From the NCBI GenBank assembly GCA_026398275.1, contig JAPLTF010000015.1, forward strand, positions 1 through 64,000: a stretch of DNA of 64,000 bases, in the 5' to 3' direction. The position numbers were made by a program, and so were the translations under genes. The notes beneath the pieces are model-generated. The model saw nothing but the letters and a program-made list of their open reading frames with translations, did no database searches and had not been told where the DNA came from. Below are positions 1 through 64,000 of the stretch, piece by piece; position 1 is the stretch's first letter, and each line of letters opens with the position of its first letter. Source of the stretch: Verrucomicrobiota bacterium (GTDB lineage Bacteria > Verrucomicrobiota > Verrucomicrobiia > Chthoniobacterales > Terrimicrobiaceae).

Positions 1-172
1 AGTTCCTGCCGAAAACGCGCAAGGGGGTAGGTCGGCACTACAAGCCCTTTTGAGGACTACCCCACTGTGTTTATGCGGGTCTGCGGGCCTCGGAGGGCTG
101 AAAATAGCTGATTTTCGCCTCCAGTCCGCGAAGTGGGGCTACAACCGCGGCCGGGGGCGACCTGCCTCCTTA
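1..172. other. Non-coding left edge with one repeat copy
   Basis: I see no gene here. The stretch lies downstream of the minus-strand ATPase gene. It contains a short hairpin (GAAAAT-agctg-ATTTTC, near 102-118) that could form in the transcript end. It also holds one copy of a 24-base repeat at 138-161 (starts CTACAACCGCGGCC) that recurs at 1698-1721 with a single C/T difference. The left end is cut by the window, so the neighbouring gene is unknown. Confidence 0.5.
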
Positions 173-1297
173 TCAAGAGAGCAGGCCGTCGGGCGAGCAG
201 ACGATGATTTCGAGGCCGCCGGATTTTTTCAGGTAAGGTGGCGAGGCCGACGGGCTGACAAGGAAATTCCGGCCCGTCGGGTGGAGGCTTCGGAACGCAT
301 GGAGAGCGGCGGGATCGAGGGCTTTTGGGTCCCATTTGCACTCGATCGCGTCCACGTCTTCCCGCCCCCGGGCGATCACGAAATCCACTTCGCGGCCGGA
401 TTTGTCACGCCAGTATCGGATGGGAAAACCGGGCAGATGGGCCTGGAGGTATTCCAGGACGAGGTGTTCCCAGAGGAACCCGAAATCTTCCGAGCGGAGC
501 GGATCCCATCCGCGGATGAAGCTGACAAACCCGGTGTCGAATCCATAGACTTTGGGCTGCTTGACGAGCTCCGTCTGCCCTCCGCCATGAAACGGTCGTA
601 CAACCGTGATCGCGTGGGTGAGTTCCAGCGCGCGGAGGTGGGTTTCCACCGTCTGTCGCGCCACGCCGACGGCGGAGGCGGCCTTGCTAGACTGCAACTG
701 CCCGCCGCTCTGCCGGAGGATGTATTCAAAAACGGTGTTGAAGCGGTTGAAGTCGCGGAACCCGAAAAGCCGCTGGATATCCCGGGCGAAAAAGGAATCC
801 AGCCACTCGCGATAAAATGATGGCCGCTTCGTTCCTGCCTGGAGCGGCTCCGGAAGGCCGCCAAGATACAGCCGGTCCGGGAGCGTGGCCCCGAACGCGC
901 CGAGTTCATCCCAGAGGACAGGAACAAGATGAACCGTGCGCTTGCGCCCGGTCAGGGTGTCGCGGAATTTTTCGCTGGCCGCCAATGTGGATGATCCGGT
1001 GGCAAGAATTTTCAGCGAGGGGAAAAGGTCCGCGCCGATTTTCAGAAGCCGGGTCGGATCGCTCAGTTGGTGGATTTCATCGAACACGATTACCGGCTGC
1101 TTGCAGGATTTGAAAAAGAGCTCGGGGTCGGCCACCCGTTCTTCAGTCGCCGGAAGATCACAATTCACAAAAAGGGCCTCCCCCACGCCCTGCGCCAAGG
1201 TCGTCTTGCCGACCTGCCGCACCCCGCAAAGCCACACAATAGGCGCCTCTTCCCAGGAAGATTCCAGTCGTTTGGTCCAAATCGGCCGTTCGATCAT
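173..1297 (-). CDS. AAA+ ATPase with DUF4143 C-terminal domain
   Basis: A 374-residue protein. The N-terminal half is an AAA_14-type ATPase with a Walker A motif GVRQVGKTT (about residues 24-32) and a Walker B-like segment VIVFDEIHQ (about residues 69-77). A sensor-like ATGSS follows. The C-terminal half carries the DUF4143 signature, including REVDFVIARG, a PD-(D/E)xK-like motif, followed by IECKWD. Proteins of this family occur singly in many bacteria and archaea. Their cellular role is not established, though the nuclease-like tail has led to suggestions of DNA-related or toxin-antitoxin-like roles. The gene stands alone, with a strong promoter just upstream that leaves almost no leader. 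Both halves look intact. I am confident of the family but not of the function. Confidence 0.85.
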   Translation of the reverse strand: MIERPIWTKRLESSWEEAPIVWLCGVRQVGKTTLAQGVGEALFVNCDLPATEERVADPELFFKSCKQPVIVFDEIHQLSDPTRLLKIGADLFPSLKILATGSSTLAASEKFRDTLTGRKRTVHLVPVLWDELGAFGATLPDRLYLGGLPEPLQAGTKRPSFYREWLDSFFARDIQRLFGFRDFNRFNTVFEYILRQSGGQLQSSKAASAVGVARQTVETHLRALELTHAITVVRPFHGGGQTELVKQPKVYGFDTGFVSFIRGWDPLRSEDFGFLWEHLVLEYLQAHLPGFPIRYWRDKSGREVDFVIARGREDVDAIECKWDPKALDPAALHAFRSLHPTGRNFLVSPSASPPYLKKSGGLEIIVCSPDGLLS

Positions 1298-1697
1298 GGA
1301 AGCATTGTATACATAAAATGATACTATATGTAAAGCATGATCAACGGAGGCGGGTCGGGCTGTTCAACGAGGCGTCCCATGAGCGGGGAGCGAAGGAGGC
1401 AAACCGGAAAGGTGCGCCGCGGGCGCGTTCGTCGTTCTTGGTGCCTGGCTGGATTTTTTTGTGACTTCTTGCGCCTTTTTGTGGCTGGGGATCGTTTACT
1501 GGCATCCGGTCGGCGGCCGGGATGAATCCGGAGGGGGTGGCCACGAAGAGGCGCGAAAATGCGCAAAAAAAGAATGGGGGTGGCGGGGTGTTTTTTGCGA
1601 CTTCTTGCGAGTTTCCTGTCTTCGTGGACTTCGTGCCTTCGTGGTGAATCTTGCTGCCGGATTCGGGTTGGTTCGAACAGGCGGTGACACACCGCCC
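1298..1697. repeat. Intergenic block of degenerate CACGAAG-type repeats
   Basis: About 400 bases with no convincing gene. Three related units are visible. Two are on the minus strand, at about 1448-1486 and 1587-1647. One is on the plus strand, at about 1539-1573. All combine CCACGAAG or CCACAAA with GGCGC-AAGAAGTC-CAAAAA-like runs. The 1587-1647 unit contains three spaced CACGAAG words. At 1675-1700 a hairpin GGCGGTG-aca-CACCGCC adjoins the second copy of the CTACAAC repeat. Similar sequences are familiar from intergenic DNA of PVC bacteria and cyanobacteria. Their function is not known to me. Confidence 0.6.
1306..1334 (-). promoter_or_regulatory. Sigma-70-type promoter for the DUF4143 ATPase
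   Basis: On the minus strand TTTACA (1334-1329) is followed by a 17-base spacer and TATACA (1311-1306). These are near-consensus -35 and -10 boxes in an AT-rich patch. Transcription would begin around 1300, only a few bases before the ATG at 1297, so the mRNA would be leaderless or nearly so. The palindrome TGTATACA overlaps the -10 box and could be an operator. Confidence 0.55.
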
Positions 1698-1721
1698 CTA
1701 CAACTGCGGCCGGGGGCGACC
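1698..1721. repeat. Dispersed 24-base CTACAAC repeat, copy 2
   Basis: This sequence starts CTACAACTGCGGCC and differs at one base from the copy at 138-161. On the minus strand it encodes the last residues (GRPRPQL) and stop codon of the HYDIN-like protein, so the repeat has become the 3' end of a gene. Confidence 0.7.
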
Positions 1722-3551
1722 GCCGGCCATCTTTTTGCGGACGAGGACGGCGAGGGATGCGAGGACGACGAGGGCGAGGAGGATCGTTTTGACCGGCCAA
1801 TGGCGGGCGGGCGGTTGCTTGAGCGGGATTCGGATTTCGGTTTTCACCGGAGAGATCGAGCCGTCGGACAAAATCGGGGAGATCCGGATCCGGACCGCCT
1901 GCTGTCCGGGCGGAGCAGGAAAGGCAGCCGTGAATATGCGGTTCCCGGATTCGTGGAGATCCACCTTTTCCAAAGGAACCCATGTCTTGACGACCTTGTC
2001 GTTTTTGCTGGCCTGCTCGAAAATTTTTGTAAATTTCAGTCGTTCCGCTGCGAATTCTTCTGCGGAAAACTTTTCAGTTCCGAGATCCGGCGCAACGGCC
2101 GCCTGCCGGGCGATCGAAGCCTCGGAGGTGATCCGGAGGAGTTCCAGGCGGTAAGTGCGGGGATCCGGGTTGGGATCGTGCCATGACACGATAACAGTTC
2201 CCTGGTCTTGAGAAATGTCCGTGATTCTCAGGGCCTGGCGGCGGGTCTCGGTGAGGTTGAGCGTGGGTTTGCCGGGCGTGGGGGTTGGGGAGGGGCTTGC
2301 AGGCGCTTGGGATACGGTCTCCACTTTGGCGGAGACCACGAGCTCGAAGAAATTTTTTTCCGATTTGAAGACGATGCGATCCCGGAATGCCCCGGGCCTT
2401 GCCCCCGCCGCTTCCAGGCGGATGGCTTTCTGTTCACCCGGCTTGACGAGCGTGCGTGAAGGCTCGACGAGGATCCAGGCCGGGGCTGAAATTTCGACTG
2501 CGGCGGGAGTCCCTCCGGAGTTCGTCATCGTCACCTCCCGGGAAAGGCTTTTTCCGGGCGCGATGGCCCCGAAGTCCACGCCTGACGCCGGGTCGAGAAG
2601 CAGCTGAGCCGGAGCGGGAGGGATGAGGAGATCCACATTCATGGACACCCGCTTTTCCCTGACGACCAGGGTTGCCCGGCCTCCGGGTTTCTGCTCCGCG
2701 TCCGCTTCCACGGATACCAGAGCCTGCTCCCCCGCAGGGATCGTCAACCGAGCGATGGGCCGAATGGCTGGCTGGCACTCGAACTCCACATCCACTGGGC
2801 GGTCGGTTCTATTGGAGACGGTCAGACTGGCGGCGCGGCGGCCATCCGGGGTCTCTTCCAGCTTGAGAAACGATGGCGAGACATCCAGAACGAAAAATCC
2901 GGCGCCGGCGAGCTTGGTGGTGAGGCCACCGGGACCATCAAGATACAGGCCCCCGGAAAATCCACGCGCCGCATCGGGCAAAAAATCGACCGGAAGGCCG
3001 AGAACTTCACCAGGCGGGATTTCGACCCACCCCATCCCCGACTCCCAGGGAGAGGACAATTGCAGGCGGCCGCTGTATTTCTCCCCGCCGGAATTCCGCA
3101 ACGATACGACTCTCCTCGTGGAGGAGCCGACCGGGACGCTTCCGAAATCCACCAAGGCTGCCGCCTCTACGCACGGGGGACGGTTGATCACCATAATCGT
3201 GACTGTGGCGCGGGAGGAGACCGCAGCGCCCGGGGCCTGCACCGCGTAGGTAAAAGTATCCGTTCCGACGCCAAGCCCGGAATGATGCCGGTAGGTAATG
3301 CTGGCAAGGCCGTCTTCCGTCGTCACGATTTCTCCGAGCTGACCCATGGAGGGTGCCGAACGGATCAGGTATTTGGTCCCTCTCGCCGGGGAATTTGCCC
3401 TCAGGCCAATTTCGACTTCTCCACCGGTAAATACGACGGATTTGACCGGCTTCGCAAAAGACGGCGTGATGGGAAGCTCTTTCTGGGGCTTGGCCTGGAG
3501 CGATGCCAGGCTGAGGAAGAAGGCAAGGAATGCGAGATCATTGACGCGCAT
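1698..3551 (-). CDS. Exported HYDIN/choice-of-anchor-like protein with C-terminal membrane anchor
   Basis: About 617 residues. It has an N-terminal signal peptide (LAFLAFFLSLASLQA), then a segment like a bacterial Ig/cadherin-like domain. Two or more ASPM/HYDIN-like beta-sandwich units follow, marked by repeated phrases such as VDFGSVPVGSSTRRVVSLRNSG and VDFGAIAPGKSLSREVTMTNSG. Next come a proline/threonine-rich linker and a fibronectin-like segment. The protein ends with a single membrane helix (TILLALVVLASLAVLV) and a short basic tail. It should sit outside the cytoplasm, anchored in the inner membrane. I prefer the ATG at 3551 because AGGAG lies ten bases before it. An upstream in-frame ATG at 3569 lacks such a site. 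The gene overlaps the pseudopilin upstream by 14 bases, which suggests co-translation. Its last codons and stop fall inside the CTACAAC repeat. Confidence 0.7.
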   Translation of the reverse strand: MRVNDLAFLAFFLSLASLQAKPQKELPITPSFAKPVKSVVFTGGEVEIGLRANSPARGTKYLIRSAPSMGQLGEIVTTEDGLASITYRHHSGLGVGTDTFTYAVQAPGAAVSSRATVTIMVINRPPCVEAAALVDFGSVPVGSSTRRVVSLRNSGGEKYSGRLQLSSPWESGMGWVEIPPGEVLGLPVDFLPDAARGFSGGLYLDGPGGLTTKLAGAGFFVLDVSPSFLKLEETPDGRRAASLTVSNRTDRPVDVEFECQPAIRPIARLTIPAGEQALVSVEADAEQKPGGRATLVVREKRVSMNVDLLIPPAPAQLLLDPASGVDFGAIAPGKSLSREVTMTNSGGTPAAVEISAPAWILVEPSRTLVKPGEQKAIRLEAAGARPGAFRDRIVFKSEKNFFELVVSAKVETVSQAPASPSPTPTPGKPTLNLTETRRQALRITDISQDQGTVIVSWHDPNPDPRTYRLELLRITSEASIARQAAVAPDLGTEKFSAEEFAAERLKFTKIFEQASKNDKVVKTWVPLEKVDLHESGNRIFTAAFPAPPGQQAVRIRISPILSDGSISPVKTEIRIPLKQPPARHWPVKTILLALVVLASLAVLVRKKMAGGRPRPQL

Positions 3552-4056
3552 TTTTGTGGAACTCCTCATAGGGCTGGACCGAGCCGTCCATCATGATGAT
3601 CAGCAGCCCGGCCCCGTGGTTGTTCCCAACCTCCATGGCCCATGGCATCTTCGGCCAGCGGTAGGGCGTGGCAGCGAATTCGTCAAACAATGACGGCACA
3701 TAGTGGTTTTCCTTCAGTGCCTGCTCCATGTTTCTTTCTTTGGCCGTGCGCCGCAGAGTCGGGCACGTCCAGGACTTTTCCACCATGCCATACGGCAGGA
3801 GCGTCGTCCGCCACCAGGCGGATTCCTGCGGGGAATCCAACTCGACCCCCTCCGGAACCTGTGGCCACTTTTGATTGTCGATCAGGTAGGTGGACAGGGC
3901 AAGGTGCAGATTCTTAAGATTCACGATGCAGGCTGGTTTCTCCGCCCGCTGGATGGACGTGTTTGCCGCGACGAAGATCAGTGTGGACAGGATCGCCAGT
4001 ATCCCCATTGCTGCCAACAGCTCCAGAAGCGTGAAACCGTGAGACCGGGCTGGCAC
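3538..4056 (-). CDS. Type II/IV pseudopilin-like protein
   Basis: A 172-residue protein with a type III (prepilin) leader. A short basic leader ends in G, followed by FTLLELLAAMGILAILS with the conserved E at +5 of the mature form. A hydrophobic helix of about 20 residues follows. This is the N-methylation motif cut by prepilin peptidase. The soluble domain contains the H/W-rich C-terminal style common in PVC pseudopilins (EVGNNHGAGLLIIMMDGSV, like the DUF1559/H-X9-DG group). Such proteins assemble into pseudopili or act as surface proteins. The start appears to be a GTG. The gene overlaps the start of the HYDIN-like gene, so the two probably form one transcript with the exported protein upstream. 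Confidence 0.75.
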   Translation of the reverse strand: MPARSHGFTLLELLAAMGILAILSTLIFVAANTSIQRAEKPACIVNLKNLHLALSTYLIDNQKWPQVPEGVELDSPQESAWWRTTLLPYGMVEKSWTCPTLRRTAKERNMEQALKENHYVPSLFDEFAATPYRWPKMPWAMEVGNNHGAGLLIIMMDGSVQPYEEFHKNARQ

Positions 4057-4088
4057 TACATCACTGGCGCTCTCTTGCAGCAGGGGAG

Positions 4089-4940
4089 TTACCGGTTGAC
4101 GAAGTCGGTGGTCGTAATGATCGAGGGGGCCTGAACGGCTTGTTCCGTAAATGTCTGGGCAGTGCTCGAAATACGAACGCCCTTAACGCTGATATTCACC
4201 GATGTCGTCACCAGGGCAGGCGGACTTAAATCAAAATTAATCGCGGTGAATTCCATCTTTCCTTTCCCTTTGAAAATTTGATTTGGAAAGGAGTTTTGAA
4301 GTTTTGCAGCGAACGACCCGGAGGCGTATGTGGTATCCTGATACGTGGATGTGCCGATTTCATCCACCCAGCCGAAGGTGTCAGCTGTAGTGTCTGGCAG
4401 ATTGATGGTTTGGGTGAGCCCGCTTACGGTTGTTGTCACTGGAAGAGCGGGCGGCGCGTCGACCACAGTCACCTGATCCGGCAAGTTGACAACGGCAGTT
4501 CCGCCGGAAACGGTCTGAGTCCCCGTAGGCACATAACTGGATGAAATGGTGTTGACCGCTGTCCCGCTGCCCTGCCGGGTAATAGACGCCTCCATGGTGG
4601 CGGCGATCGAACTAGCTGCCGGGTCGATGCTGGCGTCCACATTTCCCACATAGGTCAGGCCCTGGTAAGAAACCGTGAACGACCCTGATGGCATCACCGA
4701 AGCGGCGACGTCTCCCGTGCTGAATGTTGCAACGCCCGAAAGATTCGTTCCGCGAATCGTTGTTTGGAATGTTCCTTCTGTGGAAAAGTAAGACCCATTG
4801 CCGAAAGGGCTCCCAACGGGCCCGCCAAATGCCATGGCAACCGGAGAAGTGGCGATCGGGACAAAGACCACCAAAAAGAGGGCCAGCAGCGCAAAAAATG
4901 AGTTTCTGCGAAATTCGAGGAGAACCGGTGTAGTTTTCAT
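4089..4940 (-). CDS. Exported protein of unknown function
   Basis: A 283-residue protein. Its basic N-terminus is followed by a long hydrophobic stretch (FFALLALFLVVFVPIATSPVAMA) that reads as a signal peptide. The rest is rich in T, S, V and G with a beta-sandwich flavour and no cysteine. There are no catalytic motifs or anchors that I recognise. It is the first gene of the unit that continues into the pseudopilin (32-base gap) and the HYDIN-like gene, so a structural envelope or surface role is a fair guess. A good sigma-70-like promoter precedes it. Confidence 0.55.
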   Translation of the reverse strand: MKTTPVLLEFRRNSFFALLALFLVVFVPIATSPVAMAFGGPVGSPFGNGSYFSTEGTFQTTIRGTNLSGVATFSTGDVAASVMPSGSFTVSYQGLTYVGNVDASIDPAASSIAATMEASITRQGSGTAVNTISSSYVPTGTQTVSGGTAVVNLPDQVTVVDAPPALPVTTTVSGLTQTINLPDTTADTFGWVDEIGTSTYQDTTYASGSFAAKLQNSFPNQIFKGKGKMEFTAINFDLSPPALVTTSVNISVKGVRISSTAQTFTEQAVQAPSIITTTDFVNR

Positions 4941-4957
4941 AAATAAGGCGTATTACG

Positions 4958-4986
4958 CTCGTATTTGTTTCCCGATTTTCTGTCAA
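4958..4986 (-). promoter_or_regulatory. Candidate sigma-70 promoter for the exported-protein/pseudopilin unit
   Basis: On the minus strand a perfect TTGACA (4986-4981) is followed after 17 bases by TACGAG (4963-4958), which matches the -10 consensus only weakly. The stretch is much more AT-rich than its surroundings and ends about 20 bases before the ATG at 4940. Confidence 0.45.
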
Positions 4987-5053
4987 CAATATTTATCGCT
5001 ATCCTGTCCTCCCATGTGGGGAGCCGTCCGGGGATCCCGCTCTCGGGCAGGCG

Positions 5054-7357
5054 TTACTTTTCGGCCAGCTCGTAGGAGATGGCCGGCAGCAGGCCCATGG
5101 ACCAGCGCTTTTCCGACTGGTCTTTGTCGGTCGTGGTCGCGGCGCGGCCGGCAGTCAGTTCGACGATCAGGTTCCCCTGCGAGCCGGGCTTTGCTTTTTT
5201 CAGGTCGGCACGGAATGCGATTTCGACGCCGCCCGGAGCCGGCGAAACCTTGTCGATCCAAATGCCCTCGGGGGGATTTTTCAGCTCGGCCCGAACGCGG
5301 TTCCGATCGATCCCCTTGCCGAGAATCACGTTGGCGTTGCCCGCGCTATCGGCTGGGATTTTGACGGATTCGGAAGCCAGTTGCGGGGGTTTCCGCGGAG
5401 GGCGGTGCGGCAGCGGATAGGCGAGAAGTTCCGTGGCGGGCACCAGCTGGTGGTAGATGAACGCCTGCAGCATGTCGTCGGCAGGAGCTGCTTTTCGCAG
5501 GACCTTCGAGCCGGAGATGTCTGCCGTGCCATTGATTTCCAGAGCCTGCGGCATCCCCTTGGCGGTCTCGGGAAATGTGAGAGTCGCGGTCACGGAGTCG
5601 CTGCCCGCAGGGATGCGGCCGCCGGAAAGCTGGAAACCTTCGGTCGCCGCGGCAACATGGATCTCGCCGGCAAACCCGTCCTTGCGCACCGCGTAAATGG
5701 TCACGGGAACCGTGGCTCCCGGCGCGCCGTTGATCCCGGAGGGCACGACCCGCAATGCGAAGTCCGGGCGCGGCCGGTCGATGCGGAGGCGGTAGCCATA
5801 CTCGGGGCCGCCCTGGCGCTGGGCATCGCTCACATGCACGTAATAAACGCCGTTCGAAGGAGGATCAAACTGGACCCGCGAGTCGGCGTGGTGAGTGAGC
5901 AGGCCACTTTCCTTGTCGTCGAGATCATCGTTGCAGGCGAGCTGCTTTCCATCCGGATCGGCAACCCTGAGAAAGGAATCCAATGGCGAGTTGAGACGCC
6001 GCGCAAAAACCTCGAACACCACCGGCGATCCCTTCTGGCACTTGACGGAAAAAACATCCACGTCGCCGGGATTGTCGATCCGCCCGTTGATCGTGGATGG
6101 AACCGCCCCGGCCCGCGCGTGTTCTTTGTCGTTGTCGGGCTCGGCCTCCAGCGATTCCGCAATCTCCCCGCGCGCAAAGGATACGTCCGTGGTCGCAAAT
6201 CCATTCGCGAGCTGCGGCGGATTTTGAATCCCCTCTCCGCGCGGCACCGCCAGGGAAATCTTCTGGCGCGGGAGGTTCCATCCGAACACCTCGACTTTTG
6301 CCTCGGAGCCGGACAGTCCGCCGAGCGGAAAAATCCCGGTCACAAACGGGATCTTCCCCGCCGTGATCCGATAGACGAAATCCTCGCGCCCGCGATAGAT
6401 GGCGTCGCGGATCTCGAGCATGTAATCCCCGGTTTCCTTGGGATCGAAGGCCAGCACAGGATCGGGAGCGAAGCGGAAGGATTGCGCGGAAACCAGAGGG
6501 TTCCCCGCCATATCCTGGATCGTCATCACGGGCTCAAACCAGCCTGGAACGGCGTCGGCAAGATACGGGATCAGATCCCGGGCCTGCGCGATGAAGACAA
6601 GACGCTCGCCGCGCACCGCATGAAAAACATACCGGTCGCCCTGGCCCGGCAGGATCTGGCCATTGAGGATGACCGGGAATTGGACCGTGGGCGGGGACGG
6701 CGGCACCGCCTCGGTGGAGCCGGGCTCGCTGGATTCCGGAAGCTCGCCGATCATGATGGTGAGCGGGTTCGTGATGCCGTTTTTCCCGAAGAGCCGCAGC
6801 GTGCGGGGCCCCTTGGCGGCATCGGGCGCGATTTCGAGGTGGAGAGTGACCGTCTCGGCGAGCTGCTTGTTCTCCTGGCGTTTCGGGTCGCCCTTCTGCT
6901 TTTGCATAATGCGGAAAAGGCGGATCTCCTCCTCCGTCGCACCGGCTTCCTGCAGGACCGGTGCGATGTCCGCCTCCTTCGGCTTGCGGCCCTTGTTCGC
7001 CGGCTCCATGGCCATGGTATCCATCATCTGCTTCCGGTGCTCGGCAAGCGTGTCGCGGAACTCGTTGAACCGCTTTTGAGGAAGCGGTTTGCTGTAGCCG
7101 GTCACAGTGACCTGGACGCCCGAGCCCGACACCGCACCAGCGGTGATGTTTTCCAGAAATTGCCCGCCGACCGTGATGTCGAGACCCGTCCCCCGCCCTC
7201 CCCCGGGCGGGTAGGCGTAGGCAATGTCGGGATCCCTCGGCTGCTGCGCGCTGCAGATGCCGGCGGAAAAACACATCAGAATAACCGCATGGCAAAAAGC
7301 GCGGAAAGCCTTTGCGCGGGAGAAAATCGTGGCAGCAAAACAGTCTGGGGAGCACAC
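5054..7357 (-). CDS. Large exported protein with PPC domain
   Basis: About 767 residues from the start chosen here. After a hydrophobic signal segment (FCHAVILMCFSAGICSA) come beta-rich domains typical of PVC secreted proteins. The N-terminal part includes AYPPGGGRGTG. A central bacterial pre-peptidase C-terminal (PPC) domain is marked by NGRIDNPGDVDVFSVKCQKG and DPDGKQLACNDDLDDKESG. Such proteins are usually encoded with DUF1501 and DUF1549/DUF1553 proteins, as here. Their exact job is unknown, though envelope or extracellular polymer handling is often assumed. The start is uncertain. The reading frame is open up to an ATG-type start at 7543 but crosses a palindromic element at 7347-7510, and the GTG at 7357 lies inside its inner end. 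The 186-base upstream extension is repeat sequence, so I exclude it. Confidence 0.75.
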   Translation of the reverse strand: MCSPDCFAATIFSRAKAFRAFCHAVILMCFSAGICSAQQPRDPDIAYAYPPGGGRGTGLDITVGGQFLENITAGAVSGSGVQVTVTGYSKPLPQKRFNEFRDTLAEHRKQMMDTMAMEPANKGRKPKEADIAPVLQEAGATEEEIRLFRIMQKQKGDPKRQENKQLAETVTLHLEIAPDAAKGPRTLRLFGKNGITNPLTIMIGELPESSEPGSTEAVPPSPPTVQFPVILNGQILPGQGDRYVFHAVRGERLVFIAQARDLIPYLADAVPGWFEPVMTIQDMAGNPLVSAQSFRFAPDPVLAFDPKETGDYMLEIRDAIYRGREDFVYRITAGKIPFVTGIFPLGGLSGSEAKVEVFGWNLPRQKISLAVPRGEGIQNPPQLANGFATTDVSFARGEIAESLEAEPDNDKEHARAGAVPSTINGRIDNPGDVDVFSVKCQKGSPVVFEVFARRLNSPLDSFLRVADPDGKQLACNDDLDDKESGLLTHHADSRVQFDPPSNGVYYVHVSDAQRQGGPEYGYRLRIDRPRPDFALRVVPSGINGAPGATVPVTIYAVRKDGFAGEIHVAAATEGFQLSGGRIPAGSDSVTATLTFPETAKGMPQALEINGTADISGSKVLRKAAPADDMLQAFIYHQLVPATELLAYPLPHRPPRKPPQLASESVKIPADSAGNANVILGKGIDRNRVRAELKNPPEGIWIDKVSPAPGGVEIAFRADLKKAKPGSQGNLIVELTAGRAATTTDKDQSEKRWSMGLLPAISYELAEK

Positions 7358-7510
7358 CCGTCCCGGGTGTGGAGGTCGGCGTCCCGCCGACCATTTCAAA
7401 TGTGCGTCCCTGAGAAGGATGCCAACTTCATTCGACGCGGCTTTGCCGCCACTTTTTTCCATGTGCCCGGCGGGACGCCTGGCATGACACCCGGGACGGG
7501 TGTGCTCCCC
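7347..7510. repeat. Four-hairpin palindromic element, copy 1
   Basis: A perfect 24-bp inverted repeat (7347-7370 against 7487-7510, ends GGGGAGCACACC) encloses about 116 bases. Each arm itself folds as ACACCCG-tcc-CGGGTGT. Next to the arm is a second hairpin, GGTCGGCG-tcc-CGCCGACC (about 7374-7392), with an imperfect mirror partner near 7466-7485. The element lies between the DUF1501 gene and the PPC gene, and covers the latter's 5' end. It resembles REPIN/BIME elements in design. No REP-associated transposase is present in the window. Confidence 0.75.
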
Positions 7511-7539
7511 GGAAGATCCGCCGCTTGCCGCCCCCGTCC

Positions 7540-8886
7540 TCACATGATCTCCTTCAGCCGCCCGCCGGATTTGACGTTGCCGGCGATTTTCGGGGTCAGA
7601 CGCACCGACTCGTCGTCCGTGCGCGGGAATGTGCCATCCGGGTCGATCCCGAGCAGCTCATACATGCTGGCGGTGAGGTCCCATGGATAGACCGGCCGGT
7701 CGACGACCGACTCACCGCGGGCATCGGAGGATCCGACAACATGTCCTCCCCGGAAGCCGCCGCCAGCGATCAATGTCGAGAAGACCTTGCCGTAGTGGCT
7801 GCGGCCGCCGTTCCACGGGGCCTCCCACTGAACGCGCGGCGTGCGGCCGAACTCGCCGCCGCACCACACAATCGTGCTGTCGAGCAGGCCATGGTCGGCC
7901 AGGTCCTGCAGCAGGGTGGCCAAGCCCTGGTCCAGCTCCGGCAGCTTGCGGTTCATCGTCTGGAAGTGCTGTTTGTGGGTATCCCAGCCCTTGTAGTTGA
8001 TGGTGACATACTTTGCACCGCGCTCGACAAGGCGCCTGGCCGCGAGGCACGACTGCCCGAACGTATTCCGGCCATAGCTGTTCCGAAGCTCCTCGCTCTC
8101 CTTGGACAGATCAAAGACTTCGGCCCCTTCGCCCAGAATCATGTCGTAGGCTGCGTCCCCGCACTTCCGGTATTCTGCAAACTGCGGATCGTTTTGAAAC
8201 TGCCGGCCAAGCGTGTCCAGTTTTCCCAGCAGCTCCCTCCGAAGGTTCTGGTGCTCGGGAGAGATCCCCTCGGCGACAATTCCCTCGACGGCAAAAGGGG
8301 TTTTTGCGGGATCCCCGCCGGTCGCAAATGGTTTATATTTCGGGCCCAGAAATCCGGCCTCGGAAAACCGCCCCTGCGGCTCGGTCAGGACGATGTAGGG
8401 AGGAAGGAGCCCCTTGTATCCGGCATCGTATCCCTTCAGCAGCGACACGACCGCGCCCATCGAGGGATAAACCAGGCGCTCCCCCTCGGTGTGGCCGGTC
8501 TGCACCATGTAGGATGCGGTCTCGTGCGCATTGTTCTCGTGGGTCATGCTCCGGATCAGTGAGAATTTGTCGGCCTGCTTCGCGAGATTCGGCAGGAGCC
8601 TGCCAATCTGGATCCCGTCCACATTTGTGGAGATCGCCTCGTTGAGCGGACCGCAGAAATCGTGCCCGGCATCGGGCTTCGGATCGAACGTGTCGATGTG
8701 GCAGGGCCCGCCCCAGAGCCAGATCTGAATCACCGCCTGCGCCTTCGCGGTGAGTTTCACCGGCTCGGCCGGCAGAGAAAATCCGGTCCTCTGCCCGAGC
8801 AGCATGGCGGCCGTGGTGAGGAAGCTGTATCGGAACAGCGCCCGGCGGGACAAGCCGGCGTGGGATGGGATGATGAGGGATTTCAT
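7540..8886 (-). CDS. DUF1501 family protein (Tat-exported, sulfatase-like fold)
   Basis: A 448-residue protein. The N-terminus SRRALFRYSFLTTAAMLLG is a twin-arginine (Tat) signal. The mature part has the DUF1501 hallmarks WLWGGPCHIDTFDPKPDA, RSMTHENNAHETASYMVQTGH, WDTHKQHF and WCGGEFGRTP. The alkaline-phosphatase-like fold of this family suggests a metal-dependent hydrolase, probably sulfatase-like, but no substrate is established. The ATG lies one base past the stop of the DUF1549/DUF1553 gene, so the two are surely co-translated. The pairing of these families is almost diagnostic for Planctomycetota and Verrucomicrobiota. Confidence 0.9.
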   Translation of the reverse strand: MKSLIIPSHAGLSRRALFRYSFLTTAAMLLGQRTGFSLPAEPVKLTAKAQAVIQIWLWGGPCHIDTFDPKPDAGHDFCGPLNEAISTNVDGIQIGRLLPNLAKQADKFSLIRSMTHENNAHETASYMVQTGHTEGERLVYPSMGAVVSLLKGYDAGYKGLLPPYIVLTEPQGRFSEAGFLGPKYKPFATGGDPAKTPFAVEGIVAEGISPEHQNLRRELLGKLDTLGRQFQNDPQFAEYRKCGDAAYDMILGEGAEVFDLSKESEELRNSYGRNTFGQSCLAARRLVERGAKYVTINYKGWDTHKQHFQTMNRKLPELDQGLATLLQDLADHGLLDSTIVWCGGEFGRTPRVQWEAPWNGGRSHYGKVFSTLIAGGGFRGGHVVGSSDARGESVVDRPVYPWDLTASMYELLGIDPDGTFPRTDDESVRLTPKIAGNVKSGGRLKEIM

Positions 8887-8887
8887 G

Positions 8888-10468
8888 TCAGTGGCGGTAA
8901 AGGAATTCCGGGCTGTTCACGAGCGCCCATGCGACATCGCTGAGCTTCTGCCGTTTGCCGGATGCCGCCGGCGGCTGGTAGGCCGAGATGGCGGCGAGCT
9001 CGTCGCTTGTGGGATATCTGGAAAGGAATGTCAGGTAGAGGAGCGGGATGGCCTCCGCCTGGCCGGGCGCGGACTGGACGAGGTCCTTGAGCTTCCGGCT
9101 GTTGTTGATCTTGTTCAGAATATGCTTCGAGTTCAGAAGGCTCAGGCGCTGGGACGCCGTCACGTTGACGGGCCTCTCCGCCAGCAATCCGGTGTCCCTC
9201 GGCGGACGGCCGAAGAGTTCGAGAAACGAACTGGTGATGCTGCCGTCGGGCACGTCGATCGCTCGCATATCGTCGGGAAGAAAGGTGAACGGCTCGGGGA
9301 TCATGCTCATGTAATCCTCCTTCGTCCCGGTGATCCGGTTGATGGCATCGATGAGGACCTCCCCCTCGAGACGCCGCACGGGATACGAGGCCAGGTCCGC
9401 TCCGCTGCGCGGCTTGCCGTCGGGCGGGATCGGCGAAAGCTGGTAGGTGTCGGAGTTCAGAATAATCCGGAGGAACTGCTTCGTGTCATACTTAGCGGAC
9501 TGCAGCTGCCGGCCCAGCCAGGCGAGGAGCTCCGGATTCGAGGGCGGGTTGCCCGGACGGCTGTCGTCCGGCTCGTGGATGATGCCGCGCCCGAAAATCC
9601 AGAACCAGATCCGGTTCGCGGCATTTTTTGCAAACGGGGAATTCGACGAATAGACAAGCCACTGGGCAAAGATCTCCCGGGGATCGCTCTCCGGCGGGAT
9701 CTTGACGAGGGTGCCATCCGGCAGGCGGGCTGAGGAAGGCGCGGTGCCGTCGGCTGGCGGGGGGGTAAAATACACGATCTCCTCCTTCCACTCCCCGGTC
9801 TTTTTGAAGCCGACACGGGAGAAAAAAACCGCGAGATCCGCGCGCTTTTCCGGGGTCCAATTCGCCACGCGCTCGCCCATAAACGTGAGCGCCGCCGCTG
9901 CCGCCAGCGCCGCCGGTTCCCGGCTTCCGGCAGACCGCAGGAAATTCACGGGCGGGTTGCGGAAGTTGCTTCCATCGGCCGTCAGGAGCTTGCGGGCAAA
10001 TTCCGAATACGGCATGTTCTGCCGGAGGCTCGCGCGGATCCACGCGTCGTAGGCCTGGGCCGCATTCGGCCAGAGGTTGACGGGAAACTCGGATTTGACC
10101 CGCAGGACGTCCCCCCACTTCATCCCCCAGTAGTCGGCAAACTCGGGTCGCTCGAGAAGTCGATCGATCAGGGCCTCGCGCTTCGTGGGGTTTTTGTCCT
10201 TTAAAAATTCCACCGCCTCCTCCCGCGTGGGCAATGTTCCGATCGTATCGAGAAATACCCGCCGCAGAAAAACCTCGTCCGAGCACGGCCTGGCCCGGGG
10301 AATGCCGGCCGCCTTCTGTTTCGTCGCGACCAGGTTGTCGAGGGCGGCGGAGAGCGCAGGCGTGAGCCGCTTCTGCGGTTCCTTCTCGAACGGGACAACG
10401 GCAGGGGACATCGCAGCCGGACAGGCCGCGATCCCCATCAGAAGGAAAATAATCGCTCGCATCAACAT
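8888..10468 (-). CDS. DUF1549/DUF1553 (PSCyt2/PSD1) exported protein
   Basis: About 526 residues. A signal peptide (MRAIIFLLMGIAACPAAMS) is followed by a DUF1549 region (FLRRVFLDTIGTLPTREEAVEFL, RPEFADYWGMKWGDVLR) and a DUF1553 region (NRIWFWIFGRGIIHEPDD, NPELLAWLGRQL, SDTYQLS, ALVNSPEFLYRH). Many homologues carry a heme-binding PSCyt1 domain or a PPC domain in front; this one does not. It is the first gene of the unit with the DUF1501 and PPC genes. The ATG at 10468 has GAGG five bases upstream. A longer frame to 10573 would add a non-signal-like extension running through a hairpin. Confidence 0.85.
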   Translation of the reverse strand: MLMRAIIFLLMGIAACPAAMSPAVVPFEKEPQKRLTPALSAALDNLVATKQKAAGIPRARPCSDEVFLRRVFLDTIGTLPTREEAVEFLKDKNPTKREALIDRLLERPEFADYWGMKWGDVLRVKSEFPVNLWPNAAQAYDAWIRASLRQNMPYSEFARKLLTADGSNFRNPPVNFLRSAGSREPAALAAAAALTFMGERVANWTPEKRADLAVFFSRVGFKKTGEWKEEIVYFTPPPADGTAPSSARLPDGTLVKIPPESDPREIFAQWLVYSSNSPFAKNAANRIWFWIFGRGIIHEPDDSRPGNPPSNPELLAWLGRQLQSAKYDTKQFLRIILNSDTYQLSPIPPDGKPRSGADLASYPVRRLEGEVLIDAINRITGTKEDYMSMIPEPFTFLPDDMRAIDVPDGSITSSFLELFGRPPRDTGLLAERPVNVTASQRLSLLNSKHILNKINNSRKLKDLVQSAPGQAEAIPLLYLTFLSRYPTSDELAAISAYQPPAASGKRQKLSDVAWALVNSPEFLYRH

Positions 10469-10486
10469 AACCGCCTCAGGAAAATC

Positions 10487-10516
10487 GGGGGTGTGCTTCC
10501 CTGGAAGCGCACCCCC
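10487..10516. repeat. Strong 14-bp hairpin in a divergent intergenic region
   Basis: GGGGGTGTGCTTCC, a two-base loop CT, then GGAAGCGCACCCCC. This gives 14 paired positions with one G-T wobble. It lies 19-48 bases upstream of the DUF1549 start, in the gap (10469-10597) that also must hold the promoter of the divergent RidA-like gene. No T-run follows on either side, so it is not a classical terminator. It may be a solo repeat or a leader structure. Confidence 0.6.
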
Positions 10517-10597
10517 AGTCAAATCTAACCCCACTTTCGGAAATATGTTTCGAAAATACGCAACTCCACGCAACTTTCTGAGTTGAATCTTTCAGCC

Positions 10598-11659
10598 ATG
10601 CCGGATTATCCCAGCCCCCTCCACATCAAAACGATCGAGCACCCCGGCTGGCTGGAGTCGAGTGTGACTCTTCAAGGGACGGTGGGCACTGGACAACTTC
10701 AGCAGGCGCTGGAGAGGTTGCCGGGCGGCACAACGGTGCTCGGGGTCGATGTCTTCGGGACCATGGACGAAATCTTCGATATGGAGTCCGCCGTAGGGAG
10801 CGCAGGCCTCTTAGCGCCGGTCACAGCCGTCGTCTCCTCGTCTGCTGGCGGTGGCGGCATGCAGTTCACCGCGGCCTCGGGAATTGAGCCGGTGCCGCTC
10901 GTTCTGCGTGACCGCATCGCCGGCTACCTCATCAATGACTCCGGAACCAGCCACTGCTTTCTCGGCGGGCTCCTGCCGGGCGATGCGGGCGCCTCCCGCG
11001 AGGACCAGACCCGCGAGGTATTTCGCAACATCGAGGAAGCGCTGGCGCTCGCCGGAATGAGCTTCGAACACGTCGCCCGCACGTGGTTTTACAACAAGGA
11101 TATTCTGGATTGGTATCCGGCGTTCAATGAGGTCCGCACAGAATTTTTTCGCCACCATGCCATCCGGAGAATGCCGGCCAGCACGGGCATCGGCGCGCCC
11201 AACCCGGCCGGGACGGCGCTGACAGCCAAGGCGATGGCTGTGAAATCGGGCCCGGGCGAAACCCTCATTGCGGCGGTCTGCTCCCCGTTGCAATGCGACG
11301 CCTTCGCCTATGGCAGCGCGTTCAGCCGCGCCCTCGAAGTCTCGGATTCCAGTTCCCGCACACTTTATATTTCCGGCACGGCGAGCATCGAACCAGGCGG
11401 AAAGAGCGTCCACCAGGGCGATCCCGCCGCGCAGATCGGGCTGACAATGGATGTCGTTCGCGCGATCCTGGATGAAGCCGGCATGCGGATTGAGGACACC
11501 ACCCGCGCCATCGCCTACTTCCGTGATCCGTCGCATATCCCGCTCTGGGAGGACTACTGCCGCAACCTTCCCCCGCTGCCCATCGTTTCGCTCGGCTGCC
11601 ATGTCTGCCGCGACGATCTGCTCTTTGAGATCGAGCTCGATGCTTCAGTCCGCAGTTGA
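10598..11659 (+). CDS. RidA/YjgF-like protein (chorismatase-type two-domain)
   Basis: A 353-residue protein made of two YjgF/RidA-like halves. The second half carries LYISGTASIEPGGKSVHQGDPAAQ, EDTTRAIAYFRD and a closing block around SLGCHVCRDDLLFEIEL. Two-domain members of this fold include the FkbO/Hyg5 chorismatases and uncharacterised relatives. The phrases RTWFYNKDILDWYPAFNEVRTEFF and PASTGIGAPNP fit that branch. Whether it hydrolyses chorismate or a related enol pyruvate cannot be read from sequence alone. I use the ATG at 10598; a TTG lies 15 bases upstream. It converges with the next gene and overlaps it by 15 bases. Confidence 0.65.
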   Translation: MPDYPSPLHIKTIEHPGWLESSVTLQGTVGTGQLQQALERLPGGTTVLGVDVFGTMDEIFDMESAVGSAGLLAPVTAVVSSSAGGGGMQFTAASGIEPVPLVLRDRIAGYLINDSGTSHCFLGGLLPGDAGASREDQTREVFRNIEEALALAGMSFEHVARTWFYNKDILDWYPAFNEVRTEFFRHHAIRRMPASTGIGAPNPAGTALTAKAMAVKSGPGETLIAAVCSPLQCDAFAYGSAFSRALEVSDSSSRTLYISGTASIEPGGKSVHQGDPAAQIGLTMDVVRAILDEAGMRIEDTTRAIAYFRDPSHIPLWEDYCRNLPPLPIVSLGCHVCRDDLLFEIELDASVRS

Positions 11660-12229
11660 TCCACCACCCGATGCCTTGTCCGGGCTTGGGCGGCTGACGG
11701 AATACTTCCCGAGCACGCGGTTCAGGCGGGCGTAGATGTCGGGCGGAATGTAGCGGTGGATGCGGAGCGACGGACCGGCAGCCTCGATCTCCTGGCATCC
11801 GAGGCCGATCTGCGCGGAATACCCGGAATCGCCGGATTTCCAGACCAGCACATAATCCGGATGGAATCGCCCGCACGGGTCCTGCCCTCCACCGGGGGAA
11901 AACGGATTTCCCGGGCTGAATACCGCCCGGAGTTCCGCGATATCGGCATCGCTCATTGCAAGCGGCTTTTTGTAGAAATGGAAATCCCCGATGCTCACCA
12001 CATCGCCCCGCGTGATTTCCCTGGCGAACAGAGAGGACTCGGTCTTCGGATCCGGGAGCCCCTCGAAGACCTGCAGGTCCGGGATTGAGGAAACCGCCTT
12101 CCGGAACGAATCCGTCTCCGACCCGCCGAAGATCCCCGAAAGCGGCCGCGCCGCGGCGGCTGCAGATTCCCCCTGGCGCGCATCCGGCTCAGCAGCCTGC
12201 AGCGGCAGCAAGGCCAGGGAGAGAAGCAT
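11645..12229 (-). CDS. Exported protein of unknown function
   Basis: About 194 residues from the ATG at 12229. A hydrophobic stretch (MLLSLALLPLQAAEP) looks like a signal peptide without the usual basic N-region. The mature part has no motif I recognise; it contains RGDVVSIGDFHFYKKPLAMSD and a cysteine pair (DPCGRFHPD, LGCQE). The frame stays open back to 12499 through a palindromic element, and that extension (residues rich in A, P, R) is clearly repeat-derived. The element may have replaced the original leader. Function unknown; the 3' ends of this gene and the RidA-like gene overlap. Confidence 0.5.
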   Translation of the reverse strand: MLLSLALLPLQAAEPDARQGESAAAAARPLSGIFGGSETDSFRKAVSSIPDLQVFEGLPDPKTESSLFAREITRGDVVSIGDFHFYKKPLAMSDADIAELRAVFSPGNPFSPGGGQDPCGRFHPDYVLVWKSGDSGYSAQIGLGCQEIEAAGPSLRIHRYIPPDIYARLNRVLGKYSVSRPSPDKASGGGSTAD

Positions 12230-12270
12230 GCCGAACCCGCATAGCTTCAGAGAAACTGCGGCGCGGAGTG

Positions 12271-12403
12271 TTCCGGGGAGCGCACGCGCCCCGCGTGCTG
12301 GTTTCGGCGCCCTCGCCGAAACAACCTTCCCTTCACAAACGAAAGAAGCTTGCGGCAGCGGGGCGCTGCCGCCCGCACGCGGGGGCGCGTGCGCTCCCCG
12401 GAA
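12271..12403. repeat. Four-hairpin palindromic element, copy 2
   Basis: A 28-bp inverted repeat (12271-12298 against 12375-12403, one extra G on the right; ends TTCCGGGGAGCGCACG) encloses two further perfect hairpins. These are GTTTCGGCG-ccct-CGCCGAAAC (about 12300-12321) and GCGGCAGCG-ggg-CGCTGCCGC (about 12352-12371). The arm again folds as GCACGCG-ccc-CGCGTGC. The plan matches copy 1 position by position while most stem bases differ. It lies directly upstream of an exported-protein gene. Confidence 0.75.
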
Positions 12404-12483
12404 ATGCCGTGCATCCACGCTGAAAGCGCGGGGTGTCCTCGCTGAGATGCCAACTGGTGAGGCCCCCCCTTGATTTCCGATCT

Positions 12484-13593
12484 TCATGCTTCCGCGCATC
12501 CGATCTTTTCCAGCAGGCGGGGGATGGCGACGTGGCGCTGGATCAGGTCCTGGATGCGCTCGATTTTCCGGGTGTCCCCGGGCAGGGTTTTGACGGTCAT
12601 CGAGTGGATCCTCTGCGCGATTGTGTAGCTGTCCATCGGCGAGAGGATCACGGGCAGGGTCGTCTGGCCGAGCATCTCAAGCAGCCGCGCATGCGGGCGC
12701 AGGTCGTCGGAGAGAACGAGCCCGGCCAGCGGCCCGCCATCCTGGGCCATCGACCGCGAGAGCGCGGCCAGCACGACATCCTCCCGGTCGCCGGGAACCA
12801 CGAGGAGCGTGCCGTCTTTCACCCCGTGAAAAAGGTTCGCCGAGCTCACCGCGCCGATCACGACCTGGCGGCTGTGCCGGCGGCTTTCCTTCTGGTTGTA
12901 AAGGAACTTCCCGCGGATGTGCTCGCAGATCTGCTGGAGCGTCGGCTCGGCCAGCATGTTCTCCATGGGAACGATCCCGAGAAGCTCGAGCCCGAGCCGC
13001 TCGAATCCCCGGCCTGCAAAATCCGCGATGTAGTCGAGCTTGTCCGGATGGACCTTGTTCATCACGACTCCGATGACCTCGACCCCCTCGCGATCGAAGA
13101 GCGCCTTATTCAAGGCGGCCTCGTCGATCGGGCGTCCGATGCCGCCCGGCGTCACAAGAATCACCCTGCTCGCCAGCAGCTTCGCCACCGTCGCATTCGA
13201 CAGGTCGAAAGTGGACCCGACACCCGCATGGCCGGTGCCCTCGATGATCGCAAAATCCTTTTCCCAGCACGACCGGTCGAACGAATGCTGGATCCGCCGC
13301 GCAAGGCTCTCGTGGTTGGACTGGTTGATGTATCGCCTCGTGAAATCCGGCTCGACCGCGATCGGGCTCATGTCCTCGATCGGGATCTGCGTGCCGAACG
13401 TGTCGCGGATCAGGACGCTGTCCTCATCGATGCGCTTCCCGTCCACCTCGGTGAAACGCTGGCCGACCGGCTTGATGAAACCGATCCGGTTGAAGCGCGG
13501 CCGCAGGCTCGCATAGAGCCCGAGCGCCACGGTCGTCTTCCCCGTGTTCTGCTCGGTCGCGGCGATGAAGATCCGGGGGGTGGTGGTATTCAC
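12484..13593 (-). CDS. BioD-like/DRTGG domain partner of phosphate acetyltransferase
   Basis: A 369-residue protein. The N-terminal BioD/AAA_26 ATPase-like domain has the P-loop AATEQNTGKTTVALGL (about residues 11-26) and the motif IIEGTGHAGVGS. The C-terminal part contains a DRTGG-type domain (IGAVSSANLFHGVKDGTLLVVPGDREDVVLAAL). In enterobacterial Pta these two domains are fused in front of the catalytic domain and act in regulation and oligomerisation. Here they form a separate protein whose ATG overlaps the pta stop by four bases (ATGA). I infer that it works with the Pta encoded just upstream. Confidence 0.8.
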   Translation of the reverse strand: MNTTTPRIFIAATEQNTGKTTVALGLYASLRPRFNRIGFIKPVGQRFTEVDGKRIDEDSVLIRDTFGTQIPIEDMSPIAVEPDFTRRYINQSNHESLARRIQHSFDRSCWEKDFAIIEGTGHAGVGSTFDLSNATVAKLLASRVILVTPGGIGRPIDEAALNKALFDREGVEVIGVVMNKVHPDKLDYIADFAGRGFERLGLELLGIVPMENMLAEPTLQQICEHIRGKFLYNQKESRRHSRQVVIGAVSSANLFHGVKDGTLLVVPGDREDVVLAALSRSMAQDGGPLAGLVLSDDLRPHARLLEMLGQTTLPVILSPMDSYTIAQRIHSMTVKTLPGDTRKIERIQDLIQRHVAIPRLLEKIGCAEA

Positions 13594-14630
13594 GCTTCCG
13601 CGCTCTCAGGATACAATTTCCGATACTCGATCGCCTGCAGGCCGACGAGCGCAGCCATGCAGAGGATCTCCTCGGGGTCGGTGCCGCGTGACAGGTCCGC
13701 CGCCGGGCGCGTGAGCCCGAGGATCAGCTGCCCGAACGTCCTCGCCGCCGCAAACTGATGGATCAATTTCACCGCGATGTTCCCGCTGTTGAGATCGGGA
13801 AAAATCAGGACGTTCGCCTTTCCGCCCACGAGGCTCGGACCCATCTTTTTCTCGGCCAGCACCGGGTCGAGCGCGGCATCCGCCTGCATCTCGCCGTCGA
13901 CCGCGATTTCCGCGCCGATCTTTGCGATGATCTGCCGCGCCAGCTCCGTCGCCCCGGCCACCTTTTCCGTCGAGGCCGTGCGCGCGCTGCCCTTGGTCGA
14001 AAAGCTCAGGAGGGCGACCCTCGGACGCTGGCCAAAAACCTGCCGCGCGAGCAGCCCGGTCTGGACGGCAATCGAGGCGAGCTGCTGCATGTTGGGATCC
14101 GGCACGACCCCGGTATCCCCGAGGAACATCACGCCGTCGTCGCCGAAGGCCTTGTTCTCCAGCTCCACGATCGTGCAGCTCGACACCACCCCGGCATGAG
14201 GCAGCGGCTTGATCAGATTCAGCAGCGGGCGCAGGAAGACCCCGCCGTAGGAGGTCACGCCGCCGACCAGCGCATCCGCAAGCCCGTATTGGACCATCAT
14301 CGCGGCAAAGTAGTTGTGGTTGGTCATCACCGCACGGCTGTCCCGGAGCCCCATGTTTTTATACCGCTCCAGACGCTCGAGCCGCTGGCAGAAGATCGGC
14401 AGGTCGGAGGATGTCTCCGGGTTGACGATCGCCACATGGTCGAGGCCGACCTTTTCGGCCATCGCCACGCGCTCGATCACGTCCCGCTTGCCGAGCAGGA
14501 TCGGCACGCCAAGATCCCGCTCGTAAAACATCTGCGCCGCGCGTATCACTCGCGGATCGTCCCCGTCCGGAAACACAATCCGCTTCGGATGGCGCTTCAG
14601 CTTTGCAAAAACCGAATTGATAAAACTCAT
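13590..14630 (-). CDS. pta: Phosphate acetyltransferase
   Basis: A 346-residue PTA_PTB enzyme that converts acetyl-CoA and phosphate to acetyl phosphate and CoA. Typical blocks are KRIVFPDGDDPRVIRAA near the start, NHNYFAAMMVQYGLADALVGG, LGDTGVVPDPN, LLSFSTKGSA and LIFPDLNSGNIAVKL. Length matches the short catalytic-domain form. The ATG at 14630 fits the family start (MSFINSVFAKLKRHP). No acetate kinase gene is in the window. Its start codon overlaps, on the opposite strand, the start of folP. The frame continues to 15095 but that part is antisense to folP. Confidence 0.9.
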   Translation of the reverse strand: MSFINSVFAKLKRHPKRIVFPDGDDPRVIRAAQMFYERDLGVPILLGKRDVIERVAMAEKVGLDHVAIVNPETSSDLPIFCQRLERLERYKNMGLRDSRAVMTNHNYFAAMMVQYGLADALVGGVTSYGGVFLRPLLNLIKPLPHAGVVSSCTIVELENKAFGDDGVMFLGDTGVVPDPNMQQLASIAVQTGLLARQVFGQRPRVALLSFSTKGSARTASTEKVAGATELARQIIAKIGAEIAVDGEMQADAALDPVLAEKKMGPSLVGGKANVLIFPDLNSGNIAVKLIHQFAAARTFGQLILGLTRPAADLSRGTDPEEILCMAALVGLQAIEYRKLYPESAEA

Positions 14631-15549
14631 GTCCGTGGAATCCGCCAACAGGCTGGAGAAGAATCCCGCCGGAGACAAGGAGAACATCGCGTCCCTCCTC
14701 GCCCGCGGCCGCGCGGTCCCCGTCGGCGGGCGTCCGCTGGTCATGGGGATTCTCAACATCAACGACGATTCGTTCTCGGGCGACGGGCGGCTCGATACCG
14801 GCTGGGCGCTGGAAAAAGCACTCGGGATGGTGGCGGCCGGGGCGGACGTCGTGGATGTCGGAGGCGAGAGCGCGCGGACCAACCGGGCTCCGGTAAGCGA
14901 GGAGGAGGAGTGGCGGCGGATCGCTCCGTTTCTGGAGAAATTCCCGTCGCTCATCGAAAAGGTTGGCCCGCGCGATGAAGGCCAGGTTTTTCCGCCGCTC
15001 CTCTCCGTCAACACCTGGCGCACGACGGTGGCGGCCCGCGCGATGAAGGCCGGATGCGATCTTCTCAACGACATGAGCGCCCTGCCGGATGCCACTCACG
15101 CGCGGCTCTGCGCGGAGCACGGATCCGCGCTCCTCATCATGCACTCGAAGGGGCTGCCGAAAATCCCCCACACCCATGTCGAATACCGCGACGTCATGGC
15201 AGAATTGGAGGAATTCTTTGAAGAGAAGATCGCCATGGCCGTCGCCGCCGGGGTCCCGAAACAATCGCTCGTCGTCGATCCCGGGATTGATTTTGCCAAG
15301 CAGACGGATGACAACCTCCGCATCCTCCGCGAATTTCCACGCCTCGCCCGCTTCGGCTGCCCGATCCTGCTCCCCGTCTCCCGCAAGAGCACGATCGGGC
15401 GGGTGCTCGGAATCGAAAACCCCGCCGACCGAGACGCAGGGACCATCGCCTGCACCGTGGCGGGCGCACTCCGCGGAGCCGCAATCCTCCGCGTCCACAA
15501 CGTCGATGCCGCCCGGCTCGCCCTCCGCGCAGTCACCCTTGTCCGATGA
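14629..15549 (+). CDS. folP: Dihydropteroate synthase (divergent)
   Basis: About 306 residues. It should join p-aminobenzoate to the pterin diphosphate in folate synthesis. Family blocks are present but several are altered. VMGILNINDDSFSGDG stands for MGILNVTPDSFSDGG. VDVGGESARTN stands for D-GGESTRPG. VDPGIDFAKQTDDN has D where H is usual before N. SRKSTIG and RVHNVDAARLA close the barrel. The changes at pterin and phosphate loops make this a divergent DHPS or a paralogue. The start is uncertain: the ATG at 14629 shares two bases with the pta start on the other strand, and a TTG lies at 14617. Confidence 0.8.
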   Translation: MSVESANRLEKNPAGDKENIASLLARGRAVPVGGRPLVMGILNINDDSFSGDGRLDTGWALEKALGMVAAGADVVDVGGESARTNRAPVSEEEEWRRIAPFLEKFPSLIEKVGPRDEGQVFPPLLSVNTWRTTVAARAMKAGCDLLNDMSALPDATHARLCAEHGSALLIMHSKGLPKIPHTHVEYRDVMAELEEFFEEKIAMAVAAGVPKQSLVVDPGIDFAKQTDDNLRILREFPRLARFGCPILLPVSRKSTIGRVLGIENPADRDAGTIACTVAGALRGAAILRVHNVDAARLALRAVTLVR

Positions 15550-15595
15550 GCGCGAAACATTTTCAATGTTCGCTACAGAAGGAAACTTCCCCCGA

Positions 15596-16048
15596 ATGAA
15601 CCCGCTCCGCCTCCAAAAAATCCAGATCTGGTCCGTCGTCCTGATCCGGGTCGTCCTCGGCATCACGTTTCTTTTCGCCGGGGCCATCAAGGCAAGCGCC
15701 AGCGAGGAGTTCGCACTTGCGCTCGTCCCCTTCAGCATCCTTCCTGAATCCTGGACCGGAACATTTGCCATGGCCCTCGCAATCACGGAAATCGCGGCAG
15801 GTCTGCTGATCCTCCTGCCGCGCGTCCACCGCATCGGTTCGGCGATGATTTTGCTCCTCGCGCTCCTGTTTATCGGAGTCCTCACCTGGGCGCTCTCAAA
15901 TGGCCTCATCGTCAGCTGCGGCTGCTTCGGCGGCGACGAAACCCCTTCCGCCTCCGCCATGCAGCTGGCCATCTTCCGCGACATCGGCATCGCCAGCGCC
16001 GCGGCGCTTACGCTCGTCCTCCGGGTGCGACCCAACCCGAAGAATTAG
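15596..16048 (+). CDS. MauE/DoxX family membrane protein
   Basis: A 150-residue protein with four predicted membrane helices (WSVVLIRVVLGITFLFAGAI, FAMALAITEIAAGLLILLP, IGSAMILLLALLFIGVLTWAL and IASAAALTLVLRV). The VSCGCFGG motif between helices 3 and 4 is the paired-cysteine signature of the MauE/DoxX redox group. Such proteins take part in disulfide or quinone-linked redox at the inner membrane. There is no mau cluster nearby, so the partner is unknown. AGAAGGA lies upstream of the chosen ATG; an in-frame ATG at 15566 is the alternative. It follows folP by 46 bases and may be co-transcribed with it. Confidence 0.75.
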   Translation: MNPLRLQKIQIWSVVLIRVVLGITFLFAGAIKASASEEFALALVPFSILPESWTGTFAMALAITEIAAGLLILLPRVHRIGSAMILLLALLFIGVLTWALSNGLIVSCGCFGGDETPSASAMQLAIFRDIGIASAAALTLVLRVRPNPKN

Positions 16049-16091
16049 GGCCGGCCCCTCAATGGAGGCGGCGCAGGATTTCGGCGTCACC

Positions 16092-16208
16092 GGGAGCGCG
16101 GGCATCCTGCCTGCTCCGTTTGGCATCCTGCCGAACGGTTTTCCTCTGTTTCGTTTCGATCTCCCCGGCAGGGATGCCGGAGAGGGCAGGCTGGAAGCCC
16201 GCGCTCCC
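16092..16208. repeat. Four-hairpin palindromic element, copy 3
   Basis: The 270-base gap 16049-16318 has no gene. Its core is this element. Arm hairpin 1 is GCGGGCA-tcc-TGCCTGC. Hairpin 2 is CCGTTTGGCA-tcc-TGCCGAACGG. A mirror of hairpin 2 is CCGGCA-ggga-TGCCGG. The closing arm is GCAGGC-tggaa-GCCCGC, and both outer ends read GGGAGCGCG in inverted order. Stems carry G-T wobbles, so this copy looks older. Short frames across it encode AGCP-rich peptides and are not genes. Confidence 0.65.
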
Positions 16209-16318
16209 AGAGATCGATGCTTGCCTCTCCAGGCTGTAGCGTCGGCCGGTGACCGCCGCATGATTTTCTTTCCATTTTTGCGACGCTCATAGAGCACCGC
16301 TGCCATGGGCGGAGCGGG

Positions 16319-17050
16319 CTAATACTTGAGGATTTTTTCCAGGAACTTCCGGGTTTCCGGAGTTGTCGGGTTAGAAAAGAATGTTCCGGCCGGCGCGCAT
16401 TCCCGGATGCCGCCGTCGGCGACGAAAGCGACGAGGTCGGCGGACTGGCGGGCGAACCCCATCTCGTGGGTGACGAGGATGATCGGCTGCCCGAGGGTCC
16501 GGAGTTCCGCGATCACGTCAAGAACCTCGGCCGTCATCTCGGGGTCGAGCGCGGAGGTTGGTTCGTCGAGAAGGAGAAATTTCGGCTCGATCGCGAGCGC
16601 CCGCGCGATGGCGACCCGCTGCCGCTGCCCGCCGCTCAGCAATCCGGGTTGCTTGTCCGCATGGGCGATGAGCTGGAAGCGTTGCAGCACGTCGTCGGCG
16701 CGCGCGGCGGCAGCAGCCTTGGAAAGTCCGTGCACCTCGACCAATGGGAGCACCACATTGTCCCGCGCGCTCAGGTGCGGAAAAAGATTGTAGGCCTGGA
16801 ACACCGTCCCGATCGTCCGCCGGTAAAGTCGCAGGGATTCCTCCGAGCGCTCGAGAGCGATCCCGTCCACGAGGATCGTTCCGGAATCCGGGCGGTCGAG
16901 CCCGGCCAGAAGCCGCAGCAGAGTGGATTTCCCGCCGCCGGACGGCCCGATCAGCGCGAGCACATGGGCGAACTCCGCCTCGAACGAAACATCGTCGAGA
17001 ACGCGGTTCGTTCCGAAGGCTTTGGTCACATTCCTGAGTTCAACTTTCAT
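16319..17050 (-). CDS. Polar amino-acid ABC transporter, ATP-binding protein
   Basis: A 243-residue ATPase of the GlnQ/HisP type that powers uptake of a polar amino acid. Walker A is GPSGGGKST (about residues 34-42). The Q-loop region is VFQAYNLFPHL, the signature is LSGGQRQRVAIARAL, Walker B is FLLLDEPTSALDPE, and the switch histidine is in VTHEMGFA. The F-P-H-L and VTHEMGFAR phrases are typical of this subfamily. The ATG at 17050 overlaps the permease stop by 11 bases, indicating translational coupling. The substrate is not evident. Confidence 0.9.
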   Translation of the reverse strand: MKVELRNVTKAFGTNRVLDDVSFEAEFAHVLALIGPSGGGKSTLLRLLAGLDRPDSGTILVDGIALERSEESLRLYRRTIGTVFQAYNLFPHLSARDNVVLPLVEVHGLSKAAAAARADDVLQRFQLIAHADKQPGLLSGGQRQRVAIARALAIEPKFLLLDEPTSALDPEMTAEVLDVIAELRTLGQPIILVTHEMGFARQSADLVAFVADGGIRECAPAGTFFSNPTTPETRKFLEKILKY

Positions 17051-17831
17051 AGCTGACCCTGCGTTCGAGGGATTTTGTCCAGAGCGAAATCGGGAGGGTG
17101 AGGACCAGGTAGCACACTCCGAGCGGGAGATACGCCTCGAACGTTGAATACGTGGCGGAGTTGACCTGCTGCGCGGCAAACGTGAGCTCCGGAATTCCGA
17201 TGATCGAGAGCAGCGAGGAGTCTTTGATCAGCGATGCGAACTGCCCGGCCAGGGGCGGAAGGGTCTGCCGGAGGACCTGCGGAAAAATGACAAACCGGTA
17301 TGTCTGCGCGGGCGTGAGCCCGATCGCCCGCGCCGAATCCCATTGCGAGCGCCCCACGCTCTCGATCCCGGAGCGGATGACCTCCGCGATGTAAGCCCCG
17401 CTGAAGAGCGAAAGGATGAGGATCCCGACCGGCAGGCGGTCGTTCCAATGCAGCAAGGTCGCAAGCCCGTAATAGCCGAACATCACAAGAAACAGCAGAG
17501 GAACGCCCCGGACGGTCTCGACATAGAAGATGGCCGTGTATCTGAGCGGGAGAAACGAATTCCTCCGCGCGAGCGCCGCCGCGACACCGAACACCGTGCT
17601 CAAGACCAGCGCCACCGCCGAGATTCCGATGGTCAGCATCCACCCGTTGAAAAACACCGCCCGGTAACCCCAGACCTTTTCCCAATTCTGGATCGAGCTG
17701 GAAAATATCCAGAAGCACAACGCCGAATACAGCGCGAGCAACCCGCAGGCGGTCACCACTTTCGCCCATGCGGGCGACGGCTTGTCAATCCGGTCAAACA
17801 GGAACTCCATTGCGCACACACACAGAATCAT
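17040..17831 (-). CDS. Polar amino-acid ABC transporter, permease
   Basis: A 263-residue inner-membrane permease of the HisM/GlnP type. Five or more hydrophobic helices are visible. The EAA loop is in IESVGRSQWDSARAIGLTPAQTYRFVIFPQVLRQTLPPL, which contacts the ATPase. The first helix region is longer than usual (about 70 residues before the core domain). No periplasmic binding-protein gene is adjacent, so it must be encoded elsewhere or supplied by another system. Neither the ATG at 17831 nor the one at 17810 (MEFLFDRIDK) has a clear ribosome-binding site. Confidence 0.88.
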   Translation of the reverse strand: MILCVCAMEFLFDRIDKPSPAWAKVVTACGLLALYSALCFWIFSSSIQNWEKVWGYRAVFFNGWMLTIGISAVALVLSTVFGVAAALARRNSFLPLRYTAIFYVETVRGVPLLFLVMFGYYGLATLLHWNDRLPVGILILSLFSGAYIAEVIRSGIESVGRSQWDSARAIGLTPAQTYRFVIFPQVLRQTLPPLAGQFASLIKDSSLLSIIGIPELTFAAQQVNSATYSTFEAYLPLGVCYLVLTLPISLWTKSLERRVSYES

Positions 17832-17898
17832 TTTGCCGCGATGCGCAAGGCGGCATTTTCGGATTCCGGCCGCGACGACTCCGGATTACGCTTCCTCA

Positions 17899-18846
17899 AT
17901 GATTGATGAGCAGCTCTCCGATGATGACAGGCAGCGCCTGTCCGCGCGGCTCGGGGCGGGGCTCGTCGAACGCCGGCTCGAACGGGAGCGCCTGCTCACA
18001 CGAAAGAAAACCTCGCGGGGCCTGCTTGATCTCTTCGGCGGGAGGGTGGCCGTGATCGCGGGATGCGTCCGGGCGTTGGGCCTCGGATCGCTGGGCCGAA
18101 GGAATTTTCTGGATGTCCGGCTCGTGGAAAACCGGATCGTCCTGCCAGCACTCCCGCCGGCGTTTGAGGGGTTCCGGCTGCTCCAGCTCAGCGACCTCCA
18201 CTGCGATCTTGACCCGGCTTTGATGGATGTGGTGGAGCAGGCGATCCGGGGGATCACGTGCGACGCCGTGGTTCTCACCGGCGACTACCACGACCACATC
18301 GGGACAAGCGGGAAAACCTCGCTGGCATTGATGCGGCGGCTCATCCCGCTCCTGCCTCACCAGCGGTTCGCGATCCTGGGAAACCACGATTTTCTGTGCC
18401 GGCTCCCCGCCTATGAAGCGTCCGGCCTGCCGGTCCTGCTGAACGAAAATGCATCGATCGAGCGCGGCAACGACCGGCTCTATTTCTGCGGCGTCGACGA
18501 TCCGCGCTTTTTCCGGACTCACGACCTCGTGCGTGCGCGGCGCGGCATCCCTTCCGGCGCACCCGCGATCCTCCTCGCACACAGCCCGGAGGTTGCCGCG
18601 CAGGCAGCGGCGCTCGGCTATTCGCTCATGCTTTCCGGCCACACCCACGGAGGCCAGCTCTGCCTGCCCGGCGGAATCGCCATTCTGAGGAATGCCCCCG
18701 TCGCCGCCCGGTTTCTGGCGGGCGCATGGGCCGAAGGCGGCATGCCCGGCTACACGTCGCGCGGAACCGGCGGCAGCACCGTCGCCGCAAGGCTGTTCTG
18801 CCCGCCGGAAATCACGCTGCATATACTGCGCCGGTCCGGCCTTTGA
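17899..18846 (+). CDS. Calcineurin-like metallophosphoesterase
   Basis: A 315-residue protein with a full set of metal ligands: LQLSDLHCD (D-x-H), VVLTGDYHDH, ILGNHDFL, LLAHSPE and SGHTHGGQL. The preceding 80 residues are helical and basic (RLERERLLTRKK). A short hydrophobic patch (VAVIAGCVRALGL) may be a membrane anchor, as in YaeI-type phosphodiesterases such as LpxG or UDP-2,3-diacylglucosamine hydrolase relatives. A lipid-phosphate role is possible but not shown. The ATG at 17899 begins MIDEQLSDDDRQRL. The frame extends upstream without a better start. Confidence 0.8.
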   Translation: MIDEQLSDDDRQRLSARLGAGLVERRLERERLLTRKKTSRGLLDLFGGRVAVIAGCVRALGLGSLGRRNFLDVRLVENRIVLPALPPAFEGFRLLQLSDLHCDLDPALMDVVEQAIRGITCDAVVLTGDYHDHIGTSGKTSLALMRRLIPLLPHQRFAILGNHDFLCRLPAYEASGLPVLLNENASIERGNDRLYFCGVDDPRFFRTHDLVRARRGIPSGAPAILLAHSPEVAAQAAALGYSLMLSGHTHGGQLCLPGGIAILRNAPVAARFLAGAWAEGGMPGYTSRGTGGSTVAARLFCPPEITLHILRRSGL

Positions 18847-18857
18847 GATCCATCAGG

Positions 18858-18886
18858 TTGACGCTGGCGGACAAAGGCGGCAAAAT
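18858..18886 (+). promoter_or_regulatory. Candidate promoter for hisC-mnmE
   Basis: TTGACG (18858-18863), a 17-base spacer, then CAAAAT (18881-18886), just before the ATG at 18896. It would give a very short leader. The match is moderate and the 49-base gap could instead be read through from the upstream gene. Confidence 0.3.
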
Positions 18887-18895
18887 GCGATTCCT

Positions 18896-20017
18896 ATGTG
18901 GAACTCAGCCCATCAACACATCCTCGACCTCGTCGCCTACGAACCCGGCAAGCCAATCGAGGAACTGGCCCGCGAAATGGGGCTCAAACCGGCGGACATC
19001 GTCAAGCTCGCGTCGAACGAAAACCCGCTCGGCCCCTCGCCCAAGGCGCTGGCGGCGATGCGCGAGACGCTCGAGCGCGCGCACTTTTATCCGGACGGCG
19101 GGGGATGGGCGCTGCGCAATGCGATCGCGGGAAAGCTCGGGCTCGCCCGGGAAAATGTGATTCTGGGAAACGGATCGAACGAGATCATCGAGTTCATCGG
19201 CCATGCGTTTCTGCGGCCCGGCGACGAGGTCGTGACCGCGAAGCATGCGTTCGCCGTCTACACCTTGATGGCCCAGCTCTTCGGCGCAAAGACCGTGGAG
19301 GTTCCGGACCCCGGATACACGCACGATCTGGATGCCATGCTGGCGGCGATCACCCCGCGGACCCGGCAGCTCTTCATCGCGAATCCGAACAACCCGACCG
19401 GCACGATGGTCGGGCAGGAGGAGATCGACCGGTTCATGGAGCGCGTCCCCGATCATGTGCTCGTGATTTTTGACGAGGCGTATCATGAGTTTCTCGACAA
19501 CCCGCCGGATGTCCTGCGGCATGTCCGCGCGGGCCGGAACGTCGTGGTGATGCGCACGTTTTCTAAGATCCAGGGCCTCGCGAATCTCCGCATCGGATAC
19601 GGGCTCGCCCCGGAAAAAGTGGCGACTGTCCTTCAGAAGACCCGCCAGCCATTCAACGCGAACGGCATCGCGCAGGCGGGCGCGCTCGCCGGGCTCGAGG
19701 ATGACGAGCACATGCACCGCACCCGGCAGCTCACGCACGAGGGCCGGAATTACCTCCAGGCCGAGTTCTCGGAAATGGGCCTCGAGTTTGTTCCGAGCGT
19801 GGCGAATTTTGTCCTCGTCCATGTCGGCGACGGCGATGCCGTCTTCCAGGCGCTCCTGCGCCGCGGGCTCATCGTCCGCGCGATGCGGAGCTACAAGCTT
19901 CCCGCATGGATTCGGATTTCCGTGGGCACGATGGACCAGAACCGGCGCTTCATCGCGGAATTGAAGACGCTTGATGCGGCGGGCGGGATCCCACGCGGGC
20001 CGCTCGCGAAGGCCTGA
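18896..20017 (+). CDS. hisC: Histidinol-phosphate aminotransferase (class I/II PLP enzyme)
   Basis: A 373-residue fold-type I aminotransferase. LASNENPLGPSPKAL lies near residue 40. GNGSNEIIEF binds the PLP phosphate. NPNNPTGTMV and IFDEAYHEF contact the cofactor. The Schiff-base lysine is in RTFSKIQGLANLRIGYG. The LASNENPLGPSP and FDEAYHEF phrases point to HisC, which transaminates imidazole-acetol phosphate in histidine synthesis. No other his gene is nearby, so an aromatic or other substrate cannot be excluded. The stop TGA shares one base with the mnmE start, indicating coupling. Confidence 0.85.
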   Translation: MWNSAHQHILDLVAYEPGKPIEELAREMGLKPADIVKLASNENPLGPSPKALAAMRETLERAHFYPDGGGWALRNAIAGKLGLARENVILGNGSNEIIEFIGHAFLRPGDEVVTAKHAFAVYTLMAQLFGAKTVEVPDPGYTHDLDAMLAAITPRTRQLFIANPNNPTGTMVGQEEIDRFMERVPDHVLVIFDEAYHEFLDNPPDVLRHVRAGRNVVVMRTFSKIQGLANLRIGYGLAPEKVATVLQKTRQPFNANGIAQAGALAGLEDDEHMHRTRQLTHEGRNYLQAEFSEMGLEFVPSVANFVLVHVGDGDAVFQALLRRGLIVRAMRSYKLPAWIRISVGTMDQNRRFIAELKTLDAAGGIPRGPLAKA

Positions 20018-21333
20018 TGATCGAGGATACGATTGCTGCGGTTTCGACTCCGCCCGGCGAGGGCGCAGTCGCATTGATCCGGATCACGGGGCCGGATGCC
20101 ACCGCGATTCTGGGGAGGATTTTTCATCCGAAGATCCCCGCGCCGCGCCGCGCCACCCATGGGCAGATCGTGGAGGACGGAGTGGTTGTGGATCAGGTCC
20201 TCGTCACGCTGTTCCAAAACCCGGCCAGCTATACCGGCGAGGACATGGTGGAGATCGGATGCCACGGCGGGATCCTGCTGGCCGCGCACATTCTGGAGAT
20301 CGTCCTCCGGAATGGCGCCCGCGCGGCGGAGCCCGGCGAATTCACGCAGCGCGCATTTCTGAATGGCAAGCTCGACCTCACGCAGGCCGAGGCCGTGATG
20401 GACCTGATCAGCGCCAAGACACCGCTGGCGATGCGGGCGGCGGCGGAGCAGTTGCAGGGCCGGCTCGGCGACGAGGTTTCCGGCATCCGGGCGGATATTT
20501 TGGAAACTGTCGCACACCTCGAGGCATGGATCGACTTCCCGGAGGAAGGGATCGACCCCGCCACAGGCACGCTGCTTCTCGAAAAAATTTCATCCGGCAT
20601 TGCGCGGATCGAGCGACTTCTCTCCACGGCGGAAAGCGGGCGGGTCCTGCGCGAAGGCGTGAGGGTGGCGATTGTCGGACGTCCCAATGTCGGCAAGTCG
20701 AGCCTGCTGAACCGGCTGCTGGGGATGGAGCGGGCGATCGTCAGCCCGGTCCCCGGCACGACCCGCGACACAATCGAGGAATCCGCCTGCCTGCGCGGAA
20801 TCCTGTTCCGCCTCACCGACACCGCGGGCCTGCGCGAAACCGGAGACCCGGTTGAACGCGAAGGGGTGGACCGCGCACTCCGGATTATCGAACAGGCGGA
20901 TCTCGTCCTGCACATCCTTGACGCCTCGGTGGAAATCAACGAACCCGAACTGCGCGAGCGTGAAGTCCTCGTGGCCAACAAATGCGACCTGATTCCGGCG
21001 GGTGCGCACCTCCCCGACAACGTCGTGCGCGTCTCCGCAAAATCCGGCGAAGGATTTCCAGAGCTCGTCGGGGCCATGATCCGCGAGACCTGCGGCCAGC
21101 ACCTCTCCTCCGGCCAGTCGCTCGCCGCCGTCAACGCGCGTCACAAAACCCTGCTCGAGTCCGCAGCGGCTTCGCTCCGCGCCGCAGCAACATTGGTCGG
21201 TGCCGCCGAGCCGCCGGAGCTTCCGGCCATCGAACTCCGGACCGCGCTCGAAAGCGTCGGTCAGATCATCGGGACCGCCGACACGGAAGAAATCCTCGGC
21301 GAGATTTTCGGCAGGTTCTGCATCGGCAAATAG
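20017..21333 (+). CDS. mnmE: tRNA modification GTPase MnmE
   Basis: A 438-residue protein. The N-terminal folate-binding domain starts MIEDTIAAVSTPPGEGAVALIRITG. A helical domain follows, with the G domain inserted: GRPNVGKSSLLN (G1, about residues 222-233), GTTRDT (G2), DTAGLRE (G3), NKCD (G4) and SAK (G5). The protein ends FGRFCIGK, the conserved C-terminal cysteine motif. With MnmG it installs cmnm5 groups on the wobble uridine of several tRNAs. Length and all motifs are canonical. The partner mnmG is not in the window. Confidence 0.96.
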   Translation: MIEDTIAAVSTPPGEGAVALIRITGPDATAILGRIFHPKIPAPRRATHGQIVEDGVVVDQVLVTLFQNPASYTGEDMVEIGCHGGILLAAHILEIVLRNGARAAEPGEFTQRAFLNGKLDLTQAEAVMDLISAKTPLAMRAAAEQLQGRLGDEVSGIRADILETVAHLEAWIDFPEEGIDPATGTLLLEKISSGIARIERLLSTAESGRVLREGVRVAIVGRPNVGKSSLLNRLLGMERAIVSPVPGTTRDTIEESACLRGILFRLTDTAGLRETGDPVEREGVDRALRIIEQADLVLHILDASVEINEPELREREVLVANKCDLIPAGAHLPDNVVRVSAKSGEGFPELVGAMIRETCGQHLSSGQSLAAVNARHKTLLESAAASLRAAATLVGAAEPPELPAIELRTALESVGQIIGTADTEEILGEIFGRFCIGK

Positions 21334-21338
21334 AAGCG

Positions 21339-23594
21339 CTATTTTTCCGAGACGAAGAACGCGGATCGCATCGCGGGGAGGGTGAATTTTGCAGTTCCGG
21401 ATTTGACCGTGAGGGATTTTCCGGAGAGGACATCCTCGTAGTTGCCATCGGGGAGCTCGGGACCGGCTTGCAGATTGAATTCCGCCGCCTTGATTCCGCA
21501 GTTCCAGACGGCGAGGACCTTGTCGTCGAAGTGGCGGCGGACAAAGGCGTAGCGGTTGCTGTCCGCGACGAGGAGCCGGCGGTTCCCGTAGCGGAGTGCG
21601 GGGTGCGCGTTGCGGAGCGCGGTCATTTTGCTGAAGTGCTCGCGGACGCTTTTCTGTGCGGCGTCGAGGCCTGACTCGGGCGGCATCAGCTTCCGGTTGT
21701 CGGGATCGCCCGCTCCGGTGAGCCCGATCTCGTCTCCGTAGTAAACCATCGGCACGCCGTCGATCGAGAGAAGGAAACTGAGCGCGAGCTTGAGCTTTTC
21801 GTAGGATGCGGGGTTGTCGACCCGCGGGGGATTCGCCCACCCGACCTCCTCCTCATCGTCATTTTTCGGATCCGGAAGATCCCCGTCGGCGTAGGCCATG
21901 AAGCGGGATTTGTCGTGGTTGCCGATGAGCGGGGACATGGGGGTTTCCTTGCCGTAGATCGTCTCCGAGGCGGAGAGCGAGTCCTCGAGCTCCGCAAATC
22001 CTTTCTGGTTCTTCGCAAAAACCTCCATGATCGTGTCGTAGAGCGGGAAGTCGAACTGCCCGTCGAGCATGTTCGGCCCGACGAACGACATGATCCCCTT
22101 GCGGTCCATAAATGTCTCGCCGACGAAATACATCGGTGCCATGCGATCCTTCTGCTGCAGGTCCCGCATGGCGGTGCGGAATTTCGGCCAGAACGAATAC
22201 CGGATGTGCTTCACGGCATCGAGCCGGTATCCGTCGAGACCAAATTTTTCCACCCAGTTTCCGGCGTTCGAAATCAGGAACGCGACCGGCTCGGGGTTGT
22301 TGAAATCGAAGCCCGGCAGGAATTCCTCGAACCATGTTGTGAACTGCTGCTCGTCCCAGAGCCGCAGGTTTTTTCTCCCGTCCGGAAGCGTGAGGCTGCC
22401 GAACCAATCCGGGTGTTCCTTCCAGAGCGGGTTATCGACATGGACATGCCGGAGCACGAGGTCGGCGATGATTTTGATGCCGCTCTTCCGCGCCGCGCCG
22501 ACCAGATTTTTGAGACCCTGCTCGCCTCCGAACCTTGGCTCAACTTCCGTCTCGGACACCGGCCAGTAGCCGTGATATCCCGTGTAGGAGCGGTAGGGCG
22601 GAAGGCATTCCTTCCACGCACCGTCCGGGTTGCGGTTCAGCGGGGCGAGCCAGAGCACGTTCACGCCGAGCTTTTGGAAATAGCCCTCCTCGATCTTTTG
22701 CTGGATGCCCTCGAAATCTCCACCGATGTAATTCGCCTGGGGAAGGACGGCGGGATCGCTGACCGGGTGGTCGTTGGCTTTGTCTCCATCCACGAACCGG
22801 TCGGTGAAAGCATAGTAGATGATGCCGTCCTGCCATTGGAATCCCTCCTTCGGGCGCACTTGGGCGCGGATCGCCCGACTGACCCGGCCCCTGTCATCCG
22901 CTGCAACCACGCGGATCCATGAGCCGTCGGGAATGTCGGCTGTCGGGATTTTCAGCAGATCCCCATCGCGGGGAGCTGACAGAATGCGGCTTGATCCTTC
23001 GGGCAGTTCAACCACGGTGGAGACTTGGGAAATTTTTGAATCCTTCGACGCCAGGATCCGGAATGCCAGCCCGCCCGGCGTCTGCGACTCGGCGAAGACC
23101 ACTGGCAGTTCCGGGCCGGGGCGTACGCCCGGAGCCTGGACCGCTACCGTCAACACCGCCTCACATTTGACTTCACCTCCATTCACGACCCGGATTGGGA
23201 TCTCCACGAGTCCCCTGGCATCGGATGGGATCGCGATGCTCAGCTCAAATTTCTCCGCGTTGAATTCCGCCGTGCTCGTGGAGGGAAGAACGATTTCGTC
23301 ACCGGGCAGTGGATTGAAGAACCGGTGCATATCGATCACGAGCTTGTCCCCGGACGGAACGCATTGCACCGGGATCCAGCCAAGAAATCTGGATGAGGGG
23401 GTGTCGCCCGCCTGCGCCGGCAGGAAGGCGAGGAGCCAGAGGGTGGCCAGCAGGGCGCGGATGAATCCGATACCTGAACAAATGGCGGGAGGAAGAAGTG
23501 GCGGCGGAGCCGCATTTGCGCCCCGGCACAGCGGGTCGGCTACATCGAAAGCGTGTTGCGGGGCCGGGGCTTCAATCGCGGACATTTTCATCAT
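21339..23594 (-). CDS. Secreted GH13 alpha-amylase-family enzyme (first of a pair)
   Basis: About 751 residues. A signal-like helix (FIRALLATLWLLAFLPAQAGD) begins only near residue 44. It is preceded by a stretch that includes a short hairpin repeat. A beta-sandwich N-domain of about 200 residues leads to a GH13 barrel starting WQDGIIYYAFTDRFVDGD. Catalytic residues are present: nucleophile D in GYRLDAVKH (about 456), acid E in FVGETF (about 493) and D in IGNHDKSR (about 559). A C-terminal beta domain closes the chain. It should cleave or rearrange alpha-1,4-glucans such as starch or cyclodextrins. The start codon overlaps the stop of the upstream GH13 gene, so translation is coupled. Confidence 0.88.
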   Translation of the reverse strand: MMKMSAIEAPAPQHAFDVADPLCRGANAAPPPLLPPAICSGIGFIRALLATLWLLAFLPAQAGDTPSSRFLGWIPVQCVPSGDKLVIDMHRFFNPLPGDEIVLPSTSTAEFNAEKFELSIAIPSDARGLVEIPIRVVNGGEVKCEAVLTVAVQAPGVRPGPELPVVFAESQTPGGLAFRILASKDSKISQVSTVVELPEGSSRILSAPRDGDLLKIPTADIPDGSWIRVVAADDRGRVSRAIRAQVRPKEGFQWQDGIIYYAFTDRFVDGDKANDHPVSDPAVLPQANYIGGDFEGIQQKIEEGYFQKLGVNVLWLAPLNRNPDGAWKECLPPYRSYTGYHGYWPVSETEVEPRFGGEQGLKNLVGAARKSGIKIIADLVLRHVHVDNPLWKEHPDWFGSLTLPDGRKNLRLWDEQQFTTWFEEFLPGFDFNNPEPVAFLISNAGNWVEKFGLDGYRLDAVKHIRYSFWPKFRTAMRDLQQKDRMAPMYFVGETFMDRKGIMSFVGPNMLDGQFDFPLYDTIMEVFAKNQKGFAELEDSLSASETIYGKETPMSPLIGNHDKSRFMAYADGDLPDPKNDDEEEVGWANPPRVDNPASYEKLKLALSFLLSIDGVPMVYYGDEIGLTGAGDPDNRKLMPPESGLDAAQKSVREHFSKMTALRNAHPALRYGNRRLLVADSNRYAFVRRHFDDKVLAVWNCGIKAAEFNLQAGPELPDGNYEDVLSGKSLTVKSGTAKFTLPAMRSAFFVSEK
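23521..23543. repeat. CTGTGC-loop hairpin repeat, copy 1
   Basis: On the minus strand GTAGCCGACCCG-CTGTGC-CGGGGC. The CCCG stem and CTGTGC loop follow the same plan as copies near 33331, 33471 and 43314. It lies in the first codons of the GH13 gene ending at 21339, so it is translated there as part of a long pre-signal extension. Confidence 0.55.
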
Positions 23595-25513
23595 TTGGTG
23601 ATTTCAAAAAAGTTCGCGCTCAGGGGAGGGAGGGAGCCGAGCGGCAGGTCGGATGCGCCGGATTCGATTTTTGCCGAGCTGCCGAGCCTTCCCGAGAGCA
23701 GGATTTTGGAGGATTCCTTGAACCCGAGAAAATCCACCGCGGCAGGAGGAAGCTTCACGCGCACGTCATCGAATGTCCGGCTTGGGCTGAGGTTGATGAC
23801 GGCGAGAAATTTCTGCCCGGTGGCCGGGTCGCGCCGCAGGAAGCTGTAGAGCCAGTGCCCGCTGGCCTGCTCGCCCGGCACGCGGCCGTAGGATGGGTTT
23901 TCGACGTTGGCGGGATTGAGCGCAAAGAATCCGCCGTTCTGGAATGCGGGTTCGGCAACAAGGCGCAGGAGATCCGCGTAAAATTCCCGGAGCGACGACT
24001 GTGCGGGCGAGAGGCGGCCTCCGTCGAATTTTTTCCCGTTCACCCACTTGGCGAGTTCCGGCATCGACCAGTAATCGAAAATCGAAGTGCGGGCGTCGTC
24101 CCCGCCGAACCCCTCGGCTCCGTCGGCCGGCTCGCCGACCTCCTGTCCGCTGTAGACCATCACCGGTCCGCGGGAAAGCGCGAAGAGGAGCGCGGAGACC
24201 GGGCGGCCGACTTCCATCCCGACATTGCCCCACTGGCCTTTTCCGGCGATGCGGGCCTCGTCGTGGTTCTCCGCGTAGCGCAGCGAACGACCAAAAACCT
24301 GCGGGGTGGAATTGAGCCGGTCCAAGTCGTTCGCCCATGCCCCACCTTCGTAAATGTCTTTGAGCTTGTCGTAGGTCGCGTCGTCGTAGACGGCATCAAA
24401 TCCGGCATTGATGAGGTCGGCCATCACATTGCCGGTATTGCTGGAATCTCCGGCGGGAACTTTTGCGGGATCGTCGTTGTAGGCTTCCGCCATGAAGAAG
24501 ATCTGCGGATTGCGCCCGCGTGTGCGGGCGATCATCCAGCGCCAGAATTCCGGCGGGACCATGTGCGCCATGTCCACGCGGAATCCGTCGACCCCGAACC
24601 CCTGCCAGTAGCTGATGATCTCGTCCATCTTCCGCCATGTGTCCGGAATCGGGATGTCCTGCTTGTCGCCGTGCGGGTAGGCGCGGGTCTTCTTTTGTGG
24701 GTCTGTAAAATCGAACCCGTAGTTGAGCTTCACGGTTTCATACCAGCTGCCCGCGTCCGGCTCCCAGCTCACGAGGTTGTTGCCGGTGACGCGTCCGTGT
24801 TCGCCTTCCGGCGCGAAGAGCCCGTCGCTCGGAGCTTTCGCCACCTTCGAGGTCGGGCTCGTCGGATTCCCCTGTGCATCCACCGTGGGCAGGCGCAGCG
24901 GGGGGCCTTTGCCGGCGGGCTTCGCCCCGGGCGTGAGCCAGTAGAAATTGTTGTCAGCACTGAAAAACTTCGATTTGTCATCCTTCGCGCCGAAGCTGAG
25001 ATCCGGGCGCACGGTCGACTGATAGCTGCGGGCGACGTGGTTCGGCACGAAGTCCATGATGACCTTGAGCCCGGCCTTGTGGATGCGGTCGATCATCGCC
25101 CGAAACTCATCCAGGCGGTGTGCGGGGTCGTCCGCGTAATCCGGGCAGACATCGAAGTAGTCCTTGATCGCATACGGGCTTCCGGCGAGTCCCTTGAGTA
25201 GATCGGGATCATCCGCCGGATCCCCGATGGCGGAGTAATCGGTCGCCGTGGCCTGCTGGAGGACGCCCGTCGGCCAGACGTGAGTGAAACCCATCGCCTT
25301 GATCGCACCCAGCGAGGTCTCGTTGAGGTCGGAGAATTTCCCCGAGCCGTTTTCTTCGATCGAACCGTTCGGCTTCCGGGTCTCGTTTGTATTTCCGAAG
25401 ACCCGGGGCAGGAACTGGTAGATGCGGACTTTTTCGGCGGGCTGATCGGCCGGCGGGGAATCCGCAAAGGCGGAAGCGAGAGCCAAGGAGATAGCGAAGA
25501 CAAAATACCTCAC
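23591..25513 (-). CDS. Secreted GH13 alpha-amylase-family enzyme (second of a pair)
   Basis: About 640 residues from a GTG at 25513, which follows AAGAGGT and begins a clean signal peptide (RYFVFAISLALASAFADS). The GH13 barrel starts IYQFLPRVFGNTNETRKP. The conserved region VIMDFVPNHVA is followed by nucleophile D in GFRVDMAHM (about residue 311), acid E in FMAEAYN (about 341) and D in AENHDEAR (about 417). The phrase GNTNETRKPNGSIEENGSGKF is typical of exported amylases of Bacteroidota and PVC bacteria. A longer frame to 25855 runs through a palindromic element and lacks signal-like sequence. The enzyme probably works outside the cytoplasm on starch-derived glucans together with its overlapping neighbour. 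Confidence 0.9.
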   Translation of the reverse strand: MRYFVFAISLALASAFADSPPADQPAEKVRIYQFLPRVFGNTNETRKPNGSIEENGSGKFSDLNETSLGAIKAMGFTHVWPTGVLQQATATDYSAIGDPADDPDLLKGLAGSPYAIKDYFDVCPDYADDPAHRLDEFRAMIDRIHKAGLKVIMDFVPNHVARSYQSTVRPDLSFGAKDDKSKFFSADNNFYWLTPGAKPAGKGPPLRLPTVDAQGNPTSPTSKVAKAPSDGLFAPEGEHGRVTGNNLVSWEPDAGSWYETVKLNYGFDFTDPQKKTRAYPHGDKQDIPIPDTWRKMDEIISYWQGFGVDGFRVDMAHMVPPEFWRWMIARTRGRNPQIFFMAEAYNDDPAKVPAGDSSNTGNVMADLINAGFDAVYDDATYDKLKDIYEGGAWANDLDRLNSTPQVFGRSLRYAENHDEARIAGKGQWGNVGMEVGRPVSALLFALSRGPVMVYSGQEVGEPADGAEGFGGDDARTSIFDYWSMPELAKWVNGKKFDGGRLSPAQSSLREFYADLLRLVAEPAFQNGGFFALNPANVENPSYGRVPGEQASGHWLYSFLRRDPATGQKFLAVINLSPSRTFDDVRVKLPPAAVDFLGFKESSKILLSGRLGSSAKIESGASDLPLGSLPPLSANFFEITK

Positions 25514-25558
25514 GCCACCTCTTGAAAACAAACGGACGACAAGCGACCAAACCAAACA

Positions 25559-25641
25559 GGGAGCACAGGCGTCTCGCCTGTGAAAGACGCTGGCCTGCGC
25601 TTGCAGAGTCAGCGCCCAAACGGGCGGGACGCCCGTTCCCC
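25559..25641. repeat. Palindromic element, copy 4 (short form)
   Basis: The gap 25514-25728 holds this element. Its left end, GGGAGC, is followed by ACAGGCG-tct-CGCCTGT. Its right end is ACGGGCG-gga-CGCCCGT followed by TCCCC. The middle has weaker complementarity. The two arm hairpins differ by one base pair, so each stem is perfect but the outer arms pair imperfectly. Frames through it give the peptide words GTGVPPV and HRRDACAP. The remaining 87 bases up to 25728 show nothing I recognise. Confidence 0.65.
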
Positions 25642-25728
25642 GTGGTCGCAGCAAAGCCCGGATTTTTTCAAAAGGTGGACTAATAACCGGGGAGGAAATC
25701 ATGCGATGCGAGGGATCTGCTGCGGCCA

Positions 25729-28700
25729 CTATGGCACAAGCTCCACCCGGTAGAAACGCTGTTGTATGCCGGGTGAAGAATCGCGGAACACCGATTCGGC
25801 CGACCCGGAGGACACGGGGACGGTAATCGTGGAACCCGGCAGGTCGGTGAGCCATGCGGGGTCGGCCAGCGAATTTTTATAGGTCACCCGGTAGGTTTTT
25901 CCGGGAACTGCCGGCCAGGCGACTTTGAATTTGCCGCTCACATCCGGCGCGAGGACGGCGCGGAATTTCCGGTCCGGAGCGACGAAATCAAATTTGTCGT
26001 CGCCGATGGAATCCTTGATCGCCGCGGTCGGGAGGGCGAGGAATTCAGCAGGATCGAGATTGCCGTTGTCCACGGTTTTTCCGGGGGCCTGGGCGCCGAG
26101 GATTCCGCCGTTTGCCGTCTGGAATGCAGCGCTCGCGATGTAGATTGTAGGCGGAACGGAGCCGAAGGCATCCACCAGATCAATGGTTCCTTCCAATTGT
26201 CCGGATGGGTTTTTATTCACCTGGCCCGCGAGGCTGGTTCCTCCGGAGTTATGCCACTGCCAGCCGGCCCAGCCGTTCGTGGATTCCATGCAGAGGACAG
26301 CGGCAGTTGAAGGCACCGCCACCAGTCCGGCCTTGCCCCAGCCGGGAAGGACCGGATTTGATGCCGAGGGAAGGAGCTGGTTCGAGACGAAAATAAAGTG
26401 GTCATTCCCGGCCGCCGAGCCAGCATACCACGTCGCCACGTAGAGCTTCGTGCCACGGATCGATGCGTAGACCGTCATCCCGGGGTTGCTGAGCAGGTAG
26501 CCTGCGGGCGCGGTGCCCGACATGGAGAACGCCGGCGGGTCAACGCCCGGCGCGGTGCTTGTGATGGAAAATGCCGCGGTCGGCGACGAGGAACCCGCGC
26601 TGTTCACCGCGATGATTGTGTAGTTGTAGGACGTGAGGGGCGAGACCGTCGTGTCGGCGTAGGATGCCGTGGAGCTGGTTCCGATCTCGGTTCCGTCGCG
26701 GAGAATCCGATAGCTGGTCGCATCGGGCGATGCCGTCCATGTCAGGTTGATCCGGGTGCCCGTGGGCGAGTCGCCCGCGAGATTTGCCGGCGTGGCCGGG
26801 GGGACATTGATCGCGCCGTCATCCTCGACAAAGACGTGCTGGATCTCCGACTTGCTGGTGTTGTTTTTCGAGTCCGTCGCCTCGATGTAGTAGTCGAGCA
26901 GCTTGCCGCGGAACCCGGCGACGTTGGCATTGCTGATCTTGACGAAATAGTAATCCGCAAGCTCCGGCGGCGTGATGAAGTAGTCGATCTGGCCGTTGTT
27001 GGCGGCGGCGTTGAGCTCGGCGCGAGTCTTCGGCAGCACGCGCTTGTTCATGGGGATCGTGATCCACGGACCGACGTCGCTTCCGCCGGCATACGTTTCG
27101 TTCTGGTTGTTCGCCATCGTGTTCACCCCGTCGTTGTCGACGCGCACTTTGACGCTGATCGCGCCGACGCCACTGATGTCGTAGGCGTGCGTCCAGATGT
27201 AGAATTCCGATGGCATCTTTTTCAGGTAGCTCGTGTTCCCGCCCGGGATGCTGTTGAACCAGCCGAATGTGTAGGCGCCGGGATTCCACGGAAACCGCTG
27301 CGGGCGCAGGACGGATGGCGGCGTGCGGTCGTTGGCGAGGCGGGCATTGACGAACGGGCTGAGCTTTTCGATTGCGCGGCGGGTGGCGAGCGACTGCTTG
27401 ACCTCGTCGTCATTGCCGAGCCCGCCGTAGTAGTTGAACCCGGAGTCGAGGCCGCCGAGGTAAATGTGCCAGCCAAGCTCAACATCGTTCGGGATTGTCC
27501 GCGCGCCGTTCCAGTCATACGGTGCCTGGATTTTCCAAGCCTGCACGCTGCCGCCCTCATCGACGAGCATCTGCTCGGCAGTCTCGCACCAGTTGGCACC
27601 GGTGATCACCGGAGCCCAGCTCCAGAACTTGAGCGCGAAGCCGGGTGTCTCGAGGTCGACGACCGTGCCGGGCACTTTGCTTGTGCTGTTGGGTGCCCCC
27701 ACCGGCGGTTCAATCCACTTCAGAAAGTAGGGACTGCCGTAGTCGGACTCCGGAAAGATCCACGCGCCGTCCTCGACGTGCGCGTATTCTCCCGCTGGCG
27801 GTGGCTTGGCGTTCACGAGATCCTGGATCGCGCAGACCGCGTAGCCGTTGCTGCTGCAGCCGCTGAAGAACGACGGGGTGGATTCAAAATACGAACTACT
27901 GCCCCCGCCCCATGCATTGTCTCCATCGGTGCAGGGAAGGACGACGACCGGGCGGGACGGATCGTTGGCGAAAGGCGCGATGTTGTTGGAGATCATCCCG
28001 ACCTGCGCGCCGCTGTAGCCGGCGACGTAGCTCAGCGCGTCATCGCTCGGCACGACGATGAGGGATTTCTCCTGGCCGGTGGCCGGGTTCACGTATTTCA
28101 CGCGATGGAGCTGATACGCATGGGGCGAGACATTCCATGCGGCCTGCCCGGGATTCGGCTCGTTGAACCACCAGCCGCTCACCGGCGACGGACCGCGCTG
28201 GTCGGCTTTGTTCGGCGGGCTGGATTTTATCTGGAAGCTGCCCGTGGGATTCGCCTTCGTGTTGTAGGTCGGACACGTGCGGCTCAGGTGGTGGCTTGCA
28301 ACGATCGTCCACTGATATCCCTCGTCGGCCAGCACATCGATCATCTCCGAGGTGAACGCCATCTCGGTCGGAAAAAATCCTTTCGAGTGGTCGCTGAGAT
28401 CGGAGTTCCCGCCCCACGCCTTCCACCACGCCTGCTTGAAAATTTGAAGCTCCTTGCGGAAGACGGCCTTCGGAATCAGGGGCCCGAGCGAATGGTGGTA
28501 GGTGAAGCCGACGAGATCCATCCGGCGGCTGCCGCCGGCGAGGCCCGCGCCGGGATTTCCGGCCGTCAACCAGTTACGTGCCTCGCGGTTGCCGCTCCAC
28601 CAACCATTGCCATAACCAAGCTGGTTGTTGGTTCCGAGGCTGCGGATGTTGTCGATCAACGACCCGCTGTAGCTCATGCAAAAGCCCGCCTGGGTGGAAA

Positions 28701-29055
28701 GACCGGCCAGCGAGTTGCGCGGGCCGCTCTGATACGCGGCCTGACGGTCGGGCAGGCCGAAGATGTCGGTCAGATTGTTGTCGGGATGCCCGGATGTCGT
28801 TCCGTAGAGCTGCCCGCTCTTCAGGACAATCGAATCCCATGCATACTGCATCCGGCTGGTCTGGCTGCCGTTCCCGTTCCACTCCGGCCAGTAAATCGGC
28901 TGGTGGTTGTGCCAGAAGCGCGAGACGTAAACGGAGCTGTCCGCGCCGGCGATGCCAGTCGAAAACCCCGCCAGCACCACGACGAACATGATGCCGCAAT
29001 GACGCCACCACCCAAGTCTTGAACAGTTCAACTGTTTCCAGAGAAATGCAGTCAT
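25729..29055 (-). CDS. Secreted GH57-family glycoside hydrolase with FN3 domain
   Basis: 1108 residues from 29055, or 1086 from an ATG at 28989. A signal peptide (IMFVVVLAGFSTGIAGA) precedes the GH57 core. Region 1 is SRFWHNHQPIYWPEW, matching the HxHQP signature. A candidate catalytic glutamate is in GFFPTEMAFTSEM (about residue 228), and SDDALSYVAG and WSWAPVITGANW lie further on. A fibronectin type III domain (ATPANLAGDSPTGTRINLTW, about residues 770-850) and a C-terminal beta domain follow. GH57 enzymes are retaining alpha-amylases, pullulanases or branching enzymes. The family fits this alpha-glucan island; the exact specificity is open. A candidate LacI operator lies at 29022-29036, inside or just upstream of the coding region depending on the start. 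Confidence 0.82.
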   Translation of the reverse strand: MTAFLWKQLNCSRLGWWRHCGIMFVVVLAGFSTGIAGADSSVYVSRFWHNHQPIYWPEWNGNGSQTSRMQYAWDSIVLKSGQLYGTTSGHPDNNLTDIFGLPDRQAAYQSGPRNSLAGLSTQAGFCMSYSGSLIDNIRSLGTNNQLGYGNGWWSGNREARNWLTAGNPGAGLAGGSRRMDLVGFTYHHSLGPLIPKAVFRKELQIFKQAWWKAWGGNSDLSDHSKGFFPTEMAFTSEMIDVLADEGYQWTIVASHHLSRTCPTYNTKANPTGSFQIKSSPPNKADQRGPSPVSGWWFNEPNPGQAAWNVSPHAYQLHRVKYVNPATGQEKSLIVVPSDDALSYVAGYSGAQVGMISNNIAPFANDPSRPVVVLPCTDGDNAWGGGSSSYFESTPSFFSGCSSNGYAVCAIQDLVNAKPPPAGEYAHVEDGAWIFPESDYGSPYFLKWIEPPVGAPNSTSKVPGTVVDLETPGFALKFWSWAPVITGANWCETAEQMLVDEGGSVQAWKIQAPYDWNGARTIPNDVELGWHIYLGGLDSGFNYYGGLGNDDEVKQSLATRRAIEKLSPFVNARLANDRTPPSVLRPQRFPWNPGAYTFGWFNSIPGGNTSYLKKMPSEFYIWTHAYDISGVGAISVKVRVDNDGVNTMANNQNETYAGGSDVGPWITIPMNKRVLPKTRAELNAAANNGQIDYFITPPELADYYFVKISNANVAGFRGKLLDYYIEATDSKNNTSKSEIQHVFVEDDGAINVPPATPANLAGDSPTGTRINLTWTASPDATSYRILRDGTEIGTSSTASYADTTVSPLTSYNYTIIAVNSAGSSSPTAAFSITSTAPGVDPPAFSMSGTAPAGYLLSNPGMTVYASIRGTKLYVATWYAGSAAGNDHFIFVSNQLLPSASNPVLPGWGKAGLVAVPSTAAVLCMESTNGWAGWQWHNSGGTSLAGQVNKNPSGQLEGTIDLVDAFGSVPPTIYIASAAFQTANGGILGAQAPGKTVDNGNLDPAEFLALPTAAIKDSIGDDKFDFVAPDRKFRAVLAPDVSGKFKVAWPAVPGKTYRVTYKNSLADPAWLTDLPGSTITVPVSSGSAESVFRDSSPGIQQRFYRVELVP
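29022..29036. promoter_or_regulatory. Candidate LacI operator A
   Basis: AACAGTTCAACTGTT, two perfect 7-base arms around a central C, preceded by TTG so that TTGAACAGTTCAA is also a palindrome. It shares 14 of 15 bases with the site in front of the LacI gene. It lies at the 5' end of the GH57 gene, 33-47 bases upstream of the ATG at 28989 or inside the first codons if the ATG at 29055 is used. Confidence 0.6.
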
Positions 29056-29072
29056 GGGAGGCGGTGACTTGT

Positions 29073-29870
29073 TTAGCGGGGGATGGCCGAGGCGACCCGG
29101 GAGACCTGGAATCCGTTGAAGTAGGCGTCGCTGGTCTCGCCGTCCTGATTGTAAATGGCGAAGCTGTCGATCGGCGCGCCGGCATCGCCCGCGAGCTTGC
29201 GGCCTTCGAGTTTTTTGGTCTCCTTGGTATCGAGGGTGGTGATCTCCAAATTGTAGGTGTCCGGAGTGACAAGCGTCACGGTCACCGAGACTCCGCCGGC
29301 GGTGAACGGCACCCCGGTGTCATGATCCGCCTCGCCATCAAAGACCTGAAAATTCCCCTCGCCCTGATAGAATCCGAACTGCAGGCGTGCCCCGTTCTGA
29401 AAATCGTCCCAGGCATCCGCCGCCGCGCCGGTGCGAAGCGAGAAGCCGATCACGCCCGGACGCGAATCATCCGTTTCGAATTTTTTGATAAACTCGCCGC
29501 ATTCCATCAGGAGCGAGAAGGAATCGCCGACCGCAAGCGGGGCGTCGAAGGATCGGAACGCACAGGCGACCTCGAAATCCACGCCGTTCGCGAACATCCC
29601 CAGCGCCTTGCCGTTCGACCCCGCATTTTCCAGATCTTTCTGCTCGGTGGAAGTGGCGACAAAAAATCCGCAATGGCTGTCGGTTCCGACGCCCCCGGCG
29701 GTTTGGAAGAGCCATGCGCCGAATCCGGTGCCGGAATTCTTCCCCGCCTGCCATCCGCCGTTATAAGCACTGTGGGTGGCTTCGTCCTCCGCGATGTTGA
29801 TGCGGTCGGATGCCTGGACGGATGCCAGGCTGATAAAAACCGGGAGAAGCAGGAGGGAAAACCATTTCAT
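29073..29870 (-). CDS. Exported protein of unknown function in the glucan island
   Basis: A 265-residue protein with a clean signal peptide (MKWFSLLLLPVFISLASVQA). The mature protein is beta-rich and contains AYNGGWQAGKNSGTGFGAW, TDSHCGFFVATS and VSVTVTLVTPDTYNLEIT. It ends without an anchor. The pattern resembles concanavalin-like or carbohydrate-binding sandwich proteins, which is only an impression. It is flanked by GH57 and GH13 genes on the same strand, 17 bases before the GH57 start, so a role in binding glucan or at the cell surface is plausible. The ATG at 29870 is chosen because the signal peptide begins there. Confidence 0.6.
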   Translation of the reverse strand: MKWFSLLLLPVFISLASVQASDRINIAEDEATHSAYNGGWQAGKNSGTGFGAWLFQTAGGVGTDSHCGFFVATSTEQKDLENAGSNGKALGMFANGVDFEVACAFRSFDAPLAVGDSFSLLMECGEFIKKFETDDSRPGVIGFSLRTGAAADAWDDFQNGARLQFGFYQGEGNFQVFDGEADHDTGVPFTAGGVSVTVTLVTPDTYNLEITTLDTKETKKLEGRKLAGDAGAPIDSFAIYNQDGETSDAYFNGFQVSRVASAIPR

Positions 29871-29931
29871 AATCTGCAAGGGATTGCCGGTCAGGATAAA
29901 CCCGCTCCAACCCTTGTCGAAGCCCTTTTTG

Positions 29932-29954
29932 TTGAACGGATCAATTCCGTTCAA
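29932..29954. promoter_or_regulatory. Perfect 9-bp palindrome between two island genes
   Basis: TTGAACGGA, five bases (tcaat), then TCCGTTCAA. It spans the stop codon of the GH13 gene to the right. Outside it GCCCTT and AAGGGC can extend a stem with bulges. It shares TTGAAC/GTTCAA with the LacI candidate sites. It may be an operator or an mRNA-stabilising hairpin; it has no T-run for a terminator. Confidence 0.5.
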
Positions 29955-32900
29955 GGGCCGACTTTGACGCGGTAGAACTTGTTTCCCGCGCCGGGAGTCG
30001 GGTCGGTGTAGGTGCCGGTTGTGAGGCCGGTAGCCATGGGGGTCCAGGTGGCGGCGTTGAGACTGGCTTTGGATTCGACGGTGTAGGACTTCCCGGCCAC
30101 CGCATCCCAGGTGATGGTGATCCCGCCGCCGACCGCTGCGGTGATCGAGGTGATTTTGAAAATCGAGCCGGCATCCAGGGGATTTGTGCCGGCGGCGACC
30201 TCGGAGGCATTGTTCATCCCGTCCCCGTCGTTGTCGCCGGCGGAAGTCAGCGAGAGCGTCTGGGAGCTGGAGGATGTAGGGCTGGAGGCGGAGTTGTAGT
30301 CGTTGGGATTCAGCGTGGTGACGGCTGCCGTAGCGGTCACCCCGGTGGGCAGGCCCGTAAGCGTGTAGGAGGTAAATGTCGTATCGCGGGTGACAACGAT
30401 GCTGTCGCTGCGGGTCACAACAAGACGGTAAACAGGCTGGAGTCCCTCGGAGTCAGTCACCGCGTTCCAAGTGAAAGTCACCGAACCGTCGAGAGCATAA
30501 GCAGCAACTGCGGGGGCGGCAGACGGCGTGGAGAGCGATGTCACGTCATAAACCTTGAGATACTGCGGCTCGAACGGCGCGAAGGACCAAGCCTGGTCCG
30601 TCCCGGGAATCGGATTGAGCAAAACATAGAGTCCGTTATTGACGAGGTCATCGCGCGTATAACCGGACGAACCCCACAGCAATGTGTCGCGGCGGGTCGG
30701 ATACTCGTTGTTCGGCCCGAGGTAGGCCGCGATGTTGCGGGCATTGTAGCGCCTTCCGGATTTCAAACCCATGTTGTCGGCAAGGCCTGCGGGGATTCCG
30801 AAGGTGTTGGATTTTTGGTTGTAACGGTCGAGATTTTGGAACGCGAGCACCACGTCGCTGGTGGCAGGTGAAGCCCCGGGACTTTGGTATTTTGCGGTGG
30901 CGAAAATATTTGCGTCCGCCGTATTGGAACCGTTGGGATTCAAAAACCAGCGGTTCGAGGAGCGCAGGGCGGGGCTGAACCCTCTCGCAAGCCCGACTCC
31001 CGAGTAAGCGGGGATCAGGTTCTTGACGCCGAGGGTATTGTTCGCCCAGGCAGTCCATTGCGGCTGCATCGAGTTGTAGCGCTTGAAGTGCGGGATGTTT
31101 TTCCCGAAATTCGTTTCGTAGTAATCAAAGCTCAGGCTGTTGGAGGTTCCGATCTCCTGCCCATACATGATCATCGGTGCGCCATCGATCATGCCGCCCA
31201 CGGCATAGCGGATGAAAGCCTGCCAGGGATCGGCGTAGCCAGCCTCGTCGTGGGAGGTATTGTTCAGCAGGACAAGCCCCTGTCCGTAGGATCCGCGACG
31301 GCCTTCGAAAATATCGCGGTAATTTGTGGTCGTGGTGGCGGACTGGAACGGGAAGACGATGTTTTCGTTGAGAAGTTCGAAGTGCCGGTTCGAGCGATAA
31401 GTCACGGCCCCGCCATCGAGGGACTCGGTCATGAAAACGAAGCTCCACTTGTAGCTGCGCGCAACATTGATCGTGTATTCCCAGAACTGCGGCGGCATGC
31501 CCTGCCCGAAATCCGCACGCAGACCGTCGATGCCTTTGTAGGATTGGTCAGAGAGCGAGCTTCCTGCAGGGAGTCCGGTTTTTTCCAGCCAGTAGGGAAC
31601 GTAGCGGGCGAAGTATTTCCACACCGTGCGGGTAACTGCCCCGGTGGATCCGGACGCGCCGCTCAGCGAGGAATAATCGTACGTGTCCGCTTCGTTGCCC
31701 ACTGTGGCGCGACTGCTATCGGCTCCCGGATAGCCTGTGACCAGCGTGGCGTAGCGTCCAAAAAAGAAATCGATCACGTCCGCCCATTTCCCGAAATCGT
31801 CCCGGTCGGGTGCGCTGGCCACATCGGAGGCGGAATTCGCAGGGACGGAATAGGCTGTGCCCGCACCGCCTTTGGTGGAATAGAACCGCGCCTCGCGGTC
31901 CTTGATTTTGTCGGTTGGCGACCAGCCCGAGGTATTGAACCCTGCGGCTGTGAGCAGGTCGATGCCGGATTGGTCGATCTCGCAATCATAGGCCGAGTGA
32001 TTGAACGGCGCATCCAGAATCACATTCACGCCCTTGTCGTCGGCCGCAGCGACAAAGTTCTGGAATGCGGTCATCGAACTTGCCCGCGAATTTCCCTGGC
32101 TCATCTGCTCCATGACCTGGAAAAAGTTCTTCACGGCATAAGGGCTGCCCGGATCGTATGGTGTGCCGCCCGGGGCCTCGCGGCCCTCGATGCCATTCGG
32201 ATGGATCGGTTGGAACCAGATCGTGTTGGCACCGGCGCCTTTCAGGTAGTCGAGGTTCCACCGCGTGTTGTCGGTGAGGCTTTCAAACGTGGACCTCTGC
32301 GCAAACGTCGGGCCGGTCGCGTCCACGTTCAGGACGTTCACTTCGTAGATCCGCAGGTTGCGGGACAACTGCGGGGCGACCGTGATGCAGTGGTCGCGAC
32401 GGCCGTTGGAGGAATACCAGTTCCAGGTTGAGCTTCCGGATGTGCGGTAGCGCGCGGTGAGGCGGTAGGCACCGGTCTTGTTGGCGTTCAGTGTGACCGT
32501 ATAGACCCCGTTCGATCCGCTCATCGGTATGGCCTGAAAATACCCGTTCGCAGGGTAGGCACCCGAGACATACCCCTGGGGTTTTTCATCCGGAGGGGCG
32601 GGCGGCACGATCCCGTCGTCAATACCATCGCTGTTCGCATCGGCGGCGGCCCGACTGCGGTTGTTGAGATCGGTCCAGACTTCCGCCTCGGTTGTGTTCG
32701 GGGAACCGGTGGAAAATGTGATAGTTACTGGAACCGATTCTCCCGCCACCTCGTCGATATAGAGTTTCGTCGTGGTGTAATTAGCATTGAGGGTCCCCGT
32801 GGAGGCTGTGGCGACCGACAGCCCGTCGATGGTCATGCTATACGGGCTCGCCTGCGCATCGCCCGCACTGAGCGATTGGGCGCTGGCTCCCCCGGAGCTG

Positions 32901-33427
32901 TAGAGATAGGTCGTGGATTTGTTGGAAAAGGTGACCTCGAAATAATACTGAACGACCGAACCCACGGCGGGCATCTTGAGGGTGGCTTTCCAGAATTGGT
33001 TGCCTCCGTTGTTGGCGGCAAAAGACAAAGGGATAGACAGCCATGCGCCGCTGGTCCCGAAACGATAGTGGAAATTTCCGCCATTTTGATCGTTCGCTCC
33101 GCCGTCCCGCCAAACCCCTTCGTAGAACGAGGTCGAAGCTCCGGGATCGGGGCTCACGGGAGACCGCATCGAAATCCCGCCGGGGATGTCGGTGGTGTTC
33201 GAGGGAATATGCCAGAGGTTCGGGACGATCTGCGCCTGGGCGGAAGCGAGGGCGAAGAGCAGGCAGAAGGCGATGGCGAAAAAGGTAGATCCCGGAAAAA
33301 CAGTGCGCGCTCCGCGCGGGATGGAACGAACACGGCGGCACAGCGCCGTGGCTACAGCGCTGATGTGATTTTTGCGCTGCGCGTTTGATGCTCTGCTGGC
33401 GCTTCGGATGGCTCCCCGCCTACACAT
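29951..33427 (-). CDS. Large secreted GH13 enzyme with FN3 and calcium-repeat domains
   Basis: About 1158 residues from an ATG at 33427. A signal helix (FFAIAFCLLFALASAQA) starts only about 50 residues in, because a hairpin repeat lies between. Starch-binding-like beta domains are followed by a GH13 barrel (LRIYEVNVLNVDATGPTF). Candidate catalytic residues are D in GLRADFGQG (about 638), E in FMTESLDG (about 665) and D in NNTSHDEAG (about 727). Behind it lie an FN3-like domain, a DNDGDGMNNASEVAAGTNPLD repeat (thrombospondin-3/EF-hand type), and a C-terminal beta domain ending FYRVKVGP. That ending resembles the tail of the GH57 and giant proteins, perhaps a shared sorting or binding module. 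Substrate is most likely starch or a related alpha-glucan. Confidence 0.82.
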   Translation of the reverse strand: MCRRGAIRSASRASNAQRKNHISAVATALCRRVRSIPRGARTVFPGSTFFAIAFCLLFALASAQAQIVPNLWHIPSNTTDIPGGISMRSPVSPDPGASTSFYEGVWRDGGANDQNGGNFHYRFGTSGAWLSIPLSFAANNGGNQFWKATLKMPAVGSVVQYYFEVTFSNKSTTYLYSSGGASAQSLSAGDAQASPYSMTIDGLSVATASTGTLNANYTTTKLYIDEVAGESVPVTITFSTGSPNTTEAEVWTDLNNRSRAAADANSDGIDDGIVPPAPPDEKPQGYVSGAYPANGYFQAIPMSGSNGVYTVTLNANKTGAYRLTARYRTSGSSTWNWYSSNGRRDHCITVAPQLSRNLRIYEVNVLNVDATGPTFAQRSTFESLTDNTRWNLDYLKGAGANTIWFQPIHPNGIEGREAPGGTPYDPGSPYAVKNFFQVMEQMSQGNSRASSMTAFQNFVAAADDKGVNVILDAPFNHSAYDCEIDQSGIDLLTAAGFNTSGWSPTDKIKDREARFYSTKGGAGTAYSVPANSASDVASAPDRDDFGKWADVIDFFFGRYATLVTGYPGADSSRATVGNEADTYDYSSLSGASGSTGAVTRTVWKYFARYVPYWLEKTGLPAGSSLSDQSYKGIDGLRADFGQGMPPQFWEYTINVARSYKWSFVFMTESLDGGAVTYRSNRHFELLNENIVFPFQSATTTTNYRDIFEGRRGSYGQGLVLLNNTSHDEAGYADPWQAFIRYAVGGMIDGAPMIMYGQEIGTSNSLSFDYYETNFGKNIPHFKRYNSMQPQWTAWANNTLGVKNLIPAYSGVGLARGFSPALRSSNRWFLNPNGSNTADANIFATAKYQSPGASPATSDVVLAFQNLDRYNQKSNTFGIPAGLADNMGLKSGRRYNARNIAAYLGPNNEYPTRRDTLLWGSSGYTRDDLVNNGLYVLLNPIPGTDQAWSFAPFEPQYLKVYDVTSLSTPSAAPAVAAYALDGSVTFTWNAVTDSEGLQPVYRLVVTRSDSIVVTRDTTFTSYTLTGLPTGVTATAAVTTLNPNDYNSASSPTSSSSQTLSLTSAGDNDGDGMNNASEVAAGTNPLDAGSIFKITSITAAVGGGITITWDAVAGKSYTVESKASLNAATWTPMATGLTTGTYTDPTPGAGNKFYRVKVGP
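33331..33355. repeat. CTGTGC-loop hairpin repeat, copy 2
   Basis: CACGGCG-gcacag-CGCCGTG followed by GCTAC. The 7-bp stem is perfect. It lies inside the 5' part of the 29951-33427 reading frame, between the only upstream ATG and the signal helix. Confidence 0.65.
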
Positions 33428-33470
33428 TCGACTTTCCCGAGTTGGCACGAGGCGCTGGCGCGCTGGTGTT

Positions 33471-33498
33471 GTAGCCGCCCCGCTGTGTCGGGGCGTGG
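33471..33498. repeat. CTGTGT-loop hairpin repeat, copy 3
   Basis: GTAGC-CGCCCCG-ctgtgt-CGGGGCG-TGG. The loop position and GTAGC edge match copy 2, but the stem is entirely GC and different, with compensating changes on both sides. It lies in the 107-base gap between the giant GH13-GH57 gene and the following GH13 gene, where it could also slow or end transcription. Confidence 0.65.
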
Positions 33499-33534
33499 TC
33501 GCGGCGGGGCCGCCATTTGTTGAGGCAAGATTTC

Positions 33535-36500
33535 TCATGGCAGGGAGATGGTGACGCGGTAGAAGCGCTTGGGTGCGGTGGTGAGGTCGGTAGCGGATTT
33601 TGTGGTGCCGTCGCCGGCGATCGGGGAGCCGAGGGGGGACCATCCGACGAGGTCGGTGGAGACCTGCGGTTGGTAGAGCCGCCCGGCGATGGTCGGGAAC
33701 GAGAAGGTGAAGCCGCCGGTGACCGGAGCGACGGTGGTGAGCGGCTGCCCGCTGGAGGCGGAGTTCGGGTTTGAGCCGAAGAGGAATTCCGTGCGGTCCA
33801 GCAAGCCGTCGCTGTCGGCGTCGCCGGTGCCGTCGCGATTGAGGTTTTGGAAGTTCGCAATCTCCCACGCATCCGGCAGCCCGTCGTTATCGGTGTCCGG
33901 GTTTGTCAGGTCGGTGCCGAGGTCGAACCCGAGCGTGACGACATGCGGCCCGGCGCCGGTGAGTTCGACCTCGACCTGGCTGGTCTGGGCCTGGTTGCGG
34001 CGGAGGACGGTGGTGAAGCCGGTGGCGGCGACATCGGTGGCGGCTGTGTTGATCTGCGGAGCCTGGACCCAGGCGCGGACGGTGTCCGTCGCGCCGGTGT
34101 TCGTGAGATTGACGCGGGTGGGAGCCGGGTTGGTTTCCACAAGCCCGACCTGCCCGCGGGTCATGAGGTCGAGGAGGTTGGGCGAGAGTCCGAAGCGGAC
34201 GTAGGCCTTGTTGAGGCCGGTGAGCGTATAGGTGGCTTCGAGGCGCTCGGACGCGGCATTCGTGAGGCGGATCGTCTTGGTGACGCCGCCATTGGTGAAT
34301 GTCCATCCAGTGCCGCTTGGGGCGGCGGTGACATTATATACTGCATTGACCCCGGCGTTGCTGGTGGCGTTAGACGTGCTCACCGTCCACCAGTCCTTGA
34401 ACCCGCTGGTGCGGAAGGCCGAGATGGCTGTCGTTGCCCCGACAAAGTTGCTCGCCCCTTCATCCTCGGTTTCCGTGCCGCTGTAAGATGCAAAGTTGCC
34501 CGCGACCTGCCAGAGCTTTCCGGTGTTGGGATCGCGCATCCAGGCGGCGGTCATGCGGCCGCCCTTCGCCTCGAACAGCGCAAAGACCCGGCTGTTGAAG
34601 AGAAGGAATTCCATCGCGCCGTCGAGGTCCACATCCGACGTCTCAGCGCCGAGCGTGGACGATGTCGCGGAGTCCGCCCACTGCTGGACACGGGCGTAGA
34701 CTTTTGCGAAGCGGGCCTGCGACTGGGAGAAGCGGGCGAAGTCCGAAAGCGCCTGTCCGGAGTCCGTGTCGGGGTTGATGTAAGCGCCGGTGCTGAACTT
34801 GCTGAGGTCGCTGTTCGTCGTGTTGTGGAAGGCGGTTTCGAACATTGCTCCGTGCAGGACGGCATTCGAGAGGTCCCCGAGGCCGGAGGAGAAGGCGGTG
34901 CCCGAGAGCGACAGCCAGGCGGCATTCGAGTGCCCGCTCACGCCAACCTGCCCGAAGGCATCGGTCGCGCCGAAGTTGGTGGCTGCAAGGCTCACCTCTT
35001 TGCCCGATCCGAAATACCAGTTGTCGTAGTTTTCCTGCGTCGCGTGATCGATCCAGTCCTTGGCTGACTGCACGAGGTTCTGGGCGACTCCCCGCTCTTT
35101 TGTTCCCCAGGTTGTGGAAATATTTCCATCCTGTCCCTTATACGGAACCTGGCCGTTGATGATATTCCCGGCGGTCACGACGCGAATCCATGGACGGCTC
35201 GCGAGCCAGCGGACATTTGTGTCGTAGGATGTGGCCTTGGCGTTGCTGGCAAAGTCGCTCATGTCGCGCCAGAGGACGACGACCTGATCCTGGATGTCGC
35301 TCCGTGCGCGGCGGGAGAGCAATTCGCGGACAGGCTCGGAGGCACCCTCATCCTGGGTCTGGTCGAGATACTCGGACGTCACGTCGTGGATCGGGAAGAT
35401 TTTGACTCCGTTCACCTGATTGATCCGGAAACCGTCGGTGCCGAGGGCCGAGGTGCGGCCGAACCATTTGACGAAATGCCTTGTCTGGTCGGCGAACGTG
35501 TAGCCATAGCCCATGCCGGAAATCAGGCCGAGGGTCTCGTCGTCGAGGACCCGCTCCGGAGCCCAGAACGCCTGCCGGGAGGCGGCGGTCGTGCCGTTCC
35601 CGTAGATGGCGTCGAGGAAATTGTTCGCGAGCCCGATGTTCGTGTTGTTGAAGGCCTGCGGAAAATATTTTGGAACATGGTCGGCGAACGTCGATCCCAG
35701 GATCTGGGCCTTGCCGCCGGAGATCAGATTACGGATTCGCGTATTCATGGACGGCCCGTCATTTGACGCGCCGGGGGCGGGGTTTTTTGCCCACTGGAGG
35801 GCAGACGCGAGCGTGGGAGTGATGTGCAGGGTGAGCGGGGCGTTATAGGCCTCGTGCGTCTGCAGCATCCGAAAATATCCGGCGGCACCGGTGGCGGCGC
35901 CATCGTGGACCAGGCTCTGCATCGTGCTGCCCGGCTGGATCGCCTGGTTGCCGTGGGCGAGAAGCATGACCTTGGCGGCCTTGCCGCGGTCGTTGGTGGT
36001 CGAGCGCCCGAAGTAGCTCGTCAGTTTGCCGTTCAGGCTGATGTTCGACTGGTCCTTCCAGTAGTCCGAGGCGAGCCAGTCGTCGCCGATCGTATCGCGG
36101 ATGTCGTTGCGTCCAGCGATGTCGCCGGCGCCGCCAGTCTGCGTGCCATCGCGGGTGGTGAAGACCTGGAAGTTCAGCGTGGCCGGATCGCCGAGCCATC
36201 CGGCATCGATCAATGCCTGGCGCTGGACGCCGATCTCCACGGCGTCATATTTGCTCGACCAGGCGATCTCGCCAAGGCCGTTGGCGGCGATGCCGCGGCG
36301 CACGACGCCGTGCGCATAGGGATCCTGCACGTAAGTCGTCGTGTTGTCCGCGCGGTCCAGGTCCACCGAGACGCTGCCGGAATTCGTGGCGTAGGCACCG
36401 ACGACGACTTCCCAGCCCATGTCAGTCGCGATATCCACGCTGTCCGGAAGCGCCCGCTCGCCGACTGCCGGATTGCCGGTATCGATGACGATGTAGGCAT

Positions 36501-39500
36501 CCACCTCGCCCTGCTCGGCGTAGGCGACAAGGTCGAGGAAATCGATACGGAAATAGACTTTGCCGTCGCCACCATCGGCAGCTGCTCCGCCGTCGCGGAA
36601 CGAGAAGGCGACGATATCCCGCGAGCTGTCGTAGCCGTTCGTGCGATAGACATCCGCGCCCTGGCTTCCGCCCTCGTTGTATTCGTCCAGCGCGAGGAGG
36701 TCGGTGGATTTCCAATCGGTAAACGTGCCGACATGGATCGTCCCCTCCCCTCCTCCGTTGCCAATCACGGTCACCTGGGTCGGATTCGTACCCGCGGCCA
36801 GCTCCGCAAGGTTGTTGAACCCGTCGCCATCCGGATCCCCCGCCGCGCCGTTCTTCGGGTCGCCCGTCAGGTCGGTCCGGTAGGAAGTCGTGCCGTTGTC
36901 GAGCGGATCGAGCCCGTATTGGACCTCCCACCCGTCAGGCAGCCCGTCGCCGTCGGTGTCGGCTTTGAGCGGGTTCGTCTCTGTCCAAAGCTCGCCGCCA
37001 TCATGGATGCGGTTATTGTTCGTGTCGCCATCGATGCGCCCGTTGAAATTCTTGTCCTCGCCATATCCGTCGGTAAGCCCGTCGCCGTCGGAGTCCGCCT
37101 TGGTCGGGCTGGTCTCGGTCCAGGTTTCAAACGAATCGATATTATTGTTCGGCCAATCGCCGGCGTTCGGGCGGACCGCTACAGACCTGTATTGATCCCT
37201 TGAAGCGGCGAGCGGCAACGGCTTCCCATCGCCATCCGTCCAGCCGTTGCGATTCGCATCTTCGATCCCGTCCAATATCCCGTCGCCATCGGAATCCGGG
37301 TTGGTCGGATCGGTGACCGATCCGGCCGCCTGGCGAGTCCGGCTGTCGCCTGCGCTCAGGTTCCCCACGCCGGGGACAATGGGATCGGCATTTTCCACGA
37401 CAGCGTAGAGCGGAGGATCCATGTCCCCGATGAAATTTGGGAATCCGTCCGAATTGGTGTCAACCACGGTGTTGGTCGCATTTCCCGCCGTCCGCCAGCC
37501 GACTTCGAGTCCGTCGGGGAGCCCATCGCCGTCGGAGTCCGGCGTGTTCGGAAGGCTGCGTCCGTAGGCGTTATAGACATGCACGTCGCCGTTCTTCCAA
37601 GTTTCCGGATTTCCAACCGGGAGGGCTTTCGGTGTGGCCTCGTCGATGTCGAGAATCCCGTCGTTGTCGTCATCGTTGTATTCGTTGGTATCAGTCGTGA
37701 CGCTCTGGCGGAGGACGGCGGTCGCCGTGCGCGCCGAGACGACGGGATCTGCCCCGCCGGTGGACGCGACGAGTTGGTAGCTTCCGGGCGCTGTGATGCG
37801 CCACGGGAAATCCCATGTCTTCGTGTTGCCGCTGGTTGTGACGACCGTGCCGTCCCAAGTGCCGTTGGCGTTGGAATCCACGAGCGACGGTTGCTCGTTG
37901 GCATCCCAACTGCCATTCGCATTCACGTCGGTGAAGGTTTCTCCGGAATCGTATTGGTGGTTGTTGTTGGCGTCCACATACGGCTCTGCGCCGTCGAATT
38001 TCCCGTTGCTGTTGGCATCCACGTAGGTCTCGTTCAGGAGTTCGAGGGCAGGCGATCCCGAGAGCGTGAGGTTGCCGACCGGCGCGCTGGTGCTCACACG
38101 GACCGTATAGACCGTGGAATCCGGGCCGGGGCCGTCCGGGATGACAATCTCGACCGGTTTGCCATCCGAGCCGATCTCGGCCGGCTGGGTGATCTGGACA
38201 TAGGGCTTCGTGCTCGGGGCGGCTTTCACGGTGCGGCTGGCATCAATTTTCAGCCCCAGCTTGGTTGCGTCGGGGTAGTCGGCAGGGAATGTGAATTCGA
38301 CATTCAGCTCATGGAGATACTCCGCCACATCGTTGTAGAGGTTTGGCAGCGGGATCGACAGTTCGTAGTAGGCACCGGCTGCGCCAAAGTTGCCGCGATC
38401 GACCGTCCACCCGGTGCGGCTTTGGGTGACCTTGTCGGCGGTGAACGTGAAGCGGTTTAGGAGTGCGGCATCATTGGCGGCCCCGTTGGCTAGCGCCTTA
38501 GAGAAATAGACCTTCATCGTGTAGTTGTCGTCCACGCGGTCGCCGTCGCTCTGAGGCCAGGCGATGTTGACGCGCTCGAGCGGGCCGGCGGTCGCGACCG
38601 TGCGGATCACGTCGGTGAAGTGCCCGGCTTCCGCCGAGAGGCTGAAATTGTGCGAAGACGAGGCCTCCAGCAGACGGAACTTGAGGGTGGCGGTGCCGGT
38701 GGCCGGAATGTTCGTGTAGCGGATGCGCCATTCCTTCTGGAAGGCGCTGGTGACGGCGGGGTTGGCGGTGACCTCGGTCGCGCTGGCCCATGCGACGGAG
38801 GTGGCTTCGTCATAAACCCCATTGCCGTTGAGATCGGTGAATGCCTCGGTGGAATCATGAACGCTGTTTTTGTTGGCGTCTGTGAACGGCTCGAATCCGT
38901 CGCCGTTGCCGTTGAGTTGCTTGGTGGCCGAGTCGTTGTTCCCCGCCTCGCTGTCCGCGATGTTATACCAGAGTTCCTGGACGGTGGGATCGGTGCGCAC
39001 GACGATCTCGTAGCTCGATCCTCCGACAGTTTCCCCGTCGTGCGGGAACGCGACCTCGCCCTGAGGGGTCTGCGCGTCGTAGTAGAAAGTCTGGGTGAAC
39101 GTCTGGTAAAGCGCGGCCTGGGAGTTCGGATTGCGGTTGAGAAGCGCCTTCGCGCGGATGACGTGGAACCCTTCCTTCAGGCCGGTGGTCAGCGAGTTGT
39201 AGTCGTCGTGCTGTTCAAAGGAAACCGTCGAGGGATCGAAATTCTCGATCTTGAACGTCGTCAGCATTTTCAACTTGGGCGCTATATTGGCCTCAGTAGG
39301 CCATAAGGAACCTGCGCCGATCTTGAACACCCCGATTTTGTAACGGCTCGCGCCTGGATCGAAATCGGAAGGCATCGTGGCGCTCGCCCACCAGTTGAAA
39401 CCGGTGCCGCTCTGCGCGGCTTGGTAGTTCATCTCAACGACCTTCGTCTTTCCTCTTCCGATCCCGCCAGCGCCTTCCGGGTAATAACTGGCGTCCGTGG

Positions 39501-41883
39501 TGTAGTAGACAAACATCTTGTAGCCGCCGCCAACCGAATTGACCTTGGCCCAAAGCTTCTTCGTGGAAACATCGTATTGGTTGAAGCTTCCATCGACCGT
39601 CGCTGCGGGGTCGTGGTAAATGAACTCTGCTGTGTCGGAGCTGATGTTGCGGGTTCCATTTCCCATGTTCAGAACCCCGCTGGTCGTAAATGTCTCGGCA
39701 CCAGGAGAGCCTGTGATATTGCGTCCCCCGTCACCGGCCAACTTTGCCGCAAACAATTCCGGATACTGGCGATAGACAAAATCGGGCTGTTCGTAACCAA
39801 CCCATGTGTCCGTGCGAAGGGCCGGCGGGTTGTCCCGCTTCGCGGGGTCGGTGAGCGGCGTCGGATCTGCACCGGTGATATCCCGTATTGTGCCATTGAG
39901 GTCCACTCCGCCATCGAGCTTGAGCATGATATTTTCGGCGGATCCGTCCGCGCGGGCGATGATCGTGAGCGGCGAACCGGATTTCACGATGGGAACGCTT
40001 GTCCGGTAGGTATAGGGCACGGGAGTTTCGCCCGCCGCATAGCCGCGGTTCGAGAGTCCGTAAGGGTTAAACGAAGCGTCGCCATCCGGTCCGTCCTTTC
40101 GGGTTACCGTGATCTTCTGGACCTCCTCCCCATTCTGGTAAAGCGTGACGGCGGAGTCCGGCCAGTAGGTCGAAAGCTCGGGAGTGCGGTAGCCGAAGAC
40201 ATAGTAGCCGCCCGGCGGGACAATGACCTCGTAAAGCTTGTCCGCGTATTTGTAGAACCCTCCCTGATATGACCCGTTCGGCCCGGTCGCGTATTGATAG
40301 AGATAGGCCCCGCTTGGAAAGCTTGTGGCGAAAGACCGCGCCTGGCCGGAGGCGTTGTTGTCGTTCATCATCACGACCATCGTGACTTCGTCGGCAGCAC
40401 TCCCATTTTGGCGCTCCGATCCACCCGGGTTCCGGTTGTCGCGCCGCTCGTAAGCAAGAAAATCATTGTCACCCCAGCGCCCGACCTGGAACCCGCGCGC
40501 AAAATCCTGGTGAATCTTCAGCAGGTTCGGGATGCGCGGATCGGCAAACTGCCCGAGGAATGCGGTGTTGGCATGGCGGGGAAACGCGCCTCCGGATTCC
40601 CCGAGCGTCTCCGCCTGGTAGTAGCCATCGGTGTAGACCAGCCCGAGCCCTTCCCTCGTGTAGTAGAGCGCGTGCTGCAGATGCCGCATGGACGCGTAGT
40701 CGTTGTCATGGCTGGTCGCGTGCATCACGCCGAGGGATGATGAAAATCCGCCTCCTCCGGGAGAATCGAGCCCCGAGAGCGTCCCCCACGGGCTGCCGAG
40801 AACACCGTTGAGCTTCGACCGCAGCTCGTTGTCCACCAAACGCATCCCCGCATCCCAGTAGCCGGAATATCCCGGAGGAGAGCCGAGGTGCTCGCCAAAA
40901 ATCATCGCGTCGTCGCGGCCTTTTTCCGTATCGAACACCGAGTCCCGGTGGTTCGCATCCGAAAACCCTCGCGTGAGGTTGAACTGCCGCTGGACGCCGC
41001 CGATGTAGCCCGCATCGCTGGAGTCCTTGTCGGCACCGCTCTGCTTTCCAAAAAAGTAATCCGGCACATGCTTGACCGCATCGAGCCGGAGCCCGTCCGC
41101 CTTCGTGCGATCCATCAGCCAGCGGGCGGCGCGGATCAGGTAGGCGCCGACATCTTCTTTGAACGCATTGGGGTTCGCATCCATGTCCGCCTTCGTCACG
41201 TTGCCGAAGCCGACATACTGGCCGCTGCTGTTGATGCAGTAAAACTCCGGGTTGTTTGGGTGGCGGACAAATGAGTATTTCTCGTGCGTCGAGCCCTCGG
41301 TCTTTCCGAAATTCGCATTCGGCGTCTCCTGCGCGATGTCGATCAGGTCCGCCAGCCCGAGGTTCTGGACCTGCCAGGCCGACCCCCAGTCGCGGGTGTT
41401 GTCCCACTTGCGGTAAAACCCGTCCTCCGTGACGCGCAGGTGAAAATCCTCCGGCACCATCCCGGGATACACGTCGATCGGCGTGTTTTCGTTATACCCC
41501 GGCACGTCGAACGCCCGGTGGTTCACGACGTTGTCGAAATAGATCCGGATCCCAAACCGGTGAGCCACCTCGACCAGTTGCAGCAGCTCCGCCTCGGTCC
41601 CGTATCGCGTCCGAACCGTGTCGCGCTGAAGCCTGCTCCCCAGATCGAGCGGATCCCACAAATCATACCCGACCGAAAGCCCGCCGCTCCCTTTTGTCGG
41701 CGGCGGCAGCCAGAGCGACGAATACCCAGCCTCAGCCAGCTCCGGCATCTTCCGCGTGATCTCCGCCCAGCTCGTGTTGAAATACTGCAGCATCGCCTCC
41801 GCGCGCGCCTGCCCGCAGCCAATGATCGAAAGCAGAAATCCTGCGAGGATTCCTCTCCATCGATATGCGGGTTGGTCGGTCAT
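33535..41883 (-). CDS. Giant secreted GH13-GH57 fusion glucan hydrolase (2782 aa)
   Basis: One uninterrupted frame. The N-terminal signal (GILAGFLLSIIGCGQARA) contains a lipobox-like IIGC, so it may be a lipoprotein. A GH13 alpha-amylase follows: nucleophile D in GLRLDAVKH (about residue 266), acid E in IFGEHLG (about 329) and D in ATSHDND (about 390). The middle holds beta domains and many acidic calcium-type repeats (for example SDGDGLPDGLEVG, SDGDGILDGIEDANRNG; about residues 1080-1130 and 1370-1700). A DOMON/glucodextranase-like module lies near 1710-1930. From about 1965 a GH57-like domain appears, with LLAHGNQ, ADHVPKYFPQ and FWAPERVLDDETL (catalytic-type E near 2104). The chain closes with another acidic repeat and a beta domain ending FYRVTISLP. 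It likely degrades large alpha-glucans at the cell surface. A GTG 33 bases upstream is an alternative start. Confidence 0.85.
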   Translation of the reverse strand: MTDQPAYRWRGILAGFLLSIIGCGQARAEAMLQYFNTSWAEITRKMPELAEAGYSSLWLPPPTKGSGGLSVGYDLWDPLDLGSRLQRDTVRTRYGTEAELLQLVEVAHRFGIRIYFDNVVNHRAFDVPGYNENTPIDVYPGMVPEDFHLRVTEDGFYRKWDNTRDWGSAWQVQNLGLADLIDIAQETPNANFGKTEGSTHEKYSFVRHPNNPEFYCINSSGQYVGFGNVTKADMDANPNAFKEDVGAYLIRAARWLMDRTKADGLRLDAVKHVPDYFFGKQSGADKDSSDAGYIGGVQRQFNLTRGFSDANHRDSVFDTEKGRDDAMIFGEHLGSPPGYSGYWDAGMRLVDNELRSKLNGVLGSPWGTLSGLDSPGGGGFSSSLGVMHATSHDNDYASMRHLQHALYYTREGLGLVYTDGYYQAETLGESGGAFPRHANTAFLGQFADPRIPNLLKIHQDFARGFQVGRWGDNDFLAYERRDNRNPGGSERQNGSAADEVTMVVMMNDNNASGQARSFATSFPSGAYLYQYATGPNGSYQGGFYKYADKLYEVIVPPGGYYVFGYRTPELSTYWPDSAVTLYQNGEEVQKITVTRKDGPDGDASFNPYGLSNRGYAAGETPVPYTYRTSVPIVKSGSPLTIIARADGSAENIMLKLDGGVDLNGTIRDITGADPTPLTDPAKRDNPPALRTDTWVGYEQPDFVYRQYPELFAAKLAGDGGRNITGSPGAETFTTSGVLNMGNGTRNISSDTAEFIYHDPAATVDGSFNQYDVSTKKLWAKVNSVGGGYKMFVYYTTDASYYPEGAGGIGRGKTKVVEMNYQAAQSGTGFNWWASATMPSDFDPGASRYKIGVFKIGAGSLWPTEANIAPKLKMLTTFKIENFDPSTVSFEQHDDYNSLTTGLKEGFHVIRAKALLNRNPNSQAALYQTFTQTFYYDAQTPQGEVAFPHDGETVGGSSYEIVVRTDPTVQELWYNIADSEAGNNDSATKQLNGNGDGFEPFTDANKNSVHDSTEAFTDLNGNGVYDEATSVAWASATEVTANPAVTSAFQKEWRIRYTNIPATGTATLKFRLLEASSSHNFSLSAEAGHFTDVIRTVATAGPLERVNIAWPQSDGDRVDDNYTMKVYFSKALANGAANDAALLNRFTFTADKVTQSRTGWTVDRGNFGAAGAYYELSIPLPNLYNDVAEYLHELNVEFTFPADYPDATKLGLKIDASRTVKAAPSTKPYVQITQPAEIGSDGKPVEIVIPDGPGPDSTVYTVRVSTSAPVGNLTLSGSPALELLNETYVDANSNGKFDGAEPYVDANNNHQYDSGETFTDVNANGSWDANEQPSLVDSNANGTWDGTVVTTSGNTKTWDFPWRITAPGSYQLVASTGGADPVVSARTATAVLRQSVTTDTNEYNDDDNDGILDIDEATPKALPVGNPETWKNGDVHVYNAYGRSLPNTPDSDGDGLPDGLEVGWRTAGNATNTVVDTNSDGFPNFIGDMDPPLYAVVENADPIVPGVGNLSAGDSRTRQAAGSVTDPTNPDSDGDGILDGIEDANRNGWTDGDGKPLPLAASRDQYRSVAVRPNAGDWPNNNIDSFETWTETSPTKADSDGDGLTDGYGEDKNFNGRIDGDTNNNRIHDGGELWTETNPLKADTDGDGLPDGWEVQYGLDPLDNGTTSYRTDLTGDPKNGAAGDPDGDGFNNLAELAAGTNPTQVTVIGNGGGEGTIHVGTFTDWKSTDLLALDEYNEGGSQGADVYRTNGYDSSRDIVAFSFRDGGAAADGGDGKVYFRIDFLDLVAYAEQGEVDAYIVIDTGNPAVGERALPDSVDIATDMGWEVVVGAYATNSGSVSVDLDRADNTTTYVQDPYAHGVVRRGIAANGLGEIAWSSKYDAVEIGVQRQALIDAGWLGDPATLNFQVFTTRDGTQTGGAGDIAGRNDIRDTIGDDWLASDYWKDQSNISLNGKLTSYFGRSTTNDRGKAAKVMLLAHGNQAIQPGSTMQSLVHDGAATGAAGYFRMLQTHEAYNAPLTLHITPTLASALQWAKNPAPGASNDGPSMNTRIRNLISGGKAQILGSTFADHVPKYFPQAFNNTNIGLANNFLDAIYGNGTTAASRQAFWAPERVLDDETLGLISGMGYGYTFADQTRHFVKWFGRTSALGTDGFRINQVNGVKIFPIHDVTSEYLDQTQDEGASEPVRELLSRRARSDIQDQVVVLWRDMSDFASNAKATSYDTNVRWLASRPWIRVVTAGNIINGQVPYKGQDGNISTTWGTKERGVAQNLVQSAKDWIDHATQENYDNWYFGSGKEVSLAATNFGATDAFGQVGVSGHSNAAWLSLSGTAFSSGLGDLSNAVLHGAMFETAFHNTTNSDLSKFSTGAYINPDTDSGQALSDFARFSQSQARFAKVYARVQQWADSATSSTLGAETSDVDLDGAMEFLLFNSRVFALFEAKGGRMTAAWMRDPNTGKLWQVAGNFASYSGTETEDEGASNFVGATTAISAFRTSGFKDWWTVSTSNATSNAGVNAVYNVTAAPSGTGWTFTNGGVTKTIRLTNAASERLEATYTLTGLNKAYVRFGLSPNLLDLMTRGQVGLVETNPAPTRVNLTNTGATDTVRAWVQAPQINTAATDVAATGFTTVLRRNQAQTSQVEVELTGAGPHVVTLGFDLGTDLTNPDTDNDGLPDAWEIANFQNLNRDGTGDADSDGLLDRTEFLFGSNPNSASSGQPLTTVAPVTGGFTFSFPTIAGRLYQPQVSTDLVGWSPLGSPIAGDGTTKSATDLTTAPKRFYRVTISLP

Positions 41884-42028
41884 GGGTCCGGGGGTCTGGA
41901 GACAAAGGAATCCCACCAGCTCGGTTACGCAACCGGTTTTACGGTGCCTCCCTTTGCCAACAAAACTTCACTGTCGCCTGATTCTTAAAAATTTAGTTCG
42001 CATTCCCTGTTGGCACAAAGCGAATGTC

Positions 42029-42034
42029 ATTATA
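42029..42034 (-). promoter_or_regulatory. TATAAT -10 box for the giant glucan hydrolase
   Basis: A perfect TATAAT on the minus strand, placed about 150 bases before the ATG at 41883. No good -35 lies at 17 bases; TTGCGG lies at 19. The LacI candidate site directly abuts the box on its upstream side, where a bound repressor would block polymerase. Confidence 0.4.
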
Positions 42035-42047
42035 CAGTTCAACTGTT
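42033..42047. promoter_or_regulatory. Candidate LacI operator B
   Basis: TACAGTTCAACTGTT, with ACAGTT and AACTGT as arms around a central C. It lies between the giant enzyme gene and the divergent regulator gene, touching the TATAAT of the former and 25 bases upstream of the latter's ATG. It could thus control both directions, including the regulator itself. Confidence 0.6.
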
Positions 42048-42071
42048 CATCGGCCGCAACCGCCCACCCAG

Positions 42072-43154
42072 ATGTCCACCCCGAACATGTCAGCGATCGC
42101 CCGCGAGGCGGGAGTCGGCAAAGCCACGGTTTCCCTGGCGCTGCGGAACGATCCGCGGCTCCGGCTCGAGACCCGGCAGCGGATTCAGACAATCGCGCAC
42201 CGGATGGGCTACCAGGCAAACGCGGTGGTCTCGAACCTCATGGCACAGCTCCGCGCGAGCAGAAATCCGAAATACCAGTCGACCCTGGGAATCCTGAACG
42301 CCTCGCACGCCCGCGACAGCCTGCAGAAAAACCTCACCTTCCGGCGCTGGACAAGCGGCCTGGTCGCTCACTGCAGCGAACTCGGCTACGGCACCGATGA
42401 GTTCTGGCTCCACGAACCAGGTGTCGACCCGGAGCGCCTGAAACAGATCCTGCAAGCGCGGAACATCCGTGGGGTGATCATCGCCGCGATGCTCGACCAC
42501 CGGGAACTGCCGCCGGAATTCGACATTCTGTGGCAGGACCTCGCCTGCGTGGTCGTGGGGATCCGTCCCGAGCGCCCCGCGCTCCATTTTGCCTGCAACG
42601 ACCAGTTCTCGACCGCCATGCACACCGCCTGGGAGCTCGATCGGCTCGGGTATTCCCGCCCGGGCCTGATTATCGATCCCGTGATCGAGGAAAATGTCGA
42701 CCATCGCTTCACGGCAGGGTTTTATGCGGGCCGGACGCTGGAGGATCTGAAAAACCGGATCCCCGTTCTTGATTTCCGACCCGAGGCGCAGGGGCTCTTC
42801 GCGGAGTGGATGAAAAAATACGAGCCGGACGTACTTGTCTGCACGCATCCGGAAATCCGGGACTGGCTCGATGCCACCGGGCTCAGATGCCCGCAGGACA
42901 TCGGCCTCGTCCACCTCGATCTGACACCCGAACTCGAAGGCTGGAGCGGCATGAACCAGAACAACGAGGTCGTCGGCGCGTTTGCGGCGGATCTCGTGAT
43001 CGGCCAGCTCCACCGCAATGAGGTCGGCATTCCGGACCGCCCGAAATGCATGATGATCGAGAGCCAGTGGGTCCACGGCTCCACCCTGCGAAATCCGCCC
43101 GGCGTCAAAAAGCCATCCCGCCCGAAAGCCCGGGGAAAAGTGGCCAGAGCCTGA
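42072..43154 (+). CDS. LacI-family transcriptional regulator
   Basis: A 360-residue protein. The helix-turn-helix starts at residue 6 (MSAIAREAGVGKATVSLALRND), with the hinge helix region ANAVVSNLMAQL. The C-terminal two-thirds is a periplasmic-binding-protein-like sensor (RGVIIAAMLD, LDRLGYSRPGLI, DIGLVHLDL). The effector is probably a maltose-type or other glucan sugar, judged from the divergent glucan hydrolase genes. The ATG at 42072 is preceded by a candidate operator, so autoregulation is likely. An ATG at 42024 would put the operator inside the coding region and adds residues unlike the family. The basic tail (KKPSRPKARGK) is unusual. Confidence 0.88.
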   Translation: MSTPNMSAIAREAGVGKATVSLALRNDPRLRLETRQRIQTIAHRMGYQANAVVSNLMAQLRASRNPKYQSTLGILNASHARDSLQKNLTFRRWTSGLVAHCSELGYGTDEFWLHEPGVDPERLKQILQARNIRGVIIAAMLDHRELPPEFDILWQDLACVVVGIRPERPALHFACNDQFSTAMHTAWELDRLGYSRPGLIIDPVIEENVDHRFTAGFYAGRTLEDLKNRIPVLDFRPEAQGLFAEWMKKYEPDVLVCTHPEIRDWLDATGLRCPQDIGLVHLDLTPELEGWSGMNQNNEVVGAFAADLVIGQLHRNEVGIPDRPKCMMIESQWVHGSTLRNPPGVKKPSRPKARGKVARA

Positions 43155-43216
43155 AGGTTCCTCAACCGCGCTGCGAGGAGACGGCATAGAACATCTGCCG
43201 GAATTAATTACCGAAA

Positions 43217-43278
43217 TGGAGGGACGATCGCCGTGTCGTCCCTTGAATAAGTGGGACCGGACAGCGCCGGTCCCTCCA
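43217..43278. repeat. REPIN-like pair of GGGAC hairpins
   Basis: TGGAGGGAC (43217-43225) and its reverse complement GTCCCTCCA (43270-43278) enclose two hairpins, GGGACGA-tcgccgtg-TCGTCCC and GGGACCGG-acagcg-CCGGTCCC. It lies in the 221-base gap 43155-43375 between the LacI gene and the pseudopilin gene, which has no other gene-like content. Nearby are TTTCGGCAACTGCTC (43295-43309, repeated at 53353-53367) and another CTGTGC-loop hairpin. Confidence 0.65.
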
Positions 43279-43313
43279 GGATTCCGGAAGCCAATTTCGG
43301 CAACTGCTCTAAA

Positions 43314-43333
43314 CACGGCGGCACAGCGCCGTG
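43314..43333. repeat. CTGTGC-loop hairpin repeat, copy 4
   Basis: CACGGCG-gcacag-CGCCGTG, identical in stem and loop to the copy at 33331. It lies just downstream of the pseudopilin gene (minus strand) and could act as its transcript-end hairpin. Confidence 0.6.
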
Positions 43334-43375
43334 GCACAGGGAATTTATCCTGATTTCGCGCCGCGGGCGCGGAAA

Positions 43376-44002
43376 CTATTGGAAGCTGACGATGTCGTCC
43401 ACCTTCTTGCCGCTGGAATCCACCGTCTTCGACGTGTCCTGCTGGATCATGTTCGGACCGAAGCTGATCGTGATCACCGTGGTGCGGAAATTGTTCTTCT
43501 GGTTCGTATCGTAGTATTCCAGAGCAGTGTTGTAGCTCGTATCCATCTTGATCGCATAGGGCGTGCCCCACGGGTCATAGAACATGCCATCGGCGGCGAT
43601 CCCATCCTTGGGTTTGTTGGTTGCCCCCTTGGATGGCCGCCCCTCCAGAAAAACAATCTTGCGGGGATTAAGCCCGTTGTAGTCCTCCCCCATCAATACC
43701 TTCACGATCTCGTTGTTGTATTGCGAGCCGGTATTCGGCCCTTGAAACCAGCCCTGCGAAGCCTCGGCCCCGTCGTCCGGGGACACGACAGCCGTCGGCA
43801 GCTTTCCATACTCCGTCTCGTAGCCCTTCACCGCGATCGCGAGCTGGACGACATCATTTTTTGCCTTGGCCTTCCGCGCCGCTTCGATCACGCCGGTCAC
43901 CGCCGGAAACAAAAGCGCCATCAGAATCCCGATGATCGCAATCACGATCAGGAGCTCGATGAGGGTAAAACCTTTGGACTTCCGGTAGGGGAGGGCAGTC
44001 AT
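43376..44002 (-). CDS. Type II secretion-type pseudopilin (GspG-like)
   Basis: A 208-residue protein. The prepilin leader MTALPYRKSKG is followed by FTLIELLIVIAIIGILMALLFPAV, with E at +5 of the mature chain. The C-terminal domain has GMFYDPWGTPYAIKMD, the DPWGxPY motif typical of major pseudopilins (GspG). AGGAG lies seven bases before the ATG. No other secretion genes accompany it. A candidate LacI site lies 65-78 bases upstream of the ATG, so it may be induced together with the glucan hydrolases, perhaps to help display or export them or to form an adhesive filament. That link is inference. Confidence 0.85.
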   Translation of the reverse strand: MTALPYRKSKGFTLIELLIVIAIIGILMALLFPAVTGVIEAARKAKAKNDVVQLAIAVKGYETEYGKLPTAVVSPDDGAEASQGWFQGPNTGSQYNNEIVKVLMGEDYNGLNPRKIVFLEGRPSKGATNKPKDGIAADGMFYDPWGTPYAIKMDTSYNTALEYYDTNQKNNFRTTVITISFGPNMIQQDTSKTVDSSGKKVDDIVSFQ

Positions 44003-44066
44003 TGGGAACTCCTGACACTCTACACCCCGAGTTCCCGCAGAAACAACTCCCCGATTGAGTTTTTAC

Positions 44067-44080
44067 TTGAACAGTTGAAC
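44067..44080. promoter_or_regulatory. Candidate LacI operator C
   Basis: On the minus strand GTTCAACTGTTCAA, sharing 13 consecutive bases with operator B. It lies 65-78 bases upstream of the pseudopilin ATG in an AT-rich patch. A possible promoter (TTGTTT, then TGTAGA) lies between it and the gene, so the site would be upstream of the -35 box, a position used for activation as well as repression. Confidence 0.5.
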
Positions 44081-44128
44081 GGGAGGGTTGCGCCATGGCG
44101 CTGGCGCGTGCGGGAAAGCTAGCGCGGT

Positions 44129-45289
44129 TTAAGACGCGTAGAGGCTGTCCACGATGGCGCGCGCGCGTTCGCCCGGCAGGACCCCGGGTTCCATCTGGTT
44201 CATGACATAGCCGAAACCGATCCCGTTTTCGGGGTCGGCAAAACCAAGGCTTCCCCCGGCGCCGGGGTGCCCGAACGCGCGGAGCGACGGGCCGAGCAAC
44301 GACCGGATCTTTTTTTTCGCTGGCGCATCGAGCGGATCCATCATGAATCCCGCGGAGAATGAGGTGTCGAGCTGGAGCACCTTGTCAAATCCCTGCGACA
44401 GGCGGGTCGTCATCCATGCAATGGTATTTTTTCCGAGATACCTCCTCCCCCGCCAGATCCCGCCGAGCGCAAGCATCGCATAAAATTTTCCCAGGGCGGA
44501 TGCCGACCCGATCCCGCCCATCGAGGGGATGGAGGCGGACCTTGCGGAGGGGGAGTTCATGGCGGAGACCGCGAGGAGCCCGCCTGGCGTGGAGAAGGCC
44601 CGCCTCGTCAGCGAGCCCGGCTTTGCCATGGCCTCGAGAAATGCGTCGTTGCGATCGGGTGACACCGCGGTTTTTGCAGGGAGGACAGAGGCCGCACGGT
44701 GGTGGAGTTCGGACGGGAGCCCGATCCAGAGATCGAGCCCGAGCGGCTCCGCGAACTGCGTGCGCCAATAGTCTCCAAGCGGAATGCCACCGTTCAGGCG
44801 GCGGACGATCTCATCGGCGAGAAACCCGAACGTGCGGGGCCCGTAGCCGGGCCCGCCGACCGCATCCTGAAACGGAGCCTGCTCCTCGATCGCCCGGGCC
44901 ACGTCCCCGTGTTCAAGGACCGAGAGATCCGTCCTGTCCAATGCCCCAAGCCCCGCGCTGTGCGAAAGGACCTGACCGAGCGTAACGTCCGCTTTTCCTC
45001 CACCGCAAAACTCCGGCCAGATTTCCGCCACCCTTGTGTCCAGCCCGAGACCGGCGGACTCGATCGCGTGAAGCGCGCAAGCCGCCGCCATGCCCTTGGT
45101 GGCGGACCAGATCAGCACCAGGGTATCCGGCTGCCAGGGAACCTGCCGGGCCGCATCGCGAAACCCGCCGCAGAGGCTGAGGATCTCCTCCCCGTCCTGC
45201 CAGACGGAGACGGCGGCACCGACTTCACGGCCTTTTGAAAAATTGGACCCGAAGGCGGATTGGACGCGGGAGGCGGAAATCTCGGACAC
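44129..45289 (-). CDS. Serine beta-lactamase-like hydrolase/esterase
   Basis: A 386-residue protein of the class C beta-lactamase/EstB fold. The nucleophile motif SATK (S-x-x-K) lies in LVLIWSATKGMAA (about residue 63). The second motif is Y-x-P in GPGYGPRTFGFL. The third is HPGAGG in place of the KTG triad. The HxG form and lack of a signal peptide suggest a cytoplasmic esterase or peptidase rather than an antibiotic-degrading enzyme. The gene begins four bases after the TPR gene stops, so the two form a unit. Confidence 0.82.
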   Translation of the reverse strand: MSEISASRVQSAFGSNFSKGREVGAAVSVWQDGEEILSLCGGFRDAARQVPWQPDTLVLIWSATKGMAAACALHAIESAGLGLDTRVAEIWPEFCGGGKADVTLGQVLSHSAGLGALDRTDLSVLEHGDVARAIEEQAPFQDAVGGPGYGPRTFGFLADEIVRRLNGGIPLGDYWRTQFAEPLGLDLWIGLPSELHHRAASVLPAKTAVSPDRNDAFLEAMAKPGSLTRRAFSTPGGLLAVSAMNSPSARSASIPSMGGIGSASALGKFYAMLALGGIWRGRRYLGKNTIAWMTTRLSQGFDKVLQLDTSFSAGFMMDPLDAPAKKKIRSLLGPSLRAFGHPGAGGSLGFADPENGIGFGYVMNQMEPGVLPGERARAIVDSLYAS

Positions 45290-45293
45290 GGGA

Positions 45294-45761
45294 TTAGAGG
45301 AGCCCGCTCACGGATTTGAGATCGGGATCGTATTTGGCGATCTCGCGGAACTTGTTGTCCATTTCAAAACTCGTGCGCAGCGCCGCCGTCGCCTCCTCAA
45401 GATTTCCCAGCACGGCATCATAGCAACCGAGATTATAAAAATACGTCGCCTCGCTCGTCAGGCTTGGCGGGCCGCTGAGCAGGATCTCCTTGGCCTCGGA
45501 GGTGCGCCCGAGCTCGTGCAGGCAGAACGCCCCATGGATATACCCCGTCGCGTCCTCCGGAAAATTCCGCCGCAGACGCTCGCAAACGCCCAGAGCCGGC
45601 GTCCACTGGCGCCCGCGCATCAGAACGAAGAGCCGGAGCTGAAGGATCTCCTCCCGGTCCTGGTCCTTCGCGGCCAGGGAATCCAGCTCGGCAAGAGCCT
45701 CGGCGGGCATCTCCAACTCAAGGTAACCCTGCGCGGCAAGCAGGATGCGTTCGATTGACAT
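45294..45761 (-). CDS. Small TPR-like protein
   Basis: A 155-residue protein, all-helical, with tetratricopeptide-like units: ALAELDSLAAKDQDREEILQL, ALGVCERLRRNFPEDATGYI and YNLGCYDAVLGNLEEATAAL. It has no signal or membrane segment and is probably an adaptor. The ATG at 45761 gives the natural N-terminus MSIERILLAAQGYLE. It is the first gene of a two-gene unit with the serine hydrolase, transcribed away from the GGDEF-EAL gene. Confidence 0.65.
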   Translation of the reverse strand: MSIERILLAAQGYLELEMPAEALAELDSLAAKDQDREEILQLRLFVLMRGRQWTPALGVCERLRRNFPEDATGYIHGAFCLHELGRTSEAKEILLSGPPSLTSEATYFYNLGCYDAVLGNLEEATAALRTSFEMDNKFREIAKYDPDLKSVSGLL

Positions 45762-45847
45762 CGGGGAAAAGCTAGCGTCCAACCCGCGATTTTCAATGAG
45801 CTTTCTTGCGCGAGGTAACACACTTGCTTTTTGCGGACACGGGCACG

Positions 45848-47635
45848 ATGATCCGCCGGATGATGCATCCGGTCGCCCCAACGGACTCCCTGGAACTGGC
45901 CGATCCCGTCGATCTGCCGGGAACCTCCCTCAAGGTCCTTGTGGTCGAGGATGACCGCCCGACGAGGCTCCTCCTGGAACGGATGATCCGCGGGCGCGGG
46001 CACGATGTCCATGGCTGCGACTCCGCGGAACAGGCCCGCGAGCTTCTCGGAAAAACTTTTTACCCGCTCATCGTCCTGGATATCCAGCTCCCCGGAATGA
46101 ACGGCCTGGATTTCAGCCGCCTGCTGCGCGAGCACCCGCAGGGGAAATTTTACTACATCCTCGCCGGCACCGGAAACAACCGGCCGGATGATCTCAGGCA
46201 GATTCTGGATGCCGGTGCCGACGACTACATCGGGAAGCCCTACCATCCCGGGCTCCTGGATGTCCGGCTCGCCGTGGCCGAGGCGGCCGTGAAGGACATC
46301 GCGGAACGCCGGCGACTGGAATACGACCTGGAATTCCTTGCCGATCACGACCCGCTCACAAAGCTCTTCAACCGGAGGAAGCTCCCGCTGGCGGTGGGCG
46401 ATGCCGTGGCGGAGGCCAGGGCCGGGCGATCCGGGGCCCTGCTCTACATCGATCTCGACAACTTCAAGGTCGTCAACGACACGCTCGGCCACGAGGCGGG
46501 GGACCGCCTCCTGCTCACCGTCGCGGACATCCTCCGCAGCACGGTCCGGGCGGACGATATTCTGGTAAGGTTCGGCGGGGATGAATTCGTGATCATCCTG
46601 CCGGATTGTCCGGTATCGGACGCGCTCAATATCGGAGAGGGTCTCCGGGAAAATATCGAAAACCTGGTGTTTGCCGAGGAGGGTCGGACGTTCCGCGTCG
46701 GGGCCTCGATCGGGATCGTCCCCATCGACGGATCGAGGGAGTCATCCGATGTCCTTGGCGTGGCCGATGCCGCCTGCTACGCGGCCAAAGCCGGGGGCCG
46801 GAACCGGGTGGAGCTCTACCGCGAGACCGGCGGCGCACTGGAGACCCTGGTCGCCGACAACGACTGGTCGTCCCGGATCAAGAACGCCATGCGGGACGGC
46901 ACCCTGGGGATCTACTTCCAACCGGTCGTCGCCATCGCCGGACGCACCATCCTATGCCATGAGGTCCTGCTCCGCCTCTCGGACCGCCCGGAGAGCGCCC
47001 CCGTGCACCCGGCGGCGTTCATGAGCGCGGTTCAGCGATCCGGACAAACCGCAAAGCTCGACAGGTTTGTCATCTCCCGCGCGGTGGAATCCCTCCTGGG
47101 CACGCCGGATGCCCACCTTTCCATCAACATCTCCGGAAGCTCGTTCGCCAATGCGGACTTCGCGGATTACGTGGAGGCGACCCTGGTGGCGCATTCCGTG
47201 GGACCGGAACGGATTATTTTCGAGCTCACCGAAAACGAGGTGATCGCCAATCTCGTCCAAGCGCAGTCGGTGATGACCTCTCTGCGGAAGCGCGGGTTCC
47301 GTTTCGCGCTGGATGACTTCGGAACCGGCACCTCCTCGATGAACTACCTCAAGTCGCTCCCGGTCGACATGATCAAAATTGAGGGATCCTTCGTCCGCCA
47401 CCTCGATGCCGACCCGTTCAACCAGGCGGTCGTCCGCGCGGTGCAGGCGCTGGCGGCCGCCTTGAAAATCCCCCTTGTCGCCGAGTATGTGGAATCGCGC
47501 GCGGTCTTCGACCTGCTGGCAAAGATGGGCGTGGAATATATCCAGGGCTACCTTGCCGGCGAGCCGCGCACCACGCCCTATTCGGAAGACGAGCTCTTTG
47601 CGTCACAGGTGTTTCAAGAGACGCACGGACACTGA
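45848..47635 (+). CDS. Response regulator-GGDEF-EAL cyclic-di-GMP enzyme
   Basis: About 595 residues. A receiver domain (VLVVEDDRPTRLLLERM, phosphoacceptor D in LIVLDIQLPGMNG, K in YIGKPYHPG) is followed by a GGDEF domain with intact FGGDEF and an RxxD inhibitory site (RADD, five residues upstream). The EAL domain has EVL in place of EAL, but NIS, ELTE, DDFGTG, KIEG and QGY are kept. The protein should make and degrade c-di-GMP under control of a sensor kinase not in the window. I choose the ATG at 45848. A TTG at 45806 is possible. Confidence 0.9.
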   Translation: MIRRMMHPVAPTDSLELADPVDLPGTSLKVLVVEDDRPTRLLLERMIRGRGHDVHGCDSAEQARELLGKTFYPLIVLDIQLPGMNGLDFSRLLREHPQGKFYYILAGTGNNRPDDLRQILDAGADDYIGKPYHPGLLDVRLAVAEAAVKDIAERRRLEYDLEFLADHDPLTKLFNRRKLPLAVGDAVAEARAGRSGALLYIDLDNFKVVNDTLGHEAGDRLLLTVADILRSTVRADDILVRFGGDEFVIILPDCPVSDALNIGEGLRENIENLVFAEEGRTFRVGASIGIVPIDGSRESSDVLGVADAACYAAKAGGRNRVELYRETGGALETLVADNDWSSRIKNAMRDGTLGIYFQPVVAIAGRTILCHEVLLRLSDRPESAPVHPAAFMSAVQRSGQTAKLDRFVISRAVESLLGTPDAHLSINISGSSFANADFADYVEATLVAHSVGPERIIFELTENEVIANLVQAQSVMTSLRKRGFRFALDDFGTGTSSMNYLKSLPVDMIKIEGSFVRHLDADPFNQAVVRAVQALAAALKIPLVAEYVESRAVFDLLAKMGVEYIQGYLAGEPRTTPYSEDELFASQVFQETHGH

Positions 47636-47645
47636 AGCATCCGTG

Positions 47646-48473
47646 CTACTCGCCGATCTGAACCGCCCGGAGCTCGACGTCTCCGATCTCCAGATCGAGC
47701 GCTTTCTCCGCAGTCCGCAAAAACCCCTCCGTTGAATCAGTCAGCGCGACATGGAGCCGGCCCAGCCGTTCCTGCGGGGCGGCGATGCCGTGCGAGGCCA
47801 GGAGTTCCCTGACGGCAAGCGCGCAATTTCTTGCCGAATCCACGAGCGTCACTCCGGGTCCGGCGGCACGCCCGATGGCGTCGCGCAGCAGGGGGTAGTG
47901 GGTGCATCCCAGCACCAGCGTGTCAATCCCCTGATCCAGCAACGGCGCAAGGTAGCGGCCCAGCATTTGGTCGGTCACCGGATCGTCAAACATTCCCTCC
48001 TCGATCAGCGGGACCAGGAGCGGACAGGCTTCGCTGCAGACAAGGGATTCCTGATCCAGGGTGGTGATCGCATGCTCGTAAGCGCCGCTGGCAATCGTCG
48101 CCCGGGTTCCGATGACTCCGATCCGCTTGTTTTTCGTGGCCTTCACGGCCGCTGCCGCCCCGGGGGAAACGACGCCCTGCACGGGGACTTTGAAAATGTC
48201 CTTCATCCGCGGCACGGCCAGCGCGGAGGCCGTGTTGCAGGCGACCACGAGAATCTTCGCCTGCTCCGCGAGCAGGAGCCCGCCGATCTCGATGCTGTAG
48301 CGCTCGACGGTCTTCCGGCTCTTGCCTCCGTAGGGCACTCGCGCCGTGTCCCCGATGTAAAAAATCGTTTCCGAGGGCAGCAGTTCCTGGAGCGCGGCAA
48401 CGACGGTGAGCCCGCCGATTCCGGAATCAAAAACTCCGATCGGATCGAATCTGGGATGGTTTTCTTCTGGCAT
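47646..48473 (-). CDS. murI: Glutamate racemase
   Basis: A 275-residue enzyme that makes D-glutamate for peptidoglycan. IGVFDSGIGGLTVV opens the chain. The two catalytic cysteines lie in VVACNTASA (about residue 80) and LVLGCTHYPLL (about residue 193). GDTARVPYGGKS is also diagnostic. The gene follows the amidase gene by 10 bases on the same strand, so both belong to a cell-wall unit. Confidence 0.95.
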   Translation of the reverse strand: MPEENHPRFDPIGVFDSGIGGLTVVAALQELLPSETIFYIGDTARVPYGGKSRKTVERYSIEIGGLLLAEQAKILVVACNTASALAVPRMKDIFKVPVQGVVSPGAAAAVKATKNKRIGVIGTRATIASGAYEHAITTLDQESLVCSEACPLLVPLIEEGMFDDPVTDQMLGRYLAPLLDQGIDTLVLGCTHYPLLRDAIGRAAGPGVTLVDSARNCALAVRELLASHGIAAPQERLGRLHVALTDSTEGFLRTAEKALDLEIGDVELRAVQIGE

Positions 48474-48483
48474 ATCGAGGGTT

Positions 48484-49608
48484 TCAGGGGGTGGTGGAAA
48501 GCGCGCTGGCAGCCTGGTTGACAGCCTCCCCGATGTCGGTTTTTGATCCGACGGGCACCGGTGGAGCCGGGTCTTTTTTCAGCGGCGGGGCGGTGGTGGC
48601 GTCCGTGGCGGCAACGACTGCGGATGGTTTGAAATACTGCATCTGCCCGGCCACGGCGCTCTTATAGCGATTGACCCCTTCGAGGATCGCGCGGGCGAAG
48701 GCATCGCGGTAGGCGGTGCCGGCAATCTGTCGCGAGTCGAAGGGGTGGTTCATAAACCCACCTTCAAGCAACACGCCGGGAATATCAATATCCCGGATCA
48801 CCAGGAAGCGCGCCCGCTTGATCCCCCGGTCGTAAAGCCGCAGATGCCGCAGAAGCGAGGAGTGCATGGCGGTTGCGAGCGCAATATTCTCGGAGTCGCG
48901 CTGGTGCCCCGGGTAGGGCTTGAAGTCACTGTAGCTCAGATTTTCCTCATCCATCGAGGGCACCCCCCTCGGCGCGAGCGCATAGGTCTCGATGCCGGAG
49001 GCCCCGCCCACGTTGCTCTTGTTGAAATGCACGCTCACAAAGATCGCGTTCGGGTATTTGTTCGCCATGGCGGGACGGTTTTCCAAGGGGATGAAAACAT
49101 CGGTCATGCGCGTCAGGCGGACGTTGTAGCCATTTTCCTCCAACAGCTTTTTTGCGCGCAGGACCACATCCAGCGCGGCGTCCTTCTCGGATCCCAGCGG
49201 CCCTTTCGCCCCGCTGTCGTGCCCGCCGTGGCCGGCATCGAGGATCACCGTGCGCACCGCGGTCGCATCCTTGATTTTTCCCGGCCGCATCACCGGCTCG
49301 ATGATCTTGGTCACGTCCATCGCCGAGATCAGGAACTTCCCGCCTTTGGACACCATGTCGAAGCAGAGCACGTATTTGACGTTGTTGATGTAGACCTCGC
49401 GGCCACCGGCGCTGCCCCGGATCGTCCTCCCCTGGCCGGTCAGCGTGAATGTGTTGCCCTCGATCAGCGGAGCGTTGAGCCTGTAGAACGTGGTCACGTC
49501 CTCGAGCGGAACATAGCGGCGCCCCTCGTGCAGGGTGATGTTCCACTGCGCGGAGGCTGCCTGGATGGCGGCGAACAAAATGAGAAATATCGTGGTCGGG
49601 ATTCGCAC
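48484..49608 (-). CDS. N-acetylmuramoyl-L-alanine amidase (Amidase_3)
   Basis: A 374-residue exported protein with a signal peptide (MRIPTTIFLILFAAIQAASA). The N-terminal part resembles a copper amine oxidase-like/AMIN region (VPLEDVTTFYRLNAPLIEG). The catalytic domain has the zinc motifs VILDAGHGGHDSGAKG (H, with E in GSEKD), SVHFNKSN and LLEGGFMNH with the catalytic E. It cleaves the amide between MurNAc and the stem peptide, for cell separation or turnover. A proline-rich C-terminal tail follows. It precedes murI in the same unit and diverges from valS. Confidence 0.9.
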   Translation of the reverse strand: MRIPTTIFLILFAAIQAASAQWNITLHEGRRYVPLEDVTTFYRLNAPLIEGNTFTLTGQGRTIRGSAGGREVYINNVKYVLCFDMVSKGGKFLISAMDVTKIIEPVMRPGKIKDATAVRTVILDAGHGGHDSGAKGPLGSEKDAALDVVLRAKKLLEENGYNVRLTRMTDVFIPLENRPAMANKYPNAIFVSVHFNKSNVGGASGIETYALAPRGVPSMDEENLSYSDFKPYPGHQRDSENIALATAMHSSLLRHLRLYDRGIKRARFLVIRDIDIPGVLLEGGFMNHPFDSRQIAGTAYRDAFARAILEGVNRYKSAVAGQMQYFKPSAVVAATDATTAPPLKKDPAPPVPVGSKTDIGEAVNQAASALSTTP

Positions 49609-49706
49609 CGCCGCCGAACGTGCGGGCGGGCGGTCGCTGGCGCAAGGGATTTTTCATGCGAAAGCCGATTGAATCTGCCGCCGATTCCGCCACAATACCC
49701 GGTTCG

Positions 49707-52331
49707 ATGTCCGAACTTTCCAAAGCATACGAACCCGGTCTGGTGGAAGACAAATGGTATTCCTGGTGGCTGGATCAAGGGCTCTTCCATGCCGACCCCG
49801 CCTCCCCGAAGCCCGGTTACTCCATCGTTATTCCGCCGCCGAACGTCACCGGCGTCCTCACGCTCGGCCATGTGCTGAACAACACGATTCAGGACATCCT
49901 CGCCCGTCACGCCCGCCAGACCGGCCATGAGGTCCTCTGGCTGCCGGGCACCGACCATGCCGGCATCGCCACGCAGACGGTCGTCGAGCGGAAGCTCCGC
50001 AAGGAAGAAAAGAAAACCCGCCATGACCTCGGCCGCGAGGAATTCCTCAAGCGCGTCTGGGAGTGGAAGGAAAAGCACGGCGGCATCATCATCAAGCAGC
50101 TCAAAAAGCTCGGCTGCTCGTGCGACTGGGAGCGCGAGCGGTTCACGATGGATGAGGCCTACGCCCGCAAGGTGCAGGAGGTTTTTGTGGACCTGCACAA
50201 AAAGGGCCTCATCTACCGCGGCAAGCGGATGGTGAACTGGTGCCCGGTCTCGCTCACTGCGCTGAGCGACGAGGAGGTCATCCCGAAACCTCAGAAGGGC
50301 TACCTCTACCATTTCAAAGTCGAGATCGTGGAGCGTCCGGGAACATTTTTGGAAATTGCCACGACCCGTCCCGAAACGATCATGGGCGACACGGCGGTGG
50401 CAGTGAATCCCAAGGATCCGCGATACAGCGGCTTCATCGGCCTCCACATCCGCAGGCCGCTCCCGTTGGACGATCCCGCGATCCTGCCCATCATCGGGGA
50501 CGACGCGGTCGAATTCGAATTCGGCACCGGCGTTCTCAAGGTCACCCCCGCCCACGACAAGACCGACTACGAAATCGGCCTCCGCCACAACCTGCCGGTG
50601 ATCGATATTTTGAACCCGGACGGAACGATGAACGAACTCGCGGGCGAGGACTTCGCCGGCCTCGACCGGTTCGAAGCTCGCGTCGAGGCCATCGACAAGC
50701 TCCGCGAACTCGGGATCCTCGTCAAAGAGGAGCCGCACGAAAACAACGTCGGATTCAGCGAGCGCGCCGACGTCCCGATCGAGCCGCGCCTCTCCGAACA
50801 GTGGTTCCTCAAATATCCGAAAACCGCCGAGGCCCGCGCCGCCGTGCGCGAACACCTTATCCGGCTTTTTCCCGACCGCTGGGAAAAGGTCTTCGATCAC
50901 TGGCTCGAAAACATCCAGGACTGGTGCATCTCCCGCCAGCTCTGGTGGGGGCACCGGATCCCGGTGTGGACGAAGGAATGTGGCGGCGCAGGCGTCCCGC
51001 CTGCGGAGCCTCCATCGCAGGCGGGACGCCTGCGCCACACAAAATGCCAGATCGAGTCGCCGGGTGAGGGCTGGGTGCAGGATTCCGATGTGCTGGACAC
51101 TTGGTTTTCGTCGTGGCTCTGGGCGCATGAGACGATGGATGCCGCCGCACTGAAAAAATTCTATCCCACGAGCGCTCTCGTCACCGGGCCGGACATCATT
51201 TTTTTCTGGGTCGCGCGCATGATCATGGCCGGGCTGGAATACACCGGCGAGATCCCGTTCCGCAGCGTCTATTTCACCGGGATCATCCGCGACCGGCAGG
51301 GGCGGAAGATGTCGAAGAGCCTCGGGAATTCCCCGGACCCGCTCGACCTCATCGCAAAATACGGAGCCGACGGGCTGCGCTTCGGGCTCCTCCGCATCGC
51401 GCCGCAGGGGCAGGACATCAAGTTCGACGAACAGCAGATCGTCGAGGGCCGGAACTTCTGCAACAAGCTCTGGAACGCATGCCGCTTCCGCCTCATGCAG
51501 GGTGCGATCGATCCGCATGCCGAGCCGTCGAAGCACGATCTCTCGATCTTCGCCCGCGACCTGCTCGCGAAACTCGACGCCACGATCACCCGGGTGACCG
51601 AGGGATACGAGGCCTTCCGCTTCAGCGACATCGCCCAGGCGCTTTACGATTTCACGTGGGGGGATTTCTGCGACCGCTTCATCGAGGCGGCCAAGGCGGA
51701 CTTCGATTCGCCGCGCCGCGCGGGCACCCTGGCCGTCATGGATTTCACGATCCAGCGCATCCTGAAGCTTCTGCATCCTTACACTCCGTTCATCACGGAG
51801 GAACTGTGGAGCGGGCTCGGCTTCGGCCAGCAGAGCCTTATGGAAACCCCATGGCCGTCCGCAGGAAATGCCGCGCCGGACCCCCGCGCCGATACCGTTT
51901 ACTCGGCCGTCTCCCAAGCCCGCAACCTGCGCGCCACCTACAACATCCCCTCGAACAAGCGCCTCGCCTGGCAATTCACTCCCGCTGCCGAATGGGTCTC
52001 GGATGCGCTCCCGGTGCTCGCTCTTTTCCTGCACGCCGAATCGCTCAGCCTCTGCGACAAGGCCCCCGCCGGCTCCGCGGCCTGCCCAACCGACATCGGA
52101 ATCCTCTACCTTCCCTTGGAGGGCGTGGTGGATGCCTCGGCCGAACGCCAGCGCCTCCAGGGAGAGATCAATAAAGTCGAGGCCGAGATCGGCAAGGTCG
52201 CCGGAAAACTCTCCAGCGAAACCTTTGTCAAAAATGCTCCGCCCGCCGTTGTCGCCGAGCACCGCCAGCGCCAGCAGGATTGGCTCGCCCGCCTCGCGGA
52301 GCTCCAGACCGCCCTCAGGTCACTCGGCTAA
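49707..52331 (+). CDS. valS: Valyl-tRNA synthetase
   Basis: A 874-residue class I synthetase. The HIGH-type motif is in PPPNVTGVLTLGHVLNN, KMSKS is in GRKMSKSLGN, the editing domain includes TTRPETIMGDTAV, and a coiled-coil tail (RLQGEINKVEAEIGKVAGKL) closes the chain. Between WWGHRIPVW and DVLDTWFSS most relatives carry a short cysteine-bearing loop. Here residues about 424-445 (GGAGVPPAEPPSQAGRLRHT) come from an inserted palindromic element. The frame is kept. I chose the family-like start MSELSKAYEPG; an ATG at 49656, preceded by AAGGGA, would add 17 residues. It ends convergently with the MBL gene, overlapping by four bases. Confidence 0.95.
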   Translation: MSELSKAYEPGLVEDKWYSWWLDQGLFHADPASPKPGYSIVIPPPNVTGVLTLGHVLNNTIQDILARHARQTGHEVLWLPGTDHAGIATQTVVERKLRKEEKKTRHDLGREEFLKRVWEWKEKHGGIIIKQLKKLGCSCDWERERFTMDEAYARKVQEVFVDLHKKGLIYRGKRMVNWCPVSLTALSDEEVIPKPQKGYLYHFKVEIVERPGTFLEIATTRPETIMGDTAVAVNPKDPRYSGFIGLHIRRPLPLDDPAILPIIGDDAVEFEFGTGVLKVTPAHDKTDYEIGLRHNLPVIDILNPDGTMNELAGEDFAGLDRFEARVEAIDKLRELGILVKEEPHENNVGFSERADVPIEPRLSEQWFLKYPKTAEARAAVREHLIRLFPDRWEKVFDHWLENIQDWCISRQLWWGHRIPVWTKECGGAGVPPAEPPSQAGRLRHTKCQIESPGEGWVQDSDVLDTWFSSWLWAHETMDAAALKKFYPTSALVTGPDIIFFWVARMIMAGLEYTGEIPFRSVYFTGIIRDRQGRKMSKSLGNSPDPLDLIAKYGADGLRFGLLRIAPQGQDIKFDEQQIVEGRNFCNKLWNACRFRLMQGAIDPHAEPSKHDLSIFARDLLAKLDATITRVTEGYEAFRFSDIAQALYDFTWGDFCDRFIEAAKADFDSPRRAGTLAVMDFTIQRILKLLHPYTPFITEELWSGLGFGQQSLMETPWPSAGNAAPDPRADTVYSAVSQARNLRATYNIPSNKRLAWQFTPAAEWVSDALPVLALFLHAESLSLCDKAPAGSAACPTDIGILYLPLEGVVDASAERQRLQGEINKVEAEIGKVAGKLSSETFVKNAPPAVVAEHRQRQQDWLARLAELQTALRSLG
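50984..51036. repeat. Palindromic element inside valS, copy 5 (minimal form)
   Basis: GGCGCAGGCG-tcc-CGCCTGCG and its exact inverted copy, a 21-bp perfect inverted repeat with an 11-base centre. The same GCAGGCG-tcc-CGCCTGC stem design is used by the intergenic elements. It is translated without a stop in the valS frame. Confidence 0.8.
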
Positions 52332-53245
52332 AACACCCGCGGTTCGCCTTCTTTCAGAAAACAGATCCGGTCTGCCAGATGGAGGGCGCTCGCATGCCCC
52401 ATGAGCCGCCGGGGCGGTTCGTGGAGCGGCTCGTAGCTGAGGCGAAACGTCCCGAAATGCATCGGCACCATGGTCTTTGCATTCAGCTCCACAAAGGCTT
52501 TCAACGACTGCTCGGGATTCATGTGCACATCCCGCTTCGTGGGCGCGTCATAGGCGCCGATCGGCAGAAGCGCGATCTCCACAGGCAGCCGCTCCCCGAT
52601 TTCCTTGAAGCCTTCAAAGTAGGCGCTGTCGCCGCAGTGAAAAACTGATCGCCCGCCATACTCGATATGAAATCCGCCGAATCCCCTGTGGTTGTCATGC
52701 AAAACCCGGGCACCCCAATGCCGGGCCGGAGTCAGCGTGATCTTGAGCGAACCCTGCTCAAACGTCTCCCAGCACTTCAGCTCCTGGACGTGGCGAAACC
52801 CGAGGCCGTGAACAAGGCCTCCGACATGCTCCGGCACCACAATCGGCTGGTCGCTTGCGACTGCCCGCAGCGTCTTCCGGTCGAGGTGGTCGAAGTGGGC
52901 ATGCGTCACCAGCACGAGATCGATCGCCGGCAGATCATGGATTTCCATCCCCGGCTGGCGGATGCGCTTGATGACCTTCAGCCACTTCGCCCAGTTGGGA
53001 TCGATCAGGATGCTCTGCTTGGGAGTCTGTATGAGAAACGAGGCATGCCCGATCCATGTAATACAAACTTCACCGGCTGCAAGCTTCGGAAAGACCGGCT
53101 TCAACTTCAGCCCCTGGCGCTTTGTGAAAAGCGATGGAATCACGACTTCCGCAAGAAAATTCCGTTTATGCCACCCTGCCCCGAGTTTCATGTCCACATG
53201 GTGATCGGGCGGCTTTTTCCGAGCTTTGAGAAGGTGGCGAACCAT
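52328..53245 (-). CDS. MBL-fold metal-dependent hydrolase (NAPE-PLD/UlaG-like)
   Basis: A 305-residue cytoplasmic protein. Metal ligands lie in VTHAHFDHLD (HxHxDH), PARHWGAR, HCGDSAYFEG and VPMHFGTF. The opening WIGHASFLIQTPKQSILIDPNW is shared with the N-acylphosphatidylethanolamine phospholipase D-like and UlaG-like groups. The bacterial substrate is unknown; a phosphodiester or lipid is plausible. There is no operon partner. Confidence 0.85.
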   Translation of the reverse strand: MVRHLLKARKKPPDHHVDMKLGAGWHKRNFLAEVVIPSLFTKRQGLKLKPVFPKLAAGEVCITWIGHASFLIQTPKQSILIDPNWAKWLKVIKRIRQPGMEIHDLPAIDLVLVTHAHFDHLDRKTLRAVASDQPIVVPEHVGGLVHGLGFRHVQELKCWETFEQGSLKITLTPARHWGARVLHDNHRGFGGFHIEYGGRSVFHCGDSAYFEGFKEIGERLPVEIALLPIGAYDAPTKRDVHMNPEQSLKAFVELNAKTMVPMHFGTFRLSYEPLHEPPRRLMGHASALHLADRICFLKEGEPRVF

Positions 53246-53532
53246 GGCTTAATCGGATTCTGCCAGCAGCCAGGCTGCTTTGCCGAGGCTTTTCACAAAA
53301 AGGAATACAAGAAGGTGCCAGTCAAAGATATTTGACAACATCCTTTTTGCCTTTTCGGCAACTGCTCAGGAGGCATCCTGAAGCAGGAAGCCCCCTGAGA
53401 GACGTGGGCGGCATTGACTTGTCGTCGCAGGTTTTCTGAACACTACGAAGTGATGGCGCCTGGAGCGAAGGGAGAGCCGGAAAACGCCGGCTCGCTCGTT
53501 ACGGTGACGTTGCCGGCCAACGGGGGCACGGC
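53246..53532. other. Intergenic stretch with hairpin and 15-base dispersed repeat
   Basis: No gene seen. It holds TTTCGGCAACTGCTC (53353-53367), identical to 43295-43309. A 7-bp hairpin GAGCCGG-aaaacg-CCGGCTC lies near 53471-53490. A weak promoter candidate TTGACT lies at about 53415, ahead of the decayed response regulator. Confidence 0.45.
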
Positions 53533-54190
53533 ATGAAACCCCGCGCGCTCATCATTGAGGATGACCCCGAAATCGTCGCCGCGCTCGCTGACCGGCTCGA
53601 CTCGCTCGGGCACGACCACGATTGCGTTGTCGCCCAGACGGAAACCCGTGAACGCCTGGACCGATGCACCTACGATTACGTGATTCTCGACCTGGAATTG
53701 CCGGTGCGGTTCGGGCGGCCCGCCAGTATCAGCACCGGAAAGAATATCCTCGTGGAAATCCGGACGCATCCGAAACACACCCGCGTCCCGTTGCCGCCCC
53801 CGACAACGGCACGATTTTTCGGATTCTTTTTATTCTCCGTGAACGCCGCAACGATGGTCGCCCCCGAGCTTTTCCCGCAAAAGCAATCGCTGAAACGCTT
53901 GGTCTCTCACGCGGACAGAACGCTGTGAGCGAAGCGGTCAGTGCTTTCCGCAGGAAGCTCCGGCAGATCCTCGAAGAGAAAGGCTTCTCGGTGGACGATG
54001 ATTCCATCGTCGTTCGTGGAGTGGCCGGTTATGAACTCGCAGCCCATCTCACTGTGGATGACAAATCCGGACAACCCTCAAAATCCGGCCCAGAATCCAG
54101 CGTGGCCGATGCCGCAGCCCGGCAGTCGGGGATCATCAGCCAACTGAAGAAAAGGCGAAAGCTCAGGCGGGCGGATATTGAGAAGGAATT
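53533..54190 (+). pseudogene. Decayed response regulator (frameshifted)
   Basis: The first 60 or so codons encode a receiver domain start (MKPRALIIEDDPEIVAALADRL) with a phosphoacceptor-like VILDLELPV and GKNILVEIRTHPKHTRVPL. The frame then runs into unrelated residues. In the next frame the end of a related protein continues: AKAIAETLGLSRGQNAVSEAVSAF, then RRKLRQILEEKGFSVDDDS, like a winged-helix or effector tail. A frameshift near 53790-53810 and probable loss of the receiver's second half make the gene nonfunctional. The similarity ends where a 23-base repeat begins (54189-54211), which may have cut the 3' end. Confidence 0.6.
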
Positions 54191-54211
54191 CCTAATTATT
54201 TCACAGGTTCT
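54189..54211. repeat. Solo arm of the 59.7-kb palindrome
   Basis: A 23-base sequence containing CCTAATTATTTCACAGGTTC, identical to 59770-59792 and inverse to 59726-59748. It is the border between the decayed response regulator and the lipoprotein gene. Its AT-richness sets it apart from the region. Confidence 0.8.
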
Positions 54212-54215
54212 TAGG

Positions 54216-54761
54216 CTAATAGCGGAATTTCGGCCGGGTGACCGGAGTGGCATCCGGAGCGGGAATATTCTTCGGCACAACCTCCGGCTCCACATTGAGA
54301 TCCGGCGGTGGAACATTCGGGTCCGGCAACGGCGTGTCGTTGACCTGCGGCCCCGAGTAGAGCGGAGCGTCGTCGCCCCGGTGCCCTCCCCGTTTTTTCA
54401 CGGCGGCGGTTTCCGCCTCCTGCTTGACCTGTGCGGCCGGGCGCGGCGGGGCGGGGGTCATATTTTCGTTCGCGACATATCCCGTCCGAAGATCCTCCAG
54501 CTGCACGAGGCTGAAGCCCATCTCCCTGCGGAGCAGCTTGACGCGCGCGTCGGCGCGGAGCGAGGTGTCCGGGCCCCGGCCCTGCTGGGGACCCATGCGG
54601 TAAAACGGGGAAAAATCCCGGATGATCACGTATTCGGGAGCCACCTCCGGCGCGAACGTCTGCGTGGCACAGCCGCCGAGGATAACCGCTGTGGAGAGCA
54701 GAAAAAATGCGCGGGAGGCGGCGTGTTGAAAATTTTGAAATCTGGGAAAACTTGCCGTCAT
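54216..54761 (-). CDS. Putative lipoprotein
   Basis: A 181-residue protein. The signal peptide AFFLLSTAVILGGC ends in a lipobox (LGGC), so the cysteine should be lipid-modified. The mature part contains a short beta region resembling an SH3-like fold (ARVKLLRREMGFSLVQLEDLRTGYVA), then a proline/valine-rich tail (PNVPPPDLNVEPEVVP) of low complexity. It lies head to head with lnt, whose product would acylate it. Function unknown. Confidence 0.65.
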   Translation of the reverse strand: MTASFPRFQNFQHAASRAFFLLSTAVILGGCATQTFAPEVAPEYVIIRDFSPFYRMGPQQGRGPDTSLRADARVKLLRREMGFSLVQLEDLRTGYVANENMTPAPPRPAAQVKQEAETAAVKKRGGHRGDDAPLYSGPQVNDTPLPDPNVPPPDLNVEPEVVPKNIPAPDATPVTRPKFRY

Positions 54762-54860
54762 CAAGCGGGAAGTATGGCGGGTCGGAGGCATTTCTGCAAT
54801 ACGCAGGATGGCCCGCAGGATGGCCCGGCCGCGAGGCCCGATGAAATCCGGGGTGGAACG

Positions 54861-56513
54861 ATGGACGGGTTTGGTTATGGTGCGCGGATGTTCCGGGCCT
54901 GGATCCTTGCCTTTCTCAGCGGTGTCGCGATGGCGCTTTGCTATGCGCCCGTCGCCTGGGGCGGCCTGTGCTGGGTGGCCCTGGCCCCGCTGACTTGTGC
55001 GGTCTGGCTCGTGAAGCCGCCGGCCCGCTGGCAGCGCCTGCACCTCGCCGGTCTGGGATTCGTTTTCGGCTGCGCCTATTTTGGCGGCAGCCTTTTCTGG
55101 CTGACAACACTGACTGCTCCGGGCTGGGTGACCCTCTCGCTGTACCTCTCGCTTTACCCCGCGATCTGGGCGCTCTTTCTCGGCACGGTGGCCAGGCCTG
55201 CGGGAGAGGATCGAAGCGGGCGGTCCGTCTGGCTGAGCTCGATCCACAACCTGCGGGCCTGCGGCTCGGCCGCGGCAGCGTGGGTGGCGCTCGAATGGCT
55301 GCGCGGCGTTTTGTTTCCGCAGTTTCCCTGGAACAATGCCGGGATCGCCCTGCATGCAAACATCCCCCTGATCCAGATCGCGGATATCACCGGCGTCGGA
55401 GGAGTTTCCTTTCTGGTCGTGATGGCGAATCTGATGCTCGTCGCCACGATCAAGCGCCTGGTCCTTGAGGTCGGGCTGGGGGTCCGGCGCCCGCACTATG
55501 ATTTTGCCGTCACCGTGGCGCTCGTCGCCCTGGCTTGGGCATACGGAATCCGCCAGGTTTTTTCCCCGGCCCCCGCCTCGGTGGAATTCACCTTCGCCGC
55601 AGTGCAGGCGAACATTCCGCAAAATGTCCGGAACAACCTGACCTTCGAATCCGATGTCCAGGCCCGCTACAAAAACCACACCGAGGTCGCGCTGGCCATG
55701 AAGCCGGACCTCCTCCTCTGGCCGGAATCCGCCATGCCAAGACCCGTCTTCAATGACCAGGCCACGTGGGATTTCGTGAGGGAATTGGCCGGACGCCATG
55801 ACGGCGACTTCCTGCTCGGGACGGTCTATTTCTCCGACAAGGGCGACTTCAATTCCGTGGCGATGCTCAGCGCCCATGGCCAGGAGGCGCAGATGTATCA
55901 CAAGATGCATCTCGTCCCGTTCGGCGAGTATGTGCCGTTCCGGAAGGCGTTCCCGCTGTTCGCGTGGGTGGTTGGAGACCTGGTCTCCGATGATTTTGAT
56001 GCCGGCACCGAACCCGTGATTCTTGAGATGTCCTCGAAGCCGGTCAAAATCGGCCCGCTCATCTGCTTCGAGGACGTGATCGGGGATCTGGCGCGGAAGT
56101 TCGCGCTCGGCGGCGCGCAGGCCTTCGCCGTCGTGACCAACGACGGATGGTTCCGCGCGAGCGCCGGATCCCGGCAACATGCCGCGCATGCGGTCTTCCG
56201 CTGCGTCGAGAACAAGCTCCCCATGGTCCGCGTCGCAAACACCGGCGTGACCTGCCTCGTCGACCGCCTCGGCCAGGTGAAGGAGACGCTCCAAACCGAA
56301 ACCGGCGACACATTCATCGAAGGAGTGCTCTTCGGCAAAGCGGCGGCCCCGAAACATCCCGCGCCGACATTTTATGCCCGGAACGGAGAGGTCTTTTCGA
56401 TCTCCTGCCTCGTCGTCTCGGCGCTCGCGGCGGCCGGATTTTTGATCCGCGCACGGAAAAATCAAATTTCCGCTTGTCCAACCCCCTCCGAAACGAAACC
56501 CTTGCCGCGATGA
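54861..56513 (+). CDS. lnt: Apolipoprotein N-acyltransferase
   Basis: A 550-residue inner-membrane enzyme that adds the third acyl chain to lipoproteins. Five to six N-terminal helices precede a nitrilase-type domain with catalytic E in LVPFGEYVPF, K in MYHKMHLVP and C in PLICFEDVIGD. WPESAMPRP and VTNDGWFRASAGSRQH are also typical. A closing helix (ISCLVVSALAAAGFLI) ends the chain. Two starts are possible; the ATG at 54861 has GGTGGA upstream, and one at 54888 begins MFRAWILAF. The stop overlaps the purS start by four bases. Confidence 0.93.
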   Translation: MDGFGYGARMFRAWILAFLSGVAMALCYAPVAWGGLCWVALAPLTCAVWLVKPPARWQRLHLAGLGFVFGCAYFGGSLFWLTTLTAPGWVTLSLYLSLYPAIWALFLGTVARPAGEDRSGRSVWLSSIHNLRACGSAAAAWVALEWLRGVLFPQFPWNNAGIALHANIPLIQIADITGVGGVSFLVVMANLMLVATIKRLVLEVGLGVRRPHYDFAVTVALVALAWAYGIRQVFSPAPASVEFTFAAVQANIPQNVRNNLTFESDVQARYKNHTEVALAMKPDLLLWPESAMPRPVFNDQATWDFVRELAGRHDGDFLLGTVYFSDKGDFNSVAMLSAHGQEAQMYHKMHLVPFGEYVPFRKAFPLFAWVVGDLVSDDFDAGTEPVILEMSSKPVKIGPLICFEDVIGDLARKFALGGAQAFAVVTNDGWFRASAGSRQHAAHAVFRCVENKLPMVRVANTGVTCLVDRLGQVKETLQTETGDTFIEGVLFGKAAAPKHPAPTFYARNGEVFSISCLVVSALAAAGFLIRARKNQISACPTPSETKPLPR

Positions 56514-56746
56514 AAGCCCTTGTGACCGTCATGCCCAAACCCTCCGTCCTCGATCCGCAGGGCGCCGCCGCCGCCGAAGCCATCCGCCACCACGGACTGG
56601 AAAAAATCGGCCGCGTCCGGATCGGAAAAGTCATCGAAATCGAGCTCCCGGAACCAGCTGACGAAAAGACGCTCCACGAAATCGCCCGCGACCTCCTCTC
56701 CAATCCCGTCATCGAGGATTACGATTTGAAAATCAGTGAAATTTAG
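56510..56746 (+). CDS. purS: Phosphoribosylformylglycinamidine synthase subunit PurS
   Basis: A 78-residue protein with the PurS pattern: VTVMPKPSVLDPQGAAAAEAIRHHG near the start, VRIGKVIEIEL, and a closing VIEDYDLKI. PurS bridges PurQ and PurL in the small-subunit form of FGAM synthase. It is easily missed because of its size. ATGA overlap with lnt and a 16-base gap to purQ place it in one transcript. Confidence 0.93.
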   Translation: MKALVTVMPKPSVLDPQGAAAAEAIRHHGLEKIGRVRIGKVIEIELPEPADEKTLHEIARDLLSNPVIEDYDLKISEI

Positions 56747-56762
56747 TGGTTAAAACATCCTC

Positions 56763-57446
56763 ATGAAATTTGCCGTTCTTCGATTTCCGGGCTCGAACTG
56801 TGACCAGGATTGTGTTCATGCGCTGAATGCGATCCCGGGGGCCCCGGCGGACTATGTCTGGCACAAGGACACCTCGCTCGACGGCTTTGATGCCGTCGTC
56901 GTCCCCGGAGGCTTCTCCTACGGCGACTACCTGCGCTGCGGAGCGATCGCGCGGTTTTCCCCGATCATGAAATCGGTGAAGGAATTCGCGGCCTCCGGCG
57001 GCCCGGTCATCGGGATCTGCAACGGCTTCCAGATCCTCTGCGAGAGCGGGCTCCTGCCCGGCGCGCTGGTGCGGAACCGCGGGCTGCACTTCGTCTGCAA
57101 GCACGTGAGCCTCCGGGTCGAGAATGCCGCCTCGCGCTTCACGAATGCCGCCACGACCGGCCAGATCCTGAACATCCCGATCGCGCACGGCGAGGGCTGC
57201 TACTTCGCGGACGACGAAACGCTGCTCAGGCTTCAAACAAACGGCCAGGTCCTGCTGCGCTACTGCGACGCCCAGGGCCGCACGACCGATGACGTGAACC
57301 CGAACGGCTCGCGCGAAAACATCGCCGGCATCCGCAACGAGGCCGGCAATGTCTTCGGCCTCATGCCGCACCCCGAGCGCGCCTGCGACCCCCTCCTCGG
57401 CAGCACCGACGGGCTCGCCATCTTTCAGAGCATTCTCCAATCATGA
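56763..57446 (+). CDS. purQ: Phosphoribosylformylglycinamidine synthase subunit PurQ
   Basis: A 227-residue class I glutamine amidotransferase that feeds ammonia to Pur[11 protein letters not shown] opens it. The nucleophile C lies in [11 protein letters not shown] (about residue 85), and the H/E pair in [25 protein letters not shown] is also typical. The stop overlaps the purL start by four bases. Confidence 0.96.
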
Positions 57447-59668
57447 CTCCCATCACACCCGAAATCATCGCCAAGCACGGCATCACGCCTGACGAATACA
57501 GCCGCATCCGCGAGATTCTGGGCCGCGATCCGAGTTTCACCGAACTCGGAGTCTTCTCGGTGATGTGGAGCGAGCATTGCTCGTATAAAAACTCGAAGCT
57601 GGAGCTGAAAAAATTTCCGACGACCGGCCCGCGCGTGCTCGTGAAGGCGGGGGAAGAAAACGCGGGCGTCATCGACATCGGCGACGGCTGGGCGATCGCC
57701 TTCAAGATGGAGTCGCACAACCATCCGAGCGCGGTCGAGCCGTTCCAGGGAGCCGCGACCGGGGTCGGCGGGATCATCCGGGATATTTTCACGATGGGCG
57801 CGCGCCCGGTCTTCTCGATGAACTCGCTCCGGTTCGGCGACATCCGCGGCGAATCCGCCGAAGCCCGCACGAACCGCCGGCTCTTCGCGGGGGTGGTGGA
57901 AGGGATCTCGCATTACGGAAACTGCATCGGCATCCCGACCATCGGCGGCGAGGTCTACTTCGATGACAGCTATGCGGGAAATCCGCTCGTGAATGTGTTC
58001 TGCCTCGGCATCCTCCGCCATGATCAGATCGCTCGCGGCGGCGCCGTGGGGATCGGGAACCCCGTGTTTTATGTCGGCGCGGAGACCGGGCGCGACGGGC
58101 TCGCGGGCGCGGCGTTTGCCTCGCGCGAGCTGACCGAGGAATCGAAGGAAGACAGGCCGGCCGTCCAGGTCGGCGATCCGTTCCGCGAAAAGCTTCTCCT
58201 CGAAGCCTGCCTCGAGCTTCTCGCCAGCGGCTGCGTGGCCGGCATCCAGGACATGGGTGCGGCAGGCCTCACCTGCTCGACCTGCGAGACCGCCAGCCGC
58301 GGCGGCACCGGCGTCGAGATCGATTTGAACCTGGTCCCGAAACGCGAGACCGGAATGACCCCCTACGAGATCCTCCTCTCCGAATCCCAGGAGCGCATGC
58401 TCGTCATCGTCAACAAGGGCGAGGAGGACAAGGTCCGCGCAATTTTTGAAAAGTGGGACCTTCCCTACGCGGAAGTCGGCGTCGTGAACGACGACGGGAT
58501 GATGCGCGTCCGCGAGGGCGATTCGGTTGTCGTGGAAATCCCCGCGCGCAAACTCGCCGATGATGCGCCGCTCTACTCGCGTGAGGCGGCCGCAAAGTCG
58601 CTGCCCGCGCCGCTCGACCTTTCGAAATTCCCCGAAGCCGACTGCGCGGCCGCGCTGCATTCCCTTCTCTCCCACCCGAGCATCGCCTCGAAGCGCTGGG
58701 TCTGGAGCCAATACGACCACATGGTCCGCCTCGGGGCCACCGTTCTGCCCGGTTCGGATGCCGCGGTATTCATCGTCCGCGAGGCGGACAAAATCCTCGC
58801 CGCCAGCACGGATTGCAACGCGATCTACTGCCTCCAGGATCCCCGCGAGGGCGCAAAGATCGCCGTCGCCGAGGCCGCGCGGAACATCGCCTGCACCGGA
58901 GCCGTCCCGCTCGCGCTGACCGACAACCTCAATTTCGGGAACCCGCACAAGCCGGAAAATTTCCTGCAGATCCGCGAGGCGGTCGAGGGCATGGCCGAGG
59001 CCTGCCGGAAGTTCGACACGCCGGTCACCGGCGGGAATGTCAGCCTCTACAACGAAAGCCCGGCGGGCGCGATCGATCCGACGCCGACGGTCGGCATGGT
59101 CGGCATCGTCGAGGACGCGAAACACATCACGACTCAATTTTTCAAAGCTTCCGGCGATGCCATCATCCTTGTCGGGGAGCCGGGCGACGAGCTTGGAGCC
59201 TCCCACTACCTGCTCGCCGTCCACGGAGTCAAAGCCGGCCCCCCGCCGAAGCTCGACTACGACAAGGAGCTCGCCGCCCAGGATGCCGTCCGCAAGCTGA
59301 TCCGCTCAGGCCTCGTCAAGAGCGCCCACGATTGCGCGGAGGGCGGCCTCGCCGTCGCTCTCGCCGAATCCTGCATGTCCGGCGACACGATGCTCGGAGC
59401 CACCGTGAAAATCTCTCCCGATTCCTCCCGGGCCGACGTTCCGCTCTTCAACGAATCCCAGTCCCGCATCATCATCTCGGTGGCCGCCAGCGAAGCCCCA
59501 AGCGTCCTCGCACTCCTGAAGAAGACGGGTGTTCCCGCACTCCAGATCGGCACCGTCACCGCAGAAGAAAAGCTGGAGATCGCAACCGCAGGAAAAACCT
59601 TCTCCTGGCCGCTCTCCGGGCTCCTTGAAACATGGAGCACCGCCATCCCCTCCCTCATGCGGGGTTGA
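57443..59668 (+). CDS. purL: Phosphoribosylformylglycinamidine synthase subunit PurL
   Basis: A 741-residue ATP-dependent synthase, the small form that works with PurS and PurQ. It has the early block [14 protein letters not shown], the ATP/metal region [23 protein letters not shown], and SEQ-like repeats in the second half ([35 protein letters not shown]). Length and motifs are canonical. It catalyses FGAR to FGAM in purine synthesis. The unit ends here, followed by a large palindrome. Confidence 0.97.
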
Positions 59669-59722
59669 GGAAGCACCCCCCTTCGCTTCAAATGAGAGAC
59701 GAACTGCGGACGGATGCCCGCC

Positions 59723-59795
59723 CTCAGAACCTGTGAAATAATTAGGAAAAGCCTCAGCAACGCGGCTTTTTCCTAATTATTTCACAGGTTCTCAG
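59723..59795. repeat. Long AT-rich palindrome between convergent genes
   Basis: AGAACCTGTGAAATAATTAG and its inverse form arms of about 25-29 bp (59726-59750 against 59767-59792) around GCC-TCAGCAACGC-GGC. One base bulge is the only flaw within the core arms. It lies in the 123-base gap between purL and the HdeD gene and includes the latter's stop. It could terminate both transcripts. The right arm also occurs alone at 54189-54211, so it may instead be a miniature mobile element. Confidence 0.8.
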
Positions 59796-60334
59796 TTCTC
59801 GCGGGCCTTCGCCGACAGACCCATCATCAGCATCGCGGATCCGCTGAAGAGGGATTGGATGCCGTAGAGAAGGCCGACGATCCACGCGGCATCGAGCGGC
59901 CACCTCCCGTAGATCATCCCGCCGAGGATCAGCGCGACAATTCCGTTGAGCAGAAGCCAGATCCATGCCGGGTTTGCGCGCATCTGGAACGAGGTCACGA
60001 TGCACACGATGCCCTCAAGCAAAAACACCACCGCCACGATCAGCGTCAGGGCCGCCACCCCTGCGATCGGAAAAAACAGGAGCGCCGATCCCGCGGCGAT
60101 CCGGATGACCGCGGAGAGCGAGGAGAGGAGGCGGTGCGGGCGGCTCTTTCCGAACAGCGCCTGAAAGATCGCAGCCAGGCCGGTGACCAGACACAGGGCG
60201 CCGAGCAGCTGCGTGAGGACGATCGAGAAAAGATTCGGAGCGGCGATGGCGAAGGCGCCGACCAGGAGGGAAAGGATGCCGCCGAAGAGGAACGAGCCCC
60301 GGCTCCGCGAGGCGCTGTCTTGTGCTGCCAGCAT
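59792..60334 (-). CDS. HdeD/DUF308 family membrane protein
   Basis: A 180-residue protein with six hydrophobic helices (for example GGILSLLVGAFAIAAPNLF and AAGSALLFFPIAGVAALTLIVAVVFLLEGIVCIV). This is the HdeD pattern of paired DUF308 repeats. HdeD in enterobacteria is linked to acid resistance at the inner membrane. The role here is inferred only from family. The stop codon overlaps the palindrome at 59726-59792. It follows the dodecin gene by three bases, so both share a transcript. Confidence 0.82.
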   Translation of the reverse strand: MLAAQDSASRSRGSFLFGGILSLLVGAFAIAAPNLFSIVLTQLLGALCLVTGLAAIFQALFGKSRPHRLLSSLSAVIRIAAGSALLFFPIAGVAALTLIVAVVFLLEGIVCIVTSFQMRANPAWIWLLLNGIVALILGGMIYGRWPLDAAWIVGLLYGIQSLFSGSAMLMMGLSAKAREN

Positions 60335-60337
60335 GGG

Positions 60338-60547
60338 TCAGTCCTCGAGAGTGAAGCCGACCTTGATCGTCACCTGCCAGTGGGCGATGCGGTCGTTGTC
60401 GATTTGCCCGCGCGTCTCGACCACCTCGAACCAGCGGAGATTCCGGAGCGACTGCGACGCCTTCGCCACCGCGTTCTGGACCGCTTCCTCAATGCTGTTC
60501 GGGGAGGAGCCGACGAGTTCAATTTTTTTGTAGATGTGATTGCTCAT
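60338..60547 (-). CDS. Dodecin-family protein
   Basis: A 69-residue protein, the usual dodecin size. [38 protein letters not shown] and [10 protein letters not shown] match the family, including the tryptophan that stacks on flavin. Dodecins form 12-mers that store flavin or bind CoA. It is the first gene of a two-gene unit with the HdeD-like protein. Confidence 0.92.
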
Positions 60548-60660
60548 CGCGCGGAGCCTAACAAATTGTCACGTGCGTCGGAAGGGAAATCGCGGGCGGA
60601 CGGAGATGTTGCAAAATTCCGCTTGTTTTCCCCTCACCTCCACGCGGATGTTAGAGCGAG

Positions 60661-61701
60661 ATGACGCCTACCCAGAATGCAGCAGGATACGTGATGCCCG
60701 CGGAATGGGAGCCCCATGAAGCCACATGGATTTCGTGGCCCCAGCCCGGATGCAACAGCTTTCCCGGTTCCTACGACCGCGTCGTCCCGACGTTCGTGCA
60801 GATGGCCGCCGCGCTCGCGGAATCGGAAACCGTGAGAATAAACGTCGCGGATTCCGGGCAGGAAAAGTCCGTCCGCCATCTCCTGCGCGGGGTTCCCGCG
60901 GAGCGCGTGGAATATTTTCACATCCCGACCAACGAGCCCTGGTGCCGGGATCACGGCCCGGTTTTTGTGCGGCGCAAAGCCTCCCCCCGGCTGGCGGTCC
61001 TCGACTTCGAATTCAACGCGTGGGGATGGAAGCTCTCGCCGTTTGAAGACGACGATGAGGTCCCGCAAAAGATCGCCGGGCAGCTCGGCCTGCCGGTGCT
61101 CGACCACAGCGGGTTCGTCCTCGAAGGCGGCTCGATCGATGTCAACGGGGCCGGCACCGTGCTCACCACCGAGAGCTGCCTGCTGAACCCCAACCGCAAC
61201 CCGAAACTTACCCGGCAGCAGATCGAAAAAAAGCTCCATGAGGTGCTCGGGGTCCGCCAGGTCCTGTGGCTCGGCGACGGGATCGAGGGGGATGATACCG
61301 ACGGCCACGTCGATGATATCGCCCGCTTCGTCTCCAAGGCCGTGGTCGTTGCCGCGACCGAGGACGATGAGCGCGATCCCAACCACGAGCCTCTGCGCAT
61401 GAATCTCGACCGCCTTCACCAGATGCGCCTGCCGGATGGCGAGCCGCTCCACGTGCTCGCCCTGCCGATGCCCGGCCGGATCGTGCGCGAGGGGATGCGC
61501 CTCCCCGCGAGCTACGCGAATTTTTATATCGCGAACGAAATTGTCCTGCTCCCGGTCTATGGCGAACGGAACGACGCCTGGGCGGAATCCATCCTCCGCG
61601 AGGCCTTCCCGAAACGCAAAATTGTGGGCATCGACTGCCGGGAGCTGATCTGGGGGCTCGGCGCCTTCCACTGCCTCACGCAGCAGCAACCCGCAGTCTG
61701 A
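60661..61701 (+). CDS. aguA: Agmatine deiminase
   Basis: A 346-residue enzyme that hydrolyses agmatine to N-carbamoylputrescine. MPAEWEPHEATWISWPQ opens the chain. PTNEPWCRDHGPVFV, FVLEGGSIDVNG, DGIEGDDTDGHVDDIARFV and the catalytic cysteine in LGAFHCLTQQ are all present. A peptidyl-arginine deiminase relative is the alternative, but the full set favours AguA. N-carbamoylputrescine amidase is not nearby. The Nudix gene starts five bases after its stop. Confidence 0.9.
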   Translation: MTPTQNAAGYVMPAEWEPHEATWISWPQPGCNSFPGSYDRVVPTFVQMAAALAESETVRINVADSGQEKSVRHLLRGVPAERVEYFHIPTNEPWCRDHGPVFVRRKASPRLAVLDFEFNAWGWKLSPFEDDDEVPQKIAGQLGLPVLDHSGFVLEGGSIDVNGAGTVLTTESCLLNPNRNPKLTRQQIEKKLHEVLGVRQVLWLGDGIEGDDTDGHVDDIARFVSKAVVVAATEDDERDPNHEPLRMNLDRLHQMRLPDGEPLHVLALPMPGRIVREGMRLPASYANFYIANEIVLLPVYGERNDAWAESILREAFPKRKIVGIDCRELIWGLGAFHCLTQQQPAV

Positions 61702-61706
61702 TTTCC

Positions 61707-62144
61707 ATGAAATTCCGCCGCAATGTCGCGCTCATCCTCACCCGTCCGGGCGGGGAGATCCTTGTCTGCGAGCGGAGCGATTTCAAGGGCTCCTGGCAGT
61801 TTCCTCAAGGCGGGGCCAGGAGCGAGGAGTCGGACGCGGAAGCCCTCCGGCGGGAGGTGATGGAGGAGGTCTCGCTGCCGCCGGAATCCTACCGCGTCGT
61901 TCTCCACCACGGCCCCTACCGCTATGTCTTCCGCTCCGGCTGCCGCAAGGAGGGCTGCGACGGGCAGGAGCAAATCTATTTTCAGGCCGAGTGGCTCGGC
62001 GGCGAGATCGTGGTGGACAAAAAGGAATTCCGGAACTTCCAGTGGATCAGGCCGGAGACCTTCCGGATCGATTGGGTTCCCCCGATCAAGCGCGATGTTT
62101 ACCGCAGGGTTTTCCGGGATTTTTTCCAAATTGAGCTGTCCTGA
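61707..62144 (+). CDS. Nudix hydrolase, RppH-like
   Basis: A 145-residue protein. MKFRRNVALILTRPGGEILVCERSD and WQFPQGG lead to the Nudix box, G-x5-E-x7-REVMEEVSL with all key acids. The chain ends in WVPPIKRDVYRRVFRDF. It probably removes pyrophosphate from RNA 5' ends or hydrolyses dinucleoside polyphosphates. A small insertion (SGCRKEGCDGQEQIY, two cysteines) is unusual. It is likely co-transcribed with agmatine deiminase. Confidence 0.85.
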   Translation: MKFRRNVALILTRPGGEILVCERSDFKGSWQFPQGGARSEESDAEALRREVMEEVSLPPESYRVVLHHGPYRYVFRSGCRKEGCDGQEQIYFQAEWLGGEIVVDKKEFRNFQWIRPETFRIDWVPPIKRDVYRRVFRDFFQIELS

Positions 62145-62154
62145 GTTTCGCAGG

Positions 62155-62301
62155 ATGTGCGGAATGTTATTGACTCCGCGCCGAAAACTTGGGATTCCCC
62201 CGCCGCTGCTTATGCTTACATTTTCCGCTTTTACGGTGCTCTCGGCCACGCTCCTCGGATGCGTCTGGTGGGTGAGCCGCGATGACCAGGGGGTTTCCTG
62301 A
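62155..62301 (+). CDS. Possible small membrane protein
   Basis: A 48-residue frame. A basic N-terminus (TPRRKLG) precedes one hydrophobic helix (LLMLTFSAFTVLSATLLGCVWWV), then SRDDQGVS. The ATG at 62155 is one choice; 62164 and 62212 are in frame. It lies 10 bases after the Nudix gene. Small single-helix proteins of this kind are common, but there is no homology that I recognise and chance cannot be excluded. Confidence 0.35.
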   Translation: MCGMLLTPRRKLGIPPPLLMLTFSAFTVLSATLLGCVWWVSRDDQGVS

Positions 62302-62324
62302 CCGCTTCATCGCGTCTTTTTTGT

Positions 62325-62843
62325 ATGATTTCCTGGATTTGTTTTGAGTGGAAGACAAGCGGTCTTCCGAAAGACGGGGTGTCGTTTGAGCCCTTCGTCA
62401 TCCGTGCCGCGGAAAAGTCCGAGCAGGAGAGCGTGGCAAAGTCCATCAAGAGCGCGTTCTCGATGGACTCGGTCTGGGGCGATGTCAGCCGCCCGCTCGC
62501 CGAAAAGATCGCGGCGGGCATCGAGGCGGCCTTCCTGCTTCCGGAGCCGTCCTGCGTGGTCCTTGCGCACGGTTCCCGCGTGATCGGCGCCTCGGTGCTG
62601 GATGGCAGCCCGGACGCCACGAACCACCTCTCCAGCGGGCCCTGCATCCTGCACGAATACCGGAACCGCGGGCTCGCCAGCGGCCTGCTGGCGGCGTCCC
62701 TTGCGTTCCTTCAGAAGAAAGAAATTGCCGTCGCGCGGGGACTGACCCGCGCCAATTCGATCACTGCGCGCTTCATCTACCCGAAGTTCGGCGGGGTTTC
62801 GCATCCGATCGAGGGCGATCCCCTGAAGCCGAAGGCGGACTGA
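62325..62843 (+). CDS. GNAT-family N-acetyltransferase
   Basis: A 172-residue protein. The acetyl-CoA-binding segment is [22 protein letters not shown], with R-G-L-A in place of the common RGxGxG. A preceding beta strand ([17 protein letters not shown]) fits the fold. It closes with [17 protein letters not shown]. The substrate is not evident. Confidence 0.7.
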
Positions 62844-62898
62844 TTCTGTATTTTCCGCTTTTATTGGCGGGACAACTTTGCGAGGTTTCCTGGCTGGG

Positions 62899-64000
62899 AT
62901 GCAGGGAATTTTCGATCAATACGATAAGGGGCCTTTTTTCGACGAGATGTTCGGCGAGGGCGGAAAGATCCGTCCGCATTACGAGCAGCTTTTCCAGCGG
63001 TTCGGGGAGCTGGAGCCTGCGGAGTTCGACCGCAAGCGCGTCCTGGCCGAAAAATCCTACCTGAACCAGGGGATCACGTTCACGGTTTACAGCGGCGACG
63101 AGGGCACCGAGCGGATCATGCCGTTCGACCTGATCCCGCGGATCATCCCCGCGGACGAGTGGGCGTTCATCGAGAAGGGCCTCACCCAGCGGCTGCAGGC
63201 GCTGAACCTCTTTCTTCGCGACGTCTATCACGAGCAAAAGATCATCAAGGACGGAGTCATCCCGGCGGAGATCGTCCGCAGCGCGAAGCACTTCCGTCCC
63301 GAGTTGGTCGGCTTCGACGTTCCGCATGACATCTACATCCACGTCTGCGGGACCGATCTCATCCGGGGTGCGGATGGCCGGTATCTCGTTCTCGAGGACA
63401 ACGGCCGGTGCCCGTCGGGGGTTTCTTATCTGCTGGAGAACCGCCAGGCGATGAAGCGCGTCTTTCCGCGGCTGTTCAACCGTTATGCGGTGCGCCCGGT
63501 CGGGAGGTATCCGCAGGAGCTGCTGGCCTCGCTGCGCTATGTTGCTCCCCACGGCAACCCGGATCCCACGGTGGTCGTGCTGAGCCCGGGGGTTTACAAC
63601 TCCGCCTACTTCGAGCATTCGTTCCTGGCCCGGGCGATGGGCATCGAAATTGTGATCGGCCACGATCTGGTCGTCGAGAAATCCCGCGTCTTCATGAAGA
63701 CGACCAAGGGGCTCAAGCAGGTGGATGTGATCTACCGCCGGATCGACGACGATTTCCTCGATCCCACCGTCTTCCGCAAGGACTCCCTGCTCGGGGTGCC
63801 AGGCATCGTCGAAGCCTACCGGGCCGGCAACGTGACGCTCGCCAACGCGCTTGGCACAGGGGTCGCCGACGACAAGGTCGTCTATTATTATGTCCCGGCG
63901 ATGATCAAATATTACCTCGGCGAGGAGGCGGTCCTGCCGAATGTCGAAACGTATCTCTCGGCCGTGGACAGCGACCGGAAATTCCTCCTCGAGCACCTGC
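62899..64000 (+). CDS. Circularly permuted ATP-grasp protein (partial, runs off window)
   Basis: At least 367 residues, with the 3' end outside the window. It starts [21 protein letters not shown]. Family blocks include [77 protein letters not shown] and [15 protein letters not shown]. Together these define the CP_ATPgrasp_2 (DUF404/407) group. Relatives are often followed by an alpha-E protein (DUF403) and a transglutaminase-like protein, and are thought to form peptide bonds or act on polyglutamate-like chains. Those partners would lie beyond 64000. Confidence 0.88.

Follow-up and report, generated by a model that had tools for sequence, protein, structure and literature searches.

Alpha-amylases fall mainly into two families, GH13 and GH57, which have different folds. 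In amylase-pullulanases, two alpha-glucan-cutting domains are carried on one secreted chain, and both domains belong to GH13. The other close comparators are single-family enzymes: the GH13 alpha-amylases (1mwo, 3bc9 and the Bacillus type), the GH57 amylopullulanase of Aquifex aeolicus (9ihu, 9jlq, 9ii1) and the 4-alpha-glucanotransferase of Thermococcus litoralis (1k1x).

We analyzed a 64,000-nucleotide stretch of contig JAPLTF010000015.1 from a Verrucomicrobiota bacterium (hereafter, the window), in which one gene encodes a protein, P0001, with a GH13 module followed by a module of the unrelated GH57 fold, in contrast to the paired GH13 domains of amylase-pullulanases. P0001 has the N-terminal barrel motifs and the catalytic triad of the GH13 alpha-amylases named above; however, this GH13 module opens a chain of 2782 aa that also contains a second, predicted catalytic module. 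In a structural model, that second module shares the barrel and helical fold of the Aquifex amylopullulanase (VIA-align Z 29.6 over 335 residues, 3.4 A) at 13% identity, whereas the Aquifex protein is about 480 aa long and lacks DOMON and GH13 modules. The T. litoralis enzyme shares the whole GH57 architecture of barrel, helices and C-terminal beta-sandwich (Z 28.9 over 516 residues), but with 14% identity, an rmsd of 9.3 A over the whole length and no fusion partner.

We consider P0001 to be, with somewhat better than even confidence, an alpha-glucanase that is secreted and has two active sites, combining an endo-amylase with a GH57 hydrolase or transferase. The two halves may pair endo-amylase with debranching or exo activity; specificity is not readable from the motifs.

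Architecture of the fusion gene

The gene was read as a single open frame of 2782 codons without a stop at 33535-41883 on the minus strand, with an alternative GTG start at 41916. The encoded modules follow one another in the order listed below, the GH57 module lying approximately 1700 residues C-terminal of GH13.

33535..41883, minus strand: fusion gene for P0001 (2782 aa); open frame, architecture kept in relatives
41800..41883, minus strand: signal peptide, aa 1-28; assigned by sequence inspection, without a signal-peptide program
40129..41799, minus strand: GH13 alpha-amylase module, aa 29-585; Pfam, NCBIfam and PDB sequence matches
37684..40128, minus strand: middle region, aa 586-1400, with no assigned domain in the Pfam scan
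36751..37683, minus strand: TSP3-type calcium repeats, aa 1401-1711; PF18884, E 1.1e-9
36049..36750, minus strand: DOMON-like, glucodextranase-type beta-sandwich, aa 1712-1945; AlphaFold2 model
33919..36048, minus strand: GH57 module, aa 1946-2655, comprising a (beta/alpha)7 barrel, a helical part and a C-terminal beta-sandwich; Pfam, AlphaFold2 and profile alignment
33538..33918, minus strand: C-terminal TSP3-containing module, aa 2656-2782; shared with other C-termini

An earlier note on this DNA, made from the letters alone, had proposed GH13 and GH57 in one 2782-residue chain, with calcium-type repeats and a DOMON-like module between them. The uninterrupted frame, the Pfam matches to both families and the recurrence in relatives bear out the chain, and the intervening modules were recovered as TSP3-type repeats by PF18884 and as a DOMON-like module by fold.

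P0001 is predicted to be secreted. Its signal peptide is type I-like, with cleavage predicted at about ...ARA|EAMLQYFNTSW. When relatives were compared, a signal-peptide-like stretch was conserved and was followed by the mature N-terminus (G/A)EAMLQYFN(T)SW; because this N-terminus comes directly after that stretch, GH13 starts at the presumed cleavage site. A lipoprotein signal at Cys23 was considered and rejected, as the Cys is not conserved in the signal peptides of relatives.

In the Pfam scan of the middle region, the sole match was a sub-threshold hit to GEVED; Ca-loop repeats of the DxNxNGxxD type occur near aa 1285-1345. Further downstream, aa 1722-1966 (model residues 11-255) aligned in VIA-align with residues 771-1020 of glucodextranase 1ug9 (Z 14.8, 191 aligned), which form the C-terminal domain of that enzyme. 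Part of the starch adherence protein Sas6 (7uwu; Z 14.5, 16% identity) was a further structural match for the DOMON-like module. These likenesses of the modeled fold suggest that the module may bind glucan (starch). At the end of the chain, the C-terminal module of approximately 120 aa (TSP3 repeat and ...FYRV) also closes the downstream GH13 gene (window 29960-30313) and occurs in a few other proteins of the genome on other contigs and in dozens in relatives; it may serve as a sorting or attachment tag. The earlier note called the enzyme surface-held; the features bearing on this are the type I-like signal peptide and the C-terminal module, neither of which is an established anchor.

The GH13 module has a complete catalytic triad

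PF00128 (GH13) matched aa 41-344 above its cut-off (E 3.5e-11). The N-terminus also matched NCBIfam alpha-amylase models with E-values down to 8.5e-34, below their equivalog cut-offs, and its best PDB match by sequence was the alpha-amylase 1mwo (E 8.9e-23). The full triad claimed in the earlier note was located at D268 (window 41080-41082), E331 (40891-40893) and D393 (40705-40707), corresponding to the Asp nucleophile, the Glu acid/base and the Asp stabilizer, respectively, and was invariant in relatives (62/62).

Fold of the GH57 module

The sequence match of the C-terminal part to GH57 is weak. PF03065 matched aa 2043-2219 with 22.7 bits in the whole protein and 25.5 bits for the module, against a cut-off of 21.2, and was matched by all nine of nine homologous modules (best E 1.4e-7). 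When the module was searched against PDB sequences, as a single sequence or as 9 rows, no GH57 match emerged; the fold search did find one. The GH57-type blocks named in the earlier note, HGNQ and FWAPE, were found at aa 1977 and, as FWAPER, at aa 2106. Together with HGNQ, ILGSTFADH (2061) and ATQENYDNWYFG (near 2281) look like degenerate CSR-1, CSR-2 and CSR-5, as read by eye rather than with a formal CSR profile.

The AlphaFold2 model of the GH57 end from nine alignment rows reached a pLDDT of 60 and was set aside. With the 74 rows of alignment A2, the model of aa 1712-2655 reached a pLDDT of 93.1 and a pTM of 0.91, and it contains the incomplete (beta/alpha)7 barrel followed by a helical part that is expected of GH57. 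In Foldseek, the T. litoralis 4-alpha-glucanotransferase was the best match, followed by GH38 mannosidases and GH57 enzymes. In VIA-align, GH57 structures took ranks 1-18 (Z 22.7-29.6), and the first non-GH57 rows were polysaccharide deacetylases with Z below 20. The profile match, the profile-profile alignment described below and the fold thus assign the C-terminal part to GH57. The bounds of 1960-2560 given in the earlier note were close, although the module is longer, at about 1946-2655. That note had named a missing GH57 match, or the absence of both catalytic acids, as outcomes that would speak against it; both were checked and neither occurred.

The structural matches also bear on what this half may do. 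A GH57 half that is catalytic but acts mainly as a transferase (4-alpha-glucanotransferase or branching enzyme), or on a different alpha-glycoside or acetyl groups, instead of being a hydrolase complementary to the amylase, appears improbable to us. It would agree with the best full-length structural match being 1k1x, C-terminal sandwich included; with the transferases, branching enzymes and alpha-galactosidase known in the GH57 family (PMC6037648); and with a GH57 enzyme that has deacetylase activity besides (PMC8790579). However, the Aquifex amylopullulanase is an equally good match for the barrel, and P0001 is predicted to be secreted, fused to an endo-amylase and placed in a degradative cluster, where an extracellular transferase would be less useful.

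Predicted catalytic residues of the GH57 module

Canonical Verrucomicrobial GH57s (A3) were aligned with the Aquifex enzyme, in which E256 and D352 are mutated in the solved complexes, and through them the nucleophile and acid/base positions of that enzyme were aligned with P0001. The module matched A3 in profile-profile comparison (E 6.5e-8), and E2110 (window 35554-35556, minus strand) fell on the Glu nucleophile position at strand beta4 (CSR-3) in every alignment. D2207 (window 35263-35265, minus strand), at the end of strand beta7 (the CSR-4 position), fell on the acid/base in the A1 alignment, in the whole-set Viterbi alignment and with the D-bearing subset, and one realigned profile gave a gap. 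Judged by these aligned positions, both catalytic acids are present in P0001, with E2110 as the predicted nucleophile and D2207 as the predicted acid/base. Region 4 reads DMSD without the usual DGE/DYE pattern (RDMSD, against LDGEN in the Aquifex amylopullulanase).

Stand-alone DOMON-GH57 proteins of about 1.14-1.24 kaa from distant Verrucomicrobiota (L207, L208, L210, L211) share the DOMON-like and GH57 modules with P0001, and the three of them that were scanned all had TSP3 at the C-terminus. They differ from P0001 in lacking GH13 and in region 4, and at the matching columns they carry HANQ, VPERV and either FDDWEAF or a close variant of FDDWEAF, with D in the 2207 column. D2210 was weighed as the true acid/base, because D or E at 2210 was found in 69 of 74 rows, more often than an acidic residue at 2207; it was rejected, as 2207 is where the profile alignment and the FDDWEAF of the stand-alone relatives place the ancestral acid. 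Loss of D2207 and gain of E2210 showed no significant compensatory link.

Conservation of the two acids differed. The nucleophile was kept in 73/74 rows of A2, whereas the acid/base position was Asp in 49/74, with at least eight changes on supported branches and N, H, M, W, G, S, Q or A as replacements. The four positions Q2133, H2136, G2142 and W2232 were invariant (74/74), indicating that they are kept even where the acid/base is lost. The sole homologue without the nucleophile, from a Puniceicoccaceae single-cell genome (L107), has Asn at 2110 and keeps D2207. Separately, a 402-aa GH57 ORF (L156) has T/G (VLWNTGM) in place of the nucleophile Glu, like described alpha-amylase-like proteins.

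Because Asp is present in only 49 of the 74 rows, the GH57 half may be non-catalytic in some relatives. For P0001 itself, we regard as rather unlikely the explanation that this half is a non-hydrolytic, alpha-amylase-like module that holds glucan chains or feeds them to GH13 as the sole cutter. GH57 alpha-amylase-like proteins are a recognized group (PMC6037648), the repeated loss of the acid while the four invariant positions were kept would fit such a module, and the GH57 half evolved faster than the GH13 half in the pairs compared. However, both acids are present in P0001 and throughout its 19-row clade (D2207 in 19/19), the nearly invariant nucleophile would be needless for pure binding, and the dN/dS of the barrel was low (pairwise 0.08-0.21, which is rough since dS exceeded 1). 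A further reading, which we hold to be doubtful, is that the GH57 half repeatedly swapped its acid/base after the fusion, using another acid at 2209/2210 or other chemistry, while the nucleophile and the pocket were kept; some members of the family would then catalyze a reaction different from that of the GH57 enzymes known so far. Overall, we predict that P0001 probably has an active GH57 half beside an active GH13 half.

Inheritance of the fusion in Verrucomicrobiota

In a protein search among 58 relatives, several families of the same order were found to have full-length homologues, each in a single frame (2847-2979 aa). Profile A1 of the GH57 module matched in 21 of 213 genomes of the order and in 31 of 384 genomes drawn from the class; with A2, 39 of 388 genomes drawn from the phylum matched. 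A scan of 84,980 named species yielded 80 loci, by title nearly all from Verrucomicrobiota (Chthoniobacterales, Verrucomicrobiales, Opitutales, Kiritimatiellae and Lentisphaerae); distant carriers could be missed, since the scan used two peptide patterns. Cultured carriers included Brevifollis gellanilyticus, Cerasicoccus arenae and Haloferula rosea.

Among uncut GH57 ORFs, 56 of 62 (2620-3383 aa) had GH13 and GH57 in the same frame. The fusion is thus inherited as a unit across Verrucomicrobiota, and this recurrence excludes chance or mis-assembly. An assembly artefact, or one frame read through two genes, could call on two loci (L118, L129) in which the GH13 part lies just upstream of GH57 in another frame; we give this explanation virtually no weight, as the 56 single-frame ORFs come from independent assemblies, including those of cultured strains. 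In one genome (G632), a 26.6-kaa open frame holding the fusion was dismissed as an artefact of bases read as N. A GH13-only homologue of 1375 aa also exists. Together with the stand-alone DOMON-GH57 proteins, it shows that the halves are also found apart, consistent with either a merger of two pre-existing genes or a later split.

Gene neighbourhood

Four genes lie 3' of the fusion gene on its strand: one of GH13, then another GH57 gene, which carries fn3, and two more of GH13; a regulator gene is divergent from the fusion gene.

29951..33427, minus strand: GH13-family gene directly downstream (Pfam); the start at 33427 is a candidate only
25729..29055, minus strand: separate GH57 gene with fn3; PF03065, E 7.7e-8
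23591..25855, minus strand: GH13-family gene of the same cluster; PF00128, E 2.7e-19
21339..23594, minus strand: GH13-family gene of the same cluster; PF00128, E 3.5e-39
42024..43154, plus strand: LacI-family regulator gene; PF00356, E 8.1e-11

Of the 66 loci with enough sequence, 40 have a homologue of the downstream GH13 gene adjoining the fusion; a divergent LacI gene stands beside the fusion in 14 of 54 loci. The palindrome CGGTTACGCAACCG at 41922, in the gap between the LacI and fusion genes, was rejected as an operator because its core shows no conservation in the upstream regions of 58 relatives. The separate GH57-fn3 gene carries the motifs HNHQP, GFFPTEMAF and TDGDNAW, which are more canonical than those in the fusion. 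In two other loci, a second GH13 gene lies directly 3' of the fusion (L025:5979-13793, 2605 aa; L084:6707-10201, 1165 aa). The 2605-aa protein is approximately 38% identical in its GH13 part and has a long C-terminal part without an assigned catalytic domain.

Discussion

If P0001 is a two-site alpha-glucanase, as we favor, the chain would be exported, and the GH13 half would cleave starch or glycogen internally at alpha-1,4 bonds, as archaeal and bacterial extracellular alpha-amylases do. The GH57 half would act nearby on the resulting shortened or branched glucans by alpha-1,6 and/or alpha-1,4 hydrolysis, or by transfer. The DOMON-like sandwich may help to bind glucan, and the calcium repeats may act as spacers that make the extracellular chain more rigid. 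Alpha-glucan sugars are probably the signal to which the adjacent LacI-type regulator responds in controlling the cluster.

The GH13-GH57 fusion is real and apparently unreported so far. No description of it turned up in 5.39 million open-access papers, and the one among them that uses the phrase "GH13 and GH57 domains" refers to separate proteins; prior annotation in CAZy or UniProt or in subscription papers is possible. Taken singly, the modules belong to known families; what is new is the joint architecture and its conservation throughout the phylum.

Retention of the fusion across the whole phylum indicates a benefit of having both modules act on one substrate, and it provides a natural system in which to test in-chain synergy on starch or glycogen. 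The repeated acid/base changes in the GH57 half form a natural series on what this residue is needed for. In addition, the architecture gives a lead to the function of very large Verrucomicrobiota proteins.
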